Positions 1 through 64,000 of a stretch of 64,000 nucleotides of DNA are shown here, piece by piece. Source of the DNA: Phycisphaerales bacterium (GTDB lineage Bacteria > Planctomycetota > Phycisphaerae > Phycisphaerales > UBA5793). Location of the stretch: contig JADZAS010000014.1 in the NCBI GenBank assembly GCA_020852515.1, positions 124,001 through 188,000 on the forward strand, read 5' to 3'. The notes beneath the pieces are model-generated. The model saw only the letters and a program-made list of their open reading frames with translations, searched no databases and was not told the origin of the DNA. Each line of letters begins with the position of its first letter. Within the stretch, counting starts at the first letter, position 1. Both the position numbers and the translations under genes were made by a program.

Positions 1-1
1 G

Positions 2-1495
2 CTGGCGTCCGAACGCGCGTTGCTCGCCGAGCGGGCGCGCGAGCGACTGGCGGCGCACGTCGAAGGCCAGCGCCTCATGCTGCGTGACCTCCTGGAAGGG
101 GCAAGGCCCTCCATCGCGCTTGGCCGCGACACCACCATGCTCCGCGCAGCGCTCGACGCCGCCGCGGAACGCATCCGGCGGGGCGACCTGCGCGATGCTC
201 CCGAGGCGGAACTCGACCACCGGATGACCATCGGGGACGCCTATCGCGAGATCGGCCAGTTCAGGGCGGCGCACGACATGCTTGACACGCTGCCCGACCT
301 TGCCGCGTCGATCGCGGGCGCCGAGAGCATCGAGCACGCGAACGCGCTGGCGGTCCGGGCGTCGCTGCTGCGGACGGAAGGGAACCTCGACGCCTCGCTC
401 GCGGACGCGCAATCCGCCCTGGATATCCGCCGGCGGGTGGCGTCCGGCGACCGGGCCGACCTGGCCAAGAACATCCAGGAGGTCGGCGACAGCCTGTTCG
501 GGCTCGGGCGGTACGACGAGGCGCTGGCATTCCAGCAGGAAGCGCTGGCGATGCGCCGACGGCTCTTTCCCGGTGACCATCCCGACGTGGCGCTCAGCTT
601 GAGCAGCGCGGGCGAGGTGCTCCGCGCGCTATGGCGGTTGGATGACGCGCTCGCGCATCACCAGCAGGCGCTGGCGATGTACCGGGCGCTGGAGGCAGGC
701 AACTCGCTCAACGTCGCGCTGGCGAGCAACAACGTGGCGGTGTGCCTGTCCGATCTGGGGCGCGCGTCGGAGGCGATCGGCCCGCAGCGCGAGGCGCTGG
801 AGATGTTCCGACGCCTTTATCCCGATGGCCACCCGTTCATCGTGAACGGCCTTGGCAACCTGGCGGGCTGCCTGCAGGACACCGGCCGCCTCGACGAGGC
901 GCTGCCGCAGTACGAGGCCGCGCTGGCGATGTCGCAGCGTCTCTTCGCCGGGGACCATCCGGGCACCGCCGTGTGCCTGAACAACCTGGCGTTCTGCCTT
1001 GACGCAATGGGCCGACCTGGCGACGCACTGTCACCGTACACCGCTGCGCTGGACATGCTCCGGCGGCTCTCCCCCGAGGGGCATCCGCAGATCCCACTGC
1101 TCCTGGGCAACATCGGCAGGACGCTCCACCTGCTGGGCCGTCTCGATGAGTCGATCGAAAGCTACGAGCGTGCGCTGGCCGAGGCCTCCGGCGGCTTACC
1201 CGAGGATGACCCGCGCGTGGCACGGTTGCACAGCAACTTCGGCTGGTGCCTGGTGGAATCCGGCCGGTTGGCCGAGGCGGAAACGCACCTTCTTTGGGCG
1301 CAGCAGAGCTTCGATGCCGCGGAGGGCATCCCGCCGCGCTTCCTGCGCGAGAACATCGCCAGGCTGGTCGAGGTCTTCGAGAAGCAGGCCCCGTCCAGCG
1401 AGGCGGCCCAGGCCAAGGCCGCGGAGTGGCGGCGGCGACTGGCCGAACTCGATGCCGGCCAATCGGCGGGCGGAGACCCGGGCGGAGGTGGCTGA
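2..1495 (+). CDS. TPR-repeat protein, C-terminal part of a probable Ser/Thr kinase-TPR protein (5' truncated)
   Basis: The reading frame is open to the left edge, so the N-terminus lies outside the window. The first ~60 visible residues are a charged Ala/Glu/Arg helix followed by LLEGARPSIALGRDTT and an AAAERIRRGDL segment. That arrangement is usual between the kinase/membrane part and the TPR part of planctomycete Ser/Thr kinase-TPR proteins. About eight to nine tetratricopeptide units of ~42 residues follow (recurring YDEALAFQQEALAMRRRLFPGDHP-like units, of the 'kinesin light chain' TPR type), ending in an Ala/Glu-rich tail. The TPRs should bind protein partners. The kinase domain is inferred from family architecture, not seen. 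A ~218 bp gap follows before the next gene. Confidence 0.8.
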   Translation: MASERALLAERARERLAAHVEGQRLMLRDLLEGARPSIALGRDTTMLRAALDAAAERIRRGDLRDAPEAELDHRMTIGDAYREIGQFRAAHDMLDTLPDLAASIAGAESIEHANALAVRASLLRTEGNLDASLADAQSALDIRRRVASGDRADLAKNIQEVGDSLFGLGRYDEALAFQQEALAMRRRLFPGDHPDVALSLSSAGEVLRALWRLDDALAHHQQALAMYRALEAGNSLNVALASNNVAVCLSDLGRASEAIGPQREALEMFRRLYPDGHPFIVNGLGNLAGCLQDTGRLDEALPQYEAALAMSQRLFAGDHPGTAVCLNNLAFCLDAMGRPGDALSPYTAALDMLRRLSPEGHPQIPLLLGNIGRTLHLLGRLDESIESYERALAEASGGLPEDDPRVARLHSNFGWCLVESGRLAEAETHLLWAQQSFDAAEGIPPRFLRENIARLVEVFEKQAPSSEAAQAKAAEWRRRLAELDAGQSAGGDPGGGG

Positions 1496-1713
1496 CCCGA
1501 CCGGGCTGACAGGCCTTCAACAGCGCCGCATCCGTCGCACACGGGGAAAAAGCGCGCAAGCCCGGAGATTCCGTTGCCCTCCGCGGGCGCAGTTTCCGCC
1601 TGATGCTGTGAGGGTCCGTTGCAGCTGGACCTGGCTCAGCCGGGACGCCGCCTGTGTGCGCGGCATCGCCGGCCGTTGTCGTGCTTGGCCCCTGGAGAGG
1701 AAAGAGGATCATC

Positions 1714-2487
1714 ATGCATACCCGTCTTGCCCGTGTGCTCATCGCCGGCGTTTCGCTGGCTTCCGCATACTCCGCCCGTGCCGACATCACCGGCTTTGGC
1801 AACTTCTCGGAGTGGACCATCAACCAGGGGGACGATGGGCCCGCCCCGATGCTGGTGGACAATGGCATCCGCCTCACCTATCTCAACGATGTCCTGCAGC
1901 AGACACGGAGCATCTGGCACGAGACGCCCCAGACGGTGTCGGCGTTCACCGCGTCCTTCACCTACCAGGCGCTCAACGGCGCGACGGGCAGCGGGTTCGG
2001 CGCCGCCCTGGTTCTTCAGAACGACCCCGACGGCATCCACGCGCTCGGGGCCTCACCCGGCGATGAATGCGGGTACGACGGCATCGAGGACAGCGTCGCC
2101 GTCACGCTGGAGTTGGGCTTGCCCTCACGGTCGGGTCTGTACACCGACGGGCTCTTCGGGGGCGGGTCGCCCTCCATCAGTCCGGTCGATCTCCGCGCCG
2201 GCAACCCGGTCCTCGTCTCGCTCCAGTACGACGGCTCGATCCTCGGCGTCAGCATCCTCGACACGGTGACGCTCGATTCGTTCGACGCGGCCTACGCCGT
2301 GGACATCCCGGCGCTCGTCGGCAGTTCGACCGCGCTCGTCGGCTTCACCGCCAGCACGGGGTTCGGGAGCTCGGCCGACCAGTACATCTTCAACCCGCAG
2401 TTCACCAGCATCCCGGAACCCGGCTCGCTGGCGCTGCTCGCGCTGCTCGGCGCGACCGCTTCCCGGCGACGAAGGGCCGCAGCATGA
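1714..2487 (+). CDS. PEP-CTERM secreted protein with L-type-lectin-like domain
   Basis: The 257-aa product has an N-terminal signal peptide (MHTRLARVLIAGVSLASAYSA), then a beta-rich domain reading FGNFSEWTIN...GSGFGAALVLQNDP...GIEDSVAVTLEL. This is characteristic of bacterial legume-lectin-like carbohydrate-binding domains. It ends in IPEPGSLALLALLG plus an Arg-rich tail, a typical PEP-CTERM sorting signal (PEP motif, hydrophobic helix, basic tail) recognised by exosortase in exopolysaccharide-producing bacteria. The ATG at 1714 follows a purine-rich ribosome binding site (gagaggaaagagg). The stop codon overlaps the next start as ATGA, implying translational coupling. Sugar binding is a family inference. 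Only fold-like motifs and the sorting signal are visible. Confidence 0.85.
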   Translation: MHTRLARVLIAGVSLASAYSARADITGFGNFSEWTINQGDDGPAPMLVDNGIRLTYLNDVLQQTRSIWHETPQTVSAFTASFTYQALNGATGSGFGAALVLQNDPDGIHALGASPGDECGYDGIEDSVAVTLELGLPSRSGLYTDGLFGGGSPSISPVDLRAGNPVLVSLQYDGSILGVSILDTVTLDSFDAAYAVDIPALVGSSTALVGFTASTGFGSSADQYIFNPQFTSIPEPGSLALLALLGATASRRRRAAA

Positions 2488-3416
2488 CGCTCCACGAGTC
2501 CAGCGCGCGAGCTGTTGCTGCGCCGGGTACGTTGCGTGGAGGCGCGCCGGCTGACTCAGGGCGGATCATGTTCGAGATCAACGGCGTCCGTGGGAGCAAC
2601 GGGAAGCCGGTCAGAGTCCGGGTCGAAGCCGCGTCGCTGCCCGATGCGGTTCGCAAGGCCGCAAGCAACGGGGTGACCGTGGACCCGGCGTCAGCGATGG
2701 TGGTGCGACCGACCGTTGACCCGGCAGTCGAACGAGCGGAAGCCGGCCGGACACACGCGGGAGAGAGACGACCGCGAGTCGGTACGATTGCATGGATTGC
2801 GTGCGGCGGAGCGGTTGCCGGTGCGCTGCTCGTCGGGATTCCGCTCCGACTGCTGGGTTCATCGGCTGCATTGGTAGGTAACGAGGCATTGATCGCTGAT
2901 GTGAATGCTCCCAGCCACGCACCGACCTCAACGGATGTACAAGTCCGCCAGGGCGCGAGCACACACAAATCAGCAACGCAGGCGGAGCAGGAGCGACGAT
3001 TCGAGCGACAGAAAGGCGCGACTTATCGGTACTGGTCCGCGCTCTCTGTTGAGCTGGAGAAGCTCCGCACGCTGCCGAGCGGTGAGATTGCCAAGGGCCG
3101 GAGGTTGCAGTCGATCGCTTCCGACATTGCTGCAATCTCGTCTCTCGACGTGGACACAAGGGCGTTGCAGATCGGCGCGCAGTGGACGAAAGCACTTCGT
3201 CGGATAGGTGAGATCGGGTTGTACATGGCGGGAGACCAGTGGCTTCTCGATTGCGTCAGGCATGGTGCGGATGGGGACCCGCTCTGGCCGATTGAGGAGC
3301 GGAAGCGCCTTGAGAATGAGGCGCTCACACTGCTCAGCGATGTGGAGGACGCTTCCACGTCGGGCCGCCACACGCTCACACAGCTGTACGGGGTCGAGTT
3401 CCGTCCGCTTCGATAG
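2484..3416 (+). CDS. single-pass membrane protein of unknown function
   Basis: The 310-aa product has no family I can name. Residues ~29-73 form a small domain (MFEINGVRGSNGKPVRVRVE...DAVRKAASNGV) like a short N-terminal module seen in several planctomycete membrane proteins. One transmembrane helix lies at ~100-124 (TIAWIACGGAVAGALLVGIP), followed by a soluble, helix-rich C-terminal domain. The ATG at 2484 overlaps the stop of the lectin-like gene (ATGA). An internal ATG at 2568 would begin exactly at the small domain and is a plausible alternative start. The 3' half is less GC-rich than its neighbours. It ends ~135 bp before the relaxase, so it is either the last chromosomal gene before the element or part of it. 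Confidence 0.65.
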   Translation: MTLHESSARAVAAPGTLRGGAPADSGRIMFEINGVRGSNGKPVRVRVEAASLPDAVRKAASNGVTVDPASAMVVRPTVDPAVERAEAGRTHAGERRPRVGTIAWIACGGAVAGALLVGIPLRLLGSSAALVGNEALIADVNAPSHAPTSTDVQVRQGASTHKSATQAEQERRFERQKGATYRYWSALSVELEKLRTLPSGEIAKGRRLQSIASDIAAISSLDVDTRALQIGAQWTKALRRIGEIGLYMAGDQWLLDCVRHGADGDPLWPIEERKRLENEALTLLSDVEDASTSGRHTLTQLYGVEFRPLR

Positions 3417-3451
3417 GCTCATCGTGGCCGCAATCAGCCACGGGGTGCAGT

Positions 3452-3548
3452 GCGCGTCGTCCGTGAAACGCGCGCCGTGAAAGAAATCAACCCCCGCGCG
3501 AACAAGTTCTTGACGATTGCGAATGACGCGGTAGGAACTATCGCGTCA
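3452..3548. promoter_or_regulatory. inverted repeats upstream of the relaxase, candidate oriT/promoter
   Basis: The gap before the relaxase contains two inverted repeats. GCGCGT at 3452-3457 pairs with ACGCGC at 3468-3473. TGACGCG at 3524-3530 pairs perfectly with CGCGTCA at 3542-3548 around an 11-nt loop, ending two bases before the relaxase ATG. MobF relaxases normally bind a hairpin next to their nick site just upstream of their own gene, so this is the natural place for oriT and relaxase autoregulation. The nic site itself is not identified. Confidence 0.4.
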
Positions 3549-3550
3549 CC

Positions 3551-6196
3551 ATGCTTCGCATCACCCAGAACAACTCGCCGGACCGGGCCAAGAGCTACTA
3601 CTCGACCTCCGACTACTACTCGGAGGGGCAGGAACTCGTCGGTGTCTGGAGAGGCAACGGGGCGGCGCGTCTGGGGCTCTCGGGCACTGTCGGGCGCGAA
3701 GACTGGGATGCGCTGTGTGACAACCGCCATCCGGCGACGGGCGCACCGCTGACGCCGCGCACGAAGCGCGAGCGGCGCGTCGGCTACGACTTCAACTTCC
3801 ACGTGCCGAAGTCGGTGTCGATCCTCTATGGCCTCACGCGCGACGGGCGCATCCTGGACGCCTTCCGCGACTCCGTCGAAGCCACGATGGAGGACATTGA
3901 GGCCGAGGTGCAGACGCGGGTGCGCGCGGGCGGGCGCAACGAGGACCGCACGACCGGCACCCTCGTCATGGGCGAGTTCGTGCATTTCACGGCCAGGCCG
4001 GTCGAGGGCGTGCCGGACCCCCACCTGCACGCCCACTGCTTCGTGTTCAACACGACGTGGGACGGGGACGAATCCCGCTGGAAAGCAGGCCAGTTTGCCG
4101 CGCTCAAGCGTGACGCGCCGTTCTTCGAGGCGGTCTTTCACGCGCGACTGGCCCGGCGGCTGGAGGAACTCGGCCTGCCGACGCAGCGCACGAAGCAGGG
4201 CTGGGAACTTGCCGGCGTGCCGCAGTCCGCCATCGACAGGTTCTCGCGGCGGACGGCGCTGATTGAAGAGAAGGCCCGCGAAGCAGGCATCACCAACCCG
4301 GAAGCGAAGGGCGAACTCGGCGCGAAGACGCGCGAGAAGAAGCAGAAGGACCTGACGCTCGACGAGCTGCGGGGCGAGTGGATGTCCCGCATGACGGCCG
4401 ACGAGCTGGCGGCGCTTGAGGGGGTGAAGGCCCGGCTCGGCATGGAGACCCTGCCGGAGGACGGCCGGGCGGCCCGCGAGGCGGCGCTGCACGCCGTCGG
4501 CCACTGCTTCGAGCGCAGCGCCGTCGTGCCGGAGCGGAAGATACTCGCGGAAGCGATGAAGCGGGCGATGGGCAAGGCGTCGCCGGAGTCTGTCATGCGC
4601 AGCCTGGCGGCGGAGCACCTGGTCGTGGCCGAGCGCAAGGGACGGCGGCTCGCCACGACGCGCAGCGTCCTGGAGGAAGAGACGCGGATGCTCGCCTTCG
4701 CGCGCAGCGGCCGCGGAACGTGCCGACCGCTCGGCGTTCCCGGCTACGCGCTCAAACGCGACTGGCTGAACGCCGACCAGCGACGGGCCGTACAGCACGT
4801 GCTGGACTCGAACGACCGGGTGATCCTGGTGCGCGGCGCCGCCGGCACGGGTAAGACGACGATGATGAAGGAAGCGGTTGAGGGCATCGAGGCCGGCGGC
4901 AGGCGGGTCTTCGTGTTCGCCCCCTCGGCCGACGCCAGCCGCGACGTGCTGCGCGAAGTCGAGGGCTTCGCCGACGCCGACACGGTGGCGCGTCTGCTGG
5001 TGGACGAGCGGTTGCAGGCCCAAATCGCCGGGCAGGTGATCTGGATCGACGAAGCCGGGCTGCTGGGCTCGCGGATGATGGGCCGGGTGTTCGACCTGGC
5101 GGAGCGTCTCGACGCACGGGTCATTCTCTCCGGCGACCGGCGGCAGCACGGCAGCGTCGAACGTGGCGCGGCCCTGCGGCTGCTCGAAGAAGAAGCCGGG
5201 CTGGTCCCGGCGGAGATACGGGAGATTTTGCGGCAGCGCGGCGACTATCGGGAAGCCGTGCGGGCGCTCTCCGAGGGACGGACGGAGGACGGCTTTCGTG
5301 AACTGGACATGTTGGGCTGGATACGCGAGGTCGGCGAGACCGAGCGCTACAAGGCACTGGCGGAGGATTTCGTGGCGACGGTGGAAGCGGGCAAGACGGC
5401 GCTCGTCGTGTCGCCGACGCACCTGGAGGGCGAGTGGATCACGGATGAGATTCGCGCCCGGCTCAAGCAGGCGGGAAGGCTGGGCGAGGGGGAGCGCACC
5501 TTCCTGGCGCTGGAGAGTGCGAACCTGACGGAAGCCGAGAAGGCCGACCCGCTGAACTACGCACCCGGCGACGTGCTCGTGTATCACCAGAACGCGAAGG
5601 GGCATCGCAAGGGCGAGCGTGTGGTGGTCGGCGATGCGCCGCTGCCGCTCGACCAGGCGGAGCGTTTCCAGGTTTACCGGCCGTCGGTGCTGCCGATCGC
5701 CCCCGGCGACGTGCTGCGCATCACGCGCAACGGGACCACGGCCGACGGCCGGCACCGGCTCAACAACGGGGCGCTCTACGCGGTGCGCGGCTTCGACGCC
5801 GGCGGAGATATCGTGCTCGCGAACGGATGGACCGTCGCGAAGGATTACGGCCACCTGGCACACGGCTACGTCGTGACCAGCCATGCGTCCCAAGGCAAGA
5901 CGGTGGACCGGGTTTTCATCGGTCAGTCGTCCGACTCACTGCCGGCGTCGTCACGCGAACAGTTCTACGTCTCGGTCTCGCGCGGCCGCGAGCAGGCGAC
6001 CATCTACACCGACGACAAGGAAGCCCTGCTGGAGGCGGTGAGCCGGACGGATGACCGGCTCACGGCGACGGAGTTCGTCGCCGGGCGCGACCTGCGCGAG
6101 CGGGCCGCCACGATTCAGCGACTGGAACGGCTGGCCATCCCCGCCGTCGCGCGCATCATGCACCATGAACAGGAGCGACTGATCCATGAGCGATAG
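3551..6196 (+). CDS. MobF-family (TrwC/TraI-type) conjugative relaxase-helicase
   Basis: The 881-aa bifunctional transfer protein should nick one DNA strand at oriT, stay covalently attached and unwind the strand for export. The N-terminal TrwC-type relaxase domain (~1-290) has the two catalytic tyrosine pairs Y16/Y17 and Y22/Y23 in SYYSTSDYYSEG and the metal-binding histidine triad PDPHLHAHC near residues 155-163. The C-terminal half is a superfamily-1 RecD-like helicase: Walker A GAAGTGKTT near residue 430, IWIDEAGLL near 497 and the late motif VTSHASQGKTVDRVF near 778. The length is close to TrwC (966 aa). The ATG at 3551 gives the N-terminal MLRITQN typical of the family. The next gene overlaps its end by 11 bp. 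All key residues are present, so it is probably active. Confidence 0.95.
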   Translation: MLRITQNNSPDRAKSYYSTSDYYSEGQELVGVWRGNGAARLGLSGTVGREDWDALCDNRHPATGAPLTPRTKRERRVGYDFNFHVPKSVSILYGLTRDGRILDAFRDSVEATMEDIEAEVQTRVRAGGRNEDRTTGTLVMGEFVHFTARPVEGVPDPHLHAHCFVFNTTWDGDESRWKAGQFAALKRDAPFFEAVFHARLARRLEELGLPTQRTKQGWELAGVPQSAIDRFSRRTALIEEKAREAGITNPEAKGELGAKTREKKQKDLTLDELRGEWMSRMTADELAALEGVKARLGMETLPEDGRAAREAALHAVGHCFERSAVVPERKILAEAMKRAMGKASPESVMRSLAAEHLVVAERKGRRLATTRSVLEEETRMLAFARSGRGTCRPLGVPGYALKRDWLNADQRRAVQHVLDSNDRVILVRGAAGTGKTTMMKEAVEGIEAGGRRVFVFAPSADASRDVLREVEGFADADTVARLLVDERLQAQIAGQVIWIDEAGLLGSRMMGRVFDLAERLDARVILSGDRRQHGSVERGAALRLLEEEAGLVPAEIREILRQRGDYREAVRALSEGRTEDGFRELDMLGWIREVGETERYKALAEDFVATVEAGKTALVVSPTHLEGEWITDEIRARLKQAGRLGEGERTFLALESANLTEAEKADPLNYAPGDVLVYHQNAKGHRKGERVVVGDAPLPLDQAERFQVYRPSVLPIAPGDVLRITRNGTTADGRHRLNNGALYAVRGFDAGGDIVLANGWTVAKDYGHLAHGYVVTSHASQGKTVDRVFIGQSSDSLPASSREQFYVSVSRGREQATIYTDDKEALLEAVSRTDDRLTATEFVAGRDLRERAATIQRLERLAIPAVARIMHHEQERLIHER

Positions 6197-6602
6197 CGCC
6201 GTGCTGCAACGCTACGTGACGAACCGGGATTCCCGCCTCGGCATTGCGACCGACCATGCGGAAGCGGATGCCTGCGACGACCTCGGCGCCTTCGGCTGGC
6301 TGCGGGGCATCCGTGACCGTGCCGTTATGCTGGAGCTGCGCCGCAAAGACGGCTCCATTGTCGCCATCGGCTACGGCTGGCTGGAGCGTGTCGCCTTCGA
6401 CCCGTCGGAGGGTATCACGCTCTCGGCGGCGGGCCAGAAGATCCGCATCAAAGGGCGCAACCTCAACGCGGAGATTCGTCCCGCTGTCAGGCTCTTCGAG
6501 GGTATCGCCCGGCATCGCGTGTCGTGGGTGCGTGAGGCGGACCGGACCATCGGTTTGCAGGCCGGCGACCGCGAGACGGTGATCGACTCAATCGAGTGGT
6601 GA
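6186..6602 (+). CDS. hypothetical protein overlapping the relaxase end
   Basis: The 138-aa soluble, acidic/basic-mixed protein has no signal peptide or membrane segment. Its ATG lies 11 bp inside the end of the relaxase gene, so the two are almost certainly co-transcribed and translationally coupled. Short beta-strand-like stretches (AVMLELRRKDGSIVAIGYGWLERV, first 20 residues from AVM) alternate with charged loops. I recognise no family. The coupling suggests a partner or regulator in transfer initiation, such as an accessory oriT protein, but this is inference from position only. Confidence 0.75.
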   Translation: MSDSAVLQRYVTNRDSRLGIATDHAEADACDDLGAFGWLRGIRDRAVMLELRRKDGSIVAIGYGWLERVAFDPSEGITLSAAGQKIRIKGRNLNAEIRPAVRLFEGIARHRVSWVREADRTIGLQAGDRETVIDSIEW

Positions 6603-6605
6603 CGT

Positions 6606-6824
6606 TTAGCGTCCGCGGCCGCGCCCCCGGTGCTGGTCCTCGGCCGCGTGCTTGCGGTTGAGGTCGCGGAGCAGGGGCTGAAGCACCTGCATGACGGAGG
6701 CCGCCGCCATCACCCCCATGCAGACCATCGCGACCTTGTTGAAGACGACGGCGTCGGAGGCCGGCGCACTGCGGGCCATCTGCTGGGCGGTGTTGGCGAG
6801 GTGGAGCGGGTTGGGTGCGGACAT
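6606..6824 (-). CDS. small membrane protein
   Basis: The 72-aa product has a single hydrophobic helix around residues 29-50 (NKVAMVCMGVMAAASVMQVL) and a very basic tail of Arg/Gly repeats (HRGRGRGR). It is convergent with the previous gene, with a 3-bp gap between stops. The ATG at 6824 has no strong Shine-Dalgarno sequence. The composition (plausible membrane helix, basic cytoplasmic tail) fits a real small protein, but the evidence is modest. No function can be assigned. Confidence 0.45.
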   Translation of the reverse strand: MSAPNPLHLANTAQQMARSAPASDAVVFNKVAMVCMGVMAAASVMQVLQPLLRDLNRKHAAEDQHRGRGRGR

Positions 6825-6949
6825 GGTGGCGTTGGTTGTTGACGTGACCTACCATAGCGCATCGCGCGCCGCTTGTGAATGACATTTCTGTTACAGTTGC
6901 GCTGCTGAGTATTGACGCTGCACCGGCGCATGTCGTTCGCGCATCGCAC

Positions 6950-7018
6950 CTTCCACCGCGCGTGGGGATCTCCGATGGCGGCGGTCTCCGCCGACTACAA
7001 TCACATCGACGGTGGAAG
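6950..7018. other. nested inverted repeats, possible structured RNA or terminator
   Basis: Three nested complementary segments occur within 69 bases: CTTCCACCG (6950-6958) with CGGTGGAAG (7010-7018), CGATG (6973-6977) with CATCG (7004-7008), and CGGCGG (6979-6984) with CCGCCG (6988-6993). They lie in a 221-bp gap between two leftward genes, 28 bases past the stop of the repeat protein. This could be that gene's terminator, a leader for the small membrane gene, or a small RNA. There is no T-run. Confidence 0.35.
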
Positions 7019-7045
7019 AAAGGTCTTCAAATGAACGGTGCCGGT

Positions 7046-7771
7046 CTACCTGCCGCGAGCCGGGTCGGTGCGACCGGAGTCTCTGCGCGCGTTCTCAGGC
7101 AGGCCATGACCCGGCTGCGGCTCGGTAGCGGACGTAGCCTGTCCGAACATGGGCGTCACGATTCCCTCTCCCTCCTGCACCAGTTGCCCCAGCTTCAGTC
7201 CGAGCGCCGCGAGTCGCGCCCGCTCCTCCGGCAGGTGATCGTCCTGCGGCGTGACGTGCGTCTCGACCGGCTGTGATGCGCCCGACGGTGTTGATTGATC
7301 GGCGGAACTCCATGAGAACAACTCGGCCACAAGCCCCTCGTCGCCGCGTATACGCTCTCCCAACTTCAGTGCGAGCGCGGCCTGCCGCGCCTGCTCGTCC
7401 GGCAGGTGATCCCTGACCGTCGTGGCCGCTGAGTCATTCCGCGTCACGCTTTCTGTTGGTGCTTGATCGGCGGGCGTCTGTGAGAACAACTCGCCCAGCA
7501 GGCCCTTGTCGGCGCGCAACCGTTCTGCCAGTTTCAGCCCAAGGGAGGCTTGGCGTTTCTGCTCCTCCGGCAGGTGATCCACCAGCGCCGCAGCGAACGA
7601 CTCACTCTGCGGTGAGTCTGCGGCTGGTGAAGGATCGGCGGAAGTCCGTGAGAACAATCCGGCCACAAGGTCCTTGTTGTTGCGCAGTCGCTCCGCAAGC
7701 CTCAAGGCCAGCATCCCCAATTGCATATCCTCCTCGGACAGCGCTCGCGCTGGCATTTCCTGATCTGACAT
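7046..7771 (-). CDS. protein with four ~56-residue internal repeats, unknown function
   Basis: The 241-aa product is built from four tandem copies of a helical unit, consensus DHLPEEQARQAALGLKLAER followed by IRGDEGLVAELFS and ADQ. They start near residues 11 (degenerate), 65, 121 and 178 and are separated by low-complexity linkers. The repeat is also visible in the DNA: CCGGCAGGTGAT recurs at about 170-bp spacing near 7229, 7399 and 7569. Each unit looks like one long amphipathic helix plus a shorter one. No signal peptide or membrane segment is present, and I know of no matching family. The ATG at 7771 has a G-rich site upstream and sits 13 bases from a palindrome. A role in the mobile element is inferred from location only. 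Confidence 0.75.
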   Translation of the reverse strand: MSDQEMPARALSEEDMQLGMLALRLAERLRNNKDLVAGLFSRTSADPSPAADSPQSESFAAALVDHLPEEQKRQASLGLKLAERLRADKGLLGELFSQTPADQAPTESVTRNDSAATTVRDHLPDEQARQAALALKLGERIRGDEGLVAELFSWSSADQSTPSGASQPVETHVTPQDDHLPEERARLAALGLKLGQLVQEGEGIVTPMFGQATSATEPQPGHGLPENARRDSGRTDPARGR

Positions 7772-7783
7772 CTGTGCCCCCGT

Positions 7784-7799
7784 TGTATAGTTGTATACA
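7784..7799. promoter_or_regulatory. palindrome upstream of the repeat-protein gene, possible operator
   Basis: TGTATA-GTTG-TATACA is a perfect 6-bp palindrome with a 4-bp spacer, 13 bases upstream of the leftward ATG at 7771 in an unusually AT-rich stretch. It has the size and position of a dimeric repressor site, or of the -10 region of the repeat-protein promoter. No cognate regulator is identified. Confidence 0.4.
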
Positions 7800-7840
7800 C
7801 GATATCAAGCTCATCCTATCACAACTGTGTTACGGTTTGA

Positions 7841-7987
7841 TGACAGGCTCGCCGGGCGGCGCGTGAGATGTCAGGTTAGGGTGTACCCCATCCTGATGTC
7901 AGACAGTTCCGGCCCGTTCTGTCAGACTGGACTCACTTCAAGTATTTGTTGACAGGTGCGGCGCGATGTCATAGATGTCGCCTGACA
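7841..7987. promoter_or_regulatory. cluster of TGTCA/TGACA motifs, candidate resolvase res site
   Basis: Eight pentamers of the TGTCA/TGACA(G) type occur in 147 bp just before the resolvase: TGACA 7841, TGTCA 7869, TGTCA 7897, TGTCA 7920, TGACA 7950, TGTCA 7967, TGTCG 7976 and TGACA 7983. TGTCAGAC is a direct repeat at 7897 and 7920. Tn3-family resolvases bind inverted half-sites that begin TGTC, arranged as three dimer sites upstream of their own gene, so this cluster has the expected position and content. It probably also controls resolvase transcription. Confidence 0.6.
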
Positions 7988-8002
7988 GTTCATGGAGAGC
8001 AG

Positions 8003-8596
8003 GTGTCGGGGAAGGGGCAACGGATCGGGTACGTTCGCGTCAGCACGTACGACCAGAACGCGGAGCGACAGCTCGAAGGCGTGCAGCTCGACCGCCTCTT
8101 CGCTGACCACGCCTCCGGCAAGGACACCGACCGGCCGCAACTCAAGGCGCTGGTCTCCTACGCCCGCGAGGGCGACACGATCGTCATCCACAGCATGGAC
8201 CGTCTCGCCCGCAACGTGGACGACCTGCGCCGCATCGTCCAGGAGCAGACCCGCCGCGGCATCCGCGTCCAGTTCATCAAGGAGAACCTGCTGTTCACCG
8301 GCGAGGACTCGCCGATGGCGAACCTCATGCTCACCGTGCTCGGCGCGGTGGGCCAGTTCGAGCGCGAACTCATCCGGGAGCGGCAGCGCGAGGGCATCGC
8401 CCTGGCCAAGCAGCGCGGCGTCTATCGTGGCCGCAGGCGGGCGCTCTCGCCGGAGCGCATCGCCGAACTGCGGGTTCGCGCCGCCGGCGGCGAGAAGAAG
8501 GCACGTCTCGCCCGCGAGTTCGGCATCAGCCGCGAGACACTCTACCAGTACCTGAGGGAGACACCGGCGAAGGCGGCGGCGCCCGTGCCCTCCTGA
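8003..8596 (+). CDS. small serine recombinase (Tn3-type resolvase/invertase family)
   Basis: The 197-aa product matches the family length. The N-terminal catalytic domain begins GYVRVSTYDQNAERQL, with the nucleophile Ser in RVST. It continues with IVIHSMDRLARNVDDL (catalytic Arg region) and GAVGQFERELIRERQREGIA (dimer-interface E-helix). The C-terminal helix-turn-helix is LAREFGISRETLYQYLR. The GTG at 8003 follows GGAGAG at 7994-7999, and longer upstream extensions would run into the putative res cluster. Likely jobs are resolution of element dimers or a local inversion. This is distinct from the large serine recombinase at 15838. Confidence 0.92.
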   Translation: MSGKGQRIGYVRVSTYDQNAERQLEGVQLDRLFADHASGKDTDRPQLKALVSYAREGDTIVIHSMDRLARNVDDLRRIVQEQTRRGIRVQFIKENLLFTGEDSPMANLMLTVLGAVGQFERELIRERQREGIALAKQRGVYRGRRRALSPERIAELRVRAAGGEKKARLAREFGISRETLYQYLRETPAKAAAPVPS

Positions 8597-8708
8597 AGGG
8601 TCGGAGCGGGGTGTGCAGCGAATCGAGCGCACCCGCTCACCAGGCCGGGGAGGGTCGGCAGTAGTATGCTCACAAGTGGCGTGAGCATGTCCCCTGCTGG
8701 AGCACCGT

Positions 8709-9863
8709 GTGAACAGCGAGTCAGATCAGCCCGCTGCGTGGGAACCGCACTCGGCGTCTGCGCCGCCGGCACCATCCATGACGGCATCCCACGCTCTGCG
8801 CGCACTTCAGGATGAATCGTTCGGGTTGTTGCACGATCGCCTGATCGAGATGGGGTGGAACCCGGCCGACCTTGCCGTCGATACTTCGGCGGGCTGTGTT
8901 CACGGGGCAATCAATGGCAGATCGTGGCTGCTCTATTCGCAACAATGGGCCGACGCGCTGATCCGTGAACGCTTTACCGCCACCCTGGCCGCGCTGCGCC
9001 CTGGTCTGAAGACGCATGCCCTCTCGCTTGCGCGTGTCGGGGCGCTGGCCAGCGTGTCGCTTGATGCGTTGGCCGGCCATGCCGGCGACGAGGGGGATGA
9101 GTGCATCGCGGTCTCCATCGGGCTGATGAAGCTGCGCCTGTGGGGGCTGACGGTCGCGCGGGCATTGGGTGTGAACTCGTTTGAAGCACCGCGGCCGATT
9201 GATTCGGATACCGGTGACTCGCCGCCGCAGTCCTGGTGGCGGTCTTCGCTGCTCGTTGCGGCCTATGACGCGCTCGGCTGCACGGTGGACCCCGCGCGCA
9301 TGGCGGCCATCGCCGCATGGGACGCCAGGCGGGGCAACTCCGGGTCGGCTGAACAGGGCGTGTCGGTTGCAATGGAGCGCTTCGTCATTCTTCACGAGAT
9401 CGGTCACTATGAGTGCGGGCACGTGGGCGTATGTCGCGCGTACGCCTCGAAGAGCGGACCACCGCGCGACGTGTTCCACCGGCTGGAAGCGGAGGCTGAC
9501 CGCTTCGCCGTTGATCATCTCCGCGCCATGTGTTCCGATGGGGAAGCCGCCGCGAGCACCGTGTGTCTGCTGTTCCTGTTGTTCGCACTGTCGCCGGAAT
9601 TGCTGAGCCGCTATCCGTTCTGCGACGATGCCGATGCGTACCCGCACCCGCTGACGCGGCTCATCTGGCTGCTGCGGCGGTTGTTCCCGGGCGATGTCGC
9701 GAAGCAGGCGTCATATGTGCGTTTCGTCATCACGTCGCTGATCGCGGCGACCGAGGAGTCGTCATTCGATCTGGACGGGATGGAAGACGCCATTCTTGTC
9801 GCGGTGATGGGCAAGCCGAACGCGCCTGAGTCATCACGACCCAACGAGGCGGAGCCGCGCTGA
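8709..9863 (+). CDS. zinc metallopeptidase with HEIGH motif, ImmA/IrrE-like
   Basis: The 384-aa protein has a gluzincin-type active site: VILHEIGHYECGH (HExxH at residues 229-233) followed ~27 residues later by LEAEADRFAVDHL, where an acidic residue near 260-262 would be the third zinc ligand. The spacing and the E-A-D-x-F-A pattern match ImmA/IrrE-type regulatory proteases better than M48 enzymes. The N-terminal ~200 residues have no recognised domain. The C-terminal part has one hydrophobic segment (TVCLLFLLFALSPELL) that may be buried or membrane-touching. The GTG at 8709 follows GGAG at 8699-8702. In mobile elements such proteases cleave the element's repressor, and an HTH regulator lies nearby at 10228. 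Confidence 0.75.
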   Translation: MNSESDQPAAWEPHSASAPPAPSMTASHALRALQDESFGLLHDRLIEMGWNPADLAVDTSAGCVHGAINGRSWLLYSQQWADALIRERFTATLAALRPGLKTHALSLARVGALASVSLDALAGHAGDEGDECIAVSIGLMKLRLWGLTVARALGVNSFEAPRPIDSDTGDSPPQSWWRSSLLVAAYDALGCTVDPARMAAIAAWDARRGNSGSAEQGVSVAMERFVILHEIGHYECGHVGVCRAYASKSGPPRDVFHRLEAEADRFAVDHLRAMCSDGEAAASTVCLLFLLFALSPELLSRYPFCDDADAYPHPLTRLIWLLRRLFPGDVAKQASYVRFVITSLIAATEESSFDLDGMEDAILVAVMGKPNAPESSRPNEAEPR

Positions 9864-10175
9864 CTATCTGCCGCGCGCTTGTCGCGGCGCCCGCTGCAAG
9901 GCGGCTTCAATGATGTTGTAGACGTCGGCTTCGGAGCCGGTTATCCGTGGCGCCTGATCGGGGTCGTTCGGGATGCCGAGGCTCGTGAGCATGCGGTCGA
10001 GGGCCGCCTCCTTGTTGTCATCGTTTGGAGCCGACTCAAAGCGCACTTCGATGCCGTAGGGCCTTTCATCGCGGCCGCACACGACGGCGGAGAAGTCGTA
10101 CGGCTTGAGATCGTATCGGCCGCCAAGCTCGTTGAGCATGTTCATGATCGCAACGTCGTAGTTATGCTGTAACAC
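9864..10175 (-). CDS. hypothetical protein
   Basis: The 103-aa soluble protein is convergent with the metallopeptidase: its stop at 9864 directly abuts that gene's stop at 9863. An N-terminal helix is followed by beta-like stretches (DFSAVVCGRDERPYGIEVRFE) and a C-terminal helix ending in basic residues. The assigned start is a GTG at 10175. An ATG at 10145 would remove ten residues. It lies downstream of the HTH regulator on the same strand across a 52-bp gap that holds an AT-rich palindrome, so it may be co-regulated. No family recognised. Confidence 0.6.
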   Translation of the reverse strand: MLQHNYDVAIMNMLNELGGRYDLKPYDFSAVVCGRDERPYGIEVRFESAPNDDNKEAALDRMLTSLGIPNDPDQAPRITGSEADVYNIIEAALQRAPRQARGR

Positions 10176-10211
10176 GCCTCGTCTTCCTCTCTGATGACGA
10201 GGCTACATCCA

Positions 10212-10229
10212 AAGAGTAAATAAACTCTT
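10212..10229. repeat. AT-rich palindrome between regulator and small gene
   Basis: AAGAGT (10212-10217) and ACTCTT (10224-10229) form a perfect 6-bp inverted repeat around AAATAA. The repeat overlaps the stop codon of the HTH gene and stands out as AT-rich in GC-rich surroundings. It could be an operator for the following leftward gene or a weak terminator. Confidence 0.35.
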
Positions 10230-10911
10230 AACGGTCTCGGGCTTGCGCTGCCGTCAGGTCCAGGACCGTGTCCTCGTCGCAGCCGAACAGTCGGGCAACC
10301 TGACGTATCTGTGCTCGCGGGACTCTGCTGCCCCAGCCGGACGTGATGAGCTCGCCATCAGTGGCGCCATCGGCGTTGAACTCGCCCGCATCCATGAAGG
10401 TCCTCACCCTGGCTGGCTTGATGGCGAACATCGCCCAGCAGCGCCGGCGACCTTCCCGTGCGGGAACAGCGATGAGAACACGCCATGCCGCCGGGCCGGT
10501 GATGCGGGATGTGACTACGCCTGACTTCTGCCCCGTGATCGTGATGCCCTCCTGCGCAAGCGCCTGGATGATGTCCGGGGTCAGGCGCACGAGGTGGTCC
10601 TTCTGCTGCACGGAGTGCAGGTAGCCCTTGAGACGGATCTCGATGACGAACCGACACGGCTTGAGTGGGCGAGGCGGAACGGCTTCGGGGAGATCGGCGC
10701 GAATGGCATCGGTCGTCGTTCCGAGCACGGCCGCCAATCGTCTCAGGTTCTTGAAGTAGACCCGCTGTTCGCCGCTCAGCCAACGTCTGACATTGCGGAG
10801 TTGGACGCCCACCTTCTTTGCGAGGTCCTCGACCGTGAGGCTCCGTGCGAGGCGCAGACGCTCGACCTCATCGAGGCGGAGAGGAGCCGATCGTTGTCTT
10901 GCCTGCTTCAT
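10228..10911 (-). CDS. HTH (Xre/Cro-like) transcriptional regulator with C-terminal domain
   Basis: The 227-aa protein has a helix-turn-helix domain at ~12-65: RLARSLTVEDLAKKVGVQLR then NVRRWLSGEQRVYFKNLRRL, the classic Xre-type arrangement. A ~150-residue C-terminal region of unknown fold follows. The ATG at 10911 was preferred over an upstream start because it places the HTH close to the N-terminus, as usual in this family. It is transcribed divergently from the operon starting at 11068, and the intergenic region holds two palindromes. It is therefore the best candidate for the element's main repressor, with the nearby ImmA-like protease a possible antagonist. That regulatory role is inference. 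Confidence 0.8.
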   Translation of the reverse strand: MKQARQRSAPLRLDEVERLRLARSLTVEDLAKKVGVQLRNVRRWLSGEQRVYFKNLRRLAAVLGTTTDAIRADLPEAVPPRPLKPCRFVIEIRLKGYLHSVQQKDHLVRLTPDIIQALAQEGITITGQKSGVVTSRITGPAAWRVLIAVPAREGRRRCWAMFAIKPARVRTFMDAGEFNADGATDGELITSGWGSRVPRAQIRQVARLFGCDEDTVLDLTAAQARDR

Positions 10912-10929
10912 CGTGCCAACCCCAAACGT

Positions 10930-10977
10930 CACCGAGAAATCCCGGTGCGCGTCATTCACACTGCCGGTGCAACCGGC
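10930..10977. promoter_or_regulatory. divergent control region with two inverted repeats
   Basis: Between the HTH gene (leftward from 10911) and the rightward operon (from 11068), CACCG (10930-10934) pairs with CGGTG (10943-10947), and GCCGGT (10963-10968) pairs perfectly with ACCGGC (10972-10977) across a 3-bp spacer. Both share the CCGGTG core. They are reasonable repressor half-sites for the HTH protein. No -35/-10 pair is clear enough to call. Confidence 0.4.
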
Positions 10978-11067
10978 GAGACTTTGGCCAGATGGTAGCG
11001 GAGCGGCAAGCGCAGCCGAAGGGCCGAGCAAAGGTCGCGCGTGAGGTCGTCGTGAAAGGAGCCTGCT

Positions 11068-11388
11068 GTGGCCGAATTCCTGTCCCTACTCAAGACACTA
11101 GTGATCTGTGGGTCGCTGCTCGCGTTCACCATGATCGTGCTGCTGTCGTTGCCGGCCAGTCGCCTCAGGGCCGTGGCGCTGGAAGTCACGAAGTGGCTCG
11201 TCGTGTCGGGCCTGGTCCTGCTGACTTTTTCACCGTTGGACCTACTGCCCGGCCTGCCGGTGGACGACGCGGTCTACATCATCGCGGCCATCCTGACCGG
11301 CCGCTCGGCGCTCAAAGACCGGGAGACACGCAAGCTGCTTGACGAGGTCGAACTCCAGAACCTGCGCGACCGGGCCGGGAGGAACTGA
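11068..11388 (+). CDS. small membrane protein, DUF1232/YkvA-like
   Basis: The 106-aa product has two hydrophobic segments: residues ~6-30 (LLKTLVICGSLLAFTMIVLL) and ~42-75, the latter containing SPLDLLPGLPVDDAVYIIAA. The (S)PxDLxP...DD pattern is the signature of DUF1232 proteins. The GTG at 11068 follows AAAGGAG at ~11054-11060. It is the first gene of a tightly packed rightward operon, and its stop is 2 bp before the ParB-like start. Function unknown. Confidence 0.75.
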   Translation: MAEFLSLLKTLVICGSLLAFTMIVLLSLPASRLRAVALEVTKWLVVSGLVLLTFSPLDLLPGLPVDDAVYIIAAILTGRSALKDRETRKLLDEVELQNLRDRAGRN

Positions 11389-11390
11389 CC

Positions 11391-12218
11391 ATGCCGGCAC
11401 ACGTCGTTCAACAGATCCCGACTGGCGAGCCCGTGTCGCCCGGCAACATCCGGGCGCGGCTCGACGAGGAAGAGCAGGCGTCGCTGGCGCAGAGCCTCGC
11501 GCAGAACGGCATCCTGGTGCCTCTGCTCGGACACTATGAGGGCGACGCGTTGGTCGTTGACGACGGGCACCGCCGTCTCGACGCCGCGCGTCGTGCAGGC
11601 CTCGATACGGTGCCGATGCTGATCGCCGAGAAGGCCCCGACGCCGGCGGAGCGTGTCACCCTCCAGCTGCTGGCCAACACCCAGCGCCAGGGCCTGAAGG
11701 TCACGGAGCACGCCCGCGCTCTTCACGAGCTGATGCAGGCGACGGGTTGGTCGGCGGCGGAAACCTCATTGCGGCTCGGCCGGCCGTCGCCCGGCACCAT
11801 CTCCAAGCTGCTCTCGCTGCTCGTCCTGCCGCGCGATGTGCAGGACCTGATCGACGCGGGGCGCATCCCGATGAGCAGCGCCTACCAGATCGTCACCGTG
11901 CCGGACGCGGCGGAGCGCGAGCGGCTGATCCAGGCGGTGCTCGAAGGCCGGCTGACGCGCGACCGGCTGGTCGCGGAGACGAGGGCCGTCAAGGCGGGAC
12001 GGCCCGCTCCACGCACGAGCACGCGGCAGCGCGTCGCTCGCGAGCGCGTCGTCATCAAGCTCGGCGAGGGCCGGTCGGTCGCCGTCTCCGCGCCGACGCT
12101 CACCGTCGATGCGGTGGTCAACTGGTTCATGGACCTTGCCGAGCAGCTCAGGCACGCCGGCGCCGACGGTCGGCCGCTGGCGGAAGTCGCCAGGAGCATC
12201 TCGGGCAACGGCAAGTAG
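11391..12218 (+). CDS. ParB/RepB/Spo0J-family protein
   Basis: The 275-aa protein has the ParB N-terminal domain: PVSPGNIRARLDEEEQASLA, then NGILVPLLGHYEGDALVVDD and GHRRLDAARRAGLDTVPMLI, the last being a variant of the phosphate-binding GERR box. A central helix-turn-helix follows (LKVTEHARALHELMQATG and SLRLGRPSPGTISKLLSLLV). The C-terminal part contains a basic linker. The ATG at 11391 is preceded by GGGAGG. No ParA is encoded beside it in the window, so partition by a classic ParA/ParB pair is doubtful. A transcriptional or transfer-related DNA-binding role is also possible. Confidence 0.88.
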   Translation: MPAHVVQQIPTGEPVSPGNIRARLDEEEQASLAQSLAQNGILVPLLGHYEGDALVVDDGHRRLDAARRAGLDTVPMLIAEKAPTPAERVTLQLLANTQRQGLKVTEHARALHELMQATGWSAAETSLRLGRPSPGTISKLLSLLVLPRDVQDLIDAGRIPMSSAYQIVTVPDAAERERLIQAVLEGRLTRDRLVAETRAVKAGRPAPRTSTRQRVARERVVIKLGEGRSVAVSAPTLTVDAVVNWFMDLAEQLRHAGADGRPLAEVARSISGNGK

Positions 12219-12228
12219 GAGATTCATC

Positions 12229-12315
12229 ATGGAGCTCATCGGAGTCGTCACGCTGTTCATCATCGCCACGCTGTGGAAGTCGGAACAGGACGCCAAGCGA
12301 AAGGCGGGCAAGTAA
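12229..12315 (+). CDS. 28-aa single-helix membrane peptide
   Basis: The ATG at 12229 follows TAGGAG at 12216-12221 and encodes MELIGVVTLFIIATLWKSEQ followed by DAKRKAGK and a TAA. This is one membrane helix with a positively charged C-terminal tail that should stay in the cytoplasm. It sits 10 bp after the ParB-like gene and 3 bp before the coupling ATPase. Good ribosome binding site, tight operon spacing and sensible topology support translation despite the size. It may anchor the ATPase, which has no membrane segment. Confidence 0.65.
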   Translation: MELIGVVTLFIIATLWKSEQDAKRKAGK

Positions 12316-12318
12316 CCC

Positions 12319-13815
12319 ATGCTCGGACTCTTCAGGAAACGCAAGCGCGCCGTGCGCGAGCCGTCCGACCTGCTCGCGCTGCCGCTGCTGCACTGGTCGC
12401 GAGACGACGCCTGGACGCTACGCGACGCGGTGGAGGGCACGCTCATCCTGGGAGCGACCGGCTCGGGCAAGACGAGCGGCTCCGGCCGGCTCATCGCCCG
12501 CACGATGCTCTCGTGCGGATTCGGCGGGCTGGTGCTCACTGCCAAGGCGGACGAACGCGCCCTGTGGAAGGGCTACTGCCGTGACACGAATCGCCTGGAT
12601 GATCTCGTGGTCGTCGGGACAGACTGCACGCGTCGCTTCAACTTTCTGGCACATGAACTGACCCGGCAGGGGGCGGGCGCGGGATTGACCGAGAACATCG
12701 TCACGCTGTTCGAGGACGTCATGGAGATCAAGGATCGCAATCGCCGGACGGGCGGCGCGAGCGACGACGGGAGCTTCTGGCGGGATCGCGGCCTGATGGG
12801 CCTGCGCTGCGCGGTGGACATTCTCGCGCTGGCGACCGGGAGCGTGTCGGTGCCGGAACTGGTCAAGGTGTTCCTCACGGCGCCCACGTCGCCGGCGCAG
12901 GTGTGCGACCCGCAGTTCCAGGAATCCTCGGCCTGCTTCCGCTGCATCAAGGCGGCGGACGCGAAGTCGAAGACGCCGCGGCAGCAGCATGATTTCGGGG
13001 TGGCGTGCGACCATTTTCTGCTGGAATGGCCTGCCCTGGCGGAGCGTACACGAAGCACCATCCAAGCAACGGTGTTGGGGTGGCTCGACCCGTTCAACCG
13101 CGGTCTGCTCCGCGAGATGTTCTGCACGGAGACGACCATTACGCCGGAGGCCGTGCAGGACGGCAAGATCATCCTCATCGACCTGCCGGTCAAGGAGTTC
13201 GGTGAAGTCGGGCAGTTCGCGCAGGTGCTGTGGAAATACTGCACGCAGAAACAACTCGAACGGCGGAATGTGCAGGAGAATCCCCGGCCCGCGTTTATCT
13301 GGGCCGACGAGGCGCAGCATTTCCTCACCAGCTACGACTTCCAGTTCCAGGCGACGTGCCGGTCGGCGTGGGTCGCAACCGTGCTGCTCAGCCAGAACTA
13401 CAGCAACTTCGTGGCGGCCCTCGGCGGCAACGAGAAGGGCCGCGTCGAGACCGACTCGCTGCTGGCCAACCTCAACACGAAGGTCTTTCACGGCAACAGT
13501 GACCCGGTGACGAACGAGTGGGCCTCGCGGCTCATCGGCCGCACCTTGCAGTGCCGGGCAAGCGGCAATCACTCCCACGCGGCGGACGACCAGGTGAGCG
13601 CGCTGCTCGGCCTCGACTGGGTGCGCGAGAACGGCACGACCAGCGGCGGGTTTTCAGAGGTCATGGAGGCGGAGGTGGAGCCGCGCGAGTTCACGCGGCT
13701 GCGCACGGGCGGGCCTCCTTCGTGGATCGTAGACGGCATCGTGTTTCAGAACGGAAAGGTGTTCAACGCATCGGGTCGCAGCTGGCTCCCGGTGCAGTTC
13801 AACCAGAGGGCATAA
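12319..13815 (+). CDS. type IV coupling protein (TraD/TraG/VirD4-like ATPase) lacking membrane anchor
   Basis: The 498-aa AAA+ ATPase should recruit the relaxase-DNA complex to a transfer channel. Walker A is GATGSGKTS at residues 45-53 and Walker B is AFIWADEAQHF around 325-335. The motif after Walker A (GRLIARTMLSCGFGGLVLTA) and the late VLLSQNYSNF motif are typical of TraD/VirD4 proteins. Canonical coupling proteins have two N-terminal membrane helices before the nucleotide-binding domain. Here only ~44 mostly hydrophilic residues precede Walker A. Flanking genes encode membrane proteins that may supply anchoring. Start ATG 12319, 3 bp after the 28-aa gene. Confidence 0.9.
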   Translation: MLGLFRKRKRAVREPSDLLALPLLHWSRDDAWTLRDAVEGTLILGATGSGKTSGSGRLIARTMLSCGFGGLVLTAKADERALWKGYCRDTNRLDDLVVVGTDCTRRFNFLAHELTRQGAGAGLTENIVTLFEDVMEIKDRNRRTGGASDDGSFWRDRGLMGLRCAVDILALATGSVSVPELVKVFLTAPTSPAQVCDPQFQESSACFRCIKAADAKSKTPRQQHDFGVACDHFLLEWPALAERTRSTIQATVLGWLDPFNRGLLREMFCTETTITPEAVQDGKIILIDLPVKEFGEVGQFAQVLWKYCTQKQLERRNVQENPRPAFIWADEAQHFLTSYDFQFQATCRSAWVATVLLSQNYSNFVAALGGNEKGRVETDSLLANLNTKVFHGNSDPVTNEWASRLIGRTLQCRASGNHSHAADDQVSALLGLDWVRENGTTSGGFSEVMEAEVEPREFTRLRTGGPPSWIVDGIVFQNGKVFNASGRSWLPVQFNQRA

Positions 13816-13898
13816 CGCCAGCGTCAAGTGAACGGCAAGGAAAGGCGGCGCAGACCGCCCGCGCGGTCACTGCGCGCACACAGACAGGAGATTCAGCG

Positions 13899-14498
13899 AT
13901 GCTGCAAAGACAGGAACCGGATCCGTTGTTCTCGAAGAACGAGTTCAACAAGTTCGCGAGCGTCATGACGTTCCTCACGCGGTCGCTCGCCGTCACGGTC
14001 GAGGTGATTCTGCGCCGATCGGATTCGTTCGGCGAGCGTTACTTCGGCCTCCAGGCAGCAGCCGGGGCGGTGTGCATCTTCTTCTGGCCCGCCTTCTGGG
14101 AGGGCTATAGCGCCGAGCCGATGTTCGTCTTCCTGGCGCTCTACTGGGTGGCGCTGCTCAGCGCGCGGATACGGTCGAAGGCACGCATCCGGCGCGGCGG
14201 GCCGCAGCCGCACACGCTTTACAACGGCACGCCGACGCTTGCGAAGGTCTGGAAGCGCAGCTCGGAGCACCGCATCAAGACGGTCATCGAGCCGGTCTAC
14301 ATGGGCTGCTTCGCCCTGTGCGCCGCCACCTTCAGCGTGCCGCTCGCTGCATACCTGGTGCTGGCCGGCGTGTGCGCCGCCGTCTCGACCGGCATGAGCG
14401 GCGCGCTCCAGCACCACCGCTCGATGGCGCTTCACGATTCCTTCCTGGAACAACGCGACGTAGCAGACGCCTTCCGCCGCATGCGCGACGGACGGTAA
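13899..14498 (+). CDS. polytopic membrane protein, transfer-operon component
   Basis: The 199-aa product has about four hydrophobic segments: near residues 48-67 (YFGLQAAAGAVCIFFWPAFW), 73-92 (PMFVFLALYWVALLSARI) and a pair at ~135-170 (VYMGCFALCAATFSVPLAAY, LVLAGVCAAVSTGM). The ATG at 13899 follows CAGGAG at 13885-13890. It sits directly after the coupling ATPase and before further small genes on the same strand. No family recognised. The position suggests a membrane partner of the ATPase, but this is inference. Confidence 0.75.
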   Translation: MLQRQEPDPLFSKNEFNKFASVMTFLTRSLAVTVEVILRRSDSFGERYFGLQAAAGAVCIFFWPAFWEGYSAEPMFVFLALYWVALLSARIRSKARIRRGGPQPHTLYNGTPTLAKVWKRSSEHRIKTVIEPVYMGCFALCAATFSVPLAAYLVLAGVCAAVSTGMSGALQHHRSMALHDSFLEQRDVADAFRRMRDGR

Positions 14499-14525
14499 CG
14501 CACTCAATCACAGGAGAGCACACTT

Positions 14526-14822
14526 ATGGCACGCGAAGAGCCAACGCAGAAGATCGGCGCCGGGCACGCCTCGGCCATGTTTCGCCAGGGCCTCGCGGAA
14601 CTCCGCGGCGCTCTCTATCCCGAGTCGAATGTGGCGCAGCCCACTGTATATGGCATCGCGGGAACGAAAACTCCCGGTGAGGTGATGATCGAAAAGCAGG
14701 GTGAATCGCGCGACCCCGACGAGCAACCGTCCATTCTCGAAGAGCGCCTCAAGCAGGCGGAGCAGCAGCGCGACGCCGACAAGGGCCGCGAACCCGAACC
14801 CCCGCAACAGGAAAGGGAGTGA
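14526..14822 (+). CDS. 98-aa hydrophilic protein of the transfer operon
   Basis: The ATG at 14526 follows AGGAGAG. The protein is highly charged, with an N-terminal helix (ASAMFRQGLAELRGALYPES), a short Pro/Gly segment and a C-terminal Glu/Gln/Arg-rich helix (LEERLKQAEQQRDADKG) likely to form a coiled coil. No membrane segment or known domain. It lies between the membrane protein and the J-domain gene in the same operon. Confidence 0.65.
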   Translation: MAREEPTQKIGAGHASAMFRQGLAELRGALYPESNVAQPTVYGIAGTKTPGEVMIEKQGESRDPDEQPSILEERLKQAEQQRDADKGREPEPPQQERE

Positions 14823-14826
14823 CGCC

Positions 14827-15600
14827 ATGCATCACCTGTTGATTCCTGCAATCGAACTCGTTCTCGGCGGTGCGGCACTGGCCTGGTCGAAGAGCAAGAG
14901 GCGCGCGCCTGAGGTGACCGTGGAGTGGACCGGAACCCGGTCGCTGGACCTGCCGCTCCGTGATGTCAGGGGCGCGGTGGCGCAGTACCTGGCCAGCCGC
15001 GGCTGTGTCGCGTTGGAGCGCGACGAGGTGGTTGACTGTTACCGCCGGGGCGATCGGTCCGTCACGCGCGTGCCGTGCGAGCGTGACCTGCGCTGGAGCG
15101 ATGTCCCGGTGGTCCTTGTGACCGGGTTCGCGGAGGCCAACGGCAGGACGATGTTCCATTACAGGCTGAGTGTTCTGCCGACTGTGAGCTACTCGCCCGC
15201 CGGCCGGGATTTCTTCCTGCGACAGGCACAGGCTGAGTTCGATGCCATTGTCGAGGTCCTGGAATCGCTCTCAGCGCAACGCGCTCGCGCAGGGCGCACC
15301 GCAGGCAACGGGCGTCGCCCGAACCACCGCTGGTATCCCGATGAAGAGGGAACGCAGGAAGCGCCGTCGCCGGATGGCTCCCTCGACGCCGACCTTGCCT
15401 TGCTCGGCCTCAAACGCGGCGCCACTTTCGAGCAGGTCACGAAGGCGTATCGGGTCGCCTGTCACAGGTACCACCCCGACCGCCTCGCCGGGAAGAACGT
15501 CGAGCCGCACCTGGTCGAACTCGCGGTGCAGCGATTCAAGGAAGTCACGGACGCCTACCACCGCCTGCGCGACCGCATGTCGCGGCAGCAACAGGCCTGA
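14827..15600 (+). CDS. membrane-anchored J-domain (DnaJ-like) protein
   Basis: The 257-aa protein has a short N-terminal hydrophobic helix (LLIPAIELVLGGAALAWSKS), a central ~150-residue domain of unknown fold and a C-terminal J-domain at ~195-253. The J-domain contains the HPD tripeptide (residues 216-218 in RYHPDRLAGK) needed to stimulate DnaK/Hsp70 ATPase. The ATG at 14827 starts 5 bp after the previous stop. A C-terminal J-domain behind a membrane anchor suggests it recruits host DnaK to a membrane-bound client, perhaps the transfer apparatus, but the client is unknown. Confidence 0.8.
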   Translation: MHHLLIPAIELVLGGAALAWSKSKRRAPEVTVEWTGTRSLDLPLRDVRGAVAQYLASRGCVALERDEVVDCYRRGDRSVTRVPCERDLRWSDVPVVLVTGFAEANGRTMFHYRLSVLPTVSYSPAGRDFFLRQAQAEFDAIVEVLESLSAQRARAGRTAGNGRRPNHRWYPDEEGTQEAPSPDGSLDADLALLGLKRGATFEQVTKAYRVACHRYHPDRLAGKNVEPHLVELAVQRFKEVTDAYHRLRDRMSRQQQA

Positions 15601-15616
15601 GGGAGGACGTGACGGC

Positions 15617-15832
15617 GTGCGGACGCGGCAGGTCCATCCAGAACCGGAGAGGGCGCGCAACGACACGGTCGTCGCCGTCCCTCCTGGTACACCGGAGTGG
15701 ATCACGCCGGAGCTCATCCGCCGCACGCTCCAGGTCTGGCAGCCGTACTACGCCGAGAGGCTCACGCCCGAAGACGCCGTTACAATGATCCGCAACGCCG
15801 GAGAGTTGTTCGCGGTTTTGTCGCGGGAGTGA
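15617..15832 (+). CDS. 71-aa protein preceding the large serine recombinase
   Basis: The GTG at 15617 follows GAGGGAGGA at 15600-15608. The product has a basic N-terminus and a compact helical domain, PEWITPELIRRTLQVWQPYY then ERLTPEDAVTMIRNAGELFA. The stop is 5 bp before the recombinase ATG, so the two are probably translated together. Known serine integrases use small unlinked or adjacent recombination directionality factors. This gene is a candidate by size and position only. Confidence 0.65.
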   Translation: MRTRQVHPEPERARNDTVVAVPPGTPEWITPELIRRTLQVWQPYYAERLTPEDAVTMIRNAGELFAVLSRE

Positions 15833-15837
15833 GCGTC

Positions 15838-17328
15838 ATGAAACGGTTCGTCGCCTTGTCACGGGTCAGCAGTCGGGAACAGGAGCGGGAAGGATTCTCC
15901 CTCGCGGTTCAGGAGGATGCCCTCAAGCGCTACGCCGTCACCGCCGGCGGCGAGATCGTCCGGCTCTTCCGCATCGCCGAGACGGCGAGCAAGAGCGACG
16001 AGCGCAAGACTTTCCGCGAGCTGATCGCCTACGCGAAGAAGCACGCGGAGGAACTGGACGGGCTGCTCTTCTACAAGGTGGACCGCGCCGCGCGCAACCT
16101 GTTCGACTACGTGGAGTTGGAGCGGCTGGAGAGCGAGTACCACCTGCCGTTCATCTCCGTCTCGCAGCCGACGGAGAACAATCCCGCCGGCCGCATGATG
16201 CGGCGCACGCTCGCCAACATGGCGAGCTTCTACACCGAGCAGCAGTCGCTCGACGTGAAGGAGGGACTCGCCCGGCGCGTCCAGGAAGGCTGGTTCGTCG
16301 GCAAGGCGCCGTACGGCTACCGCAACGTCCGGCGTGACGGCCGCTGCGTCACCGAGGTCGATCCGCCCGCGGCGGAGAACGTCAAGCGCATCTTCCATCT
16401 CTACGCCTACGAGCCGCTGACGCTCGACGCGCTGCGCGACCGCCTGCACGCCGACGGCATGGTCTACCGGCCGGAAGCGCCGAGATTCACCCGCAGCAAG
16501 CTGCACGCGATGCTGACGGACCGCTCGTACATCGGGGAGATTCCGTTCAAGGGCCAGTGGTATCCGGGCAGGCAGCAGCCGCTCATCGATCGCGCCACAT
16601 GGGACCGCGTGCAGGCGCTGCTCGGCGGCCACGTCTACCACGCCCACCAGATGATCTACGCCGGCGACCGCATCGCCTGCGCCCACTGCGGCCGCGCCGT
16701 CACCGGCGAGCGCAAGACGAAGCAGACGAAGTCAGGCGAGCGGCACTACGTCTACTACCGGTGCAGCGGCTACACCGCGCCCGGGCATCCACGGGTGCGG
16801 GTGACAGAAGAGGAACTGGACCATCAGGTGCTCGCGCTGTTCGGCCGCATGAAGGTCGAGGACCCGGCGGTCCGCGACTGGTTCCGCCTGGTGCTCGCCT
16901 CGCAGACGCGCGATGCGCAGAAGGACTCCCGCGCGCAGCGGGAGGAACTGACGCGGCAGGCGTCGCTGCTGGTCAATCAGCAGGACCGGCTGCTCAACCT
17001 GCGGCTGTCCGAGGATGTGGACCAGGAGACTTTCGCCCGCAAGCACACGGAACTCCGCGACCGGCTGGCGTCCATCAAGCTGCAACTGGACGTGCTGGAC
17101 CGCTCGCACGACGAGACGGCCGAGTTGGCGGCGAAAGTGTTTGAACTCTCGCAAACCCTGCAAGAACAGTGGGTTGCGGCCGATTACGACACCAAGCGGC
17201 GACTGCTCGAAATCGTCTGTTTGAACTGCCGGCTGGACGGCGCAAACCTCGTGCTTTCAACGAGAAAGCCCTTCGACGTGCTCGCCGAAGGGCTTGATCT
17301 CTCGAAAAGTCGGGGTGACAGGATTTGA
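15838..17328 (+). CDS. large serine recombinase (integrase) of the element
   Basis: The 496-aa product has the standard order: resolvase catalytic domain (ALSRVSSREQEREGFSL, nucleophile probably Ser11; KVDRAARNLFDY), 'recombinase' DNA-binding domain (PYGYRNVR... SKLHAMLTDRSYIGEI), a zinc-ribbon-like region (C281xxC284 and C309) and a coiled coil around residues 370-430. The zinc ribbon shows only three Cys, so a His may be the fourth ligand. The ATG at 15838 is 5 bp after the upstream stop. The last seven codons, including TGA, coincide with the 3' end of the tRNA-Pro gene, showing that the right attachment junction lies there. It should catalyse integration and, with a directionality factor, excision. 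Confidence 0.93.
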   Translation: MKRFVALSRVSSREQEREGFSLAVQEDALKRYAVTAGGEIVRLFRIAETASKSDERKTFRELIAYAKKHAEELDGLLFYKVDRAARNLFDYVELERLESEYHLPFISVSQPTENNPAGRMMRRTLANMASFYTEQQSLDVKEGLARRVQEGWFVGKAPYGYRNVRRDGRCVTEVDPPAAENVKRIFHLYAYEPLTLDALRDRLHADGMVYRPEAPRFTRSKLHAMLTDRSYIGEIPFKGQWYPGRQQPLIDRATWDRVQALLGGHVYHAHQMIYAGDRIACAHCGRAVTGERKTKQTKSGERHYVYYRCSGYTAPGHPRVRVTEEELDHQVLALFGRMKVEDPAVRDWFRLVLASQTRDAQKDSRAQREELTRQASLLVNQQDRLLNLRLSEDVDQETFARKHTELRDRLASIKLQLDVLDRSHDETAELAAKVFELSQTLQEQWVAADYDTKRRLLEIVCLNCRLDGANLVLSTRKPFDVLAEGLDLSKSRGDRI

Positions 17329-17383
17329 ACCTGCGGCCTTTGCGTCCCGAACGCAACGCTCTACCAAACTGAGCTACACCCCG
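17310..17383 (-). tRNA. tRNA-Pro (CGG anticodon), integration target
   Basis: On the minus strand a complete 74-nt cloverleaf folds: acceptor CGGGGTG/CACCCCG with all 7 pairs, D arm GCTCAGTTTGGTAGAGC, anticodon arm TTGCG-TTCGGGA-CGCAA giving anticodon CGG (reads CCG, Pro), T arm with GTTCAAAT, discriminator A. CCA is not encoded. Its 3' end overlaps the end of the large serine recombinase by 19 bp, consistent with integration of the element at the tRNA 3' end. Confidence 0.97.
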
Positions 17384-17540
17384 TGATCGACAGGGCTCTG
17401 GCCCTGTGCGACGCGAAGGCAAGGATAGCGAGGTCGGCCGGGGTGGTCGACACGGCACGAAGCCGTGGCAATGAATCCGCTCTCGATTGGACTGTCGGCA
17501 GGGGACAGAGCCCGGTCGCGCGTCGGCCCTAAGATGCGGC

Positions 17541-18242
17541 ATGAAGGACCTCTTTCGCTCCCCCGCTCGCCTGCCGCTCATCGCCCCTTCGATCCTCTCT
17601 GCAGACTTTGGCCGAATCGCCGAGGAGTGCCGGGCCGTTCTCGACGCCGGGGCCGATCTGCTGCATCTCGACGTGATGGACGGCCACTTCGTGCCGAACC
17701 TGACGATGGGCCCGGACATGTGCGCCGCCGTCCGCCGGCACTTTCCGGATGTCTTCATCGATGTGCACCTGATGATCACCGACCCGGCCGCCTTCGTCGA
17801 GCCGTTCATGAAAGCCGGGGCGAACCACCTCACGTTCCATGTTGAAGCCGTCGGCGAACCGGCCGCGGCGCGGCAGATCGTGCAGGCGATTCATGCGCGC
17901 GGCGGATCGGCCGGCATCGCCATCAACCCCCCCACCGACGTGCAGCGCGTTCTGCCGCTGATCGAGTTCTTCGACCTGGTTCTCGTCATGAGCGTGAACC
18001 CGGGCTACTCGGGCCAGTCGTTCATCGCGCCGGCGCTGGACAAGACGCGCACGATCGGTTCGCGCCTGCGCGAGGACCAGCGCCTCGAGATGGATGGCGG
18101 CATCGGGCCGCGCGAAGCGGTCGATTGCCTCGCCGCCGGTTGCGATGTGATCGCCGCGGCCTCGAGCATCTTCAAGACAGGCGACTACCGCGCCGCGATC
18201 GACGCGCTGCGCCATGCAGCACCGGCGGCCAGCAACAACTAG
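17541..18242 (+). CDS. rpe: ribulose-phosphate 3-epimerase
   Basis: The 233-aa TIM-barrel enzyme interconverts ribulose-5-phosphate and xylulose-5-phosphate in the pentose phosphate pathway. Diagnostic motifs are IAPSILSADF near the N-terminus, LHLDVMDGHFVPNLTMGP with metal-binding His/Asp, VHLMI, LVMSVNPGYSGQSFI and MDGGIG. The chosen ATG at 17541 gives ~18 residues before IAPSIL. An upstream start would add residues unlike the family. First chromosomal protein gene after the tRNA. It ends 8 bp from the convergent HNH gene. Confidence 0.95.
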   Translation: MKDLFRSPARLPLIAPSILSADFGRIAEECRAVLDAGADLLHLDVMDGHFVPNLTMGPDMCAAVRRHFPDVFIDVHLMITDPAAFVEPFMKAGANHLTFHVEAVGEPAAARQIVQAIHARGGSAGIAINPPTDVQRVLPLIEFFDLVLVMSVNPGYSGQSFIAPALDKTRTIGSRLREDQRLEMDGGIGPREAVDCLAAGCDVIAAASSIFKTGDYRAAIDALRHAAPAASNN

Positions 18243-18250
18243 CGCGGGAG

Positions 18251-18880
18251 TCAGCGCAGTTCGACTGACCAGTACGCGTTATCGAGGAACGTCTGCCAGC
18301 AGGCGTAGCGATCATCGCCCAGGCGCAGGGTAATCATCGGGTTGCGCTTGGGCCGGATCGGCCGGCGCACGAGCGTCATGCTCGCCTGATCGGGCGTGCG
18401 GCCGCCCTTGCGCGCGTTGCACCCCGTGCAGGCGCACACGAGGTTCTCCCACGTGTCGCTGCCCTTCTGGCTCTTGGGAATCACGTGGTCGATGCTCAGC
18501 TCGCTCGTGGCATAGGCGCGGCCGCAGTACTGACACTGATTGCGGTCGCGTGCGAAGATGTTCTTGCGGTTCAGCTTGACCTGCTGCTGAGGCAGCCGGT
18601 CATAGCCGAGCAGCCGGATGATGCGCGGCACGGCGATGTCGAAGCGCACGGTGCGCACCCAGTCGTGCCGGTCGCGCTCGAACTGCTGCTGGAGCTGGGC
18701 GAGGTCGGTCCAGGTCTGGAAGTCGTAGTTGCAGTACCGGCCGTCTTCGACGCTGATGACTTCGGCGAGGTTTTTGACGAGAAGTCGAAACGCCCGCCGC
18801 GCGGAGATGACGCGCACTGCCATGTACAGGCGGTTGAGTACGAGCACCTTGCTGTCGAGAGCGACGCTGCGCGCCTGCAT
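18251..18880 (-). CDS. HNH endonuclease family protein
   Basis: The 209-aa protein has a C-terminal HNH module: CQYCGRAYATSELSIDHVIP with KSQKGSDTWENLVCACTGCN, giving two CxxC zinc pairs and the catalytic DH...N...H-type core. The N-terminal part (VLVLNRLYMAVRVISARRAF) matches the chromosomally conserved, stand-alone HNH proteins common in Planctomycetota and other bacteria, not mobile homing enzymes. The ATG at 18880 follows GAGGAGG about ten bases upstream. The physiological role of this subfamily is not established. Confidence 0.88.
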   Translation of the reverse strand: MQARSVALDSKVLVLNRLYMAVRVISARRAFRLLVKNLAEVISVEDGRYCNYDFQTWTDLAQLQQQFERDRHDWVRTVRFDIAVPRIIRLLGYDRLPQQQVKLNRKNIFARDRNQCQYCGRAYATSELSIDHVIPKSQKGSDTWENLVCACTGCNARKGGRTPDQASMTLVRRPIRPKRNPMITLRLGDDRYACWQTFLDNAYWSVELR

Positions 18881-19000
18881 TCCTCGGGCCCTCCTCAGGC
18901 CGATCGCCGAATCTGCGGCCAAGGAGTATACCCGCTTGCGCCGCCGATTTTACCGAGTGTGAAGAATTCACATCGCGCAAATGCCGCGTGACAAGGAGGT

Positions 19001-19654
19001 TCAGCCGATGCGGCGGCGGTGCCCCGGGGCGGCTGTGCCATCGCGCTGCGACTTCTGTTCGGCGCGGCGGCGGCGGAAAAAGGCTTTGAGCAGCTCGCCC
19101 GCCTCCTGCGCCAGCACCCCGTGCACGATCTCGACGCTGTGATTCAGCCGCTTGTCGGTGCACAGGTTGTAGAGCGAGTGAACCGCCCCGGCCTTCGGAT
19201 CCGCCGCGGCGTATACGAGTCGCCCGAGCCGGGCCTGCACGAGCGCCCCCGCGCACATCGGGCACGGTTCGAGCGTGACCGCCAGCGAGCAGTCGCTCAG
19301 GCGCCAGGTCTTGAGCTTTTCGGCCGCCTTGCGGATGGCCATGAGTTCGGCGTGCCCGGTGGGGTCGCGCACCGCCTCGCGGAGGTTGTGGGCTTCGGCG
19401 ATGATCTCATCGCCCCGATAGACCACGGCGCCCACGGGCACTTCGTCGGCGGCGGCCGACTTGCGGGCCAGTTCGATGGCGCGCTGCATCATGCGGATGT
19501 CGCGCTCGGTCGCGCGGCTTGGCGCCTGGCCGGGGCCCCGTGGTGTCGATCGAAGAATCGTCAAGCGCTTCACCCACCCCAGAAGCGAGCCCAGCGCGCC
19601 GGTCCGAGGGCCGCCCCTCGCAAGGAACCCGGATTGCGGCTGGTTCTCAGTCAT
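19001..19654 (-). CDS. tadA: tRNA-specific adenosine deaminase
   Basis: The 217-aa product converts A34 to inosine in tRNA-Arg(ACG). The deaminase core is complete: VPVGAVVYRGDEIIAEAHN, zinc site TGHAELMAIRKAAE (HAE) and LEPCPMCAGAL (PCxxC), then KAGAVHSLYNLC. About 60 N-terminal residues before MMQRAIELARK are extra compared with the usual ~160 aa and look poorly conserved. True translation may begin further in, and a GTG at 19678 is another option. Arg/Lys-rich C-terminus. Confidence 0.93.
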   Translation of the reverse strand: MTENQPQSGFLARGGPRTGALGSLLGWVKRLTILRSTPRGPGQAPSRATERDIRMMQRAIELARKSAAADEVPVGAVVYRGDEIIAEAHNLREAVRDPTGHAELMAIRKAAEKLKTWRLSDCSLAVTLEPCPMCAGALVQARLGRLVYAAADPKAGAVHSLYNLCTDKRLNHSVEIVHGVLAQEAGELLKAFFRRRRAEQKSQRDGTAAPGHRRRIG

Positions 19655-19767
19655 GCCTTCATCGGTGGATACGCCCACGTCCTTCCCGTGATATACGCCC
19701 GCGGCCGCACAATGGGAAAAGTCGCGGGATCGACGAGTTTATCCGGGCCCGCGGCGCGAGTTATCGC

Positions 19768-20730
19768 TCACTGTTCAGGAGGCGAAAGCCGCCCGCCCGG
19801 CACGAAGCGCAGCAGGATAATGCTGAGTTCATAAAGCAGGTAGAGCGGGATGAGCAGCGCGATCATCGAGGTCACGTCCGGCGGCGTGATCACCGCCGCG
19901 GCAATGGCGCAGCCCAGCAGCGCGTGCCGGCGGTAATACTTGAGCGACTTGATGTCCACGACCCCCACCCAGCCCAGCAGCAGCAGCACGAGCGGCAACT
20001 GAAAAGCAATCGCAAACGCCAGCGTCATGCCGAGCATCATGTTCAGGTACGCCTTGATCTCGTACTGCTGGGCAAAGCCGGTGTCGCTCTGGAAATCGGC
20101 GCCGTACATCTGCCCGTCTTCGCCGCGCATGCGCAACTGGTGCAGCCCCGTGTTGTAGTACATCTGGCCGATCTTGAGTTCGGGCGGGTCGTACTCGTAG
20201 TGCGGCACGGTGATGAGCCCGTCGAGCACCTGGGGCGGCGTGACTTCCCCGGCAGGCGGCGCGACCGACACCGTCGGCTGCATGCCCTGGGCAAACCCCA
20301 CGAGCACGCGCAGGGTCATCGGGAACACGACGTAATAGTTGAAGGTGATGCCCAGCACCAGCAGCAGCGTGCTGGCGGGCAGCAGAATGAACGCGACCTT
20401 CTTTTCGCGCTCGTAGAGGCCGGGCTCAATGAATTTCCACAACTGCCAGAGGATCACCGGCGCCGCCGCCAGCACCGCCGCAAGCAGGGCGATCTTGAAA
20501 TACGAGACCATCGGCTCGGTGGGCGAGAGCAACTGAATGCGGCCGGGCAGGCCGGCGCGGATCATGACCTCGCGGATCGGATCAAGCAGCCATTCGAGGA
20601 TCTGCTTGCCGAAATACAGCGTCGGCGCCGCCAGAACAAGAGGGGCGACGAGGCAGATGATGACCCGGGTCCGGAGTTCCTCGAGGTGATCTCCGAGAGG
20701 CATGCGAAAGTCGTCGGGGCGGCGGGTCAT
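19768..20730 (-). CDS. tatC: Sec-independent protein translocase TatC with enlarged periplasmic loop
   Basis: The ~320-aa multi-pass membrane protein is the receptor subunit of the twin-arginine translocase. The N-terminal PLGDHLEELRTRV carries the conserved Glu needed for signal-peptide binding. The helices, the EPGLYEREKK loop and the FQLPLVLLLLGWVGV segment match the family. Typical TatC is ~250 aa. The extra length is an ~80-residue hydrophilic insertion after the third helix (GMQPTVSVAPPAGEVTPP through AQQYEIKAYL). Start uncertain: ATGs at 20748, 20730 and 20703 are possible. Confidence 0.92.
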   Translation of the reverse strand: MTRRPDDFRMPLGDHLEELRTRVIICLVAPLVLAAPTLYFGKQILEWLLDPIREVMIRAGLPGRIQLLSPTEPMVSYFKIALLAAVLAAAPVILWQLWKFIEPGLYEREKKVAFILLPASTLLLVLGITFNYYVVFPMTLRVLVGFAQGMQPTVSVAPPAGEVTPPQVLDGLITVPHYEYDPPELKIGQMYYNTGLHQLRMRGEDGQMYGADFQSDTGFAQQYEIKAYLNMMLGMTLAFAIAFQLPLVLLLLGWVGVVDIKSLKYYRRHALLGCAIAAAVITPPDVTSMIALLIPLYLLYELSIILLRFVPGGRLSPPEQ

Positions 20731-20899
20731 GGCGGGAATGATACTCATCGCCCGCGAAGGTCCGATTTCGCGCGTTTTTGTGCATCCGGACCTGCCGCTG
20801 CAGCCGAATCAGGCGTTGCCGGCGGCCCCTACTGTTGTGCAGGGCGGCCGGAGAGCGGTTTTCTGCCCAGCGGCGCTGCGGCGCGCATCCGGAGGAGTG

Positions 20900-21511
20900 A
20901 TGCCCGACCAGGGAACGGAAGCACCGGATCACGTGGTGGTCCTGGCCATGCAGGGTGACCACCGGGCACAAAGCGACCTCTGGCGGGCGCATCGCCCCTG
21001 GCTCGCGGCCGTACTCCTTTCTCACAAGCCGCGGGAACTGGACATCGAGGATCTCATGCAGGACGTGGCCGTCAAGTTCGTGTCCAAGTTGCACACCCTT
21101 CGCGACGCCGAGTCGTTCCGGCCCTGGCTGCGGCGCATCGCGATCAACATCGCCCGCGAAGCCGCCCGCTCGTTCAAGGGGCGCGGCAACCACTCCATGG
21201 AAGAAGACCTCTACGTGCAGGACCGCTTCAAGGAGCCCGGCGAAGCTCGGCAGACGCTGGACGAAGCGGCCGGCCTGCTCGAGCACGCCATGACATTGCC
21301 CCTCGAATTCCGAGAGCCGCTGCTGCTGCGGTGCGTTCGCGGCCTCTCGTCAAGTCAGATCGCTGAACTGCTCGACCTGCCGCGCACCACGGTGGAAACG
21401 CGGCTGAGCCGCGCTCGAAAAATGCTCCGCGAGGAGTGGCTCGGTCGCACGGGCGAGCCGTCTCCCGATGAACACACGCAGACGTGCAGTCCCGGCACGC
21501 AAGGAACCTGA
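20900..21511 (+). CDS. ECF-type RNA polymerase sigma factor
   Basis: The 203-aa protein has region 2 (LDIEDLMQDVAVKFVSKLHT, FRPWLRRIAINIAREAAR) and region 4 (LEFREPLLLRCVRGLSSSQI, AELLDLPRTTVETRLSRARK), but none of region 1 or 3, so it is an ECF sigma. The ATG at 20900 follows GGAGGA at 20891-20896. It is the first gene of a four-gene cassette with an anti-sigma-like membrane protein and two PDZ proteins, closed by a terminator at 24225. It probably responds to an envelope signal. Confidence 0.92.
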   Translation: MPDQGTEAPDHVVVLAMQGDHRAQSDLWRAHRPWLAAVLLSHKPRELDIEDLMQDVAVKFVSKLHTLRDAESFRPWLRRIAINIAREAARSFKGRGNHSMEEDLYVQDRFKEPGEARQTLDEAAGLLEHAMTLPLEFREPLLLRCVRGLSSSQIAELLDLPRTTVETRLSRARKMLREEWLGRTGEPSPDEHTQTCSPGTQGT

Positions 21512-21513
21512 TC

Positions 21514-22110
21514 ATGACCAACGTGAAGCACCACGAATCCGAAATCCCTTCCCGACTCGAAGAACTCATCGACGCCATCGTTGACGGCACGGCTCAGAAT
21601 GAGCACTGGGATGAATTCCGCACCCTGGCCGGGCAGAGCACCGAGCCCTGGCGGCGTCTGGCCGAAGAGCAGCGGATGATGGCGACGCTCCAGAAGGGCT
21701 TTGACGCTCAAGTCTGTGCGGCAATGACTGTCGAACTGCCGGCGCCGCAGGGCGCGGAGCATTCGCGCCGCTGGTCGATGACTTCGTGGCGGCCGGCGCT
21801 GGGATGGGCGGCGGCGCTGGTCATGGGCGTTGTCTGGGCTGGCTCGACGCTGCTTCCGCAGGCGCCGACGATCCCGCCCGCGCAGGAGACACTGCTGGTG
21901 CAGTACCTGGCTCAGCCGCACGTGGTGGGCGAACTTCCCATCGAGATTCGCGACGTCGCCCGGACGGAGTCAGGCGAAGTCGTAACGTACATTCGGCCGA
22001 TTGTTGAACGCCGCAGCGTGGACCTGTACAACATCCAGCTGGATGAGAACTCCAACCCAGTGCTGCGCGAGGCCGCCAACCAGCCGGTGCTTCTCGCGAG
22101 CCGGTATTGA
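21514..22110 (+). CDS. membrane-anchored probable anti-sigma factor
   Basis: The 198-aa product has a cytoplasmic N-terminus (~90 aa, helix-rich, ELIDAIVDGTAQNEHWDEFR), one membrane helix (PALGWAAALVMGVVWAGSTL) and a ~70-aa extracytoplasmic C-terminus. It begins 2 bp after the sigma stop, with AAGGAACC before the ATG at 21514. No HxxxCxxC zinc motif is present, so it would be a zinc-free anti-sigma. The function is inferred from position and topology. Its stop at 22110 lies within a short gap before the PDZ gene. Confidence 0.7.
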   Translation: MTNVKHHESEIPSRLEELIDAIVDGTAQNEHWDEFRTLAGQSTEPWRRLAEEQRMMATLQKGFDAQVCAAMTVELPAPQGAEHSRRWSMTSWRPALGWAAALVMGVVWAGSTLLPQAPTIPPAQETLLVQYLAQPHVVGELPIEIRDVARTESGEVVTYIRPIVERRSVDLYNIQLDENSNPVLREAANQPVLLASRY

Positions 22111-22139
22111 TTGACGCCTTTGACGTGGGGATGACGCAC

Positions 22140-23084
22140 ATGAAAACCGAAATGCACTGCAACTGCATGAAACACTCGAGCCGATTACTGCAGGCCGCGC
22201 TGTTCGCGGCCGCACTGCTGGCGGCCGGGTCAGCCCTGGCGCAGAACAATCGCAACGCGAATCCGCCGGGAGAGAGTCCGGCGGCGGCTCTGCCGCCTGA
22301 TTCGATCAACGCGAGCGCCCGCGTGGAGGTGCGGCAGTCGGCTGAAGGCGCCTACGAGTTGCGCATCGGCAATGACACGTTCCGGACCAGCGACTGGGTG
22401 CAGATTGAGAAGCGCGCGATCGAACTGCTGCCCGATCGGACGATCACGTTTGTCAACCCGGCGGGCGATGTGCTCCACGTCTCGCCGCGCGCAATGTTCG
22501 GCGTGCTGCTCGAACCGGTCTCAGGAGTGCTGGCGGCTCAACTCAACGTCAAGCCCGGCGAGGCGCTCACCATCACCGAAGTTCAGCCCAACCTGCCCGC
22601 CGCCCGGGCCGGCCTCGAGGTCTACGACGTGATCGTCGCGTGCAACGGCAGGCGGCCGATGACCATGGCCCAGTTCTCGGAGATCATGGCCTCCGCGGTG
22701 CCCGGCGATCTGGTCAACGTCGTGCTCGTGCGGCGCGGCCGGGAAACCGAGCTGGCCGTGCGCCTCGACCGCTACGACCCCGTGGCGATGGCCCAGGTCC
22801 GCCCCCCACTGATCTCGCTCAACGCGTCGGACAACGAGCAGGTCATCCGGGATCTCATCGAGGCAGCGAGGCCCACGTCCATTGCGGTGCCGAAGACCGA
22901 TCCACAGACCGGGATGGCGATGCCGCAGCATGCCCCCGTCTTCCCGGATCCGAATTCGAAGGCCCTGCAGGAAGAACTGGCCGGAATCAAGGCTCAACTG
23001 CGTCGTATTGAGGAGGTGCTGACGGACCTACTGCTCCTCGAGCAGCAGCGCCAGGACGCCGCCGGCAAGTCGGTCGGCGGCTGA
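22140..23084 (+). CDS. secreted PDZ-domain protein
   Basis: The ~314-aa product has a signal peptide ending ...ALLAAGSALAQ (start ATG 22140; ATG 22131 and TTG 22107 are alternatives). A ~130-residue N-terminal domain is followed by one PDZ domain (MFGVLLEPVSGVLAAQLNVK through VYDVIVACNGRRPMTMAQFS and VNVVLVRRGRETELAVRL), then a helical C-terminus likely to form a coiled coil (LQEELAGIKAQLRRIEEVLT). No serine protease domain, unlike DegS/HtrA. It sits downstream of the sigma/anti-sigma pair and may bind unfolded envelope proteins or the anti-sigma factor. Confidence 0.8.
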   Translation: MKTEMHCNCMKHSSRLLQAALFAAALLAAGSALAQNNRNANPPGESPAAALPPDSINASARVEVRQSAEGAYELRIGNDTFRTSDWVQIEKRAIELLPDRTITFVNPAGDVLHVSPRAMFGVLLEPVSGVLAAQLNVKPGEALTITEVQPNLPAARAGLEVYDVIVACNGRRPMTMAQFSEIMASAVPGDLVNVVLVRRGRETELAVRLDRYDPVAMAQVRPPLISLNASDNEQVIRDLIEAARPTSIAVPKTDPQTGMAMPQHAPVFPDPNSKALQEELAGIKAQLRRIEEVLTDLLLLEQQRQDAAGKSVGG

Positions 23085-23120
23085 CCGGTCGTTTCCTTCG
23101 CAGTTGAAAGGATGGATCCC

Positions 23121-24197
23121 ATGCAGACCCGCTCTCGTCTTTCCGCCCTTTTTTGTGCCAGTGCCTCGCTTCTGGTCGCCGCCTCCGCCGCCCAGGCCCA
23201 GGTCGCGGTGCAGAAGCGCGACTCGACGGACACGGTCATCGTCCGGCCGTCGCGCACCAACGTCACGAGCATCGTCACGTCCAAGGCCCCGCCTGACGGC
23301 GAGAAGCAGGACATCCGCATCGAGCGCAAAGTCGTGGATGGCGAAGACCAGATTCAACTCTGGGTCAACGGCCAGCAGATTGAAGTCGATGACATGGATG
23401 AACTGCGCGAAGCGCTGAAAGACCTCGACATCCAGGTCTTTGACGAGGATGATCTTGACGGCGGCGCGATGGAACTGTTCAAAGTTGACGGCCCGGGGGC
23501 GCTGAACTTCCAGGTTGATGCGGAACATCTCAAGAACCTGGGTGAGACGTTTGCCGGCGCCAACTTCGGCCTCTGGACGCAGCCCAAGTCGATGCTGGGC
23601 GTCCACCTTGCGCCGATCAGCAGCGACCTGCGCGACTACCTCGGCCTCGGAGGCGATGCCGGCGTGCGCGTGCAGAGCATCGTCGAAGATTCACCCGCCG
23701 CCAGCGCCGGCCTGCAGGCCGGGGACATCATCGTCAGCGCCACCGTCGGCGAAGAGTCCTTTGAATCTGTCGCCGCCGACGAACTGCGCAAGGCGATTGC
23801 GGCCGCAGAGCCCGAGACGAAGGTTTCGCTGACGGTCATGCGCCGCGGCGAGAAGAAGACAATCGAAGCTGCGCTCGTCCAGTGGAAGGCGGATCAGTTC
23901 GGCCTGGTCACTGAAGGCGATCACATGCTGCAGTTCATGACGCCTGAATCGCTCAACCGGCAAATTGAGATCGAGTCGCTTCCGCAGATCCGCTCGTTCA
24001 GGCTGACCGAGCCGCAGATCCGCCGCTTCCAACTGGACACGGAGCAGATGCTCCGCCAGGCCGCGCCCGACATGGAAGAGATGATGCGGCAGATGGATGA
24101 GCAGATGCAGCGCGTGCGCGAGATGCTCGAGCAGATCCAGCAGCAGCAGACGGAAATCCGCAGGCAGGTTCAAGAGACGCCCCAGCCCGACGCCTGA
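23121..24197 (+). CDS. secreted PDZ-domain protein with coiled-coil C-terminus
   Basis: The 358-aa product has a signal peptide MQTRSRLSALFCASASLLVA...AQA, a ~130-aa domain containing an acidic stretch (EVDDMDELREALKDLDIQVF), a PDZ domain (MLGVHLAPISSDLRDYLGLG, SPAASAGLQAGDIIVSATVG, VSLTVMRRGEKKTIEAAL) and a long Gln/Met-rich coiled coil (MEEMMRQMDEQMQRVREMLE). The ATG at 23121 follows AAAGGA at 23107-23112. A second ATG at 23112 is possible. Like its neighbour it lacks a protease domain. It is the last gene of the cassette, with a strong hairpin terminator 28 bp later. Confidence 0.8.
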   Translation: MQTRSRLSALFCASASLLVAASAAQAQVAVQKRDSTDTVIVRPSRTNVTSIVTSKAPPDGEKQDIRIERKVVDGEDQIQLWVNGQQIEVDDMDELREALKDLDIQVFDEDDLDGGAMELFKVDGPGALNFQVDAEHLKNLGETFAGANFGLWTQPKSMLGVHLAPISSDLRDYLGLGGDAGVRVQSIVEDSPAASAGLQAGDIIVSATVGEESFESVAADELRKAIAAAEPETKVSLTVMRRGEKKTIEAALVQWKADQFGLVTEGDHMLQFMTPESLNRQIEIESLPQIRSFRLTEPQIRRFQLDTEQMLRQAAPDMEEMMRQMDEQMQRVREMLEQIQQQQTEIRRQVQETPQPDA

Positions 24198-24224
24198 TCA
24201 ATCAGCCTCCTTTCATTCCTTCGC

Positions 24225-24271
24225 CCACGATGTCCGGCGGCGCCTGGCGCCGTCGGGCATCGTGGCTTTTT
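24225..24271 (+). terminator. Rho-independent terminator of the ECF/PDZ cassette
   Basis: CCACGATG (24225-24232) pairs with CATCGTGG (24258-24265). Inside it CCGGCGGCGCC (24234-24244) pairs with GGCGCCGTCGG (24246-24256), apart from one G-T wobble. The stem is followed by C and TTTTT at 24267-24271. It lies 28 bp after the second PDZ gene. Confidence 0.9.
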
Positions 24272-24326
24272 CTGCCGTCCGTGCGGCCGCTGTCAGCGCG
24301 CGGGCCCACCGGCGTACAATCGGGCG

Positions 24327-25037
24327 ATGCCGGAGATGATCCAGATCAACTTCAGCCGCCGCTTCCCACTGTTTCCGCTGGCGGGGATCTGCCTTCTCCC
24401 GCACGCGACGATTCCGCTGCACATCTTTGAGCCGCGCTACATCCAGATGGTCAGTGAAGCGCTGGATGGTTCGAGCCAGATCGCGATGGCGACCTTCCAG
24501 GGCAACCGCTGGCAGCAGGAGTACCACGGCAACCCGCCGATCCGGCCGGTGGTCTGTCTCGGGCAGATCGAGAAGTACGAGCGGCTGCCCATGGGCCGCT
24601 ACAACATCATGCTCCAGGGCATCTGCCGGGCCACCGTCGTTCAGGAAGAGATGCCCGACGAAGGCCGGCCGTACCGCATCGCCCGCCTGGCGCCGCTGGA
24701 CGCCAACCCGGAAAACCACGAGGCCGAACTCGTCGGCTGGCGCCACCGCGTGCGCGAACTGCTCCAAGGTGATCCGCTGTCGAGCATGCGGCTGGGCGCG
24801 GATGTGCTCAAGTGGTTCGAGCGCGATGACATCCCCTCGCACGTGCTCATCGAGATCGTCGGCCACCTGCTCATGACCACCGCCGAAGACGCCGAGCGCC
24901 GCTATCGCCTTCTGGCTGAGCCGGACACGATCGAGCGGGCCGAGTACACCGAATCGCAACTGCGCGGGCTCGAGCGGCTGCTGGCCGACGTGCAGCATCA
25001 GGCCACCGACTGGCCCAAGGGCTGCAGCTGGAACTGA
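24327..25037 (+). CDS. LON substrate-binding-domain protein (stand-alone)
   Basis: The 236-aa protein consists only of the N-terminal substrate-recognition domain of Lon protease: FPLFPLAGICLLPHATIPLH and IFEPRYIQMVSEAL, then VVCLGQIEKYERLPMGRYNI and a helical C-terminal part. There is no AAA+ or Ser-Lys protease domain, so it is not a protease. Stand-alone LON-domain proteins are widespread and of uncertain function. No strong Shine-Dalgarno sequence before ATG 24327. Monocistronic. Confidence 0.9.
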   Translation: MPEMIQINFSRRFPLFPLAGICLLPHATIPLHIFEPRYIQMVSEALDGSSQIAMATFQGNRWQQEYHGNPPIRPVVCLGQIEKYERLPMGRYNIMLQGICRATVVQEEMPDEGRPYRIARLAPLDANPENHEAELVGWRHRVRELLQGDPLSSMRLGADVLKWFERDDIPSHVLIEIVGHLLMTTAEDAERRYRLLAEPDTIERAEYTESQLRGLERLLADVQHQATDWPKGCSWN

Positions 25038-25070
25038 ATCAACGGGTCATTTGAAGAATCGGTGGAAAGC

Positions 25071-25820
25071 TCAGGCGAAGGCGCCGACCTGGCGCAACTG
25101 CGCGATCCGCGCCTGCATCGCCCCGCCGGGGCACAGCGTCGGCGCCAGTTCGCGGTGCGTCTGCACGCGCGAGGTGGGAATGCGGTACGCCGACTGAACG
25201 CGGCAGACAAACTCGCGCAGCGCATCGACCTGAGCCGACGTCGGGCTCTGGCGCTCGAAGTTGCCCAGGCAGACGATTCCGATGTTGCCCGGGTTCTTGT
25301 CCTTGACGTGCGCGCCCTGGAACTGGAGCAGGCGGCCCTCCCAGACCCGGCCGGCGGGATCGACGATGAAGTGATAGCCCACGTCGCCCCACCCTTGCGC
25401 CTGATGCGCCCGGCGGATCGAATCGATGCGAGCTGCGGCGTCGCCCTGGCTCGTCGAACTGAACGGCGTCATGCCGTCGTGATGCAGCGTGATGCGGTGC
25501 ACGCCCGTGAGCGGGTCCATCCGCGTGGGAATGGGTGAGCCAGCCGCCCAGCCGCTGCGCGGAATGATGCCGCCGAACGTCTGCGACGGCGGTGGCTGCA
25601 CGGGGTTCGGGGCCGTCGGTTCGAGTACGGGGTAGTCGTTGCGTGGCGACTGACCGGAGCCGGGCGCCCGGCCGTAGGACCACGGCACATCAGGCAGCGA
25701 CGTTGACCGGCGCGTAGTGGCGCAGCCTGCGAGAAAGCCAAGTCCCGCGAGCAGGAACATCCGACGTGTCGACTCTGGATTCACAGTGCCATACCTATCG
25801 GCAGGGTCGTTGCGATTCAT
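25071..25820 (-). CDS. N-acetylmuramoyl-L-alanine amidase (Amidase_2/PGRP fold), lipoprotein
   Basis: The 249-aa product should cleave the amide bond between MurNAc and the peptide stem of peptidoglycan. The zinc site fits the family: RITLHHDGM (His113/114) and QTHRELAPTLCPG (His and Cys). The central stretch VGYHFIVDPAGRVWEGR, GAHVKDKNPGNIGIVCLG is typical. The N-terminus has a lipobox-like LAGC (C33) after a twin-Arg-containing segment (TRRMFLLAGLGFLAGC), so it is probably a lipoprotein and possibly Tat-exported. Start at 25820. Confidence 0.9.
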   Translation of the reverse strand: MNRNDPADRYGTVNPESTRRMFLLAGLGFLAGCATTRRSTSLPDVPWSYGRAPGSGQSPRNDYPVLEPTAPNPVQPPPSQTFGGIIPRSGWAAGSPIPTRMDPLTGVHRITLHHDGMTPFSSTSQGDAAARIDSIRRAHQAQGWGDVGYHFIVDPAGRVWEGRLLQFQGAHVKDKNPGNIGIVCLGNFERQSPTSAQVDALREFVCRVQSAYRIPTSRVQTHRELAPTLCPGGAMQARIAQLRQVGAFA

Positions 25821-25934
25821 TCAGCCGATTCGCGCGATTTGATCGTTGCCATCCGTCGCCGCGCCGTGCGGCCGGTTTTTACTGGACGATCTCGATCGCG
25901 ACGCAGACCCGCCAACGGTATCGAACCACTCGCG

Positions 25935-26201
25935 TCAAGACAACTGCGCTGCGTACTTCTCCACCTGCACGACTTGGTCGGTGGGCACCATCGTGATGAC
26001 ATCCCACGGGCAGACCTGGGCGCACAGCGTGCACCCGATGCAGCGCGGCAGGTCGATGTGGCAGGCCTGCATGACCGACTGGAACTGCGGCCCCGGCAGG
26101 GTGTCGATGCAGTCCACCGGGCAGACCGAGACGCACGCCTCGCAGCCCGTGCAGAGGTCTTCATCGAGGATCGCCAGCGACTTGGGGAGCTTCTTGGCCA
26201 T
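25935..26201 (-). CDS. ferredoxin, two [4Fe-4S] clusters
   Basis: The 88-aa protein has two cluster motifs: CxxCxxCxxxCP at C17, C20, C23, C27 and again at C54, C57, C60, C64, the bacterial 2[4Fe-4S] arrangement with clusters exchanging their last cysteine. The spacer between the motifs is longer than in clostridial ferredoxins, resembling NuoI-like or RnfB-like domains. Start ATG 26201. It is on the same strand as, and 63 bp after, the TPR lipoprotein. Its redox partner is not identified. Confidence 0.92.
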   Translation of the reverse strand: MAKKLPKSLAILDEDLCTGCEACVSVCPVDCIDTLPGPQFQSVMQACHIDLPRCIGCTLCAQVCPWDVITMVPTDQVVQVEKYAAQLS

Positions 26202-26264
26202 GAGTCAGAAATATAGGAGCCCACCGCCGCCTACGCCGCGCGCAGGGCCGGCCAACGGCGAGAT

Positions 26265-26807
26265 TTACGGGCGATTCTGTCCCTGGCGGCTGCGCAGTTC
26301 ACGAAGCCGCCGCACCGCCCGCTCGGCGAACGCCGATCGCGGGTACTGGATCGTAATGCGCCGGAACGACGCCATGGCCGCATTCCGCTCGCCCAGCTGG
26401 TCGTAGCAGTGCCCGGTCCAGAAGAGCACCGCCGGGGCGTGTTCGCTGTGCATCCAGCCTTCGACCGTCTGGGCCTGCGTGAGCACTTCAAGGGCTTCAG
26501 GAATCTCCCCCGAGCGCAGGTGGTCGAGCGACTCTTTCACCAGCGCATCCAGCTGGGCGTCGCGCTGGGGCTCGGGTTCGATCTGAATCACGCGCGAAAC
26601 GGGTTCGCCGGGCGCTGCGCCTGGTGTCGCACCGGGGTTCGATTCGGCGGCCAGTCCCGTCACCGGCGGGCGCCTTGAGTAATCGGCAAGTGTCGTGTTG
26701 CACCCGCCGGCAACAAGCAGCAGCAGCACGCCGATGGATGCCGTGGCCGCCGCTCCCGCCCACGCCGTGGGGCCGCCTCGCGCCGAATCAGTTCCAGTAC
26801 TCGTCAC
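26265..26807 (-). CDS. TPR-like lipoprotein downstream of the anti-sigma factor
   Basis: The 180-aa product has a hydrophobic segment ending LLLLVAGGC (lipobox) and a Pro/Ala-rich spacer, then two TPR-like helical repeats (LDHLRSGEIPEALEVLTQAQ; AVLFWTGHCYDQLGERNAAM) ending RSAFAERAVRRLRELR, as in outer-membrane-assembly TPR lipoproteins. The GTG at 26807 follows GGAG with a 7-bp spacer and overlaps the end of the anti-sigma gene by 20 bp. A TTG at 26846 is the alternative. Co-transcription with the sigma/anti-sigma pair is likely. Confidence 0.75.
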   Translation of the reverse strand: MTSTGTDSARGGPTAWAGAAATASIGVLLLLVAGGCNTTLADYSRRPPVTGLAAESNPGATPGAAPGEPVSRVIQIEPEPQRDAQLDALVKESLDHLRSGEIPEALEVLTQAQTVEGWMHSEHAPAVLFWTGHCYDQLGERNAAMASFRRITIQYPRSAFAERAVRRLRELRSRQGQNRP

Positions 26808-27912
26808 TGAGCCGCTCCAGACGCCTCGGAAGATCCTGCATGGCAATGGACCGCTTCACGCGCTCCAGTTCATCCTGATCGACGCTGCCGTTGGTCCACT
26901 CCAGCATCGACCACGCCCGGTTCACGAGGTCAACGGAATCGGGGGACTGCAGATCATTGCGCGCCACCGCCAGCCGTTCGAGCACATCATCACTGCTGAG
27001 CGCCTGCTGGACGAGGCGCACGTCGCTGAACGATTCATCGCCGGCCTGCTCCAGTACCGTCAGCAGAATCGACGCCTGGTGGAGCACCTCGCCCGTGCCC
27101 GCGTTCCCGGCCGGTTCGCTCGCGATTGCCAGCGTTTCCTCCGGCTGCTCGGCCGCGATGGGCGCCGGCTCGGGTTCCTCCACCGCACGAGACGGGAGAT
27201 TCGCCGCCAGCGCCTGAAGCCAGCCGGACGCCTCCATCTCTGCTTCGACTCCCGCGAGGGCCGCCTGGCTGAACGACGGCGTCTCGGGGCGCTGCCGAGC
27301 CGATTCGGCCGGCTCACTCTCCGCCGCCGGCGCCGTCGCCAACGCTTCGCCGCCGGGATGCGCTTCGACAGTTCCGCCAACTTCCGGCGACTCGGGCGCC
27401 GCGGCAATCTCACCGACAGCCGGCACATCGCGCTGCTGACGGTCGAACAGCGTCGTGCTGGCCATCTCGCTGCCCACTGGCGGGACCCACTGCCGGGGCG
27501 AACTGGGTGCGGCGATCTCGTTCACCGCCACGCTCCCGCCGGGCTGTGTGGATCCACCCAGCCAGCCTTGCGACAGCGCCAATCCGAAACCGAGCATCAC
27601 GACCGCGGCGATCGACCAGCCGCTCCACGCGGCAAAGAGCAACCGCCTGCGGCCTCGCGCGTGCGCTGCATCCTCGGCCTGGCCGAACACCTCCGTGCGA
27701 ATCCGGCGATCGAGGTCAGATGGCCAAGCGGCATAGGACCCGACCGTCGCGCGGAGCAGGTCATCCGTCTCTTCCGCCTGCTGCAGCAGCGTCCGGCACG
27801 GCGCGCACTGCGACAGGTGCGCCTCGGCGAGATGCGAAGTCGTCGCATCGAGTTCGCCGTCGAGGAGCCCTGAAAGCACGGCCTGTACGTCCTGACATTC
27901 GTAGCGCTGCAT
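26788..27912 (-). CDS. zinc-finger (zf-HC2-type) anti-sigma factor, membrane anchored
   Basis: The 374-aa protein has an N-terminal anti-sigma domain with the HxxxCxxC motif (HLSQCAPCRTLL preceded by SHLAEAHL), a membrane helix (WSGWSIAAVVMLGFGLALSQ) and a long extracytoplasmic Pro/Glu/Ala-rich region ending in a helical domain (ERVKRSIAMQDLPRRLERL). ATG 27912 follows GAGGTGAT. A GTG at 27936 overlapping the sigma stop as GTGA is possible. It should hold the preceding ECF sigma inactive until signalled. Confidence 0.88.
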   Translation of the reverse strand: MQRYECQDVQAVLSGLLDGELDATTSHLAEAHLSQCAPCRTLLQQAEETDDLLRATVGSYAAWPSDLDRRIRTEVFGQAEDAAHARGRRRLLFAAWSGWSIAAVVMLGFGLALSQGWLGGSTQPGGSVAVNEIAAPSSPRQWVPPVGSEMASTTLFDRQQRDVPAVGEIAAAPESPEVGGTVEAHPGGEALATAPAAESEPAESARQRPETPSFSQAALAGVEAEMEASGWLQALAANLPSRAVEEPEPAPIAAEQPEETLAIASEPAGNAGTGEVLHQASILLTVLEQAGDESFSDVRLVQQALSSDDVLERLAVARNDLQSPDSVDLVNRAWSMLEWTNGSVDQDELERVKRSIAMQDLPRRLERLSDEYWN

Positions 27913-27932
27913 GGTCATCACCTCGGTCGTCT

Positions 27933-28493
27933 TCACCCCTGCTTGCGTCGAAGCGGGAAGATCAGCGGCTCCGCTTCCGCGTGGTTCAGTTCCGCCTCCA
28001 TCTCATCGCGCAGCGCCGCTCGCGCGCGATTGAGCCGGCTCATGACCGTGCCAATGGGCACTTCCAGGGCCGTGGCGATCTCGTCGTAACTCATCTCCTC
28101 GTACACCTTCATCACCAGAATCGCCCGCTTGTCATCGGGCAGGCGCCCCAGCGCCCGCTGCATCCGCGCCATGTTGTCGGCCAGGTCCACGGCCTTGTCG
28201 GGCCGCTGCTCGTGCCGCAGGTTGCGGTCGTCGCTGAACTCGGGCAGCGGCTCGGTGTTGCGCCTGCGGCGGAGGTGGTTGATCGAGAGATTCACCACCA
28301 CCCGCTTGAGCCAACTCGGCACGACCTGCTCAGGCCCATCCGGCGGCTTGTTCCACAGTTTGACGAACGCCTCCTGCACCACGTCCTCGGCCACCGCCGT
28401 ATCGCGGCAGATTCCCCGGGCCAGGGCCAGCAGGCGAGGCCCAAGGTCCTTCATCAGCCTTCCGAGATCGTGTTCGGTCAGGGCAAGCGGCAT
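27933..28493 (-). CDS. ECF-type RNA polymerase sigma factor (RpoE-like)
   Basis: The 186-aa protein has region 2 (LLALARGICRDTAVAEDVVQ, EAFVKLWNKPP, SWLKRVVVNLSINHLRRRR) and region 4 (RALGRLPDDKRAILVMKVYE, EMSYDEIATALEVPIGTVMS, RLNRARAALRDEM). ATG 28493 gives an N-terminus just upstream of region 2. The downstream anti-sigma, lipoprotein and ferredoxin genes are on the same strand. Unlike the ECF factor at 20900, its anti-sigma has the zinc motif. Confidence 0.93.
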   Translation of the reverse strand: MPLALTEHDLGRLMKDLGPRLLALARGICRDTAVAEDVVQEAFVKLWNKPPDGPEQVVPSWLKRVVVNLSINHLRRRRNTEPLPEFSDDRNLRHEQRPDKAVDLADNMARMQRALGRLPDDKRAILVMKVYEEMSYDEIATALEVPIGTVMSRLNRARAALRDEMEAELNHAEAEPLIFPLRRKQG

Positions 28494-28552
28494 GTCATCA
28501 ATCAGACGCCTGGCGGGGCGTCGTATTCCAATCCGGGCAGGCGGGAAACCGG

Positions 28553-29554
28553 CTACGCCAGAAGGATATCGGTCCCTGCGCGGGGGAACTGGACGTCGAG
28601 CCAGACGGTATTCCGGCGGATCTTCACTGCCGCGTCGTGCAGGCAGGCGGGCAGCAGCAGAACATCTCCGCTGCCGAACTCCACGTCGATGCCCGCAGCG
28701 CTGCCGGTGATGACGCCCTCGCCTTCGAGCACCACCCAGACCGCCGGGCGGTCGTACGGAATCTCCTGGCCGTATTCCTCGACCATGCGCACCTTCTCGA
28801 TGGTGAACGCATCGCACGAGCACAGCTTGCTCATCGTCGTGAACACGCCGGCCACGTGGGTGCGTCGCTCGGCTCGCGCGAAGTCGCGGGCCTCAAAATC
28901 GATGCACGCCATCGCCTGATCGATGTGCATTTCCCGGTCGGTGCGACCCCAGTCGTAGAGGCGATAGGTGGTGTCGCCGGGCGTTTGAATTTCCACGCCC
29001 ATGATCCCGGCGCCGTACGCGTGGCAGGTGCCGCCGGGCAGGAACAGACACTGCCCCTGCTTCACCGGCGTCTGGATCAGATCTTCGACGACCCGGTCGC
29101 TTTCGATGTCTTTGCGGAACTGCTGCGGCGTGATGCCCGGCTTGATTCCCCGGTACACCACCGCACCCGGCTCGGCGTGGAGGATGTAGATCGCCTCGGT
29201 CTTGCTGCGGATTCCCCGATCCGGGTCCGCATGGGCCGCATCCGGGTGAACCTGCACGGAGAGGTTCTGCTGCGCATCCAGATACTTGACGAGCAGCGGA
29301 AAGCCGCCCTCTCCCGTGGGCCGCACGTCGCCAAGCACGGCTCGCGGGTCGGCCGCAAGCACGTCGTGGAGCGTCCGGCCGGCGAGCGGGCCGTTGCTGA
29401 CTACGCTCGAGCAGCCCGGCAGATCGACCAGCTCCCACGACTCGCCGATCGGCTCGCCGGATGGGGGCAGGTCGCGGCCGAGGCTCGCGATGCGGCGGCC
29501 TCCCCACGGCTTGGGGACGAAGACGGGTTTGAAACGAAGCGGATAGAGTTGCAT
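28553..29554 (-). CDS. manA: mannose-6-phosphate isomerase, class I
   Basis: The 333-aa cupin metalloenzyme interconverts fructose-6-phosphate and mannose-6-phosphate for GDP-mannose and glycan synthesis. Key motifs are FKPVFVPKPWGGRRIASLG at the N-terminus, GESWELVD, PLLVKYLDAQQNLSVQVHPD (zinc His), SKTEAIYIL (Glu), PGGTCHAYGAGIMGVEIQ (His) and the C-terminal cupin WVVLEGEGVITG. The size is like Bacillus-type ManA (~315 aa). ATG 29554 starts at MQLYPLRFKP. It is divergent from the Tyr/Gly-rich gene. Confidence 0.93.
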   Translation of the reverse strand: MQLYPLRFKPVFVPKPWGGRRIASLGRDLPPSGEPIGESWELVDLPGCSSVVSNGPLAGRTLHDVLAADPRAVLGDVRPTGEGGFPLLVKYLDAQQNLSVQVHPDAAHADPDRGIRSKTEAIYILHAEPGAVVYRGIKPGITPQQFRKDIESDRVVEDLIQTPVKQGQCLFLPGGTCHAYGAGIMGVEIQTPGDTTYRLYDWGRTDREMHIDQAMACIDFEARDFARAERRTHVAGVFTTMSKLCSCDAFTIEKVRMVEEYGQEIPYDRPAVWVVLEGEGVITGSAAGIDVEFGSGDVLLLPACLHDAAVKIRRNTVWLDVQFPRAGTDILLA

Positions 29555-29671
29555 GGAAGCTGATAATGGAGCAAAAACCTCGGATTTGACGTGCACGAAC
29601 TGCCGGAATCAGGTATGCTATCGAAGAGACGGCATAGGTCCCGGCGGTCGGGCGCGGAACGGAGTCAGCAT

Positions 29672-30325
29672 ATGTCACCGAACATCAAGTCGCGTCGTCG
29701 CATTTTCTCAATGGCCCGTCTCGGCGTGGCGTCAATCTGCATCGCCGCATCGCTGGCCTCGGTCGCGGTTGGGCAGGTCGTCGTGGATGGCCGGGATCAG
29801 GGCGTCACCATCCAGGCCCGCCCGGTTCAGCGGACCTACAGCCAAGTGTATTCGCAGCCGAATCGGGCGCGGCTGATCACGAGACAGGGCGTCGTAAGCA
29901 GCGCTTCCACCCTCGCGCCGGTTCAGACGGCCGCGTACATCCAGCCCGGCTACGTGCGGACGGAAGTGATCAGCGGCGGCCAGCCGAGCGGTGAAGTCGA
30001 TCTGCGGCTCGATCCCTATGCCCATCGCCGGCACCTGAACTACTCGTACTACGAGAACATGTACTACGCCCGGCGCTACCGGTCGGGCTACGGGTACGGC
30101 GCGTGGTACGGCTACGAGTACTACCCCGGCTTCTACTACTACTGGCGGCCGTCGTTTTCGAATTACGCCTTCTGCTATCGCCCCTCGTATTCGTGCGGCT
30201 CGCGCTACTACGGTGGGTATGGGGGTGGGCATTACGGCGGGTACCGCGGCTCGCATTCGTACTACGGCGGCTCGTACATCCGCTTCAACTCATCGTGTGG
30301 CTTGTCCGTTCGCCTGCGCTTCTGA
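29672..30325 (+). CDS. secreted Tyr/Gly-rich protein
   Basis: The 217-aa product has a basic N-terminus and signal peptide (MARLGVASICIAASLASVAV), a ~100-aa middle region and a C-terminal ~90 residues dominated by Tyr, Gly, Arg and Ser (YSYYENMYYARRYRSGYGYG, RYYGGYGGGHYGGYRGSHSY). Such composition is seen in eggshell-, adhesive- and matrix-type proteins. I recognise no family. ATG 29672 follows GGAG. The pseudopilin follows 21 bp later on the same strand, so an operon is likely. Confidence 0.75.
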   Translation: MSPNIKSRRRIFSMARLGVASICIAASLASVAVGQVVVDGRDQGVTIQARPVQRTYSQVYSQPNRARLITRQGVVSSASTLAPVQTAAYIQPGYVRTEVISGGQPSGEVDLRLDPYAHRRHLNYSYYENMYYARRYRSGYGYGAWYGYEYYPGFYYYWRPSFSNYAFCYRPSYSCGSRYYGGYGGGHYGGYRGSHSYYGGSYIRFNSSCGLSVRLRF

Positions 30326-30346
30326 ACCGGTTCGAAGGAGAGACTC

Positions 30347-31159
30347 ATGGAGCATGGTTCTCCGGCAAGGCCTGCGTCGCGTCCCGTCGGCGCCGGCCCC
30401 GAACGTGGCTTTACCCTCATCGAACTGCTCGTGGTCATCTCCATCATCGCCCTGCTCATCTCCCTGCTCCTGCCGGCGCTCTCGGCCGCGCGCGAAGCGG
30501 CGCGGAACGCTAAGTGCAAGAGCAATATGAGGCAGATTCTGCTCGCTCAGCACTTTTACGCGCAGGATGATCCAAAGAACATCCTGCCCGGCACTGCGAC
30601 ACATCCCCGCGGACTCGACTGGTGCGGCAAGAACAACCCGCCGCGACAGGGCTACGTCTTTCCGCACAACCTGCCGCCCTACAACGGCTTGTTGTGGAAG
30701 TACGTGCAGGAGGTCGAGTTGATCTTCGAATGCCCAACCGAAAAGCGCCTGGCGAATCAGCTGTTCAGTTACACAATGCCGCACAACATGGGCGGCGCGA
30801 AGCTGGAACTCCAGTGGCCTTTTTTCTATCGCGAGCGCCCTGAAGAAGGAAACAACTCGCCACTCAACCAGATCCCGCCGCCATCGCTCGTGGAGGAAGA
30901 TGAATACTGGTGGAATCAGGACATCGACGACGGCGCGTGGGCGAACGAAGACCAGATTACCGATCGCCATACAGGCGTCGGCAACATCGGCTTCATCGAC
31001 GGCTCGGTGTGGGGTATCCGCGCTGCGGAAGCGGGTCGGTGGGACTGGCGCGAGCCGGGCGATCTCGATGCGTGGGACTTCCTCTTCGCCGTCAAGGGCC
31101 GCAAGTACAACATGGGCAACTGGACCACACCGTTCGGCTGGGTGAACAACCCGCGCTGA
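30347..31159 (+). CDS. type II secretion-like pseudopilin with H-x9-DG C-terminal motif
   Basis: The 270-aa product has a prepilin leader processed at G21/F22 in [19 protein letters not shown] with Glu at position 5 of the mature helix, followed by [20 protein letters not shown]. The C-terminus has [15 protein letters not shown], matching the H-x9-DG processing-associated motif that is greatly expanded in Planctomycetota. Probably assembled by a type II/IV filament system. Shine-Dalgarno AAGGAG before ATG 30347. The stop directly abuts the convergent sucC stop. Confidence 0.93.
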
Positions 31160-32359
31160 CTACGCCACTGCAGCGCACACCTGCTTGGCCGCGTCGGTGA
31201 GATCACCTGCGGTGCACATCGTCGGGATTTCCTTGCGCGCCGCGTCGAGGATCTGACGCGCCTCGATGACGTTGCTGCCTTCGAGACGCACGACCAGCGG
31301 CACGCTGAAGCCCACTTCCTTGGCGGCGTTGACGATCGCCCGCGCGATGCGGTCGCACTGCATGATGCCGCCGAAGATGTTCACGAGCACGCCCTGCACC
31401 TTGTTGTCGGCGAGGATGATGCGGAACGCCTCGGTCACCGCCTCTTCGGTGGCGCTGCCGCCGACGTCGAGGAAGTTGGCCGGCTCGCCGCCGTGCAGTT
31501 TGATGATGTCCATCGTCGCCATCGCCAGACCCGCGCCGTTCACGAGGCACCCGATGTTGCCATCGAGGCTGATGAACGACAGGCCGAACTTGGACGCCCG
31601 CAGTTCCGCCGGATCTTCCTCCGTCGGGTCAAAGAGTTCGTTGATGTCGCTGTGGCGAAAGAGCGCGTTGTCATCAAAGTTGAACTTCGCGTCGATGGCC
31701 ATGACCACGCCGTCGGGCTGCGACTCCGTCGGCGGCGTGACGATGAGCGGATTGATCTCCGCCAGCGAACAGTCCTTCGAAACGAACAGCTTCGCGAGGT
31801 TGAGCATGATCTTCACGGCCTGGCCGACCTGCCCGCCCGTGAAGCCCAGGCGGAACGCCACCTCGCGCGCCTGGTGCGCCTGCAGGCCCACCAGCGGATG
31901 CAGCGGCATCTTGATAATCGCCTGCGGCCGCTCGGCGGCGATCTTCTCGATCTCCACGCCGCCCTCGGCCGACGCGATGAGCGTGTTGGTGTTGCGCGAG
32001 CGATCGGTGGTGATGGCGAGGTAGAACTCTCGGGCGATATCGACGCCGGCCGCGATGAGCAGCTTCTTGACTTCGAGCCCTTCCGCGCCCGTCTGCGGGC
32101 TGATCATGCGGTGGCTGAGCATGTACTTGGCGGCGTCCTCGGCTTCCTGCGCCGAGCGCACGAGCTTGACAAAGCCCGCCTTGCCGCGCCCGCCGGCGTG
32201 CACCTGCGCCTTGACCACGGCCAGTTGGGTGCCCGCATCGCGGCAGACCTGCTTATAGATTTCAGCCGCGCGCGTCGCATCGGTGCAGACGACGCCAGGC
32301 GGAACGGGGATGCCTGCGTCAGCGAGGAGTTGGCGGGCCTGGTACTCGTGAACTTTCAT
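31160..32359 (-). CDS. sucC: succinate-CoA ligase (ADP-forming), beta subunit
   Basis: The 399-aa subunit of the TCA-cycle enzyme converts succinyl-CoA to succinate with ATP formation. The ATP-grasp N-terminus is [20 protein letters not shown] with [17 protein letters not shown]. The C-terminal ligase domain contains [36 protein letters not shown] and [14 protein letters not shown]. The length matches the family (~390 aa). The sucD partner is not adjacent in the window, which is unusual, as sucCD normally form an operon. It follows the small gap after the YkgJ-type gene. Confidence 0.95.
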
Positions 32360-32449
32360 GGGCAGGCGCCCTTTCACCCTGAGAAGTGAGCATGAACCGC
32401 GATGCGCATCGCGGAAGCGGAAAGTGTAGCCCCCGACCTGCAAACGTCA

Positions 32450-33787
32450 TCAGCGGCCGAGCACTTCCGGAGAATCACCTGCATCCGCCTCGTCGTCTTC
32501 CTCCGAAGTCTCGTCGGTGAAGCGCATCGCGTGCACCAGCCGCCTCAGGCCGCCGCCCTGCGTGAGCCAGGCGAGGCGCAGCCGCTCGCCCTTGGAGCCC
32601 AGCCACGGCGCCCGGCCGGCGGCGCGGTCAGTGCGGAGCAGCGCGGCTTCCAGGTCCGCGAGGTTGACTTCCGTCCGCCCCTGCGCCCCCGCGTGCAGCC
32701 GCGCCAGCCAGCCGGTCGCCGCGACCATCATCCAGATTGCCTGAAGTCCCTCGATGATCGGCCAGTCGTAGTACCCCGGCCCCCACGCCCGGCCGGTGAT
32801 GATGCGCGAGCGCAGGTAGCGCAGCCAGATGGCGTCGACGGCGCTGACGTGCGCATCATCCGTCGCCGGGCCGGCTCGATCGGCCATGTCGAACGTGAGC
32901 CCCTCAGGCCAGCCGCGCGCGAACGGCGGCACGGCGCCACTGCCGCGGCCGAACGTGTGATGCCGCCAGAATTGTCCGATCGCCAGCCCACCGATGCCGC
33001 GCCGATGGGCCGCGCCGATCTTCACATCTTCGACGTGCGCGAAGACGATCTGCCGCAACACCTTCATCTGCCTCTTCGTCGGTGGCTGAGGCGGTGCGGC
33101 TTCGATCTCCTCTTCAAACGAATCGCCCAGCAGATCGAGCAGGTCGCGCAGCCGGCTGCCGCGTACATTTTCGAGTTTGGCCTGCGCGAGCATCTCCGTG
33201 AGCCACGCAGCGCCGTCGAGGCGCGTGCTCATCGGCAGATCGACCCGGCCCAGCACCCGCTCGAACGTGCGGACGACCTGCTCCTCTTCTTCGCCGCTCG
33301 CTTCGAGACTGGCGTTGAGTTGCACTGGTCGCACCCGGCCCTGCGCAATCTCTGGCATGAGCCGCACCATCCGCCGCACGTCGTCGGCGTGCGAGGCAAT
33401 CTCGGCCCCGCGATTGTGAATCATCGAAGGGCACGCGAAACTCAGTCCGATGCGCAGCCCCTTCTCACCCGGCGAGAGCATGAACGGAAACATCTGGCAC
33501 GCCAGAGGCTTGGCCTCCAGGCCGAACTCCGCGTGGATGCGGCAGCGGCCGTCCGATTCGAGGAAGATGCACGAGCCATCTTCGCGCTGGCGCAGCCACT
33601 GCCGCCCGCGAAACTCGACGATGGGCGACTGGCCCAGACGCTCCGTCCAGTTCTGCGCTTCGAGTCTGGCAAGATCGTCAGGCCGCAACTGAACGGTGAA
33701 GTCGCGGCAGCAGCCGGCGCAACCGTGGCACGAATACCGCTGCTCGCTCGTGCGCGGCATGAGGATGGGAAGCGAACGCATGGTCAT
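32450..33787 (-). CDS. YkgJ-type cysteine-cluster protein with long C-terminal region
   Basis: The 445-aa protein has the N-terminal YkgJ-type zinc/iron-chelating pattern: YSCHGCAGCCRDFTVQL, SCIFLESDGRCRIHAEFG and KPLACQMFPFMLSP, the usual C-x(2)-C-x(2)-CC...C...C...C...P arrangement. The family norm is 100-250 aa. Here ~300 extra residues follow, including helices and WLRYLRSRIITGRAWGPGYY, with no recognised domain. The start is at 33787, or possibly ATG 33781. The role of the family is unclear, though a metal-binding or oxidoreductase-accessory function is often suggested. Confidence 0.8.
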   Translation of the reverse strand: MTMRSLPILMPRTSEQRYSCHGCAGCCRDFTVQLRPDDLARLEAQNWTERLGQSPIVEFRGRQWLRQREDGSCIFLESDGRCRIHAEFGLEAKPLACQMFPFMLSPGEKGLRIGLSFACPSMIHNRGAEIASHADDVRRMVRLMPEIAQGRVRPVQLNASLEASGEEEEQVVRTFERVLGRVDLPMSTRLDGAAWLTEMLAQAKLENVRGSRLRDLLDLLGDSFEEEIEAAPPQPPTKRQMKVLRQIVFAHVEDVKIGAAHRRGIGGLAIGQFWRHHTFGRGSGAVPPFARGWPEGLTFDMADRAGPATDDAHVSAVDAIWLRYLRSRIITGRAWGPGYYDWPIIEGLQAIWMMVAATGWLARLHAGAQGRTEVNLADLEAALLRTDRAAGRAPWLGSKGERLRLAWLTQGGGLRRLVHAMRFTDETSEEDDEADAGDSPEVLGR

Positions 33788-33817
33788 TCAAATTTCAAGC
33801 CGGCCGCCAGGCAACGC

Positions 33818-33850
33818 AAACACCCCCGAGTATACGACCCGGGGGTGTTT
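33818..33850 (-). terminator. terminator hairpin after the 33882-34919 gene
   Basis: AAACACCCCC (33818-33827) and GGGGGTGTTT (33841-33850) form a perfect 10-bp stem with a 13-nt loop. It lies 32 bp past the stop of the leftward gene at 33882 and before the next leftward gene. The A/T ends of the stem supply a short U-tract on either strand. Confidence 0.75.
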
Positions 33851-33881
33851 CGATGTTCGATCGGTCGCGCCGCGTGGCGGA

Positions 33882-34919
33882 TCAGCCTTCGATGCGCGTC
33901 ATGGAGGACTTCACGTGCTGGTGCTGGTCGGTGCGGACGGTTTCGCCCTCGAAGATGCCTTCCTGCACGATGAGCCAGCGAAACTCGAGTTCACCGCTGC
34001 GCTCGACGAGTTCGTTGTTCACGGGATCCCAGCGGTAGCGGAAGTCGCCGCGAAGCATGTCGAACTTGGTTTCGAGCACCTTGAGCATCCCCTCGATCTG
34101 CACGTCGGGCGGCTGGAACTCGAGGTCCATGACCATCTTCATGCCCAGCACGATTTCTTCGGGCGTCTGGTCGAGCAGCTGGTAGTCACTGGTGAACGTC
34201 CAGGTGCCGAGGCCCTCGACGGGCGTCTTCTGGACGTCCTGCCAGGGCTGCGTGACGTTGCGCGAGTAGGTTTCGTTGCCGACGCGCCAGGTGCTCTCGA
34301 AGAGTTCGGCCAGGCCGTTTGAGTTGAACTCGCCGACGCGGCCCTTGAGCGCCACGATTTCATCCATCGCGGCGCAGGCGTCTTCGGTGCCCGTCACGCT
34401 CGCCGGATCGACGTTGCCGTGCGCATCGGCGTGGAACTTGACGGTCGAATTCGCCAGCTGGCGCAGCGCGTCGATGATCTTGGCGTCGGTGTCGGGGTCC
34501 TGCGCTTCCTGCGTGGAGTCGAAGACGTAACTCCCGCCGAAGTACGCCTCACCGGAGGTGAAGATGCGGTCGTAGGTCATCGTCAGGTCCGCCGAGCCGT
34601 CTTCGTTGACGTCATTGACCGTGAAGCGCATGACCGAGTTGACGAAGTTGGAGTCGATCATGTCCAGGTCGTTCTGCGTTTGGACGCTCATGTTCTCAGC
34701 GCGGAACTCGTAGACGACGACGCGGTCCTTCTTGAACTTGGGGCCGAAGTAGACGTCGCTGGAGGCGGCAGAGTCTCCGGCGGCGGTGGCGGCGGGCGGC
34801 GCCGGGTGGTCCTGACCGCAGGCGACGGTGGCCAGGCCGGCCGTGAGGATCAGCCCGCAGGTCCAGCCGCGCCGAAACGCCTTGCGGCGCGATGAATGAT
34901 CGATGGAAAGAAGGGACAT
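33882..34919 (-). CDS. secreted/lipoprotein of unknown function
   Basis: The 345-aa product begins MSLLSIDHSSRRKAFRRGWT and has a hydrophobic segment ending LATVACGQ, a probable lipobox (VAC). The mature part is beta-rich and resembles planctomycete proteins built on repeated ~100-aa sheets (VVVYEFRAENMSVQTQNDLD; FRYRWDPVNNELVERSGELE). No catalytic motif seen. ATG 34919 follows AGGAGG with ideal spacing. It is monocistronic: terminators lie on both sides. Confidence 0.75.
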   Translation of the reverse strand: MSLLSIDHSSRRKAFRRGWTCGLILTAGLATVACGQDHPAPPAATAAGDSAASSDVYFGPKFKKDRVVVYEFRAENMSVQTQNDLDMIDSNFVNSVMRFTVNDVNEDGSADLTMTYDRIFTSGEAYFGGSYVFDSTQEAQDPDTDAKIIDALRQLANSTVKFHADAHGNVDPASVTGTEDACAAMDEIVALKGRVGEFNSNGLAELFESTWRVGNETYSRNVTQPWQDVQKTPVEGLGTWTFTSDYQLLDQTPEEIVLGMKMVMDLEFQPPDVQIEGMLKVLETKFDMLRGDFRYRWDPVNNELVERSGELEFRWLIVQEGIFEGETVRTDQHQHVKSSMTRIEG

Positions 34920-35141
34920 CTCAGCCTCCTGGAATGTGGTCGTGTGCTCTGTGCGGGCCGGCCGCTGTGCCGTCCGGAAATGTTCCGCCTTATGGGTGGC
35001 AATCATAGCGCCGGCCCCCGGCCGGACATGCTCATTCAGCCTGTCACCATCGGACAATTCGCCCCCTGGCGACAGCGCCGGCCGCCGCCACGGCCATCCC
35101 TCTCCATGGGACGCCCCAGATAACCGCTCCCGGCATCAAAG

Positions 35142-35159
35142 AAGCGCCCGGGGGCGCTT
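35142..35159 (-). terminator. terminator hairpin after the PrcB-like gene
   Basis: AAGCGCC (35142-35148), loop CGGG, GGCGCTT (35153-35159): a perfect 7-bp stem with a tetraloop, 17 bp past the stop of the leftward gene at 35177. A short T-rich stretch follows on the minus strand. Confidence 0.7.
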
Positions 35160-35176
35160 TCATTCCGTGCCCCTGC

Positions 35177-35737
35177 TTAGAAGGCCGGAATCTCGCCCAC
35201 CGCCCGAGCGTCCGCCGGCCGGCCGAACATGCTCGGCACCGCCTCCTCGACCACGATTCGTTTGTGCGAACGCGGGAGCACGAAGATGCCGTACGGCGTC
35301 ACATCCACCAGCCGCGCATCGGCGCCGTTGCGAACCGAGACTTCGAAATCCAGCCGCTCATAGCGCAGCAGCAGGTGATCGTCGAACTCGTCGATCCGAA
35401 CGATGCGACTGCCGTTGCATTGCGTCATCTCGCCCCCGAAGACCGCAACTACCATGCACGAATCGAAGTCGATCTCGGGGATGACTAGCACGTTCGTCGC
35501 GTTCCGCTCGCCATTGCGGCCGACGTGGCGCTTCCACAGCGCTGCCCACTGCTCGCGGCTCACCGCCCGCTCGATCGCCGGCTGGCGCACCTGGCTGAAC
35601 GCGCCGGACCAGGTGACGAAGGGCGTCATCGGCCGCGACTGGCGCCCGGCCGGTCGCGGCCCAGCGGCGGCAAGCAGCGATCCCGCGATGACTGCTGACA
35701 GCAGGGCGCGAATCGTCAGTGTTCGGCGTGTAAGCAT
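35177..35737 (-). CDS. secreted protein with PrcB-C-like domain
   Basis: The 186-aa product has a signal peptide (LTIRALLSAVIAGSLLAAAG) and a single domain where VIPEIDFDSCMVVAVFGGEM, VRIDEFDDHLLLRYERLDFE and YGIFVLPRSHKRIVVEE resemble the PrcB C-terminal domain pattern (vDF...vv.v..G....gg..i.I). In other bacteria such a domain occurs in a subunit of a periplasmic protease complex. The resemblance is my pattern reading only, and no partner protease is nearby. Confidence 0.65.
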   Translation of the reverse strand: MLTRRTLTIRALLSAVIAGSLLAAAGPRPAGRQSRPMTPFVTWSGAFSQVRQPAIERAVSREQWAALWKRHVGRNGERNATNVLVIPEIDFDSCMVVAVFGGEMTQCNGSRIVRIDEFDDHLLLRYERLDFEVSVRNGADARLVDVTPYGIFVLPRSHKRIVVEEAVPSMFGRPADARAVGEIPAF

Positions 35738-35816
35738 GACAACCTCCCGCGCTGCGGCGCTGCGGGCAGATGTCGCGAGCGCCTGCCGTCATGGCACTGC
35801 GCGGGCGAATCACCAA

Positions 35817-35849
35817 TGAAAAGGGCCCGCGACCGATGTCGCAGGCCCT
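35817..35849 (-). terminator. terminator of atpD
   Basis: AGGGCC (35822-35827) pairs with GGCCCT (35844-35849). Inside, GCGAC (35829-35833) pairs with GTCGC (35838-35842) around a CGAT loop, with one C-A mismatch between the helices. On the minus strand the stem is followed by TTTT at 35818-35821. It lies 27 bp past the atpD stop. It is the clearest terminator among this gene's neighbours and shows that atpD is the end of its transcript. Confidence 0.9.
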
Positions 35850-35875
35850 GAAGTCTGGATTGTCAGGGGCAGCTC

Positions 35876-37671
<1,796 letters not shown>

Positions 37672-37711
37672 GTTCGCCGTCCCCTACTGCCCAGGGTCGG
37701 GGACGGCGAAC
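37672..37711. repeat. 13-bp inverted repeat over the end of the tolC-like gene
   Basis: GTTCGCCGTCCCC (37672-37684) and GGGGACGGCGAAC (37699-37711) are perfectly complementary across a 14-nt loop. The inner arm encodes the last residues of the TolC-like protein and the loop contains its stop codon. There is no T-run, so it may act with Rho or protect the mRNA 3' end. Confidence 0.6.
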
Positions 37712-39459
37712 TTGATCTGGTTCCGCTCGAGCCCGATTCCCATGGCGTTGTAGAGATTGGCCACGGCGATCTGGTAGTTGACCACGGCCCGGATCTCCTC
37801 GAGTTCCGCCGCCGCGAGCAGCTCCTGCCGCTGTAATTTGAGATTCAGGAATTCCGGCGTCCGCGCCTGCGTGAACTCTTCCTTCACTTCGATCGTGCGC
37901 AGATTCTCGGCGGCGGCAAGCCGCGCATCGCGCGTCGGGCCGAGCAGATCGAAGTTGAGATTCACGTCGTGCAGCGCCGTCTTTACATCCAGCGTCACGT
38001 TCTGCACGGCCTGTCGGTAGCCCAGCACCGACTGAACGCGCATCAGGCGCGCCGAGCGGTAGTTCGCCTGCGCCTCGCGGTTGCCGATGGGGTGCTCGAA
38101 TCGCAGCTGCAGGATGTAATCGATGAAGTCCTGCTCGCCGAGCCGGTTGTAACTGTCCTCGAAGGAGTTGTCCAGGCCGTTCCAGCGGACCGTGGTAGAG
38201 AGATCGAGCGCCGGCAGGCGGAGGTTCTCGGCAAGCATCTGCCGGATCGACGCATCGTCGATGGCCAGCAGCGCCTGGCGCAGTTCCGGCCGGTTCTGCA
38301 GCGCCGTCGAGATGATGTCGGCGTAGTTGAAGGTGATGCCTTCCGAGACCGCCACGTCCACGGGTTCGATGAGCATTTCGCCGCCCACCGGCAGGCCCGG
38401 CGCGTTCATCAGTTGCTTGAGCCGATCTGAAGCGCGGAGCACCTCATCGCGCGAACGGCGAAGATCCACCTGCCGATTCTGCACGCGCGCGATGGCGTCG
38501 GAGATCTGGGCCTGCTCCGTGTCGTACTCGCCGCGCCGAACGAGGATGTCCTTGGTCGCGACGCCGCGGTTCAGCAGGCGCTGGCGCACGAGCAATGACT
38601 GCCGCGCCGCCACGAGATTCCAGTATGCGGCTTCGGTGTCGCTGACCGTCTGCAGCAGCGTCGAGCGGTACTCTTCGATCGCCCGGCGGTGTGCGTTGCG
38701 ATTCAGGCGAATCTCCGAGAGATTCTCTTCCGAGCCGAACCCCCGAAGCAGCGGCTGCTCGAGCACCAGTTCGACCGTCGAGGCATACGCGGGGTCGGGG
38801 GCGGTCTCGCGGCCGGGCGACTCGTCTTCTGTGCGCGTGATTGACGTTGACAGGCTGACGCTTCCGCCGGTGATGAGATTCTTGCGGATTCCCGTGGCCA
38901 GCTGGCGCTCGTCGCGCTGCAGGATGCCCAGCCCGATGGGCGTGCCGCGGATCAGCGCCGTCGGCGAGGGCTCGTCGAGCTTGGTCAAGATGAGCGAGGA
39001 GAAGAACACCGCGTCGAAGCGCGCCTCGGCCCGCGTGATGTCCGATTCGCGGACCGCCGGCGTGATCGCGCCGATCTGCACCGACAGGTTGTTCTCCACC
39101 GCCGAAAGAATCGCCTCGCGCAGGCTCACGGGCACCGTTCGGGTCTCTTCGCCCTGCAGATTCGCGCCGAATTCGATGACCGGCATCGCCGTGTTCGCGA
39201 CGGGTCCGGCCATGCGCTCCAGTTCGCCGATGCGGCTCTGGGGAATGAACTCGCCTTCGAGGCCGCTTGGTTCGGGCGTCAGCGTCAAGTCGCGCGGGAG
39301 GCGCTCCCCGACCTGGTCATGCACGGCCGACTGCAGAGACCGGCGCAGTTCGGCTTCCGAGGTGGTCTTGAGCGGGCTCTTGCAGCCTTGCAGCGAGGCG
39401 CTGGCCGCCGCGATGCCCGCAACAAAGACCGCAAAGGGGAAAACGGAACGAGTGGGCAT
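37684..39459 (-). CDS. TolC-family outer-membrane efflux lipoprotein
   Basis: The 591-aa product has a lipobox (ASASLQGC) after the signal peptide, then two outer-membrane efflux protein repeats. The helical parts include RSTLLQTVSDTEAAYWNLVA and RQAVQNVTLDVKTALHDVNL. Typical OEP motifs are VSLREAILSAVENNLSVQI, RPELRQALLAIDDASIRQML and the C-terminal AVVNYQIAVANLYNAMGIG. It is longer than usual TolC (~450-490 aa) because of an extra N-terminal ~130 residues. No RND/MFP partner is adjacent. ATG 39459. Confidence 0.88.
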   Translation of the reverse strand: MPTRSVFPFAVFVAGIAAASASLQGCKSPLKTTSEAELRRSLQSAVHDQVGERLPRDLTLTPEPSGLEGEFIPQSRIGELERMAGPVANTAMPVIEFGANLQGEETRTVPVSLREAILSAVENNLSVQIGAITPAVRESDITRAEARFDAVFFSSLILTKLDEPSPTALIRGTPIGLGILQRDERQLATGIRKNLITGGSVSLSTSITRTEDESPGRETAPDPAYASTVELVLEQPLLRGFGSEENLSEIRLNRNAHRRAIEEYRSTLLQTVSDTEAAYWNLVAARQSLLVRQRLLNRGVATKDILVRRGEYDTEQAQISDAIARVQNRQVDLRRSRDEVLRASDRLKQLMNAPGLPVGGEMLIEPVDVAVSEGITFNYADIISTALQNRPELRQALLAIDDASIRQMLAENLRLPALDLSTTVRWNGLDNSFEDSYNRLGEQDFIDYILQLRFEHPIGNREAQANYRSARLMRVQSVLGYRQAVQNVTLDVKTALHDVNLNFDLLGPTRDARLAAAENLRTIEVKEEFTQARTPEFLNLKLQRQELLAAAELEEIRAVVNYQIAVANLYNAMGIGLERNQIKFAVPDPGQ

Positions 39460-39665
39460 GGCAGTCACGCTAGGTCGAGAATGGTGCATGGGCTGGCGTC
39501 ATCCTGTCCATCGGGTTCAGGCTTTCCGCGGCCGCGGCGCCGGCACACGGCCGCGGCCGGAGCGTTCGTCGGCCGAGGAGTCCTCTGACACTGCAAGGTG
39601 AGGAAGCCGGCGATCGCGTCTACGATGTCATGATGAACGACACCCAGTTTCCGGGAGGCCTCATC

Positions 39666-41051
39666 ATGGGTCGATGGCGTACTGTAGGTCAGCGGTGGAG
39701 CACGGTCGTGGCGGTCGCCTTGGCGATCCTTGCCGTAATCGGCCCGGTTCAGCACTCGGCGCTTGCGCAGAACCCGCCCGGGTCCGACGCGTGGCACGCG
39801 GTGGTCGATACCGATCGCGTCAACATCCACAGCGGCCGCGCGGAGCAGTTCGAGAAGATCGGCACGCTCAAGAAGGGCGACGTGGTGCTCGTCAAGAGCA
39901 TCAACACGTTCGGCTGGGCGGCCGTCGCGCCCCCGCCGGGCCTGACCGGTTTCGTCGCGCGCCAGGATGTGGCCGACGGCGAGAAGGCCGGCACCGTCCG
40001 CGCGCTCGGCCGCGTGCCCGTGCTCTATCCGATCAGCGAGGATCCGGCCCAGTGTTTCCGCAAGTCGCGCATCGAGCCGGACACGATCCTCCACGTGCTG
40101 GGCGAAGTGCCCACGGCTGAGAGCGGCGTGTTTCTCAAAGTCGACATGCCCGAGCAGGTGGATGTCTACGTGCTTGCTCAATTCCTTCGCAAAGCGACGG
40201 ACGAGGAGATCGCCGCGTGGAAGAAGAAGCTGAAGGAAGACGCGGCCAAGGCGGAGCCGGACGCGCCGGCGCCCACCACGCCACAAGGCGAACCCGACGA
40301 GCAGCCGCAGGCGCAGCCCGAGGCGGCCCCGGTCGAGCAGCCGTCGCAACCGGAACAGGCGCAACCGGAACCGGTTCAGCCGGAGCCCCAGCCCGAGATC
40401 GAGCAGCCCGCGCCTGAGCCAGTCGTTGAAGCCGCGCCAGCCGAAGAACAGCAAGCGACTCAACAGCCCGTGGAGCAACCGGCCGCGCCTGAAGAAGAAG
40501 AAAAAGAAAAAGAGATCGAAGCAACACTGCCGAATCTGGAGCAGTTGTACGCCGAAATGACCAAGGTGGCGATTCTCGACGCAGAGATCGAGCCGCTGCT
40601 GCGTTCGTACGAAGCCTTCGCCGCGAAGACTGAGAAGAAAGGCGAGAAGCGCGTCGCCGAGATCCGGATCGATCTGCTCAAGATTCGCCTCGACCAGCAG
40701 AACGCGATGCGCAAACTCAAGAACGCGGCTCGCGCTGCATCCGAACCCGTCGTCGTTAAACGAGTCGAGATCTGGCGCGACGAGGCCGGCCGGCCCGTCT
40801 TCACCGCTCAGGGCCGTCTCGCCTCTTCAAACGTGTTCGACGGTCGGCGCCTGCCGCTGCTTTACCGGATCCAGGATGAACTCACGGGACGCACCATCGC
40901 CTATCTCAGCGTCAAGCCCGAAAACCGCCTCGACGTCGAGCGCCGCCTGAATCTCAACGTCGGCGTGATCGGCGATGCGGTCCAAGACCCCGGCCTGCGC
41001 ATCGACGTCATCGAGGTCAAGCGCATCGTCGATCTGGATGAAGGCGAGTAA
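39666..41051 (+). CDS. secreted SH3-domain protein with Pro/Glu/Gln linker
   Basis: The 461-aa product has a signal peptide (VAVALAILAVIGPVQHSALA), an SH3b-type domain (DRVNIHSGRAEQFEKIGTLK, GDVVLVKSINTFGWAAVAPP) and a second related segment (KSRIEPDTILHVLGEVPTAE). A ~90-residue linker rich in Pro, Gln, Glu and Ala follows, then a C-terminal helical plus beta domain (VKRVEIWRDEAGRPVFTAQG). Bacterial SH3 domains often bind cell-wall glycan or peptide. GGGAGG precedes ATG 39666. It is convergent with the next gene (3-bp gap). Confidence 0.85.
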   Translation: MGRWRTVGQRWSTVVAVALAILAVIGPVQHSALAQNPPGSDAWHAVVDTDRVNIHSGRAEQFEKIGTLKKGDVVLVKSINTFGWAAVAPPPGLTGFVARQDVADGEKAGTVRALGRVPVLYPISEDPAQCFRKSRIEPDTILHVLGEVPTAESGVFLKVDMPEQVDVYVLAQFLRKATDEEIAAWKKKLKEDAAKAEPDAPAPTTPQGEPDEQPQAQPEAAPVEQPSQPEQAQPEPVQPEPQPEIEQPAPEPVVEAAPAEEQQATQQPVEQPAAPEEEEKEKEIEATLPNLEQLYAEMTKVAILDAEIEPLLRSYEAFAAKTEKKGEKRVAEIRIDLLKIRLDQQNAMRKLKNAARAASEPVVVKRVEIWRDEAGRPVFTAQGRLASSNVFDGRRLPLLYRIQDELTGRTIAYLSVKPENRLDVERRLNLNVGVIGDAVQDPGLRIDVIEVKRIVDLDEGE

Positions 41052-41054
41052 CCG

Positions 41055-43808
41055 CTACTGACCCGGCTGCATCATGCGATCGAGCGCCTCGAGCCGCTTC
41101 GCGTGCTGTTCGCGATCGGGTTCGAGCAGCGTGAGCGCGACGAGATGCCGCCGGGCGTCGTCGAGATCGCGCGCCTGAATCGCGATCGCGGCGGCCTGCT
41201 CGCGCAGCCGCGCGTCGTACGGAGCGATGTGCACGGCGTTGTCGATCCGGTCCAGCGCCACGTCGAAGCGCGACTGCTGCTGATAGAGGCGCGCCAGTTC
41301 GACGGCGTAGGTGTCATCGTACTTCTGCAGCCGGTTGATCGACTCGAGATACGGGATCGCCTTTTCAGGCTGGTTCGATTCGAGGTGAATGGCCGCGAGC
41401 ATCTGCTGGGGCAGCGGATCGACCGGTCGCGCCGCGGCGTAGCGGTCCAGCACCGGGATCATGTCCGGCCCCAGCGCCCGGCTTCCACGCCATCGCGTGA
41501 TGCGCATGCGCAGCAGATCGGGATGATCCGGATACAGTTCGAGCCACCGATCGAGCATGCCATCCGAGACCGTGGGCCGCGGCAGCCGCGGATCCGGCAC
41601 CGATGCCATCGCCCGGCGGACCATATCCACCGGATCCATCGCCTCCTTTGACGCGGCGCGGATCGCGCGGGCGATCAGGCTGCCGTACTCGCGCTGGGAT
41701 TCCCTTCGCTGCTCCGCATACTCCGGGTCGTCTGCGAGGTGTTTGCGGATGATGTCTTCGAGTGACGGCTCGGGCGCCATGCCCCACTGCTGCACCTGCG
41801 CGCCGGCCCAGCTTAGAAATTCCTCGTAGAACTGCATCCGCCCGACGCCCAGCGCGCTGGGAATGGCGATGTCTTCGCGAAAGCCTTGCGCATACTGATC
41901 GAGCAGTTCGAGAAAAGCCGCGTGCCCGAAGCGCTCGATCATGAACTCCACCATCCAGTGGCCCTGCGCGTAGGCGAGAGAGCGATCGTTCGGCCGCTTT
42001 GGTCGGACGAAAGCCCAGTTGATCTCGTCGAGAGTGAACAGGTCATCGTCAAGCGATGCTCTGGCAAGCATCTGGCAGGTGCCGAAGTCGCGTGGGGCGT
42101 CCTCCAGCCACACCGCCGCGGCCTCAGTGAGCCAGTGCGGAATACGGTTCTTCGTCTGGCTCAGCGTTACCGTGTGCACGTACTCGTGGCGCAGCACGCG
42201 CAACCAGTTGTAGGTGCCGAAGTGATCCGGCCCCTCGCGCGGCGCTTCCATGGCGATCACCGGACCCGTGCACGCCGCGATCGTGTGAATCTGCGGCAAT
42301 CCCGAGATGCGCACCGCAAAGCGGCTGTGGTTGGGCATCAGTTCGATGCGCGTGGGCCGATCCGGCGCGTGGTGCAGCGCGGTGGTGATCTCGTGGTGCA
42401 TCGCCTCGAGAGGTTCGAGCATCTCGATCGCCAGCGCGCGGTCGGGCGACTGCGGATCGAAGCGGATCTCAAAGTGTTCCGATGCGATGGTCTCGTACTG
42501 CTGCAGGCTCTCGATGAGGTGCAGGCTGAACGCCGCGCGCACGTTGAAAGGATCGAGTGCACACGCCTGGCGCAGCGTGCTCAGAGCGCCCTCATCGTTG
42601 CCGGACTGAAGATACATCAGTCCGAGTTCGACCTGCGGCGCCGGCCAGTTGGGCTGCCGCTCGATCGCCCCGCCGAGGATTTCGGCGGCAAAGTCGTACT
42701 GCCGGTTGCTCGAGAGGTACAGCCCCGCTGTGTACCACGCCCAGGGGTTGCGGCCCGAGATTTCCTCGAAGTCGCGCAGCGCCAGGTGCAGCCCGTCCTC
42801 GTCGTAGCGGATCGCTTCCACCGCCGCACGCAGAGCCAGCGCATCGCGATGGCGCGGCATTTCCCGCAGCAGCAGGTTTACGCGCTGCTCGGCCGAGTCG
42901 GCCATGCCCTGCACGAGATCGAGCCGCGTGAGCAGCAGCCGCGCGCCAATGTGATCGGGCGCGAGCCGATCGAGTTCCTGCACGACCGAATCGGCCCCGG
43001 CGAAGTTGTAGCTGTCCAGATTGAGTTGGCCGATGATCGCCCATGCCTCGGCGCAGCGCGGATTGAGCGTGAGCACTTCCGTCGCCGCCGCCGCGGCTTC
43101 CTTCGGGTTGTTCTTGTCGGCGAGCAGTTCCGCTTCGACCAGCTTGGCGGGCCAGTAGAGTCGATCGATCGTCTGGTGCACGCGGCTGGTGATGGTGAGG
43201 ATCGCGCTGTATTGCGACGCCGGCTCGCCGCGCAGCCGCGCCCGCAACGCCAGGCAGCGCGCGGCCTCGGTCAGATCGACCGCCGACGCGAGTTCGCCCG
43301 CCTCGAGCGCCGCCACGACCGGATCGATCGCCGCATCAGCCGCCTGGAACTGCCCGTTCCAGTCCAGCGCCTCGGCCCGCAGCCGGCACGCCGTGGGCGA
43401 TTGTTCGTCATCGAGCAGCGCCAGCGCTGTGTCGGTTTCACCGATCGCCAGCAGCCGTTCAGCCTGCAACAACACGGGCGCGTCGGAACCGTCAAAGACG
43501 GCGTTGAGCCAGTCACCGGCGATGCATGCGGCCAGCGCACGCCGCGCGGGCGTGTCGAGATCGGCGTCGCTCCACACGCCGTGGAACAGTCGCTTGTCGC
43601 GGCGCTCTTCTTCACTGAGATACGGCGCTTCGACGGCGCGCCGCGCGGCCGCGGCAAGTTCGATCGTCGCCGCAGCGGCCTCGTCTGGGTCGATTTGAAT
43701 CTGCGCGCCCGCCGGCAGCGGCAGCGCCGCCACATGCACCGCCGCGGCGATGAACAGCCTGGCGCCGAGCCTGCTGACGCTTCCAATCGATCGACTGCTT
43801 TGTATCAC
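41055..43808 (-). CDS. 917-aa TPR protein with gluzincin (peptidase-MA-like) domain
   Basis: A signal peptide (LFIAAAVHVAALPLPAGA) is followed by many TPR-like helical repeats in the N-terminal ~430 and C-terminal ~200 residues. In the middle lies a peptidase-MA-like domain: LRVLRHEYVHTVTLSQTKNR with HExxH, then IPHWLTEAAAVWLED where Glu is the likely third ligand. This combination is common in Planctomycetota and probably extracytoplasmic. Substrate unknown. The GTG at 43808 follows GAGGTGAT. Confidence 0.85.
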   Translation of the reverse strand: MIQSSRSIGSVSRLGARLFIAAAVHVAALPLPAGAQIQIDPDEAAAATIELAAAARRAVEAPYLSEEERRDKRLFHGVWSDADLDTPARRALAACIAGDWLNAVFDGSDAPVLLQAERLLAIGETDTALALLDDEQSPTACRLRAEALDWNGQFQAADAAIDPVVAALEAGELASAVDLTEAARCLALRARLRGEPASQYSAILTITSRVHQTIDRLYWPAKLVEAELLADKNNPKEAAAAATEVLTLNPRCAEAWAIIGQLNLDSYNFAGADSVVQELDRLAPDHIGARLLLTRLDLVQGMADSAEQRVNLLLREMPRHRDALALRAAVEAIRYDEDGLHLALRDFEEISGRNPWAWYTAGLYLSSNRQYDFAAEILGGAIERQPNWPAPQVELGLMYLQSGNDEGALSTLRQACALDPFNVRAAFSLHLIESLQQYETIASEHFEIRFDPQSPDRALAIEMLEPLEAMHHEITTALHHAPDRPTRIELMPNHSRFAVRISGLPQIHTIAACTGPVIAMEAPREGPDHFGTYNWLRVLRHEYVHTVTLSQTKNRIPHWLTEAAAVWLEDAPRDFGTCQMLARASLDDDLFTLDEINWAFVRPKRPNDRSLAYAQGHWMVEFMIERFGHAAFLELLDQYAQGFREDIAIPSALGVGRMQFYEEFLSWAGAQVQQWGMAPEPSLEDIIRKHLADDPEYAEQRRESQREYGSLIARAIRAASKEAMDPVDMVRRAMASVPDPRLPRPTVSDGMLDRWLELYPDHPDLLRMRITRWRGSRALGPDMIPVLDRYAAARPVDPLPQQMLAAIHLESNQPEKAIPYLESINRLQKYDDTYAVELARLYQQQSRFDVALDRIDNAVHIAPYDARLREQAAAIAIQARDLDDARRHLVALTLLEPDREQHAKRLEALDRMMQPGQ

Positions 43809-43929
43809 TGATCACCTCGCACCCACTACATCGACCCGCCCGCGCCGGCCGCTTGACCTCGGTTTCCAATGATACGAGCCATCAGAGCGGCGCACCCCGC
43901 CGCGGCGCCGCGCACGCCGCTCAAACAAA

Positions 43930-43958
43930 CGACGCAGTGGGTCCGTCCCACTGCGTCG
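43930..43958 (-). terminator. terminator of the ribosomal/ssb gene cluster
   Basis: CGACGCAGTGGG (43930-43941) and CCCACTGCGTCG (43947-43958) form a perfect 12-bp stem with a 5-nt loop, 31 bp past the rplI stop. On the minus strand it is followed by TTTGTTTG. Confidence 0.9.
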
Positions 43959-43988
43959 CCGGAAAAACGTGTTGAGCGGACGCTGGAT

Positions 43989-44564
43989 TCAGCCGGCCGC
44001 CGCCTCGGGTGCGGCCGCGCTGCCTTCCGCAGGCGCCTGGGCCTCTTCGCCCTCGCCCTCGCCCTCTGCCGCTTGCTCTTCTTCGGAGCGGCCGAGGTTC
44101 AGTTCGCGGTCCGCCACGACCCACAACTTGATCTCCGTGCGCAGGTCCTTGTCGAGCTGCACGGGGATGTCGTAGGAATCGATGCGCTTGATCGCGGCGC
44201 CGATGCGGATGTGCCGGTCGCTGACGCGATTGAACCCCGCGTCGCGCAGCGCCGTGGAGATGTCGTGCTGCGTGACCGAGCCGTAGAGCCAGCCCTGGTC
44301 GTTGCACGAGCGCTCGAGGGTGACTTCGAAGCCTTCGAGCTTCTCGACGAGCGCTTCGAGTTCCTTGCGCAGGGCGGCGAGTTCTCGCTCCACCTCGGCG
44401 CGGCGGGCGGCGAGCGCCTTCTTGGCGCCTTCCGTGGGGGTCACGGCATAGCCGAGCGGGACGAGGTAGTTCCGCGCATATCCGGGCTTGACGTCAACGA
44501 CGTCGCCGACGATGCCGAGGTTTTCGATGTTCTCCGTCAGGAGCAATTCAACGGTTCTGGCCAT
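43989..44564 (-). CDS. rplI: 50S ribosomal protein bL9 with acidic C-terminal tail
   Basis: The 191-aa protein is longer than the usual ~148. The N-terminal domain is standard: VELLLTENIENLGIVGDVVD, VKPGYARNYLVPLGYAVTPT. A long connecting helix and the C-terminal RNA-binding domain follow (LYGSVTQHDISTALRDAGF). The last ~40 residues are an added Glu/Ala/Gly tail (EEEQAAEGEGEGEEAQAPAE). It is the last gene of the leftward cluster before the terminator. Confidence 0.95.
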   Translation of the reverse strand: MARTVELLLTENIENLGIVGDVVDVKPGYARNYLVPLGYAVTPTEGAKKALAARRAEVERELAALRKELEALVEKLEGFEVTLERSCNDQGWLYGSVTQHDISTALRDAGFNRVSDRHIRIGAAIKRIDSYDIPVQLDKDLRTEIKLWVVADRELNLGRSEEEQAAEGEGEGEEAQAPAEGSAAAPEAAAG

Positions 44565-44641
44565 GATGCTGTCCTTCCATCATCTGATGGGTTTGGAAGT
44601 TAGCAGCCCGGCACGCGCCGGACCGCAACGGGAAATGTGAA

Positions 44642-45100
44642 TCAGAACGGGATGTCTTCCTCGTCGATGGGTTGATGCGGCCCGTCGGCAGGCGCGCCGC
44701 CCGAGCGCGCCGGCCGGGGAGCGCCCGGCCCGCGGCTCTCGCCGCCGCCACCGCCGCCTTCTCCGCCGCCGCGCGAATCGACGAACTGGAACGACTCGAC
44801 GACGACCTTGTGCCGGGAGCGCTTCTGCCCCTGCTGGTCTTCCCACTGGTCGAGTTTGAGCCGGCCCTCAATGAAGATCGGCCGACCCTTGGTGAAGTAT
44901 TGATTGATGAGTTCAGCCGTGCGGCCCCAGGCTTCGCAGTCCACGAAGGTCGTCTCTTCCTTCTTCTCGCCGCTGCCCGAGGTGTAGTAGCGATTGACCG
45001 CCAGGCCGATCTGCGCCACCGGCTGATTGCTGGCCGTGTAGCGCAGTTCCGGATCGCGGGTCAGGTTGCCCATGAGCAGGACTTTGTTGTAGGACGCCAT
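44642..45100 (-). CDS. ssb: single-stranded DNA-binding protein
   Basis: The 152-aa product has the OB-fold (NKVLLMGNLTRDPELRYTAS, FVDCEAWGRTAELINQYFTK, GRPIFIEGRLKLDQWEDQQG), a Gly-rich flexible linker and the acidic partner-binding tip DEEDIPF at the C-terminus. ATG 45100 gives the canonical MASYNKV start. It lies between rpsF and rplI, as in many bacteria, but without rpsR following it. Confidence 0.97.
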   Translation of the reverse strand: MASYNKVLLMGNLTRDPELRYTASNQPVAQIGLAVNRYYTSGSGEKKEETTFVDCEAWGRTAELINQYFTKGRPIFIEGRLKLDQWEDQQGQKRSRHKVVVESFQFVDSRGGGEGGGGGGESRGPGAPRPARSGGAPADGPHQPIDEEDIPF

Positions 45101-45150
45101 GATGCTCCACCTTTCGTCGCTTCGACGATCGTACGCTCGGGCCGCCTCAC

Positions 45151-45594
45151 TCACTCCGCGGACGCGGGAGCCGAGTCATCGCCCGCCGCAGCGCCCACCG
45201 GCTCGCGCTCTTCGCGCGATGAACCTTCCGAGCGGAGGCTCGACTCGGCGCTGAGGTTGTCGCGCCCGTCGGTGGCCTGCATCTCTTCGATCGTCAGGTG
45301 ATCGGCGCGGATGATGAGGAAGCGCGAGATCATTTCCGAAAGGTTGCAGTCGCGCTCGATGTTGGCCATGCGCGTCCCGCGGGCGCGAAAGTAGGCCAGC
45401 AGGAACAGGCCGCGCTTGTTCTTGTCGATCGGCGTGGCGAGGTTCTTCTCGCCCCACTTGCTCAGAGCGATCAGCTCCGCCTCGGAGCGGTTGATGATCT
45501 CTTCGATGTGCTTGACCGCCCCGGCCATGTCGCTCGTCTGCGACTGGGGGAAGACAAACATCGCTTCGTACTCGTACACGTTGTGGTCAGTCAT
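45151..45594 (-). CDS. rpsF: 30S ribosomal protein bS6
   Basis: The 147-aa protein has the core YEYEAMFVFPQSQTSDMAGA, KWGEKNLATPIDKNKRGLFL and IERDCNLSEMISRFLIIRAD typical of S6 (family ~95-130 aa). The C-terminal ~35 residues are an acidic/serine-rich extension (SSREEREPVGAAAGDDSAPA). ATG 45594 follows a GGAAAAGGAT-like site. Upstream is pth, downstream ssb. Confidence 0.95.
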   Translation of the reverse strand: MTDHNVYEYEAMFVFPQSQTSDMAGAVKHIEEIINRSEAELIALSKWGEKNLATPIDKNKRGLFLLAYFRARGTRMANIERDCNLSEMISRFLIIRADHLTIEEMQATDGRDNLSAESSLRSEGSSREEREPVGAAAGDDSAPASAE

Positions 45595-45658
45595 GATCAG
45601 ATCCTTTTCCCGCCGGCTTACCGGCAGAGGGGTTGCGGCCGCGGCGCGGCCGGTGTGT

Positions 45659-46258
45659 TCAGTCCTCTTGTTCCTGCGAATCATCCTTGCGCGCTTTGCG
45701 CGTGTTGAAACGGTTCATCGCCGTGTCGATGCCCTCGTTGGCCCAGCACCACGCGGCGTCGGCGATCACGCCCAGCCGCTCTTCGATCACCGGCGCCTGC
45801 TCGGGCGTGAAGCGCCCCAGCACGTAGTCGTGTCGGGCGATGCGCCCCGGAGGATCGATGCCCACCCGCAGGCGCGGAAAGGCCTCGGTCCCCAGCCGGC
45901 GCGTGATGTCCGCCAGCCCATTGTGCCCGCCGTCCGATCCGCTCTTGCGCAGGCGAATGTCGCCTAGCGGCAGCGCGACGTCGTCGGTGATGACGAGCAG
46001 GTCCGCCGGATCCATCTTGTAGAACCGCACGATTTCGGCCACGGTGGCTCCCGAGAGGTTCATGTATGTCATGGGCTTGACGAGAAGGCACTTGTCCGCG
46101 CCGGCGCGGGTCTCGGTAACGGCGGCCTGGAACTGGCTGCGCAGCGGCGCCCCCGGGGCGAGCCGCTGAGCCAGGCGGTCGATCGCCATGAACCCCACGT
46201 TGTGACGCGTGTTCTGGTAGGCGGGACCGGGATTGCCCAGACCGACGATCACCTTCAT
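45659..46258 (-). CDS. pth: peptidyl-tRNA hydrolase
   Basis: The 199-aa enzyme recycles peptidyl-tRNA by hydrolysing the ester bond. Motifs: VIVGLGNPGPAYQNTRHNVG with the catalytic His, VKPMTYMNLSG, LLVITDDVALPLGDIRLRKS and GSDGGHNGLADI. ATG 46258 overlaps the rplY stop as ATGA, indicating coupling. Family length ~190. Confidence 0.97.
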   Translation of the reverse strand: MKVIVGLGNPGPAYQNTRHNVGFMAIDRLAQRLAPGAPLRSQFQAAVTETRAGADKCLLVKPMTYMNLSGATVAEIVRFYKMDPADLLVITDDVALPLGDIRLRKSGSDGGHNGLADITRRLGTEAFPRLRVGIDPPGRIARHDYVLGRFTPEQAPVIEERLGVIADAAWCWANEGIDTAMNRFNTRKARKDDSQEQED

Positions 46259-46911
46259 TCCTTCTCCGCTTCCGCGCCTTCCCCCTCGGCTTCCTTCTTC
46301 TCGCCGATGATTTCGGGTTCGGCGCCTTCGACCTCTGCCGGGGCTTCGGCTTCTTCGGCCACGACGGAGACCATGGCGATGACTTCGTCCGCGTCCTCAT
46401 CGAGTGCGAGACCCGCGGGCAACTGGATCTGCCCGGCCGTCAGGAAGTCGCCGGCCTCGAGCGCCGACACATCCACCACGATCGCTTCCGAGGGCACGTC
46501 GGCGGCAAGGCACTTGATGCCGACGCTGTCCTTGACGAGCCGGAGGATCGCGCCCTCGGTCTTGAGGCCGACGGGCTTGCCGCTCAACTTGATCGAAACG
46601 TGGATGCTGACTTCCTCGGTGAGGTCGATGCGCGTCATGTCCACGTGGATGACGTTGTTGCCGAGAAAGTCAAACTGCAGTTCGTTGACGAGGCAGGTCT
46701 CGGCGCCGCCGCCCTCGAGGGCCACGTTGAAGACGCGCTGGCCGTGCGTCAGGTGCGTGATGAGTTCCTTCTCGTTGACGCTGACGGCGAGCGGATCCTG
46801 CTGGTGGCCATAGATCACCGCCGGAAGTTCGCCGCCGGCGCGAAGTCGGCGGGCATAGCGGCTTCCGAGGCGATCACGCTTTCTGGCCCGAACTGTTGGT
46901 GTGTTTCCCAT
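46255..46911 (-). CDS. rplY: 50S ribosomal protein bL25 (Ctc-type)
   Basis: The 218-aa protein has the 5S-rRNA-binding N-terminal domain (VRARKRDRLGSRYARRLRAG, GELPAVIYGHQQDPLAVSVN) and the Ctc C-terminal domain (GAILRLVKDSVGIKCLAADV, DVSALEAGDFLTAGQIQLPA), plus a Glu/Ala-rich acidic tail. Known partner of general stress adaptation in other bacteria. First gene after the hairpin that follows prs. Confidence 0.95.
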   Translation of the reverse strand: MGNTPTVRARKRDRLGSRYARRLRAGGELPAVIYGHQQDPLAVSVNEKELITHLTHGQRVFNVALEGGGAETCLVNELQFDFLGNNVIHVDMTRIDLTEEVSIHVSIKLSGKPVGLKTEGAILRLVKDSVGIKCLAADVPSEAIVVDVSALEAGDFLTAGQIQLPAGLALDEDADEVIAMVSVVAEEAEAPAEVEGAEPEIIGEKKEAEGEGAEAEKE

Positions 46912-46949
46912 TTCTTTCCCGATCTCAACCCTGGGGGTGAAATAAGACC

Positions 46950-46969
46950 ATCGCCCGCGCTCGGGCGAT
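46950..46969 (-). terminator. hairpin between prs and rplY
   Basis: ATCGCCCG (46950-46957), loop CGCT, CGGGCGAT (46962-46969): a perfect 8-bp stem that starts at the prs stop codon. The following minus-strand sequence has only a weak U-rich stretch, so read-through into rplY is likely. Confidence 0.6.
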
Positions 46970-47931
46970 TATCGTTTGCTCCCGACGCGGTTTCGGAACA
47001 GCGCCGAAACCGAAACGTTGTGATGAATGCGGCGGATCGCCTCGCCAAACAGCGGCGCGACCGAAAGTTCGACCAGTTTGTCCGCGATCGGGCCACAGCG
47101 CCCGGTGAGCGGAATGGAGTCCGTGAGGATGATGCGCTCGATGGGCGCCTCGGCGAGCCGCTCGAGCGCCAGGCCCACGAGCACGCCGTGCGTGGCGGCG
47201 ACGATGACGCGCCTGGCGCCTCGATCCATGACCACCCGCGCTGCTTCCGTCACGGTGCCCGCGGTGCTGATCATGTCGTCGATCATGAGCACCGTGCGGT
47301 CGCGCACCTCGCCGACCATGTTGACGGCTTCGACCTGCTTGCCTGAGCGCCGGCGCTTGTCGATGATCGCCAGATCGCCGCCGAGCACGTTGGCAAACAT
47401 GTTGGCGACCTTCACGTTGCCCACGTCGGGCGAAACGAGCACGATCTCGCCGAGTTCCTCGCGCACCGACTGGAGGTATTCCACAATCACCGGTGCGGCC
47501 ATGAGGTGATCGAGCGGAATGTCGAAAAAGCCCTGGATCTGAGCCGCGTGCAGATCGAGCGCCAGCACGCGATTGGCGCCGGCAGTCGTGATGAGATTGG
47601 CCACGAGCTTAGCGGTGATGGGCGTGCGGCCCTCGTCCTTGCGATCCTGCCGGGCGTAGCCGAAATACGGCATGACCGCGGTGATGCGCCGGGCCGAGGC
47701 CCGCCGCAGGCAGTCCATGAAGATGAGCAGTTCGATGAGGTTGTCGTTGACGGGCTGGCACGTCGGAAGCACGACAAAGCAGTCGCGCCCGCGCACGTCC
47801 TCGTCGATCTTGACGATGATCTCGCCATCCGGAAACAGCTCCGTCGTGCTCTGGCCCGGCGGGATTTCGAGGTGGGCGCAGATCTTCTCGCCGAACTGGC
47901 GGCTGCCCCGTCCGGCGAAGATTCGCAGCAT
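46969..47931 (-). CDS. prs: ribose-phosphate pyrophosphokinase
   Basis: The 320-aa enzyme makes PRPP from ribose-5-phosphate and ATP. Motifs: LRIFAGRGSRQFGEKICAHL, MPYFGYARQDRKDEGRTPIT, LDLHAAQIQGFFDIPLDHL and the PRPP-binding loop VLMIDDMISTAGTVTEAARV. ATG 47931 gives the usual N-terminus. A TTG at 47952 that overlaps the glmU stop has a better Shine-Dalgarno sequence (GGGAG) and would add seven residues. Confidence 0.96.
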   Translation of the reverse strand: MLRIFAGRGSRQFGEKICAHLEIPPGQSTTELFPDGEIIVKIDEDVRGRDCFVVLPTCQPVNDNLIELLIFMDCLRRASARRITAVMPYFGYARQDRKDEGRTPITAKLVANLITTAGANRVLALDLHAAQIQGFFDIPLDHLMAAPVIVEYLQSVREELGEIVLVSPDVGNVKVANMFANVLGGDLAIIDKRRRSGKQVEAVNMVGEVRDRTVLMIDDMISTAGTVTEAARVVMDRGARRVIVAATHGVLVGLALERLAEAPIERIILTDSIPLTGRCGPIADKLVELSVAPLFGEAIRRIHHNVSVSALFRNRVGSKR

Positions 47932-47948
47932 GCTCGTGTCGGAATTGT

Positions 47949-48752
47949 TCAAGGCGCCACTCCCTCGGCCAGTCGTTTCGCGAGGATGGAAGAAACGTGT
48001 TCGAGCTGCTCGGCGGTGTTGATGCTGTGCACTTCGTCGGCGCTGACGGCGTCGATCACCTCGACGCGCTTCCCATCGCCGCGCAGGATACCGCACACGT
48101 CTGTGAGGTAGTACTCGCCGCTGGCGTTGGCGTTGGTCAGGCGGCGCAGCGACGCGAGGAGTTGCCGCGCATCGAAGCAGTAGTAACTCGGATTGATTTC
48201 GTTGATGCGCTTCTGCGCGGCCGTCGCGTCCTTGTCTTCGACGATGCGATCGAACCGGCCGGCCGCGTCGCGGACGATGCGGCCGTATCCCGCCGGGTCG
48301 GCAATCCGCGCTGTCGCCAGCGTCGCCGCGGCGCCTGCGCGCCGGTGGGCCGCGACGAGTTGCCGCAGCGTCTGGGCCCGAATGAGCGGGCCATCGCCGG
48401 CCAGCACGAGCAGGTCGCCGTCGTAGCCGCTCAGGGCCGGCTGCGTCTGCATGACTGCGTGGCCGGTGCCCAGCGGCTCGCCCTGCTCCACGAACTCGAC
48501 ATCATTCTGGCCGGCAAACGCGTCGCGGACCCGGTCGCCCTGGTAACCGATGACAAGGAGAATGCGACCGCAACCCGCGGCGCGGCACGCCTCCACCACC
48601 CACTGCACCATCGGCCGCTCGCACACGGGGTGGAGCACCTTGACGAGATCGGACTTCATGCGCTTGGAGCGCCCGGCGGCGAGAATCACCGCGGCCAGGG
48701 CGCGCTCGCCCTGGGCGGAAGTGGAGTTCGAGTTGATCGAGGCGCTGGCCAT
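47949..48752 (-). CDS. nucleotidyltransferase, GlmU N-terminal-half-like
   Basis: The 267-aa product has the sugar-nucleotide pyrophosphorylase motif LAAVILAAGRSKRMKSDLVK VLH, then LLVIGYQGDRVRDAFAG, EQGEPLGTGHAVMQTQPAL, LLVLAGDGPLIRAQTLRQL and YYLTDV. It matches the UDP-GlcNAc pyrophosphorylase half of GlmU. The left-handed beta-helix acetyltransferase half is absent. It therefore probably makes UDP-GlcNAc (or a related sugar nucleotide) with a separate acetyltransferase elsewhere. It lies 40 bp downstream of tRNA-Gln and upstream of prs. Confidence 0.88.
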   Translation of the reverse strand: MASASINSNSTSAQGERALAAVILAAGRSKRMKSDLVKVLHPVCERPMVQWVVEACRAAGCGRILLVIGYQGDRVRDAFAGQNDVEFVEQGEPLGTGHAVMQTQPALSGYDGDLLVLAGDGPLIRAQTLRQLVAAHRRAGAAATLATARIADPAGYGRIVRDAAGRFDRIVEDKDATAAQKRINEINPSYYCFDARQLLASLRRLTNANASGEYYLTDVCGILRGDGKRVEVIDAVSADEVHSINTAEQLEHVSSILAKRLAEGVAP

Positions 48753-48793
48753 GAACGAATCTGATAGGGCGTGCGCCGCCGGCACTGCAAAAG

Positions 48794-48865
48794 CTGGCCC
48801 GCCTGGACTCGAACCAGGAATAACAGTACCAAAAACTGCTGTGTTGCCAATTACACCACGGGCCA
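48794..48865 (-). tRNA. tRNA-Gln (TTG anticodon)
   Basis: The 72-nt minus-strand cloverleaf has acceptor TGGCCCG/CGGGCCA, anticodon arm CAGT-TTTTGGT-ACTG giving TTG (Gln), T arm CCTGG-TTCGAGT-CCAGG and discriminator G. CCA is not encoded. It stands 41 bp upstream of the glmU-like gene on the same strand. Confidence 0.95.
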
Positions 48866-49167
48866 GTGGTGTGCGATCAGGCGATCGCGAGCAGGCAAGG
48901 CGGCGTCCGCGTGTGCTCCTGAATGTGGCTCGTAGCCGAGACGAGTCGTGAAACTGCGTAATCGCGGCCTACCGAGCGTGCCGACGTGGAGCGCCAGCGC
49001 GGGACGGTCAGATCCGCGGCCAAGTCCCCTGCAGACTGGAGCACCGACCGGCCGCGCCGCGATACCCCATGGATGGGCCAAGCCACAAGCCAGCCCCATC
49101 CGGTCCCTGGTTGGAGACCGGCAAGTGTAGACGCGGGTGCAATTGGGTCAATCCAAGCACCCGCCGC
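48866..49167. other. intergenic region upstream of tRNA-Gln
   Basis: About 300 bp with no gene I can support. It should contain the tRNA-Gln/glmU promoter on the minus strand and the 3' end of the FkbM gene's transcript. No clear promoter pair or terminator hairpin was found. Confidence 0.4.
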
Positions 49168-49893
49168 TCACCCGCCGCGCGGCAGGAAGGCGTAGTTCAG
49201 ATACGCCTTGTCGATCCCCGACCGCACCCGCTCGTACTCGCTCATGGGAGTCAGTTTCCGCCCGTGGAGCATGAAAGCGTCGTAGCCGAGTCCATCCAGC
49301 AGGGCGAACAGCGACCCCTCGCGCACGTGCCGGTCGTGCACCTCGATGAGCAGCGTCGGGCGGTCTCGCTCAAGCAGAGCCCGGCCGCCCTCAAACACCG
49401 CCGCCTCGTGCCCTTCGACATCGCACTTGATGAACCCGACCGGCGGGCCGTCCCACGCGCCAAACACGTCATCGAGCGTCTTCACCGGCACTTCAAACGA
49501 TTCGAGCGAATCGCCTGCCGCCTTGCCGGTCCGGTCGAGCCGCGCGCCGCCGGTGTGGTGCGGATCGCGGACCAGCCGCATCGAGCCCGGAGCCGAAGAC
49601 ACGCCGCAGCGCTCGATGGTGAGCCGGTCGAGGTGAAAGGAGATTCGCGCCTGGTGCAGACACTGCTGCAGCTCCGGCTGCGGCTCGAAGGCGACGACCC
49701 GCCCTGCGGGCCCGACGGCGCGGTGCATCCAGTAGGAGTAGAGCCCGCGATGCGCTCCGATGTCCACCGCCGTCTTCCCCCTGAGATGGCAGCCGCGCAT
49801 GAACGCCAGTTCAGCGCGCTCGGAGCGAAGCCGATAGCGCCAGGCGCGGTGCAGGAAGTGGAGATGGTCGAGAAGTGAGAGTCGCTCAGCCAC
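49168..49893 (-). CDS. FkbM-family methyltransferase
   Basis: The 241-aa SAM-dependent methyltransferase shows GKTAVDIGAHRGLYSYWMHR (motif I), GRVVAFEPQPELQQCLHQAR, GFIKCDVEGHEAAVFEGGRA and LLIEVHDRHVREG, the standard FkbM signature. These enzymes O-methylate sugars or other hydroxylated molecules. Acceptor unknown. The GTG at 49893 leaves room for a divergent promoter. An ATG at 49956 would overlap the start of ubiD, so I consider it unlikely. Weak ribosome binding site. Confidence 0.88.
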   Translation of the reverse strand: MAERLSLLDHLHFLHRAWRYRLRSERAELAFMRGCHLRGKTAVDIGAHRGLYSYWMHRAVGPAGRVVAFEPQPELQQCLHQARISFHLDRLTIERCGVSSAPGSMRLVRDPHHTGGARLDRTGKAAGDSLESFEVPVKTLDDVFGAWDGPPVGFIKCDVEGHEAAVFEGGRALLERDRPTLLIEVHDRHVREGSLFALLDGLGYDAFMLHGRKLTPMSEYERVRSGIDKAYLNYAFLPRGG

Positions 49894-49954
49894 GGCGGTA
49901 CCATAGCCTGAGCCGATCGCACCGCCACGCGCCGCCTCCCTATCCTGTCTCACC

Positions 49955-51982
49955 ATGTACCGATCGCTGGGTGAGTTCATCGATGCGCTTGACCGGGCCG
50001 GCGAACTCGTGCGCATCAAAGCGCCCGTCTCGCCTCTGCTCGAGATCAGCGAGATCGCCGACCGCGTGAGCAAGGCGACGGCGCCGACGCGCGGCCTGAC
50101 GGGGCAGATCGTCGATCCGGATCACGCATCGCTCGGCGGCCCGGCGCTGCTCTTTGAAAACATCCAAGGCGCCGAGTCAGACATTCCCGTCGCCATCAAC
50201 CTCTTCGGCAGTTACCACCGCATGGAAATGGCGCTGGGCTGTCACGACCAGGGCCACACGCCCGGCGGCTTCGAGGCCATCGCCGATCGCATCGCGTCGC
50301 TCACCCGGCCCGAGCCCCCGGCCGGGTTGGGCGCGCTGCTGCGCAAGGCGCTCGAATTCGCTCCGCTGCTGCGCACGCCACCTCGGCTGGTCCGCGCGGG
50401 CGCCTGCCAGCAGGTCGTCAAGACCGGCAGCAGCGTGAATCTGCTCGAACTGCCGATCAACAAATGCTGGCCGCTCGACGGCGATCTGGCCGCGGTCGGC
50501 TACCCGACGCCGGCCGGCCAGCCCGACATGAGCGTGGGCCAGGGCCGGTTCATCACCTTCGCGGGCATGTACACGATCCACGCCGACGACGCCGGCAAGG
50601 CCCGGCCGCCCAGCCGCAACATCGGCATGTATCGCGCGCAACTGATCGACCGCACGCGGCTCATCATGCACTGGCACATGCACCACGACGGCGCGCGCCA
50701 CTGGCGCTCGTGGAAGCGCCTGGGGCAACCGATGCCCATTGCGATCGCGTTTGGCGGCGAGAGCGTGCTGCCGTATGCCGCGACGTGTCCACTGCCGCCG
50801 GGCGTGAGCGAACTTCTCATGGCGGGCTTCCTCAATCGGCGCGGCATCCCGCTGGTCAAGTGCCGCACCATTCCGCTGCACGTTCCCGCCAACGCCGAGA
50901 TCATCATCGAAGGCTGGGTCTCGACGCAGGCCGGCGGCATCGGCTTCGACCCGCGTGCAACTGACGAACCGCTCGGGCCCGGCGCTGCATTCGAAGGGCC
51001 GTTCGGCGACCACACCGGCTACTACTCGCTGCCCGACCGCTATCCGATCGTCGAGGTTTCAGCCATCACGCATCGGCGAAACCCGGTCTACCCGAGCACG
51101 ATCGTCGGCCTGCCGCCGCAGGAAGATTACTACCTCGGCAAGGCGACCGAGCGGCTCATGCTGCCGCTGTTGCGCACGCTCATTCCCGACATCATCGACT
51201 ACGACCTGCCGATGTTCGGCGCGTTTCACAACTGCGCCTTCATCCAGATCCGCAAGGAGTATCCGCTGCAGGCGCGGCGGGTCATGCACGCCGTGTGGGG
51301 CGCGGGGCAGATGGCGTGGACCAAGTTCATCATCGTCGTCGATGACGATGTCAACGTGCACAAGCGCGATGAAGTACTCGCGGCGATATTCCGCAATTGC
51401 GACTTTGAGCGCGACCTCGAACTCGTCAACGGCCCGCTGGACATTCTCGACCACGCAGCGCCGCGCCTGGGCGCCGGACACAAACTCGGCATCGACGCGA
51501 CGCGCAAGATCGCGGGCGAGGAAGTCAACGGCATCCCCATCTCCCGACCTCGGCAAAGAGAAACCCTCGCCAGTTCCCTTGAGATCAGCGGCGGCGGCGT
51601 CGCCGGCTGCTTGCCGGAGTTCGGCCTGGGCCGCTGCCTGCTGGCCCGATTGGAAGAGCCTGGCGCCACCGACCACCGCACCGAGCTCGAAGCAGGGCTT
51701 CAAGACCCCAGCCCAGGCGCCCCCGACTGGATCATCCTCGTCGATGACATTGACCCGCGCGACATCGACGGCGTGCTCTTCCGCTGGTGCGCCAACTGCG
51801 ACCCGGGGCGCGACATGATCCGCCGCGGGCCGCGCATTGCCTTCGACGCCACCGCCAAGAAAGCCGGAACGATCATCAATGGCCACCGCGTGCGCGACTA
51901 CCCGCCGATCCTCGAGATGAGCGAGGAAATCAGGCAGCGCGTCACGCACCGGTGGTCAGAGTACGGCCTGGACCGTTACTGA
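49955..51982 (+). CDS. UbiD-family (de)carboxylase
   Basis: The 675-aa protein is slightly longer than the family norm (~490-620 aa). Characteristic stretches: YRSLGEFIDALDRAGELVRI, PALLFENIQGAESDIPVAIN, LLELPINKCWPLDGDLAAV, NIGMYRAQLIDRTRLIMHWH, PPEGV-type PLPPGVSELLMAGFLNRRGI, VPANAEIIIEGWVSTQAGGI and GPFGDHTGYYSLPDRYPIVE. UbiD enzymes use prenylated FMN, made by a UbiX partner not seen here, to decarboxylate aromatic or unsaturated acids. Likely in ubiquinone/menaquinone-type quinone synthesis, but the substrate cannot be read from sequence. Confidence 0.93.
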   Translation: MYRSLGEFIDALDRAGELVRIKAPVSPLLEISEIADRVSKATAPTRGLTGQIVDPDHASLGGPALLFENIQGAESDIPVAINLFGSYHRMEMALGCHDQGHTPGGFEAIADRIASLTRPEPPAGLGALLRKALEFAPLLRTPPRLVRAGACQQVVKTGSSVNLLELPINKCWPLDGDLAAVGYPTPAGQPDMSVGQGRFITFAGMYTIHADDAGKARPPSRNIGMYRAQLIDRTRLIMHWHMHHDGARHWRSWKRLGQPMPIAIAFGGESVLPYAATCPLPPGVSELLMAGFLNRRGIPLVKCRTIPLHVPANAEIIIEGWVSTQAGGIGFDPRATDEPLGPGAAFEGPFGDHTGYYSLPDRYPIVEVSAITHRRNPVYPSTIVGLPPQEDYYLGKATERLMLPLLRTLIPDIIDYDLPMFGAFHNCAFIQIRKEYPLQARRVMHAVWGAGQMAWTKFIIVVDDDVNVHKRDEVLAAIFRNCDFERDLELVNGPLDILDHAAPRLGAGHKLGIDATRKIAGEEVNGIPISRPRQRETLASSLEISGGGVAGCLPEFGLGRCLLARLEEPGATDHRTELEAGLQDPSPGAPDWIILVDDIDPRDIDGVLFRWCANCDPGRDMIRRGPRIAFDATAKKAGTIINGHRVRDYPPILEMSEEIRQRVTHRWSEYGLDRY

Positions 51983-53427
51983 ATCGTCTCCTGCAGCACG
52001 TTTGAGGTGTTGCCGTTCTCGGCCGCCTGGAGCCACAGCGTGATGCCGGAAGTGTTGGGCGGAAGATTTCGCGTGAGCGATGCATCGCCGTTGCCGTCCG
52101 CGGTCGCGCTGCCGATGAGCACCGGGCTGGCGAGGTTGAGGTAGACGTTCAGCGCGTTGACGCGCGTCCACGTATCGCCGCCGACAAGACTGTAGATGAA
52201 ATGCACGCGCCCGCCCGGCGTGGCTCGCTGCACCGAAAGCGTCGCGCTCTGCCCGGCGGTAAGCGCCGTGCTCGCCAGACCCATCCGCGCCCCGATCGCC
52301 TCGGAAACATCGACAATGAACAGCCCGCGATCGCGGTCGTTGACGATCACCGTGCCCGAGTCGAAGAACGGCCAGGCCGTCCACGCGCCGTGGGCGTAGC
52401 CGGGCGCGTTGTTCTCGGGATAGGTGTCAAACCAGCCGACGCGGACGGGGTTCTCCGGATCGCTGCGCGCATCGAACAGCTGGAAGCCGCTGGAGTAGTT
52501 CGCTTCGTAGATGAAGCCGTCCTTCACGAACAGGTTGTGGTCCGTCGCGGTCATGCCGGAGGTGAACTCGGAAACAAGCGTCGGGTTGCTCAGGTCCGAC
52601 ACGTCGTAGACAAGCGTGCGCGTGGTGGGCGTGTAGCCGTTGAGTTCATCGAGTTCATCGTTGAGATAGAAGTAGCGGCGGTCGGCGCTGAGCCAGCCCT
52701 GGTGGCAGTAGTTCAGGCCGGGGTACACATCCGAGCCGAGCAGCACCATGTTGGATTTATCGGTCACGTCGATGATGTCAAAGCGCCAGTAGCCGCTCGG
52801 GCAGAAGGCGATTTCCTTGCCCGCATAGGGACCGTCGTGGTAGGTGACGACTTGGGCGTCGTGCACGTGTCCGCCGGTGGGGTTGGTCGAACCGGCCACG
52901 GTCGGCGAGGTCGGGTTGCTCAGGTCCAGCGCCACGATGCCGCTGCCTTCGCTCGACGCCGTCATGTACGCGAAGCCGCTCTCTTCGTTGAGCGCGAAGT
53001 TGTGGCTGCGGTAAGGGCGCTCGTTGACCTTTGTCACCACGCCGCTGTCGATCTGGCTCAGATCGAACACCTGGAGGTTGAAGTAGTCGCCGATGCAGTA
53101 CGCGTAGTGGCCGTAGATCTTCATGTCTTCGGTCGTGCTCTGGCTGTGGGGCTCAGTGTGCACCACGACGGGATTGACCGGATCGGTGACCTCGACGAAT
53201 GCGGTGCTGGTATAGGTGCCGATGATGCCGTACTCGCGGCCCGACGGGCTGGTGTAGCCCCAGCAGTCGTTGCCGCCCGAGCCGCCCATCTGCTGTGGCG
53301 TCAGTTGGCTCATCAGGCGCACCTTGTGCGCGTCATACTGGGCAAACGAGGCGGTCGAAGCAGCCAGCACCGCCAGGGAAGCAAAGCCGACGAGCCGCCG
53401 GCGCGCCACAACATTCATGCAGTTCAT
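51976..53427 (-). CDS. secreted beta-propeller-like protein (LVIVD/choice-of-anchor B type)
   Basis: The 483-aa product has a signal peptide (LVGFASLAVLAASTASFAQ) and LVIVD-like repeats (EYGIIGTYTSTAFVEVTDPV, SGIVALDLSNPTSPTVAGST, FQLFDARSDPENPVRVGWFD), as in planctomycete choice-of-anchor B proteins. A C-terminal domain (GQSATLSVQRATPGGRVHFI) resembles a short sorting/anchor module. No enzyme motif. GGAGG upstream of ATG 53427. The 3' ends of this gene and ubiD overlap by 7 bp. Confidence 0.82.
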   Translation of the reverse strand: MNCMNVVARRRLVGFASLAVLAASTASFAQYDAHKVRLMSQLTPQQMGGSGGNDCWGYTSPSGREYGIIGTYTSTAFVEVTDPVNPVVVHTEPHSQSTTEDMKIYGHYAYCIGDYFNLQVFDLSQIDSGVVTKVNERPYRSHNFALNEESGFAYMTASSEGSGIVALDLSNPTSPTVAGSTNPTGGHVHDAQVVTYHDGPYAGKEIAFCPSGYWRFDIIDVTDKSNMVLLGSDVYPGLNYCHQGWLSADRRYFYLNDELDELNGYTPTTRTLVYDVSDLSNPTLVSEFTSGMTATDHNLFVKDGFIYEANYSSGFQLFDARSDPENPVRVGWFDTYPENNAPGYAHGAWTAWPFFDSGTVIVNDRDRGLFIVDVSEAIGARMGLASTALTAGQSATLSVQRATPGGRVHFIYSLVGGDTWTRVNALNVYLNLASPVLIGSATADGNGDASLTRNLPPNTSGITLWLQAAENGNTSNVLQETIQ

Positions 53428-53627
53428 TTCGCACGGACCTCCAGGAAAGACTGATGCGGCGGACGATCCACCCGCGTGGCGAACCTGACCCGCCGCACCG
53501 CGCACAGCGTAACCTCTGTGGGCCGCTGTTGTCAATGGGTAAACCCGGAAACAGCGCGAATCATTCCGATCTCCGGCTGGTGAGCCAAAATACTCCAGAC
53601 TACGATGCTGGTCGTGCCGGTCGCGAG

Positions 53628-53701
53628 GGGCGCTTAGCTCAGTTGGCTAGAGCACTGCTTTTACACAGCAGGGGTCACTGGTTCGAGTCCAGTAGCGCCC
53701 A
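53628..53701 (+). tRNA. tRNA-Val (TAC anticodon)
   Basis: The 74-nt cloverleaf has acceptor GGGCGCT/AGCGCCC, D arm GCTCAGTTGGCTAGAGC, anticodon arm CTGCT-TTTACAC-AGCAG giving TAC (Val), T arm ACTGG-TTCGAGT-CCAGT, discriminator A. CCA is not encoded. Confidence 0.97.
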
Positions 53702-53811
53702 TTCCCTCCTCGGCTGCAGGGGAGGGTGCGCCTTGCGATCGGCCCCGGCCGCCGCGCTAGGATTGTGCACTGCCGTCGGCTGAGTGAGTCAACCGCTTCG
53801 GAGAGTCGCGA

Positions 53812-54006
53812 ATGAACAAGTCAACTGGACCATCTTGGCGTCGGCTGGCGATCGGTGGACTCGTCCTTGCCGCTGTCATGGCGGCCGTCGGCTGCGAGAC
53901 GCACGTGGTCAGCCGCGAGGGCATCGGCGCAAGCAGCGCCTACCCGGACGCCGAGCAGCGCGCCGGCAGCGACCCGCTGAGCAAGCGGGTCTGGGGCGAG
54001 CACTGA
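53812..54006 (+). CDS. small lipoprotein
   Basis: The 64-aa product has a hydrophobic segment ending [18 protein letters not shown] with a lipobox (AVGC) and a short Ser/Asp-rich mature part. It ends 35 bp before nuoB and probably shares its transcript. The Shine-Dalgarno sequence (GGAGAGTCGCG) is weak. Function unknown. Confidence is limited by size. Confidence 0.6.
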
Positions 54007-54041
54007 GCGACACGAACCGGCCCGCGCACGGAGTAGATGCC

Positions 54042-54614
54042 ATGGGAATCGAAGCCGCACTGCCTCAGGACAGCTTCCTCACGACGCGTCTGCGCGAAGT
54101 GATCAACTGGGGCCGGCGCTCGAGCGTGTGGCCCCTGCCCTTCGCCACCGCGTGCTGCGGCATCGAACTCATGGCCACTGCATCCAGTCGCTACGACCTG
54201 GCCCGCTTCGGCGCCGAAGTCATGCGCTTCAGCCCGCGCCAGTCGGACCTGCTCATCGTCGCCGGCCGCGTCGCCATCAAGATGCTCCCCGTGCTGCAGC
54301 GCATCTACATGCAGATCACCGAACCCAAGTGGGTCATTTCGATGGGCGCGTGCGCTTCGACGGGCGGCGTGTTCGACACGTACGCCGTCGTGCAGGGCAT
54401 TGACCAGTTCATCCCCGTGGATGTCTACGTGCCCGGCTGCCCGCCAAGACCGGAGATGCTTATCGAAGGCGTCATGGCGATCCAGCGCATCATCGATCGC
54501 GACGGCATCCCGCCGCGCGGGCCGGACGGCAAACGCGTGCCGCTGCGCCTGGCCATCGAGCCCAACTACCAGCCGCGCCGTCAGCCCGTGCCGCTGACCG
54601 TCGGCGGGCTATAG
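54042..54614 (+). CDS. nuoB: NADH-quinone oxidoreductase subunit B (NuoB/PSST), solitary
   Basis: The 190-aa protein contains the N2 cluster ligands of complex I: tandem C38-C39 ([11 protein letters not shown]), C104 (MGACASTGG) and C133 (PGCPPRPE). Other typical stretches are [20 protein letters not shown] and [13 protein letters not shown] 54042 follows GGAG. No nuoA, nuoC or nuoD is next to it, whereas nuoA-nuoB-nuoC are usually contiguous. Its 3' end overlaps the DUF190 gene on the other strand by 34 bp. Confidence 0.95.
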
Positions 54615-54958
54615 ATCAGCACCTTCACATCCTCAAGCGTTACCAGGCCGCCGCCGACCATCTCGTTGAGGTCCGGGCGCAATTCCGCGATCTTCGCGGC
54701 GGTGTCCACGATCTCGATGACGATCGGCAGGTCTTCGGAGAGGCGGAGGATCTTGGCGGTGTGGATGCGGCTGTGGGCGCCGAAGCCCATCGGCCCGCGC
54801 AGCACCGTGGCGCCAGCCAGGTGCAGCTCGCGCGCTTTAAGCACGATGGCTTCGTACAGCGGCTTGCCGCGCCACCGGTCGCTCTCGCCGATATAGACCG
54901 TGAGGCGTTGAGCCGGTTCGGGGTTCGCGAATACCCCGTGCCTGAGCGACGCAGTCAT
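54581..54958 (-). CDS. DUF190 family protein
   Basis: The 125-aa protein matches the short DUF190 family: [40 protein letters not shown] and [31 protein letters not shown]190 genes are very often next to crcB and are thought to act in the fluoride response, although the mechanism is unproven. The start overlaps the crcB stop as ATGA, so the pair is co-translated. Confidence 0.9.
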
Positions 54959-55350
54959 GATGCCCCCGTTCCGTAGAGTCTGATGGAGAGCGCTGCGCCG
55001 GCCCAGACAGCCGCGAGGCCCAGCACGTTGCTCAACAGCACGTTGAGCCCCGCCAGCGTCCACTGGCCCCTGCTGACCAGCGCCATGGTTTCGCCGCCGA
55101 AGCTTGAGAACGTCGTGAAGCCGCCGAGCAGTCCGATGAGGATGGCTACTTTGTATTCGTCGCGCACCAAGATGGGGCCGGTCAGCGCCGTGGCGAGGAA
55201 GCCCATGATGAAGCAGCCAATCACATTCACCGTCAAGGTGCCGACGGGAAACGTCGGCCCCCACCACGCGTGCACAACGCCGGAGAGGGCGTATCGCAAC
55301 AGCCCACCAAGCCCCGATGCCAGAAACACCAGAAATGCGTTAAAGGCCAT
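54955..55350 (-). CDS. crcB: fluoride channel CrcB/Fluc
   Basis: The 131-aa four-helix membrane protein exports fluoride as an antiparallel dimer. Motifs: GLGGLLRYALSG (first helix Gly/Arg), FPVGTLTVNVIGCFIMGFLA and GGFTTFSSFGGETMALVSRG, which carries the Phe and Thr/Ser pore residues. ATG 55350. I saw no convincing fluoride riboswitch upstream. Confidence 0.95.
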   Translation of the reverse strand: MAFNAFLVFLASGLGGLLRYALSGVVHAWWGPTFPVGTLTVNVIGCFIMGFLATALTGPILVRDEYKVAILIGLLGGFTTFSSFGGETMALVSRGQWTLAGLNVLLSNVLGLAAVWAGAALSIRLYGTGAS

Positions 55351-55393
55351 GCGACTCCGCTCTGGCGACACTCGTGAACTCGCAAAGCGATGT

Positions 55394-55421
55394 CTGCCGG
55401 CTCACGGCCCTCAGCCGGCAG
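55394..55421 (-). terminator. hairpin between the SYLF gene and crcB
   Basis: CTGCCGGCT (55394-55402) and AGCCGGCAG (55413-55421) form a perfect 9-bp stem with a 10-nt loop, 22 bp past the SYLF stop at 55443 on the minus strand. The following U-tract is poor. Confidence 0.6.
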
Positions 55422-55442
55422 GCTCAAGAAGGTCTCGGGCCG

Positions 55443-55997
55443 CTAGAGCGGCTCGTAGCTGAAGTTCTGTCCGCCGATCGACGCCTCGTACATGAGTCCC
55501 GACTCGCCGAAGGTGAACACCGCGACGCCGTGCGCAAACTCTGCGTTCGCGCCGGAACCCGAGGTCACACCGACTGCGGTCGCCTGGGCGTCGAAGCGGA
55601 AGTTGCCTCGCTTGAACGTCTCAACCGCTTCGCTCGATTCGAAGACGATCACTTCGGAGTACGACTGACCTCCGAGCTGGAAGCCGATCGAACCCTGGCT
55701 GAGATCGCAGTACCCGACCTGTACGCCGTCCTCGTACAGCACCCCCTGCCCGTAGGCCCCGCCGACGCCGATGGCGCCCTTGCCGACCGTCGGGAACACC
55801 GCGTAGCCGGCGCTCTGATCGAGCAGTTCTCCAAGCGACGGATCATTGCGCCGCGCGCGTGAAAGGGTCAGATCCGCCTCTGCACGGATACTGGTGCGCC
55901 CTTCGACCGTCTTGGGAGCGGTCGAACAGGCGGAAGCCGACCAGATTCCCACGGCCAAAGCAATCAGCACCAGCATCCGGGTCGTCACGCCAGCCAT
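55443..55997 (-). CDS. SYLF/YSC84-type lipid-binding lipoprotein
   Basis: The 184-aa product has a signal/lipobox (LIALAVGIWSASACSTA), then the SYLF domain: LLDQSAGYAVFPTVGKGAIG, VGGAYGQGVLYEDGVQVGYC, SQGSIGFQLGGQSYSEVIVF and a C-terminal AHGVAVFTFGESGLMYEASI. SYLF domains bind phosphoinositides or other lipids in eukaryotes. The bacterial role is unknown. Confidence 0.92.
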   Translation of the reverse strand: MAGVTTRMLVLIALAVGIWSASACSTAPKTVEGRTSIRAEADLTLSRARRNDPSLGELLDQSAGYAVFPTVGKGAIGVGGAYGQGVLYEDGVQVGYCDLSQGSIGFQLGGQSYSEVIVFESSEAVETFKRGNFRFDAQATAVGVTSGSGANAEFAHGVAVFTFGESGLMYEASIGGQNFSYEPL

Positions 55998-56050
55998 AGT
56001 TACGTCCTTTCACTGGGTTCCACAACAACCTGAACGGTCGTATCGGCTGC

Positions 56051-57478
56051 TCAGCGCAGTTTCGATTCGACTTTTTCCTTCCACTGCTCGTAGCCCTGCC
56101 GCCCCATCAGGCCGAACGTGGCCACCTTGCCCGTCTCCACTGCCGGCTGGTCGTAGGCGTTGATGTTCAGAAGCAGCCCGGCATACGCCGTAATGACTTC
56201 CCATAACTGGATGAACTCGCCCACGTGGTGCGCGCTCAGACGCGGCATGGTGATCGTGAAGTTGGGCCGCTCGCTCTCCACCAGCGCGTACTCCGTCGCG
56301 CGCTTCTCGGCCGCGATCAGTTCGCCCAGCGTGTGCCCCTGCAGGTACGCAATCGCATCGACGTTGAGACTGCGCGGAATCGTCACGTCGCGCTCCCACT
56401 GCTGCACCTCCACGAAACCGATGACTTTGTCATTCGGGCCTTCGCGGTACAACTGCACCTGCGAGTGCTGGTCGGTCGTGCCGAGCGCTTTGATGGGCGT
56501 GGCCCCCGCGAAGACTTCCCGGCCCTGCAGATCGACGCGCTTGCCCAGGCTCTCAGCCCACAACTGCCGGTACCAGTCGGCGAGGCAGTAGAGCGCGTTG
56601 CAGTACGGCATGAGCACGTGGTTGCCCTTGCCGCGCCGGGCGAACTCCATGAGCAGCCACGCCAGCGCCGCGGCAGGATTGCTCTCGATCTCGCGCAGGC
56701 GACAGCGCAGGTCCATGGCCGCGGCGCCGGCGAGCAGCGCATCAACGTCGATGCCGCACATCGCCGCACTGAACAGCCCCACGGGTGAAAGCACGCTGAA
56801 CCGCCCCCCGACCCCGTCGGGCACCGGCAGCGTTGCGTAGCCCTCGTCATCGACGATTGATCGCATCGTGCCCCGGCTCGGGTCCGTGATCGCCACGATG
56901 TGCCGTCGGTACGCCTCGCCGAGGTGCGACTTGAGCCAGTCGCGAAAGATCATGAACTGCGCCGCCGTCTCAGCGGTCTCGCCGGACTTCGAGATCACGT
57001 TCACGGCGGTGTGTGTCAGGCCCGGGTCCTTGATCTCGAGATGCCGCATCAGGTCGCCCACGAAGTACGGATCGACGTTGTCGAGGACGTACAGCCGCGG
57101 CCCGGTGCGATGCGAGCACGGCGTGAGGTTGTGCACGTGCTCCTTGAGCGCCGCCTGCAGCGCGATGTTGCCCAGCGCCGAGCCCCCGATGCCCAGCGCG
57201 ATGAGGTGCTTGCACCGTTTGCCCTTCGAATTCGCCTCGAAGTGGGCATTCGTCTGCGCGACGACGTGGTTCACCGCGGCGAGATGCTCCTTGCGCAACG
57301 GATCATGGCACAGGCCGCGCCAGCGCGTCTCCCCCGCCTTGTCCATCTCGGCCAGGCGATCGGTCAAGTCCGCCATGCGAGATGCCGCAGCTTTGAGATC
57401 GCCTGCCAGGATGCCGTGGCCGGCGCCGATGCGATCCGCGAAACAGTTGGCGTAGTTGATGTGAAGTTGCTGGGTCAT
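56051..57478 (-). CDS. pgi: glucose-6-phosphate isomerase
   Basis: The 475-aa enzyme has the two SIS subdomains: LIALGIGGSALGNIALQAAL, ISKSGETAETAAQFMIFRDW, VGGRFSVLSPVGLFSAAMCG, MPYCNALYCLADWYRQLWAE and the C-terminal QLWEVITAYAGLLLNINAYD QPAVE. The length fits the Bacillus-type branch (~450 aa), shorter than the E. coli type (~550). ATG 57478 follows a purine-rich site. It belongs to glycolysis/gluconeogenesis and feeds manA. Confidence 0.96.
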   Translation of the reverse strand: MTQQLHINYANCFADRIGAGHGILAGDLKAAASRMADLTDRLAEMDKAGETRWRGLCHDPLRKEHLAAVNHVVAQTNAHFEANSKGKRCKHLIALGIGGSALGNIALQAALKEHVHNLTPCSHRTGPRLYVLDNVDPYFVGDLMRHLEIKDPGLTHTAVNVISKSGETAETAAQFMIFRDWLKSHLGEAYRRHIVAITDPSRGTMRSIVDDEGYATLPVPDGVGGRFSVLSPVGLFSAAMCGIDVDALLAGAAAMDLRCRLREIESNPAAALAWLLMEFARRGKGNHVLMPYCNALYCLADWYRQLWAESLGKRVDLQGREVFAGATPIKALGTTDQHSQVQLYREGPNDKVIGFVEVQQWERDVTIPRSLNVDAIAYLQGHTLGELIAAEKRATEYALVESERPNFTITMPRLSAHHVGEFIQLWEVITAYAGLLLNINAYDQPAVETGKVATFGLMGRQGYEQWKEKVESKLR

Positions 57479-57632
57479 GGGAAAGGGTAGCCTCGCTTCA
57501 TGGTGCTTCATGCGCGGCCAGGACCCCGCGGCCGATCTCCGACTCCTCCCCGGTTTTGCCGCCGATCACGGCAACTCCGCGCGCTCTCCCCTACCATCCA
57601 GCCCCTGCCACGCGCTTATGGAGTAAGGTTTC

Positions 57633-58733
57633 ATGCCGCTGACCAAAGACGATGTCATCGCCGCCCTGCGGACCGTCAACGACCCGGACCTGCACAAGGA
57701 CCTGGTCACGCTCAACATGGTCAAGAACGTAGCCGTGGACGGCGGCGCGGTGGACATCACCGTCGAACTGACCACCCCCGCCTGCCCGCTCAAGGACAAG
57801 ATCCGCGCCGACATCGAAAAGGCCGTGCACGCCAAGGCGGCGAGCAAGGCCGAGCGCATCAGCCGCATCGACATCGATTTCACCGCCGACGTGCGCAGCC
57901 CGCAGGAGCGCGTGGCCGGCAAGGAAAACCCGCTACCCAACGTGCGCAACATCATCGCCGTCGGCGCCGGCAAGGGCGGCGTGGGCAAGTCTACCGTCGC
58001 GGTGAATCTGGCGGTGGGCCTCGCTCGCTTCGGCGCCCGAGTCGGCCTGCTCGACGGCGATATCTACGGCCCGTCCATGCCCACCATGCTCGGCTTGCGC
58101 GCCAACGAGGTCAAAGCCCGCGGCAACATGATCCAGCCGTTCCAGGCGCACGGCATCGTGGCGATGACCATCGGCGTGCTCGTCGAGCCAGAGAAGCCGC
58201 TCATCTGGCGCGGGCCCATGGCCCACGGCGCCTTCCGCCAGCTCGCCACCCAGACCGAGTGGGGCGAACTCGACTACCTCATCATCGACCTGCCGCCGGG
58301 CACCGGCGATGTGCCCCTCACCCTCGCGCAGATGCTCGCGCTCACCGGCGCCGTCATCGTCTGCACGCCTCAGCGCGTGGCCCAGGATGACGCCCGCCGC
58401 GCCGTGCGCATGTTCCAGCAGCTCGGCGTGCACATCCTCGGCGTGGTCGAGAACATGAGTTACTTTGTCTGCGAGCACGGCACGGAGTACGACATCTTCG
58501 GTCGCGGCGGCGCGGAAGTGATGGCGCAGGAAATGAACCTGCCCTTCCTCGGCGGCATTCCCATCACCACCGAGCTGCGCGCCAACGGCGACAGCGGCAA
58601 TCCCACCGCCAACTTCGAACAGGTCGGCCCGCTGGCCGACTCACTCAACCGCATCGTGCAGAACCTCGCCGCGCAGGTCTCCATGGCCACGATGCGCAAC
58701 GTGGTCGCCCAGCCGACGCTGAGCATCTCGTGA
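57633..58733 (+). CDS. mrp: Mrp/ApbC-family P-loop ATPase with N-terminal DUF59 domain
   Basis: The 366-aa product should carry or assemble iron-sulfur clusters. The N-terminal DUF59/MIP18 domain (~5-80) includes LRTVNDPDLHKDLVTLNMVK and TPACPLKDKIRADIEKAV. The P-loop GKGGVGKS is at 113-120, followed by LLDGDIYGPSMPTMLG and YLIIDLPPGTGDVPLTLAQM. The usual C-terminal CxxC reads VENMSYFVCEHGTEYDIFGR here, so the second Cys is missing. No bacterial ferredoxin or Fe-S scaffold gene is adjacent. Confidence 0.9.
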   Translation: MPLTKDDVIAALRTVNDPDLHKDLVTLNMVKNVAVDGGAVDITVELTTPACPLKDKIRADIEKAVHAKAASKAERISRIDIDFTADVRSPQERVAGKENPLPNVRNIIAVGAGKGGVGKSTVAVNLAVGLARFGARVGLLDGDIYGPSMPTMLGLRANEVKARGNMIQPFQAHGIVAMTIGVLVEPEKPLIWRGPMAHGAFRQLATQTEWGELDYLIIDLPPGTGDVPLTLAQMLALTGAVIVCTPQRVAQDDARRAVRMFQQLGVHILGVVENMSYFVCEHGTEYDIFGRGGAEVMAQEMNLPFLGGIPITTELRANGDSGNPTANFEQVGPLADSLNRIVQNLAAQVSMATMRNVVAQPTLSIS

Positions 58734-58754
58734 TGCACGCCTGCATCAGCCGGC

Positions 58755-60011
58755 CTAGCGATCGCTTTCCAAATGCTCAGCCGCTCCCCCGAGCAGAAAG
58801 TCAATAGCGTTGCGCTCTTCAGTGCTGAGAGTGGAATCGTGCTCCCGCAGAAACACGATCATTTCTCGGCGAGCGGCGATCTGATCCAAGACATAAGCAT
58901 CCAAGTTCCCTCGATCTTCAGGTACGACTTCGGTCCACCCTGCCTGGTGTGACCACGGATGCACCGCCTGCAGCATGGCCTGGTGCATCTTGTCGAGATA
59001 GATCCGCGCGACCCACTCTGCCGGCCACTGCTGCTGCATTGCCTGAAGCACTGCCTCGAGGTCAGGCGTCCCATCACCGCGCCGCCCCAGTCGAGGGAGA
59101 GGATCCCAATGCAGCGGGAAGTCGTCGCGGCGGAACCTCGACATCGACTCGAGGGCATCCGTGACTCGACCGTCGCGAAGCAATCGCTCGGCCTCGCGCT
59201 TGCGCACCTGTTCCGGCTGAGTCAGAGCGCACGCGCCAATGAGAATGAGCAGACTCGACAACGCCGTGATCGCCAGGCCGGAGTGGTGTCTCGGAGCCTC
59301 AAAGTCGGAATTTCCGAGCCACTGCGGCCTGAAGAACGCAATGCTGCAAAGCCCCCCGACAATCCACACCGGCGCGCTGTAGACGGACAGGATGGTTACC
59401 TGGAACGCCGCATCCGCAATCAGTCTCTCTTCTGCCGTGTACCGAATCCCGCCCATCAAGTCGATAACCGGCACTGCAGCGATCTGCATCGCCGTGAAGG
59501 CAACGGCATCGGCAAAGACCATGACGATGAAAAACGTCGCGATCGGATTGACATGATAGAGAACACTGATGACGCGCGTGATCAGCACGACGCGCCAGGC
59601 CGCGACGACGGCCAGAGTCCAGAGGTTCGCCTCAACGGCTCCGACCGGGGTAAGGAACCGCTCGTAGGGAATCGCATACATCCACGCGAGCGGCGCTGTC
59701 ATCCAGAACAACGACAAGAACACCCGCCACGCCTGCGCCGGCACCGGCCAGCATCGTTCTTCCGCGCTGACGCGAATCGACGCTATGACGTGGACGAGCA
59801 GAAACAGCAGGGTCCCCGCCAGCAGCGACGCCGCGAAGGGGCGCAGCAGATGCCACGGTTCGTGCACGAGGTCGTGTCCGTCGTATTCCCGGGCCAGCCC
59901 TGCCGAGAGCACGAATACTACACCGTACAGAATCGACCATGGCGATTGCGCAATCTCAGCGATCGCTGCGCGCGAGCCGAGCAGGTAGCGAGGCAGTGTG
60001 GATGCTCGCAC
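58755..60011 (-). CDS. polytopic membrane protein of unknown function
   Basis: The 418-aa product has about seven transmembrane segments in the first ~290 residues (SILYGVVFVLSAGLAR, SLLAGTLLFLLVHVIASI, IATFFIVMVFADAVAFTAMQ, TALSSLLILIGACAL) and a soluble C-terminal domain (~130 aa, mostly helical). It begins 3 bp after the DoxX-like gene, the last member of the coupled operon. No family recognised. Confidence 0.8.
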   Translation of the reverse strand: MRASTLPRYLLGSRAAIAEIAQSPWSILYGVVFVLSAGLAREYDGHDLVHEPWHLLRPFAASLLAGTLLFLLVHVIASIRVSAEERCWPVPAQAWRVFLSLFWMTAPLAWMYAIPYERFLTPVGAVEANLWTLAVVAAWRVVLITRVISVLYHVNPIATFFIVMVFADAVAFTAMQIAAVPVIDLMGGIRYTAEERLIADAAFQVTILSVYSAPVWIVGGLCSIAFFRPQWLGNSDFEAPRHHSGLAITALSSLLILIGACALTQPEQVRKREAERLLRDGRVTDALESMSRFRRDDFPLHWDPLPRLGRRGDGTPDLEAVLQAMQQQWPAEWVARIYLDKMHQAMLQAVHPWSHQAGWTEVVPEDRGNLDAYVLDQIAARREMIVFLREHDSTLSTEERNAIDFLLGGAAEHLESDR

Positions 60012-60014
60012 TAT

Positions 60015-60422
60015 TCAGGCTCCGCCGGCGGCGTGGCGGGCGGGGCCGCGCACGGTCATGTACATCCACGCGAGGATGGCCGCCATGACGATGTCGGCGA
60101 TCGCAAACGGCTTCCAGATGCCCGGCAGACCGTCGCCGAGGAACCAGTGGTAGAACACCACGCCGCAGTAGGCGATCTTGAGCAGGAAGCAGTACGGCAG
60201 CAGGTTGCGATTGGCGATGGGCCTCCTCGCCAGGGCGAAGAACATCAAGGCGAAGATGATCAGCAGCGCGGCGCCGAACTGGACATAACCCCAGTGATTG
60301 GGCGGCGTGACTTCGAGCGCGTCGAACAGCTTGGGCCCGGCGAACAGGAATGCGATCCCCAGCACGCCGTCGTAAACTCCCATCAAAGCGAGCAACCCGC
60401 GAACGACCATGACGTTCTTCAT
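60015..60422 (-). CDS. small four-helix membrane protein (DoxX-like topology)
   Basis: The 135-aa product has four predicted helices (VMVVRGLLALMGVYDGVLGI, WGYVQFGAALLIIFALMFFA, LLKIAYCGVVFYHWFLGDGL, FAIADIVMAAILAWMYMTV). Its start overlaps the radical SAM stop by ATGA, so the two are coupled. Topology and size resemble DoxX-type proteins, but I cannot confirm a family. Confidence 0.7.
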   Translation of the reverse strand: MKNVMVVRGLLALMGVYDGVLGIAFLFAGPKLFDALEVTPPNHWGYVQFGAALLIIFALMFFALARRPIANRNLLPYCFLLKIAYCGVVFYHWFLGDGLPGIWKPFAIADIVMAAILAWMYMTVRGPARHAAGGA

Positions 60423-61750
60423 GACGCTCTCCTTGATCGCAGCCGGGCGGCCTGGCGGTACTGCCGCCGGAAGCCGGCCCGGCGCTGGTGTGTGAACTCG
60501 TCGCTGTACAACCGGGTGGCGAGGTGATGAAAGCCGCTCCTGAGTTCTGATGCGCTCATCGGCCTGGGCTCGAAGGTCAGATCAAAAAGCGTGCATTTCC
60601 GCCAGGGCTTCTCCTCGAAGAGCCGGCCCTCGCGCTGGAGCTGCTGGTAGAGTGCCGTGCCGGGAAAGGGCGTGGGCAGCGTGACCTGCACGTCAAAAAG
60701 CTCGACGCACTCGGCGAAGCGATAGATCGAATCGAAGACCGCGGGCGTATGCCCGTCGAGGCCGACGATGAAGCAGCCGTTGACGCGGATGCCGTGGCCC
60801 TGGATGTTGCGCACCGCCTGCTCGTAGCGCGGCCACCGCTTGTGCTTCCAGTCGGTCCGCAGTTCCAGGCCCCTGAGCCCTTCCTCGACGGGGCTCTCGA
60901 GGCCGATGAGGACTTCGGCGCACCCGGCGCGGCGCATGAGATCGAGCAGTTCATCGTCCTCGCCGATGCGGATGTCCGACTCGGTGAACCAACGCACGCG
61001 CCGCTTGGCGAGCTGAGGCAGCAGCCTCTTCCAGTATGCCCGGTTGATGAAACTGTTGTCATCGGCGAACTCGATGAAGGGGCGCGGCCACAGCTCGCGG
61101 ATGCGATCGATCTCGGCGAGCACCTTCTCGACGGGCTTCTGCTTGTAGCGCGGCGTGAGGAGAATCGAACTGGCGCAGAACGAGCAGCGCAGCGGGCAGC
61201 CGCGCGACGTCTGCACGGTCAGGCGGTTGTAGCGGTCCAGGTTGAGCAGTTCGAACACCGGAATCGGCGCATCGGCGAAGTCAAACTCCAGCGGCGCACT
61301 GCGGTAGAGCGGCTGAAGTCGCCTGGTCGCGGCGTCGGCCACGACCCGCGGCCAGCACACCTCGCCTTCGCCGACGATCACGGCGTCGCAGTGCGGCGCA
61401 GCCTCGTCCGGCAGGGTGGTCACGTGCAGGCCGCCCATCACAACGGGAACGCCCATCGCGCGGTACCGGTCGGCCAGGCCATACGCCTCTTCAATCTGCG
61501 CCGTGAACGTCGAGATCGCCACGAGGTCGAACGGCTCGAGGTCCGCACCGAGCGACCGCACATCGTCGACTTCGCGGTAGGCGACTTCGTGCTCGCGCGG
61601 CGTCATCGCGGCCAGCGTGAGCAGGCCCAGGCTCGGGAGCGAAGCGATCGTCCTGCTTCGCTCGACGAACCCCGGCAGCGTCAGTCCGAGGCGCAGCAGT
61701 TCCTCATCACACGCCCGGACACCGCTCATCGCGATGAGTCCAATCTTCAT
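60419..61750 (-). CDS. B12-binding-type radical SAM protein
   Basis: The 443-aa product has an N-terminal ~150-residue domain resembling the cobalamin-binding fold (GLIAMSGVRACDEELLRLGL; GVPVVMGGLHVTTLPDEAA, a GGxH-like motif). The radical SAM core has CPLRCSFC (CxxxCxxC) in TVQTSRGCPLRCSFCASSIL, plus ADDNSFINRAYWKRLLPQLA and IGLESPVEEGLRGLELRTDW. Such enzymes methylate or rearrange unreactive carbons in lipids or antibiotics. The reaction is unknown. Coupled ATGA starts on both sides. Confidence 0.88.
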   Translation of the reverse strand: MKIGLIAMSGVRACDEELLRLGLTLPGFVERSRTIASLPSLGLLTLAAMTPREHEVAYREVDDVRSLGADLEPFDLVAISTFTAQIEEAYGLADRYRAMGVPVVMGGLHVTTLPDEAAPHCDAVIVGEGEVCWPRVVADAATRRLQPLYRSAPLEFDFADAPIPVFELLNLDRYNRLTVQTSRGCPLRCSFCASSILLTPRYKQKPVEKVLAEIDRIRELWPRPFIEFADDNSFINRAYWKRLLPQLAKRRVRWFTESDIRIGEDDELLDLMRRAGCAEVLIGLESPVEEGLRGLELRTDWKHKRWPRYEQAVRNIQGHGIRVNGCFIVGLDGHTPAVFDSIYRFAECVELFDVQVTLPTPFPGTALYQQLQREGRLFEEKPWRKCTLFDLTFEPRPMSASELRSGFHHLATRLYSDEFTHQRRAGFRRQYRQAARLRSRRAS

Positions 61751-62151
61751 GACGCCGCTCCAGAGAGCGTGGAGTTCAGGATCGCGTACGCGAACAGCGC
61801 CACTCCACCGATGAGCAGGCCAACCGGCATCGCAAACAAGTTTCGCAGCGGCTTTCGCCAAGCGGCGAGATAGCAGACGATCGGCATCGAGATCGCGCCG
61901 ATGATGAGCAGTCGGCTCACCCAGAAGAGCGCCGGTCCAGCGACTTCAAACAGTTCCACCGTAAAAGCAAATGCAAGGTTGATCATCGCGGTGCCTAAAA
62001 ACGCGATGTGTCCCAGGCGCGTCAGGCGCCGTCTCCAGGAGTCGTAGCCGCCCATCCAGTCGTCGCGGTGGAAGCCGATCCCCTGAATCGCGCCGGCAAC
62101 CAGGCCGGTGAGAATCCAGAGCCAGGCGAAGATCAGGTTGGGCTCGTGCAT
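61747..62151 (-). CDS. small membrane protein upstream of the radical SAM gene
   Basis: The 134-aa product has four hydrophobic segments (LIFAWLWILTGLVAGAIQGI, LGHIAFLGTAMINLAFAFTV, FWVSRLLIIGAISMPIVCYL, FAMPVGLLIGGVALFAYAIL) and a conserved-looking FHRDDWMGGYDSWRRRLTRL loop. Its stop overlaps the radical SAM start (ATGA). The loop suggests an active membrane enzyme or lipid-binding site, but I cannot assign it. Start ATG 62151; a 226-bp gap precedes it. Confidence 0.75.
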   Translation of the reverse strand: MHEPNLIFAWLWILTGLVAGAIQGIGFHRDDWMGGYDSWRRRLTRLGHIAFLGTAMINLAFAFTVELFEVAGPALFWVSRLLIIGAISMPIVCYLAAWRKPLRNLFAMPVGLLIGGVALFAYAILNSTLSGAAS

Positions 62152-62377
62152 CGATGCTCGAGATGGGTGTACTCGGGCCGAAGCGCCGGCACAGCCGCGC
62201 GGCATCCGTTGGCGGCCAAGTGCCCCGCCAGACGCCCCCACACGGCATGAGTTTCTCATTCTCCGGCGCCGGTCTCAGAAATCGCGGTGGTTGCCTCAGC
62301 GCGCTCAGGGAGGTCACCCGCATCGGATCTGGACGAGGCGCGACCACTAATACCTGGAATTCCCTTTGCTCGCGCCG

Positions 62378-63124
62378 TCAATCACGCATCGTCGTGTCTC
62401 GACGAATCGGAATGAACCCGCGAACCTCGCGGCGATAGGACAGATACTTCTCGCCGAAGTACGTCACGAGGTCGCGCTCCTCGAACCACACGCCGATGAA
62501 GATGTAGATCGTCGTCATCACCGCGAAGAACAGGTGGCCGACGGTCATCTTCGGCGTGGCCCAGAAGGCAATGAGAAACCCGACCATCAGCGGGTGGCGC
62601 ACCAGTTTGTAGATGCCGCGAATGTTGAACGGCAGGTGGTGGTAATCGGCCTGCCGCCAGTGCAGGTACACCTGCCGCAGCCCGAAGAGATCGAAGTGGC
62701 TGATGACAAACGACGAGAGCAGCACCATCGCCCAGCCGGCCAGCGAAAGCAGAACCAGCGGCCACTTCGCCCACGTCGCGCTCACGTCGTAGATCACACC
62801 GGGCGCCGGCTGCCAGAATGCGAAGACGAGAATGAGTGAAGCGCTCGCCAGCAGCACAAACGTGCTGCGCTCGATCGCCGCGGGGATGAACTGCGTCACC
62901 CACTTCTTGAATCGCGGCCGGGCCATCACCGTGTGCTGCACCACGAACACGCTCAGCAGCAGCGCGTTGATGATCAAAGACGTCGCCAGCGGCCCCGCCT
63001 CGCCTGAGTCGATGGTCTTGGGCACGACCCAGTTGCCGACAAAGCCGATGGCATAGAGAAACGTGAAGAAGAACACGAGATAGGCGACGACGCCGTACGA
63101 CAGGACAGCCACACGTCCGAACAT
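62378..63124 (-). CDS. mddA: probable methanethiol S-methyltransferase (MddA/NnrU family)
   Basis: The 248-aa membrane methyltransferase has six hydrophobic segments. Family-specific stretches include FLYAIGFVGNWVVPKTIDSG, VVQHTVMARPRFKKW, PAAIERSTFVLLASASLIL, FVISHFDLFGLRQVYLHW and the SAM-binding-type YKLVRHPLMVGFLIAFWATP with an EERDLVTYFGEKYLSYRREV C-terminus. MddA converts methanethiol to dimethyl sulfide with SAM. The related isoprenylcysteine methyltransferase/NnrU reading is the main alternative. Confidence 0.8.
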   Translation of the reverse strand: MFGRVAVLSYGVVAYLVFFFTFLYAIGFVGNWVVPKTIDSGEAGPLATSLIINALLLSVFVVQHTVMARPRFKKWVTQFIPAAIERSTFVLLASASLILVFAFWQPAPGVIYDVSATWAKWPLVLLSLAGWAMVLLSSFVISHFDLFGLRQVYLHWRQADYHHLPFNIRGIYKLVRHPLMVGFLIAFWATPKMTVGHLFFAVMTTIYIFIGVWFEERDLVTYFGEKYLSYRREVRGFIPIRRDTTMRD

Positions 63125-63274
63125 GGGAAGTCTCCGGAGATAGAAAGGATCAGACAACTCGCTCCAGGTCCGGCGTGGCAACGGCCCGGTTTCGGCCCAG
63201 TTTAGGCCCCGCAGTCCGCTCGGGCCGTCCACCCGCCGGGACGTCTTCGCTCGCGGGCTGTTTACAATGCGGCC

Positions 63275-64000
63275 ATGATGTGCAAGCCCCTGCTGTTCAG
63301 ACCCCTGGTGATGCTGACGATACAGATTGCCCTCGGCTGCGCCGCGCCGCTTCTCGCCCAGGACCCCGCCGACGACGCGCCCGCCCCGCTCCGCGCGCTG
63401 CGCGCCATGGCCATTCCCGACGGCTATGAGTCCGCCCTCTGGGCCGCCGAGCCGCTCGTCATGGACCCTGTCGCCTTCTGCATCGACGAGCAGGGCCGCG
63501 TCTTCGTCGCCGAATCGTTTCGCCAGGAACTCGGCGTGGAAGACAATCGCGCGCAGCCTTACTGGCTCATGGATGACATCAGCAGCCAGACCGTGCAGGA
63601 CCGACTGCGCATGTACGAGAAGTGGGCCTTCAAACGGCCCAACGGCATGGCACACTACACCGACCACGAAGACCGCGTGCGCATGCTCGTGGACATGACC
63701 GGCGACGGGCGCGCTGATGCATCGCACATCTTCGCCGATGGATTCAACAACCCTCTCGACGGCACCGCCGCCGGACTCATCGCCCGCGACGGCGACGTCT
63801 ACCTCACCAACATCCCGAATCTCTGGCTGCTTCAGGACCGCGACGGCGACTTCAAGGCCGATTTCAAGGTCGCGCTGCACACCGGCTTTGGCGTGCGCAT
63901 CGCGCTGCGCGGCCACGACATGCACGGCCTCACCTGGGGACCCGACGGCCGGCTCTACTGGTCCATCGGCGATCGCGGCTATCACATCACCCTGCCCGAC
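63275..64000 (+). CDS. PVC-type membrane-bound dehydrogenase-like protein, 3' truncated
   Basis: The visible 242 residues have a signal peptide (VMLTIQIALGCAAPLLAQ), then PDGYESALWAAEPLVMDPVA FCIDEQGRVFVAESFRQ and VRMLVDMTGDGRADASHIFA, the N-terminal beta-propeller strands of the planctomycete PVC-type membrane-bound dehydrogenase/heme-binding family. The cytochrome-c CxxCH domain, if present, lies outside the window. ATG 63275. The frame is open to the right edge. Confidence 0.85.
   Translation, partial: MMCKPLLFRPLVMLTIQIALGCAAPLLAQDPADDAPAPLRALRAMAIPDGYESALWAAEPLVMDPVAFCIDEQGRVFVAESFRQELGVEDNRAQPYWLMDDISSQTVQDRLRMYEKWAFKRPNGMAHYTDHEDRVRMLVDMTGDGRADASHIFADGFNNPLDGTAAGLIARDGDVYLTNIPNLWLLQDRDGDFKADFKVALHTGFGVRIALRGHDMHGLTWGPDGRLYWSIGDRGYHITLPD

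Follow-up and report, generated by a model that had tools for sequence, protein, structure and literature searches.

The end of the large serine recombinase (LSR) gene in the window (the whole 64,000-nucleotide stretch analyzed here, taken from contig G000:C14) is very probably, with a probability of about 0.87 on the basis of sequence comparison, the attR junction of an island of the mobilizable or conjugative type, which would have been integrated by its own LSR into the 3' end of a tRNA-Pro gene. The features concerned are listed below in window coordinates.

1..17309, unstranded: right part of a 68.2-kb element, from synteny with genome G004 and from attL; its left end, at G000:C14:73127, lies outside the window
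3551..6196, + strand: MobF/TrwC-type relaxase-helicase, above cut-off
11391..12218, + strand: ParB-like protein
12319..13815, + strand: TraG/TraD-like coupling protein, from a weak TraG-D_C domain match just above cut-off
15838..17328, + strand: LSR (integrase), 496 aa in the integrated state, from Pfam domains and collinearity of homologues
17267..17294, unstranded: hairpin formed by the final codons of the integrase (KPFDVLAEGL), immediately 3' of the tRNA gene when read on the strand of the latter, from covariation and folding
17308..17328, + strand: final six sense codons of the integrase plus its stop codon, which run antisense to the tRNA from discriminator to T loop
17309..17383, - strand: tRNA-Pro(CGG), the target (attB) gene, with intact body, from ARAGORN and the empty orthologous locus in G004
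17310..17315, unstranded: attR core TCGGGG, the inferred crossover region, from junction differences in genome G032 and acceptor/T-stem covariation
17326..17328, + strand: TGA stop of the integrase, provided by the T loop of the tRNA (CGA, giving read-through, in some targets)
17327..17330, + strand: GAAC, putative motif of the B arm for the zinc-ribbon domain, from the rule in PMC3783163
17487..18242, + strand: rpe, ribulose-phosphate 3-epimerase, the chromosomal flank past the tRNA, conserved beside the empty site of G004

The window protein is a large serine recombinase. The Resolvase, Recombinase and Zn_ribbon_recom domains all score above their Pfam cut-offs, the RVSS motif (S11/S12) is invariant across 16 aligned homologues, and the homologues are collinear with residues 1-496, counted from the ATG at 15838. 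A PDB sequence search returned relatives of the N-terminal resolvase domain only, and the AlphaFold model (mean pLDDT 51) was too poor for use. The original prediction, that the gene ends in the 3' end of tRNA-Pro(CGG), is borne out by the position of the stop codon and by the ARAGORN call: the terminal codons AGT CGG GGT GAC AGG ATT TGA are the reverse complement of the discriminator, the 3' strand of the acceptor and the T arm. The overlap is antisense, and the TGA is complementary to the T loop.

Homologues were collected from genome contigs, from 61 relatives and from 301 genomes of the order, and were collapsed to 55 distinct 3' ends (33-100% identity to the window integrase). The same end position within a tRNA gene was observed in 39 of these, comprising 37 in tRNA-Pro (anticodons CGG, GGG and TGG) and two in tRNA-Ser, and the 17-base overlap before the stop is identical in nearly all of the homologues that end in a tRNA. 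Because this end position recurs in 39 of 55 distinct homologues, the overlap is far beyond chance. The other 3' ends mostly carry tails of the free or array type, or part of a tRNA arm that gives way to other DNA. Moreover, all three tRNA-Pro genes of G000 carry either such an integrase or an apparent relic hairpin. The search of viral contigs for homologues yielded none, and the listed LSRs of phages and plasmids are less than 30% identical to the window integrase.

Several further homologues are described here in their own right. Related integrases end in tRNA-Ser genes in G103 (L220 and L221), and one in G197 (L131/L216) ends at a 48-nt tmRNA-like 3' end; when a tmRNA target was tried for the latter, only this 48-nt piece was recovered, below the gathering score. 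The family as a whole suggests several small-RNA gene targets (tRNA-Ser, and the tmRNA-like end in G197). In the same genome as the window, an integrase of a second subfamily (L056, G000:C32:36937-38424, - strand) ends at a non-tRNA site, TCGGGGTTCGGCCATTTGAAC, within an apparent protein gene, a possible pseudo-attB that retains the core and the GAAC motif. In three cases (L082 in G001:C9, L083 in G003:C22, and G001:C25) the contig breaks exactly at the integrase/tRNA junction, and such elements are therefore probably under-assembled in many metagenome-assembled genomes. Two contigs labelled Synechococcus and Cyanobacteria (L012 and L013) bear an element of the planctomycete type; L013 matches in length the contig G145:C5, which is placed in the order of the window genome, and is therefore likely to be mislabelled or misbinned.

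In terms of the element itself, its bounds were placed at G000:C14 73127-141310 (68,183 bp), with the right 17.3 kb inside the window. A search of 141 kb for a longer direct repeat involving the tRNA end was negative, because the repeat is only 12 bp long; the other junction was obtained from synteny. In G004, of the same genus, the tRNA-Pro/rpe locus is present with no integrase: its far flank aligns to the window contig up to ~73040, and on the tRNA side the alignment resumes at 141310. The 12-bp repeat TCGGGGTGACAG occurs at both junctions (17310-17321 in the window, and G000:C14:73127-73138); at attL its context is ...GGCGTGAA TCGGGGTGACAG TACGCCAATAGAAC..., and exactly these 12 bp are common to attL and attR. 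The proposal that the tRNA gene is the target was accordingly upheld by the empty-site comparison, the second junction being located 68.2 kb away. The integrase end is absent from the empty sites of G004, G003 and G005, where its presence would have spoken against the proposal, and the body of the tRNA is of chromosomal origin and unaltered, as anticipated for an integration that leaves the tRNA intact. The hallmarks of a genomic island (an empty site in a relative, two junctions and an intact tRNA) were thus all observed, as were the relaxase and the coupling protein of an integrative mobilizable or conjugative element, the coupling domain being weak. The scan of gene content covered some of the genes of the 68 kb. 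The cargo of the left part lies outside the window (L047:13511-20000 and L048:5196-15122, G000:C14 73.5-95 kb); it includes an Hma-type defence system (HmaB, HmaC), and genes for MarR, an outer-membrane efflux protein and HlyD adjoin attL. In another family, G032 contains a 44.6-kb element inserted beside a relic integrase; the P' arm of this element is 96% identical over 99 bp to that of the window element.

The G032 element also served to position the crossover. Its attL reads TCGGGGTGACAG and its attR reads TCGGGGTGAGAG (TGACAG versus TGAGAG), and base 10 of attL is therefore derived from the P' side. When targets are compared, the wobble base of the acceptor and the T stem on the integrase side agree in each case with the far strand of that tRNA. 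Because of the junction differences and this stem covariation, the crossover would lie to the left of the differing bases, within TCGGGG, that is, within the discriminator and acceptor strand. The same two observations ruled out the T loop, where the crossover of many tyrosine systems lies. The shared core at 17310-17321 falls inside the interval of 17305-17330 in which the attachment core had been expected.

The arms of the attachment sites were then compared with the rule described for the LI integrase, in which the zinc-ribbon motif is 5 bp nearer the center in attB than in attP (PMC3783163). In the tRNA, the GAAC motif follows the core T at a distance of 17 nt, versus 22 nt in all three types of P' arm, so that attB has the motif 5 bp nearer its core than attP does, as in LSR systems. 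When a profile of 37 B arms was applied to nine P' arms of three unrelated types, an offset of +5 was the best in eight and the second best in the ninth. This offset independently supports assignment of the tRNA as attB and of the P' arm as attP, and the family appears to use the T loop as its zinc-ribbon motif.

An alternative is that a tyrosine-integrase island uses the tRNA, and that the serine recombinase is a passenger. Other islands in these genomes do use tRNA-Pro, with cores of ~40 bp reaching the anticodon loop (such as L079 and L006), which is the usual tyrosine-integrase pattern. The core of the window element, however, is only 12 bp long and is located at the acceptor end, the LSR and no other gene abuts the tRNA in homologues, and the P' and B arms follow the 5-bp rule of serine integrases. 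A tyrosine-type island was rejected for the window element on these grounds and is highly improbable. Islands with ~40-bp cores were recorded at L079 (G005:C2), L006, L011 and L014, and some of them appear nested between an LSR and the tRNA.

The core lies within the integrase gene, and the tRNA therefore provides the last codons and the stop of that gene in the integrated state. When the element ends are joined at the core, the frame of the free form reads ...SKS RGDSTPIELFVQGIRSWGTETRVLLAVKP (520 aa), versus ...SKSRGDRI (496 aa) in the integrated form. The expected change of C-terminus on excision is thus predicted from an in-frame reading across the rejoined ends: RGDRI* would be exchanged for RGDSTPIELFVQGIRSWGTETRVLLAVKP*, a conserved tail of 29 residues encoded in the attP arm. 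For the P' arms of eight integrase-bearing elements, reading in the integrase frame gives a pN/pS of 0.38, versus no less than 0.66 in each of the five remaining frames; past the first 27 bases the values are 0.43 and at least 0.74, respectively. The codon-position excess alone is marginal (p ~0.05). By the pN/pS measure, purifying selection acts on the P'-encoded tail in the frame of the integrase. Two further tail types, type 2 (G025 and G037) and type 3 (G030, G111 and G014), were found on full-length integrases away from tRNAs; each is conserved between genera and unrelated to type 1. Decayed or differently ending tails were observed in some P' arms, mostly at sites lacking an integrase.

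The integrated form is less constrained. Where the T loop of the target supplies CGA in place of TGA (L005, L010, L013, L019, L020, L041 and L042), the integrase frame continues through the tRNA, and integrated tails range from RGDRI* to read-through extensions exceeding 100 residues. Of the earlier suggestion that the tRNA supplies the stop and with it a built-in reading frame for the integrated state, the first part stood, the TGA being in the T loop, and the second did not. Because the CGA-bearing targets are read through, the integrated C-terminus is, as these frames indicate, tolerated rather than conserved or designed.

The free variation of integrated tails would be expected if the change of C-terminus were a passive by-product of an att core located in the last codons, with no role for the tail in directionality or expression, and in the integrase alignment the tail does fall beyond the last segment that is conserved. 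On the other side stand the purifying selection on the P' tail in the integrase frame and the two unrelated further tails, each kept between genera. The passive explanation is somewhat less likely than not. Under the alternative that the frame change has a regulatory role, the P' tail would help the circle-borne integrase in the attP x attB reaction, and its loss after integration would favor the integrated state.

The hairpin that lies at the end of the element has 11 pairs, and its fold on the tRNA strand has a z-score of -3.7. Among 36 sequences, 22 double-changed cells were counted, versus 5.4 +/- 1.8 after shuffling (none of 500 shuffles reached 22). Hairpins are similarly enriched in the 52 bases to the left of other att cores (mean z -3.3, versus 0.1 in a control stretch). 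The apparent native terminator of the tRNA is displaced to attL, and the hairpin could represent a replacement terminator or an insulator of the tRNA transcript. This designation is tentative because a consensus terminator scan revealed no classical U-tract terminator.

The P' arm is present in 60 of the 301 genomes of the order, often serially at distances of 0.7-10 kb, and the orientation of serial arms is uniform, with one exception among the mapped regions. The integrase-less units between them contain whole genes, mostly one to three, and end exactly at cores. A SulP unit occurs within an array in G195 and adjoins tRNA-Pro in G269, i.e., in two genera and two contexts; homology between the two (90.6% over 2.33 kb) starts at the left att core and stops in the right one, and SulP matches in other genomes cover the gene body alone. 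In G239:C35 (47198-49982), a 1393-bp cassette is tandemly duplicated (92% identity), each copy with its own hairpin and att site.

Planctomycetes may possess a system that parallels the integron but is based on a serine integrase: anchored at a tRNA, this enzyme would capture and mobilize small gene cassettes bounded by one conserved half-site. Each incoming unit would write, through its P' arm, the tail of the upstream integrase, and the form of the enzyme would indicate whether it is free, has a cassette behind it or adjoins the tRNA. This proposal is a tentative one, falling a little short of an even chance. Integrase-less cassettes would be mobilized by the integrase in trans. Of the 60 genomes that have type-1 P' sites, about 40 lack a close integrase, and many of the units may therefore be mobilized in trans or be relics, as may many of the arrays. 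The arrays could instead have arisen from tandem islands that decayed and underwent homologous recombination, the integrase-less segments being deletion remnants rather than mobile cassettes; relic integrase 3' ends at several internal sites, together with the many array genomes devoid of an integrase, are in keeping with such an origin. It would not readily account for 0.7-10 kb segments of whole genes in one orientation with ends exactly at cores, for the SulP unit as a bounded 2.3-kb cassette in different neighborhoods of two genera, or for the tandem duplication in G239, and is considered unlikely.

Several known systems share features with the cassette-capturing family proposed here. The closest precedent is provided by streptococcal ICEs that carry a single serine integrase and target rumA, in which a direct repeat lies inside both the target and the integrase genes, and integration swaps the 3' parts, such that the C-terminus and frame of the integrase change (Ambroset et al. 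2016, PMC4701971). An integration-dependent C-terminus of an LSR is consequently already known, which qualifies the original reading. As in these ICEs, the core of the window element lies inside the integrase gene and the C-terminus would change on integration. Their target, however, is a protein gene with an altered C-terminus, whereas the window family targets tRNA-Pro and tRNA-Ser, and the tRNA of the window element stays intact; the T-loop stop, the conserved P' tail and the integrase-less cassettes at the same sites likewise distinguish the window family. In mycobacteriophages with integration-dependent immunity, attP is located in the repressor gene and the C-termini of the repressor are form-dependent (PMC8092301). 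These phages resemble the window element in having attP within a coding gene, and several of their attB sites are tRNA 3' ends. In contrast, they use tyrosine integrases, switch a repressor, and have neither a serine integrase nor cassette arrays.

In SCC, SCCmec and related cassette chromosomes, the large serine recombinases CcrA, CcrB and CcrC act at rlmH, and tandem elements are separated by att sites. Both systems employ large serine recombinases at a fixed chromosomal site at the 3' end of a gene. The window integrase scores far below the Ccr cut-offs (CcrB 82.7, CcrC 47.8 and CcrA 40.9 bits, versus 900, 900 and 700, respectively), and the family differs in its tRNA target and in its cassettes of 0.7-10 kb, most of which hold one to three genes. 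Integrons rely on a tyrosine integrase and folded single-stranded attC sites, and their small cassettes, in one orientation, each end in a recombination site. The P' arrays of small same-orientation cassettes bear a functional likeness only to these, since the window enzyme is a serine recombinase rather than the tyrosine integrase IntI, acts at P/P' sites and is tRNA-anchored. Tyrosine-integrase islands that target tRNAs are similar in their insertion at the tRNA 3' end with preservation of tRNA function, but differ from the window family, which has a serine enzyme, a short core at the acceptor end and an integrase gene that runs across the core.

In the searched library, which is incomplete, no report was found of serine integrases that target tRNA 3' ends, of conserved tails encoded by P', or of LSR cassette arrays or planctomycete LSR islands. 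The tRNA target, the location of the tail in P' and the cassette arrays appear to be new. Serine integrases are prized tools for genome engineering, and the T loop is present in most tRNAs. A natural state-dependent C-terminus would offer a ready-made route to understanding directional control in serine integrases. The P' arrays suggest that cassette capture occurs outside integrons, in a large and little-studied phylum, and the cargo of the cassettes (transporters, regulators and enzymes) can be catalogued with a single 90-bp query.
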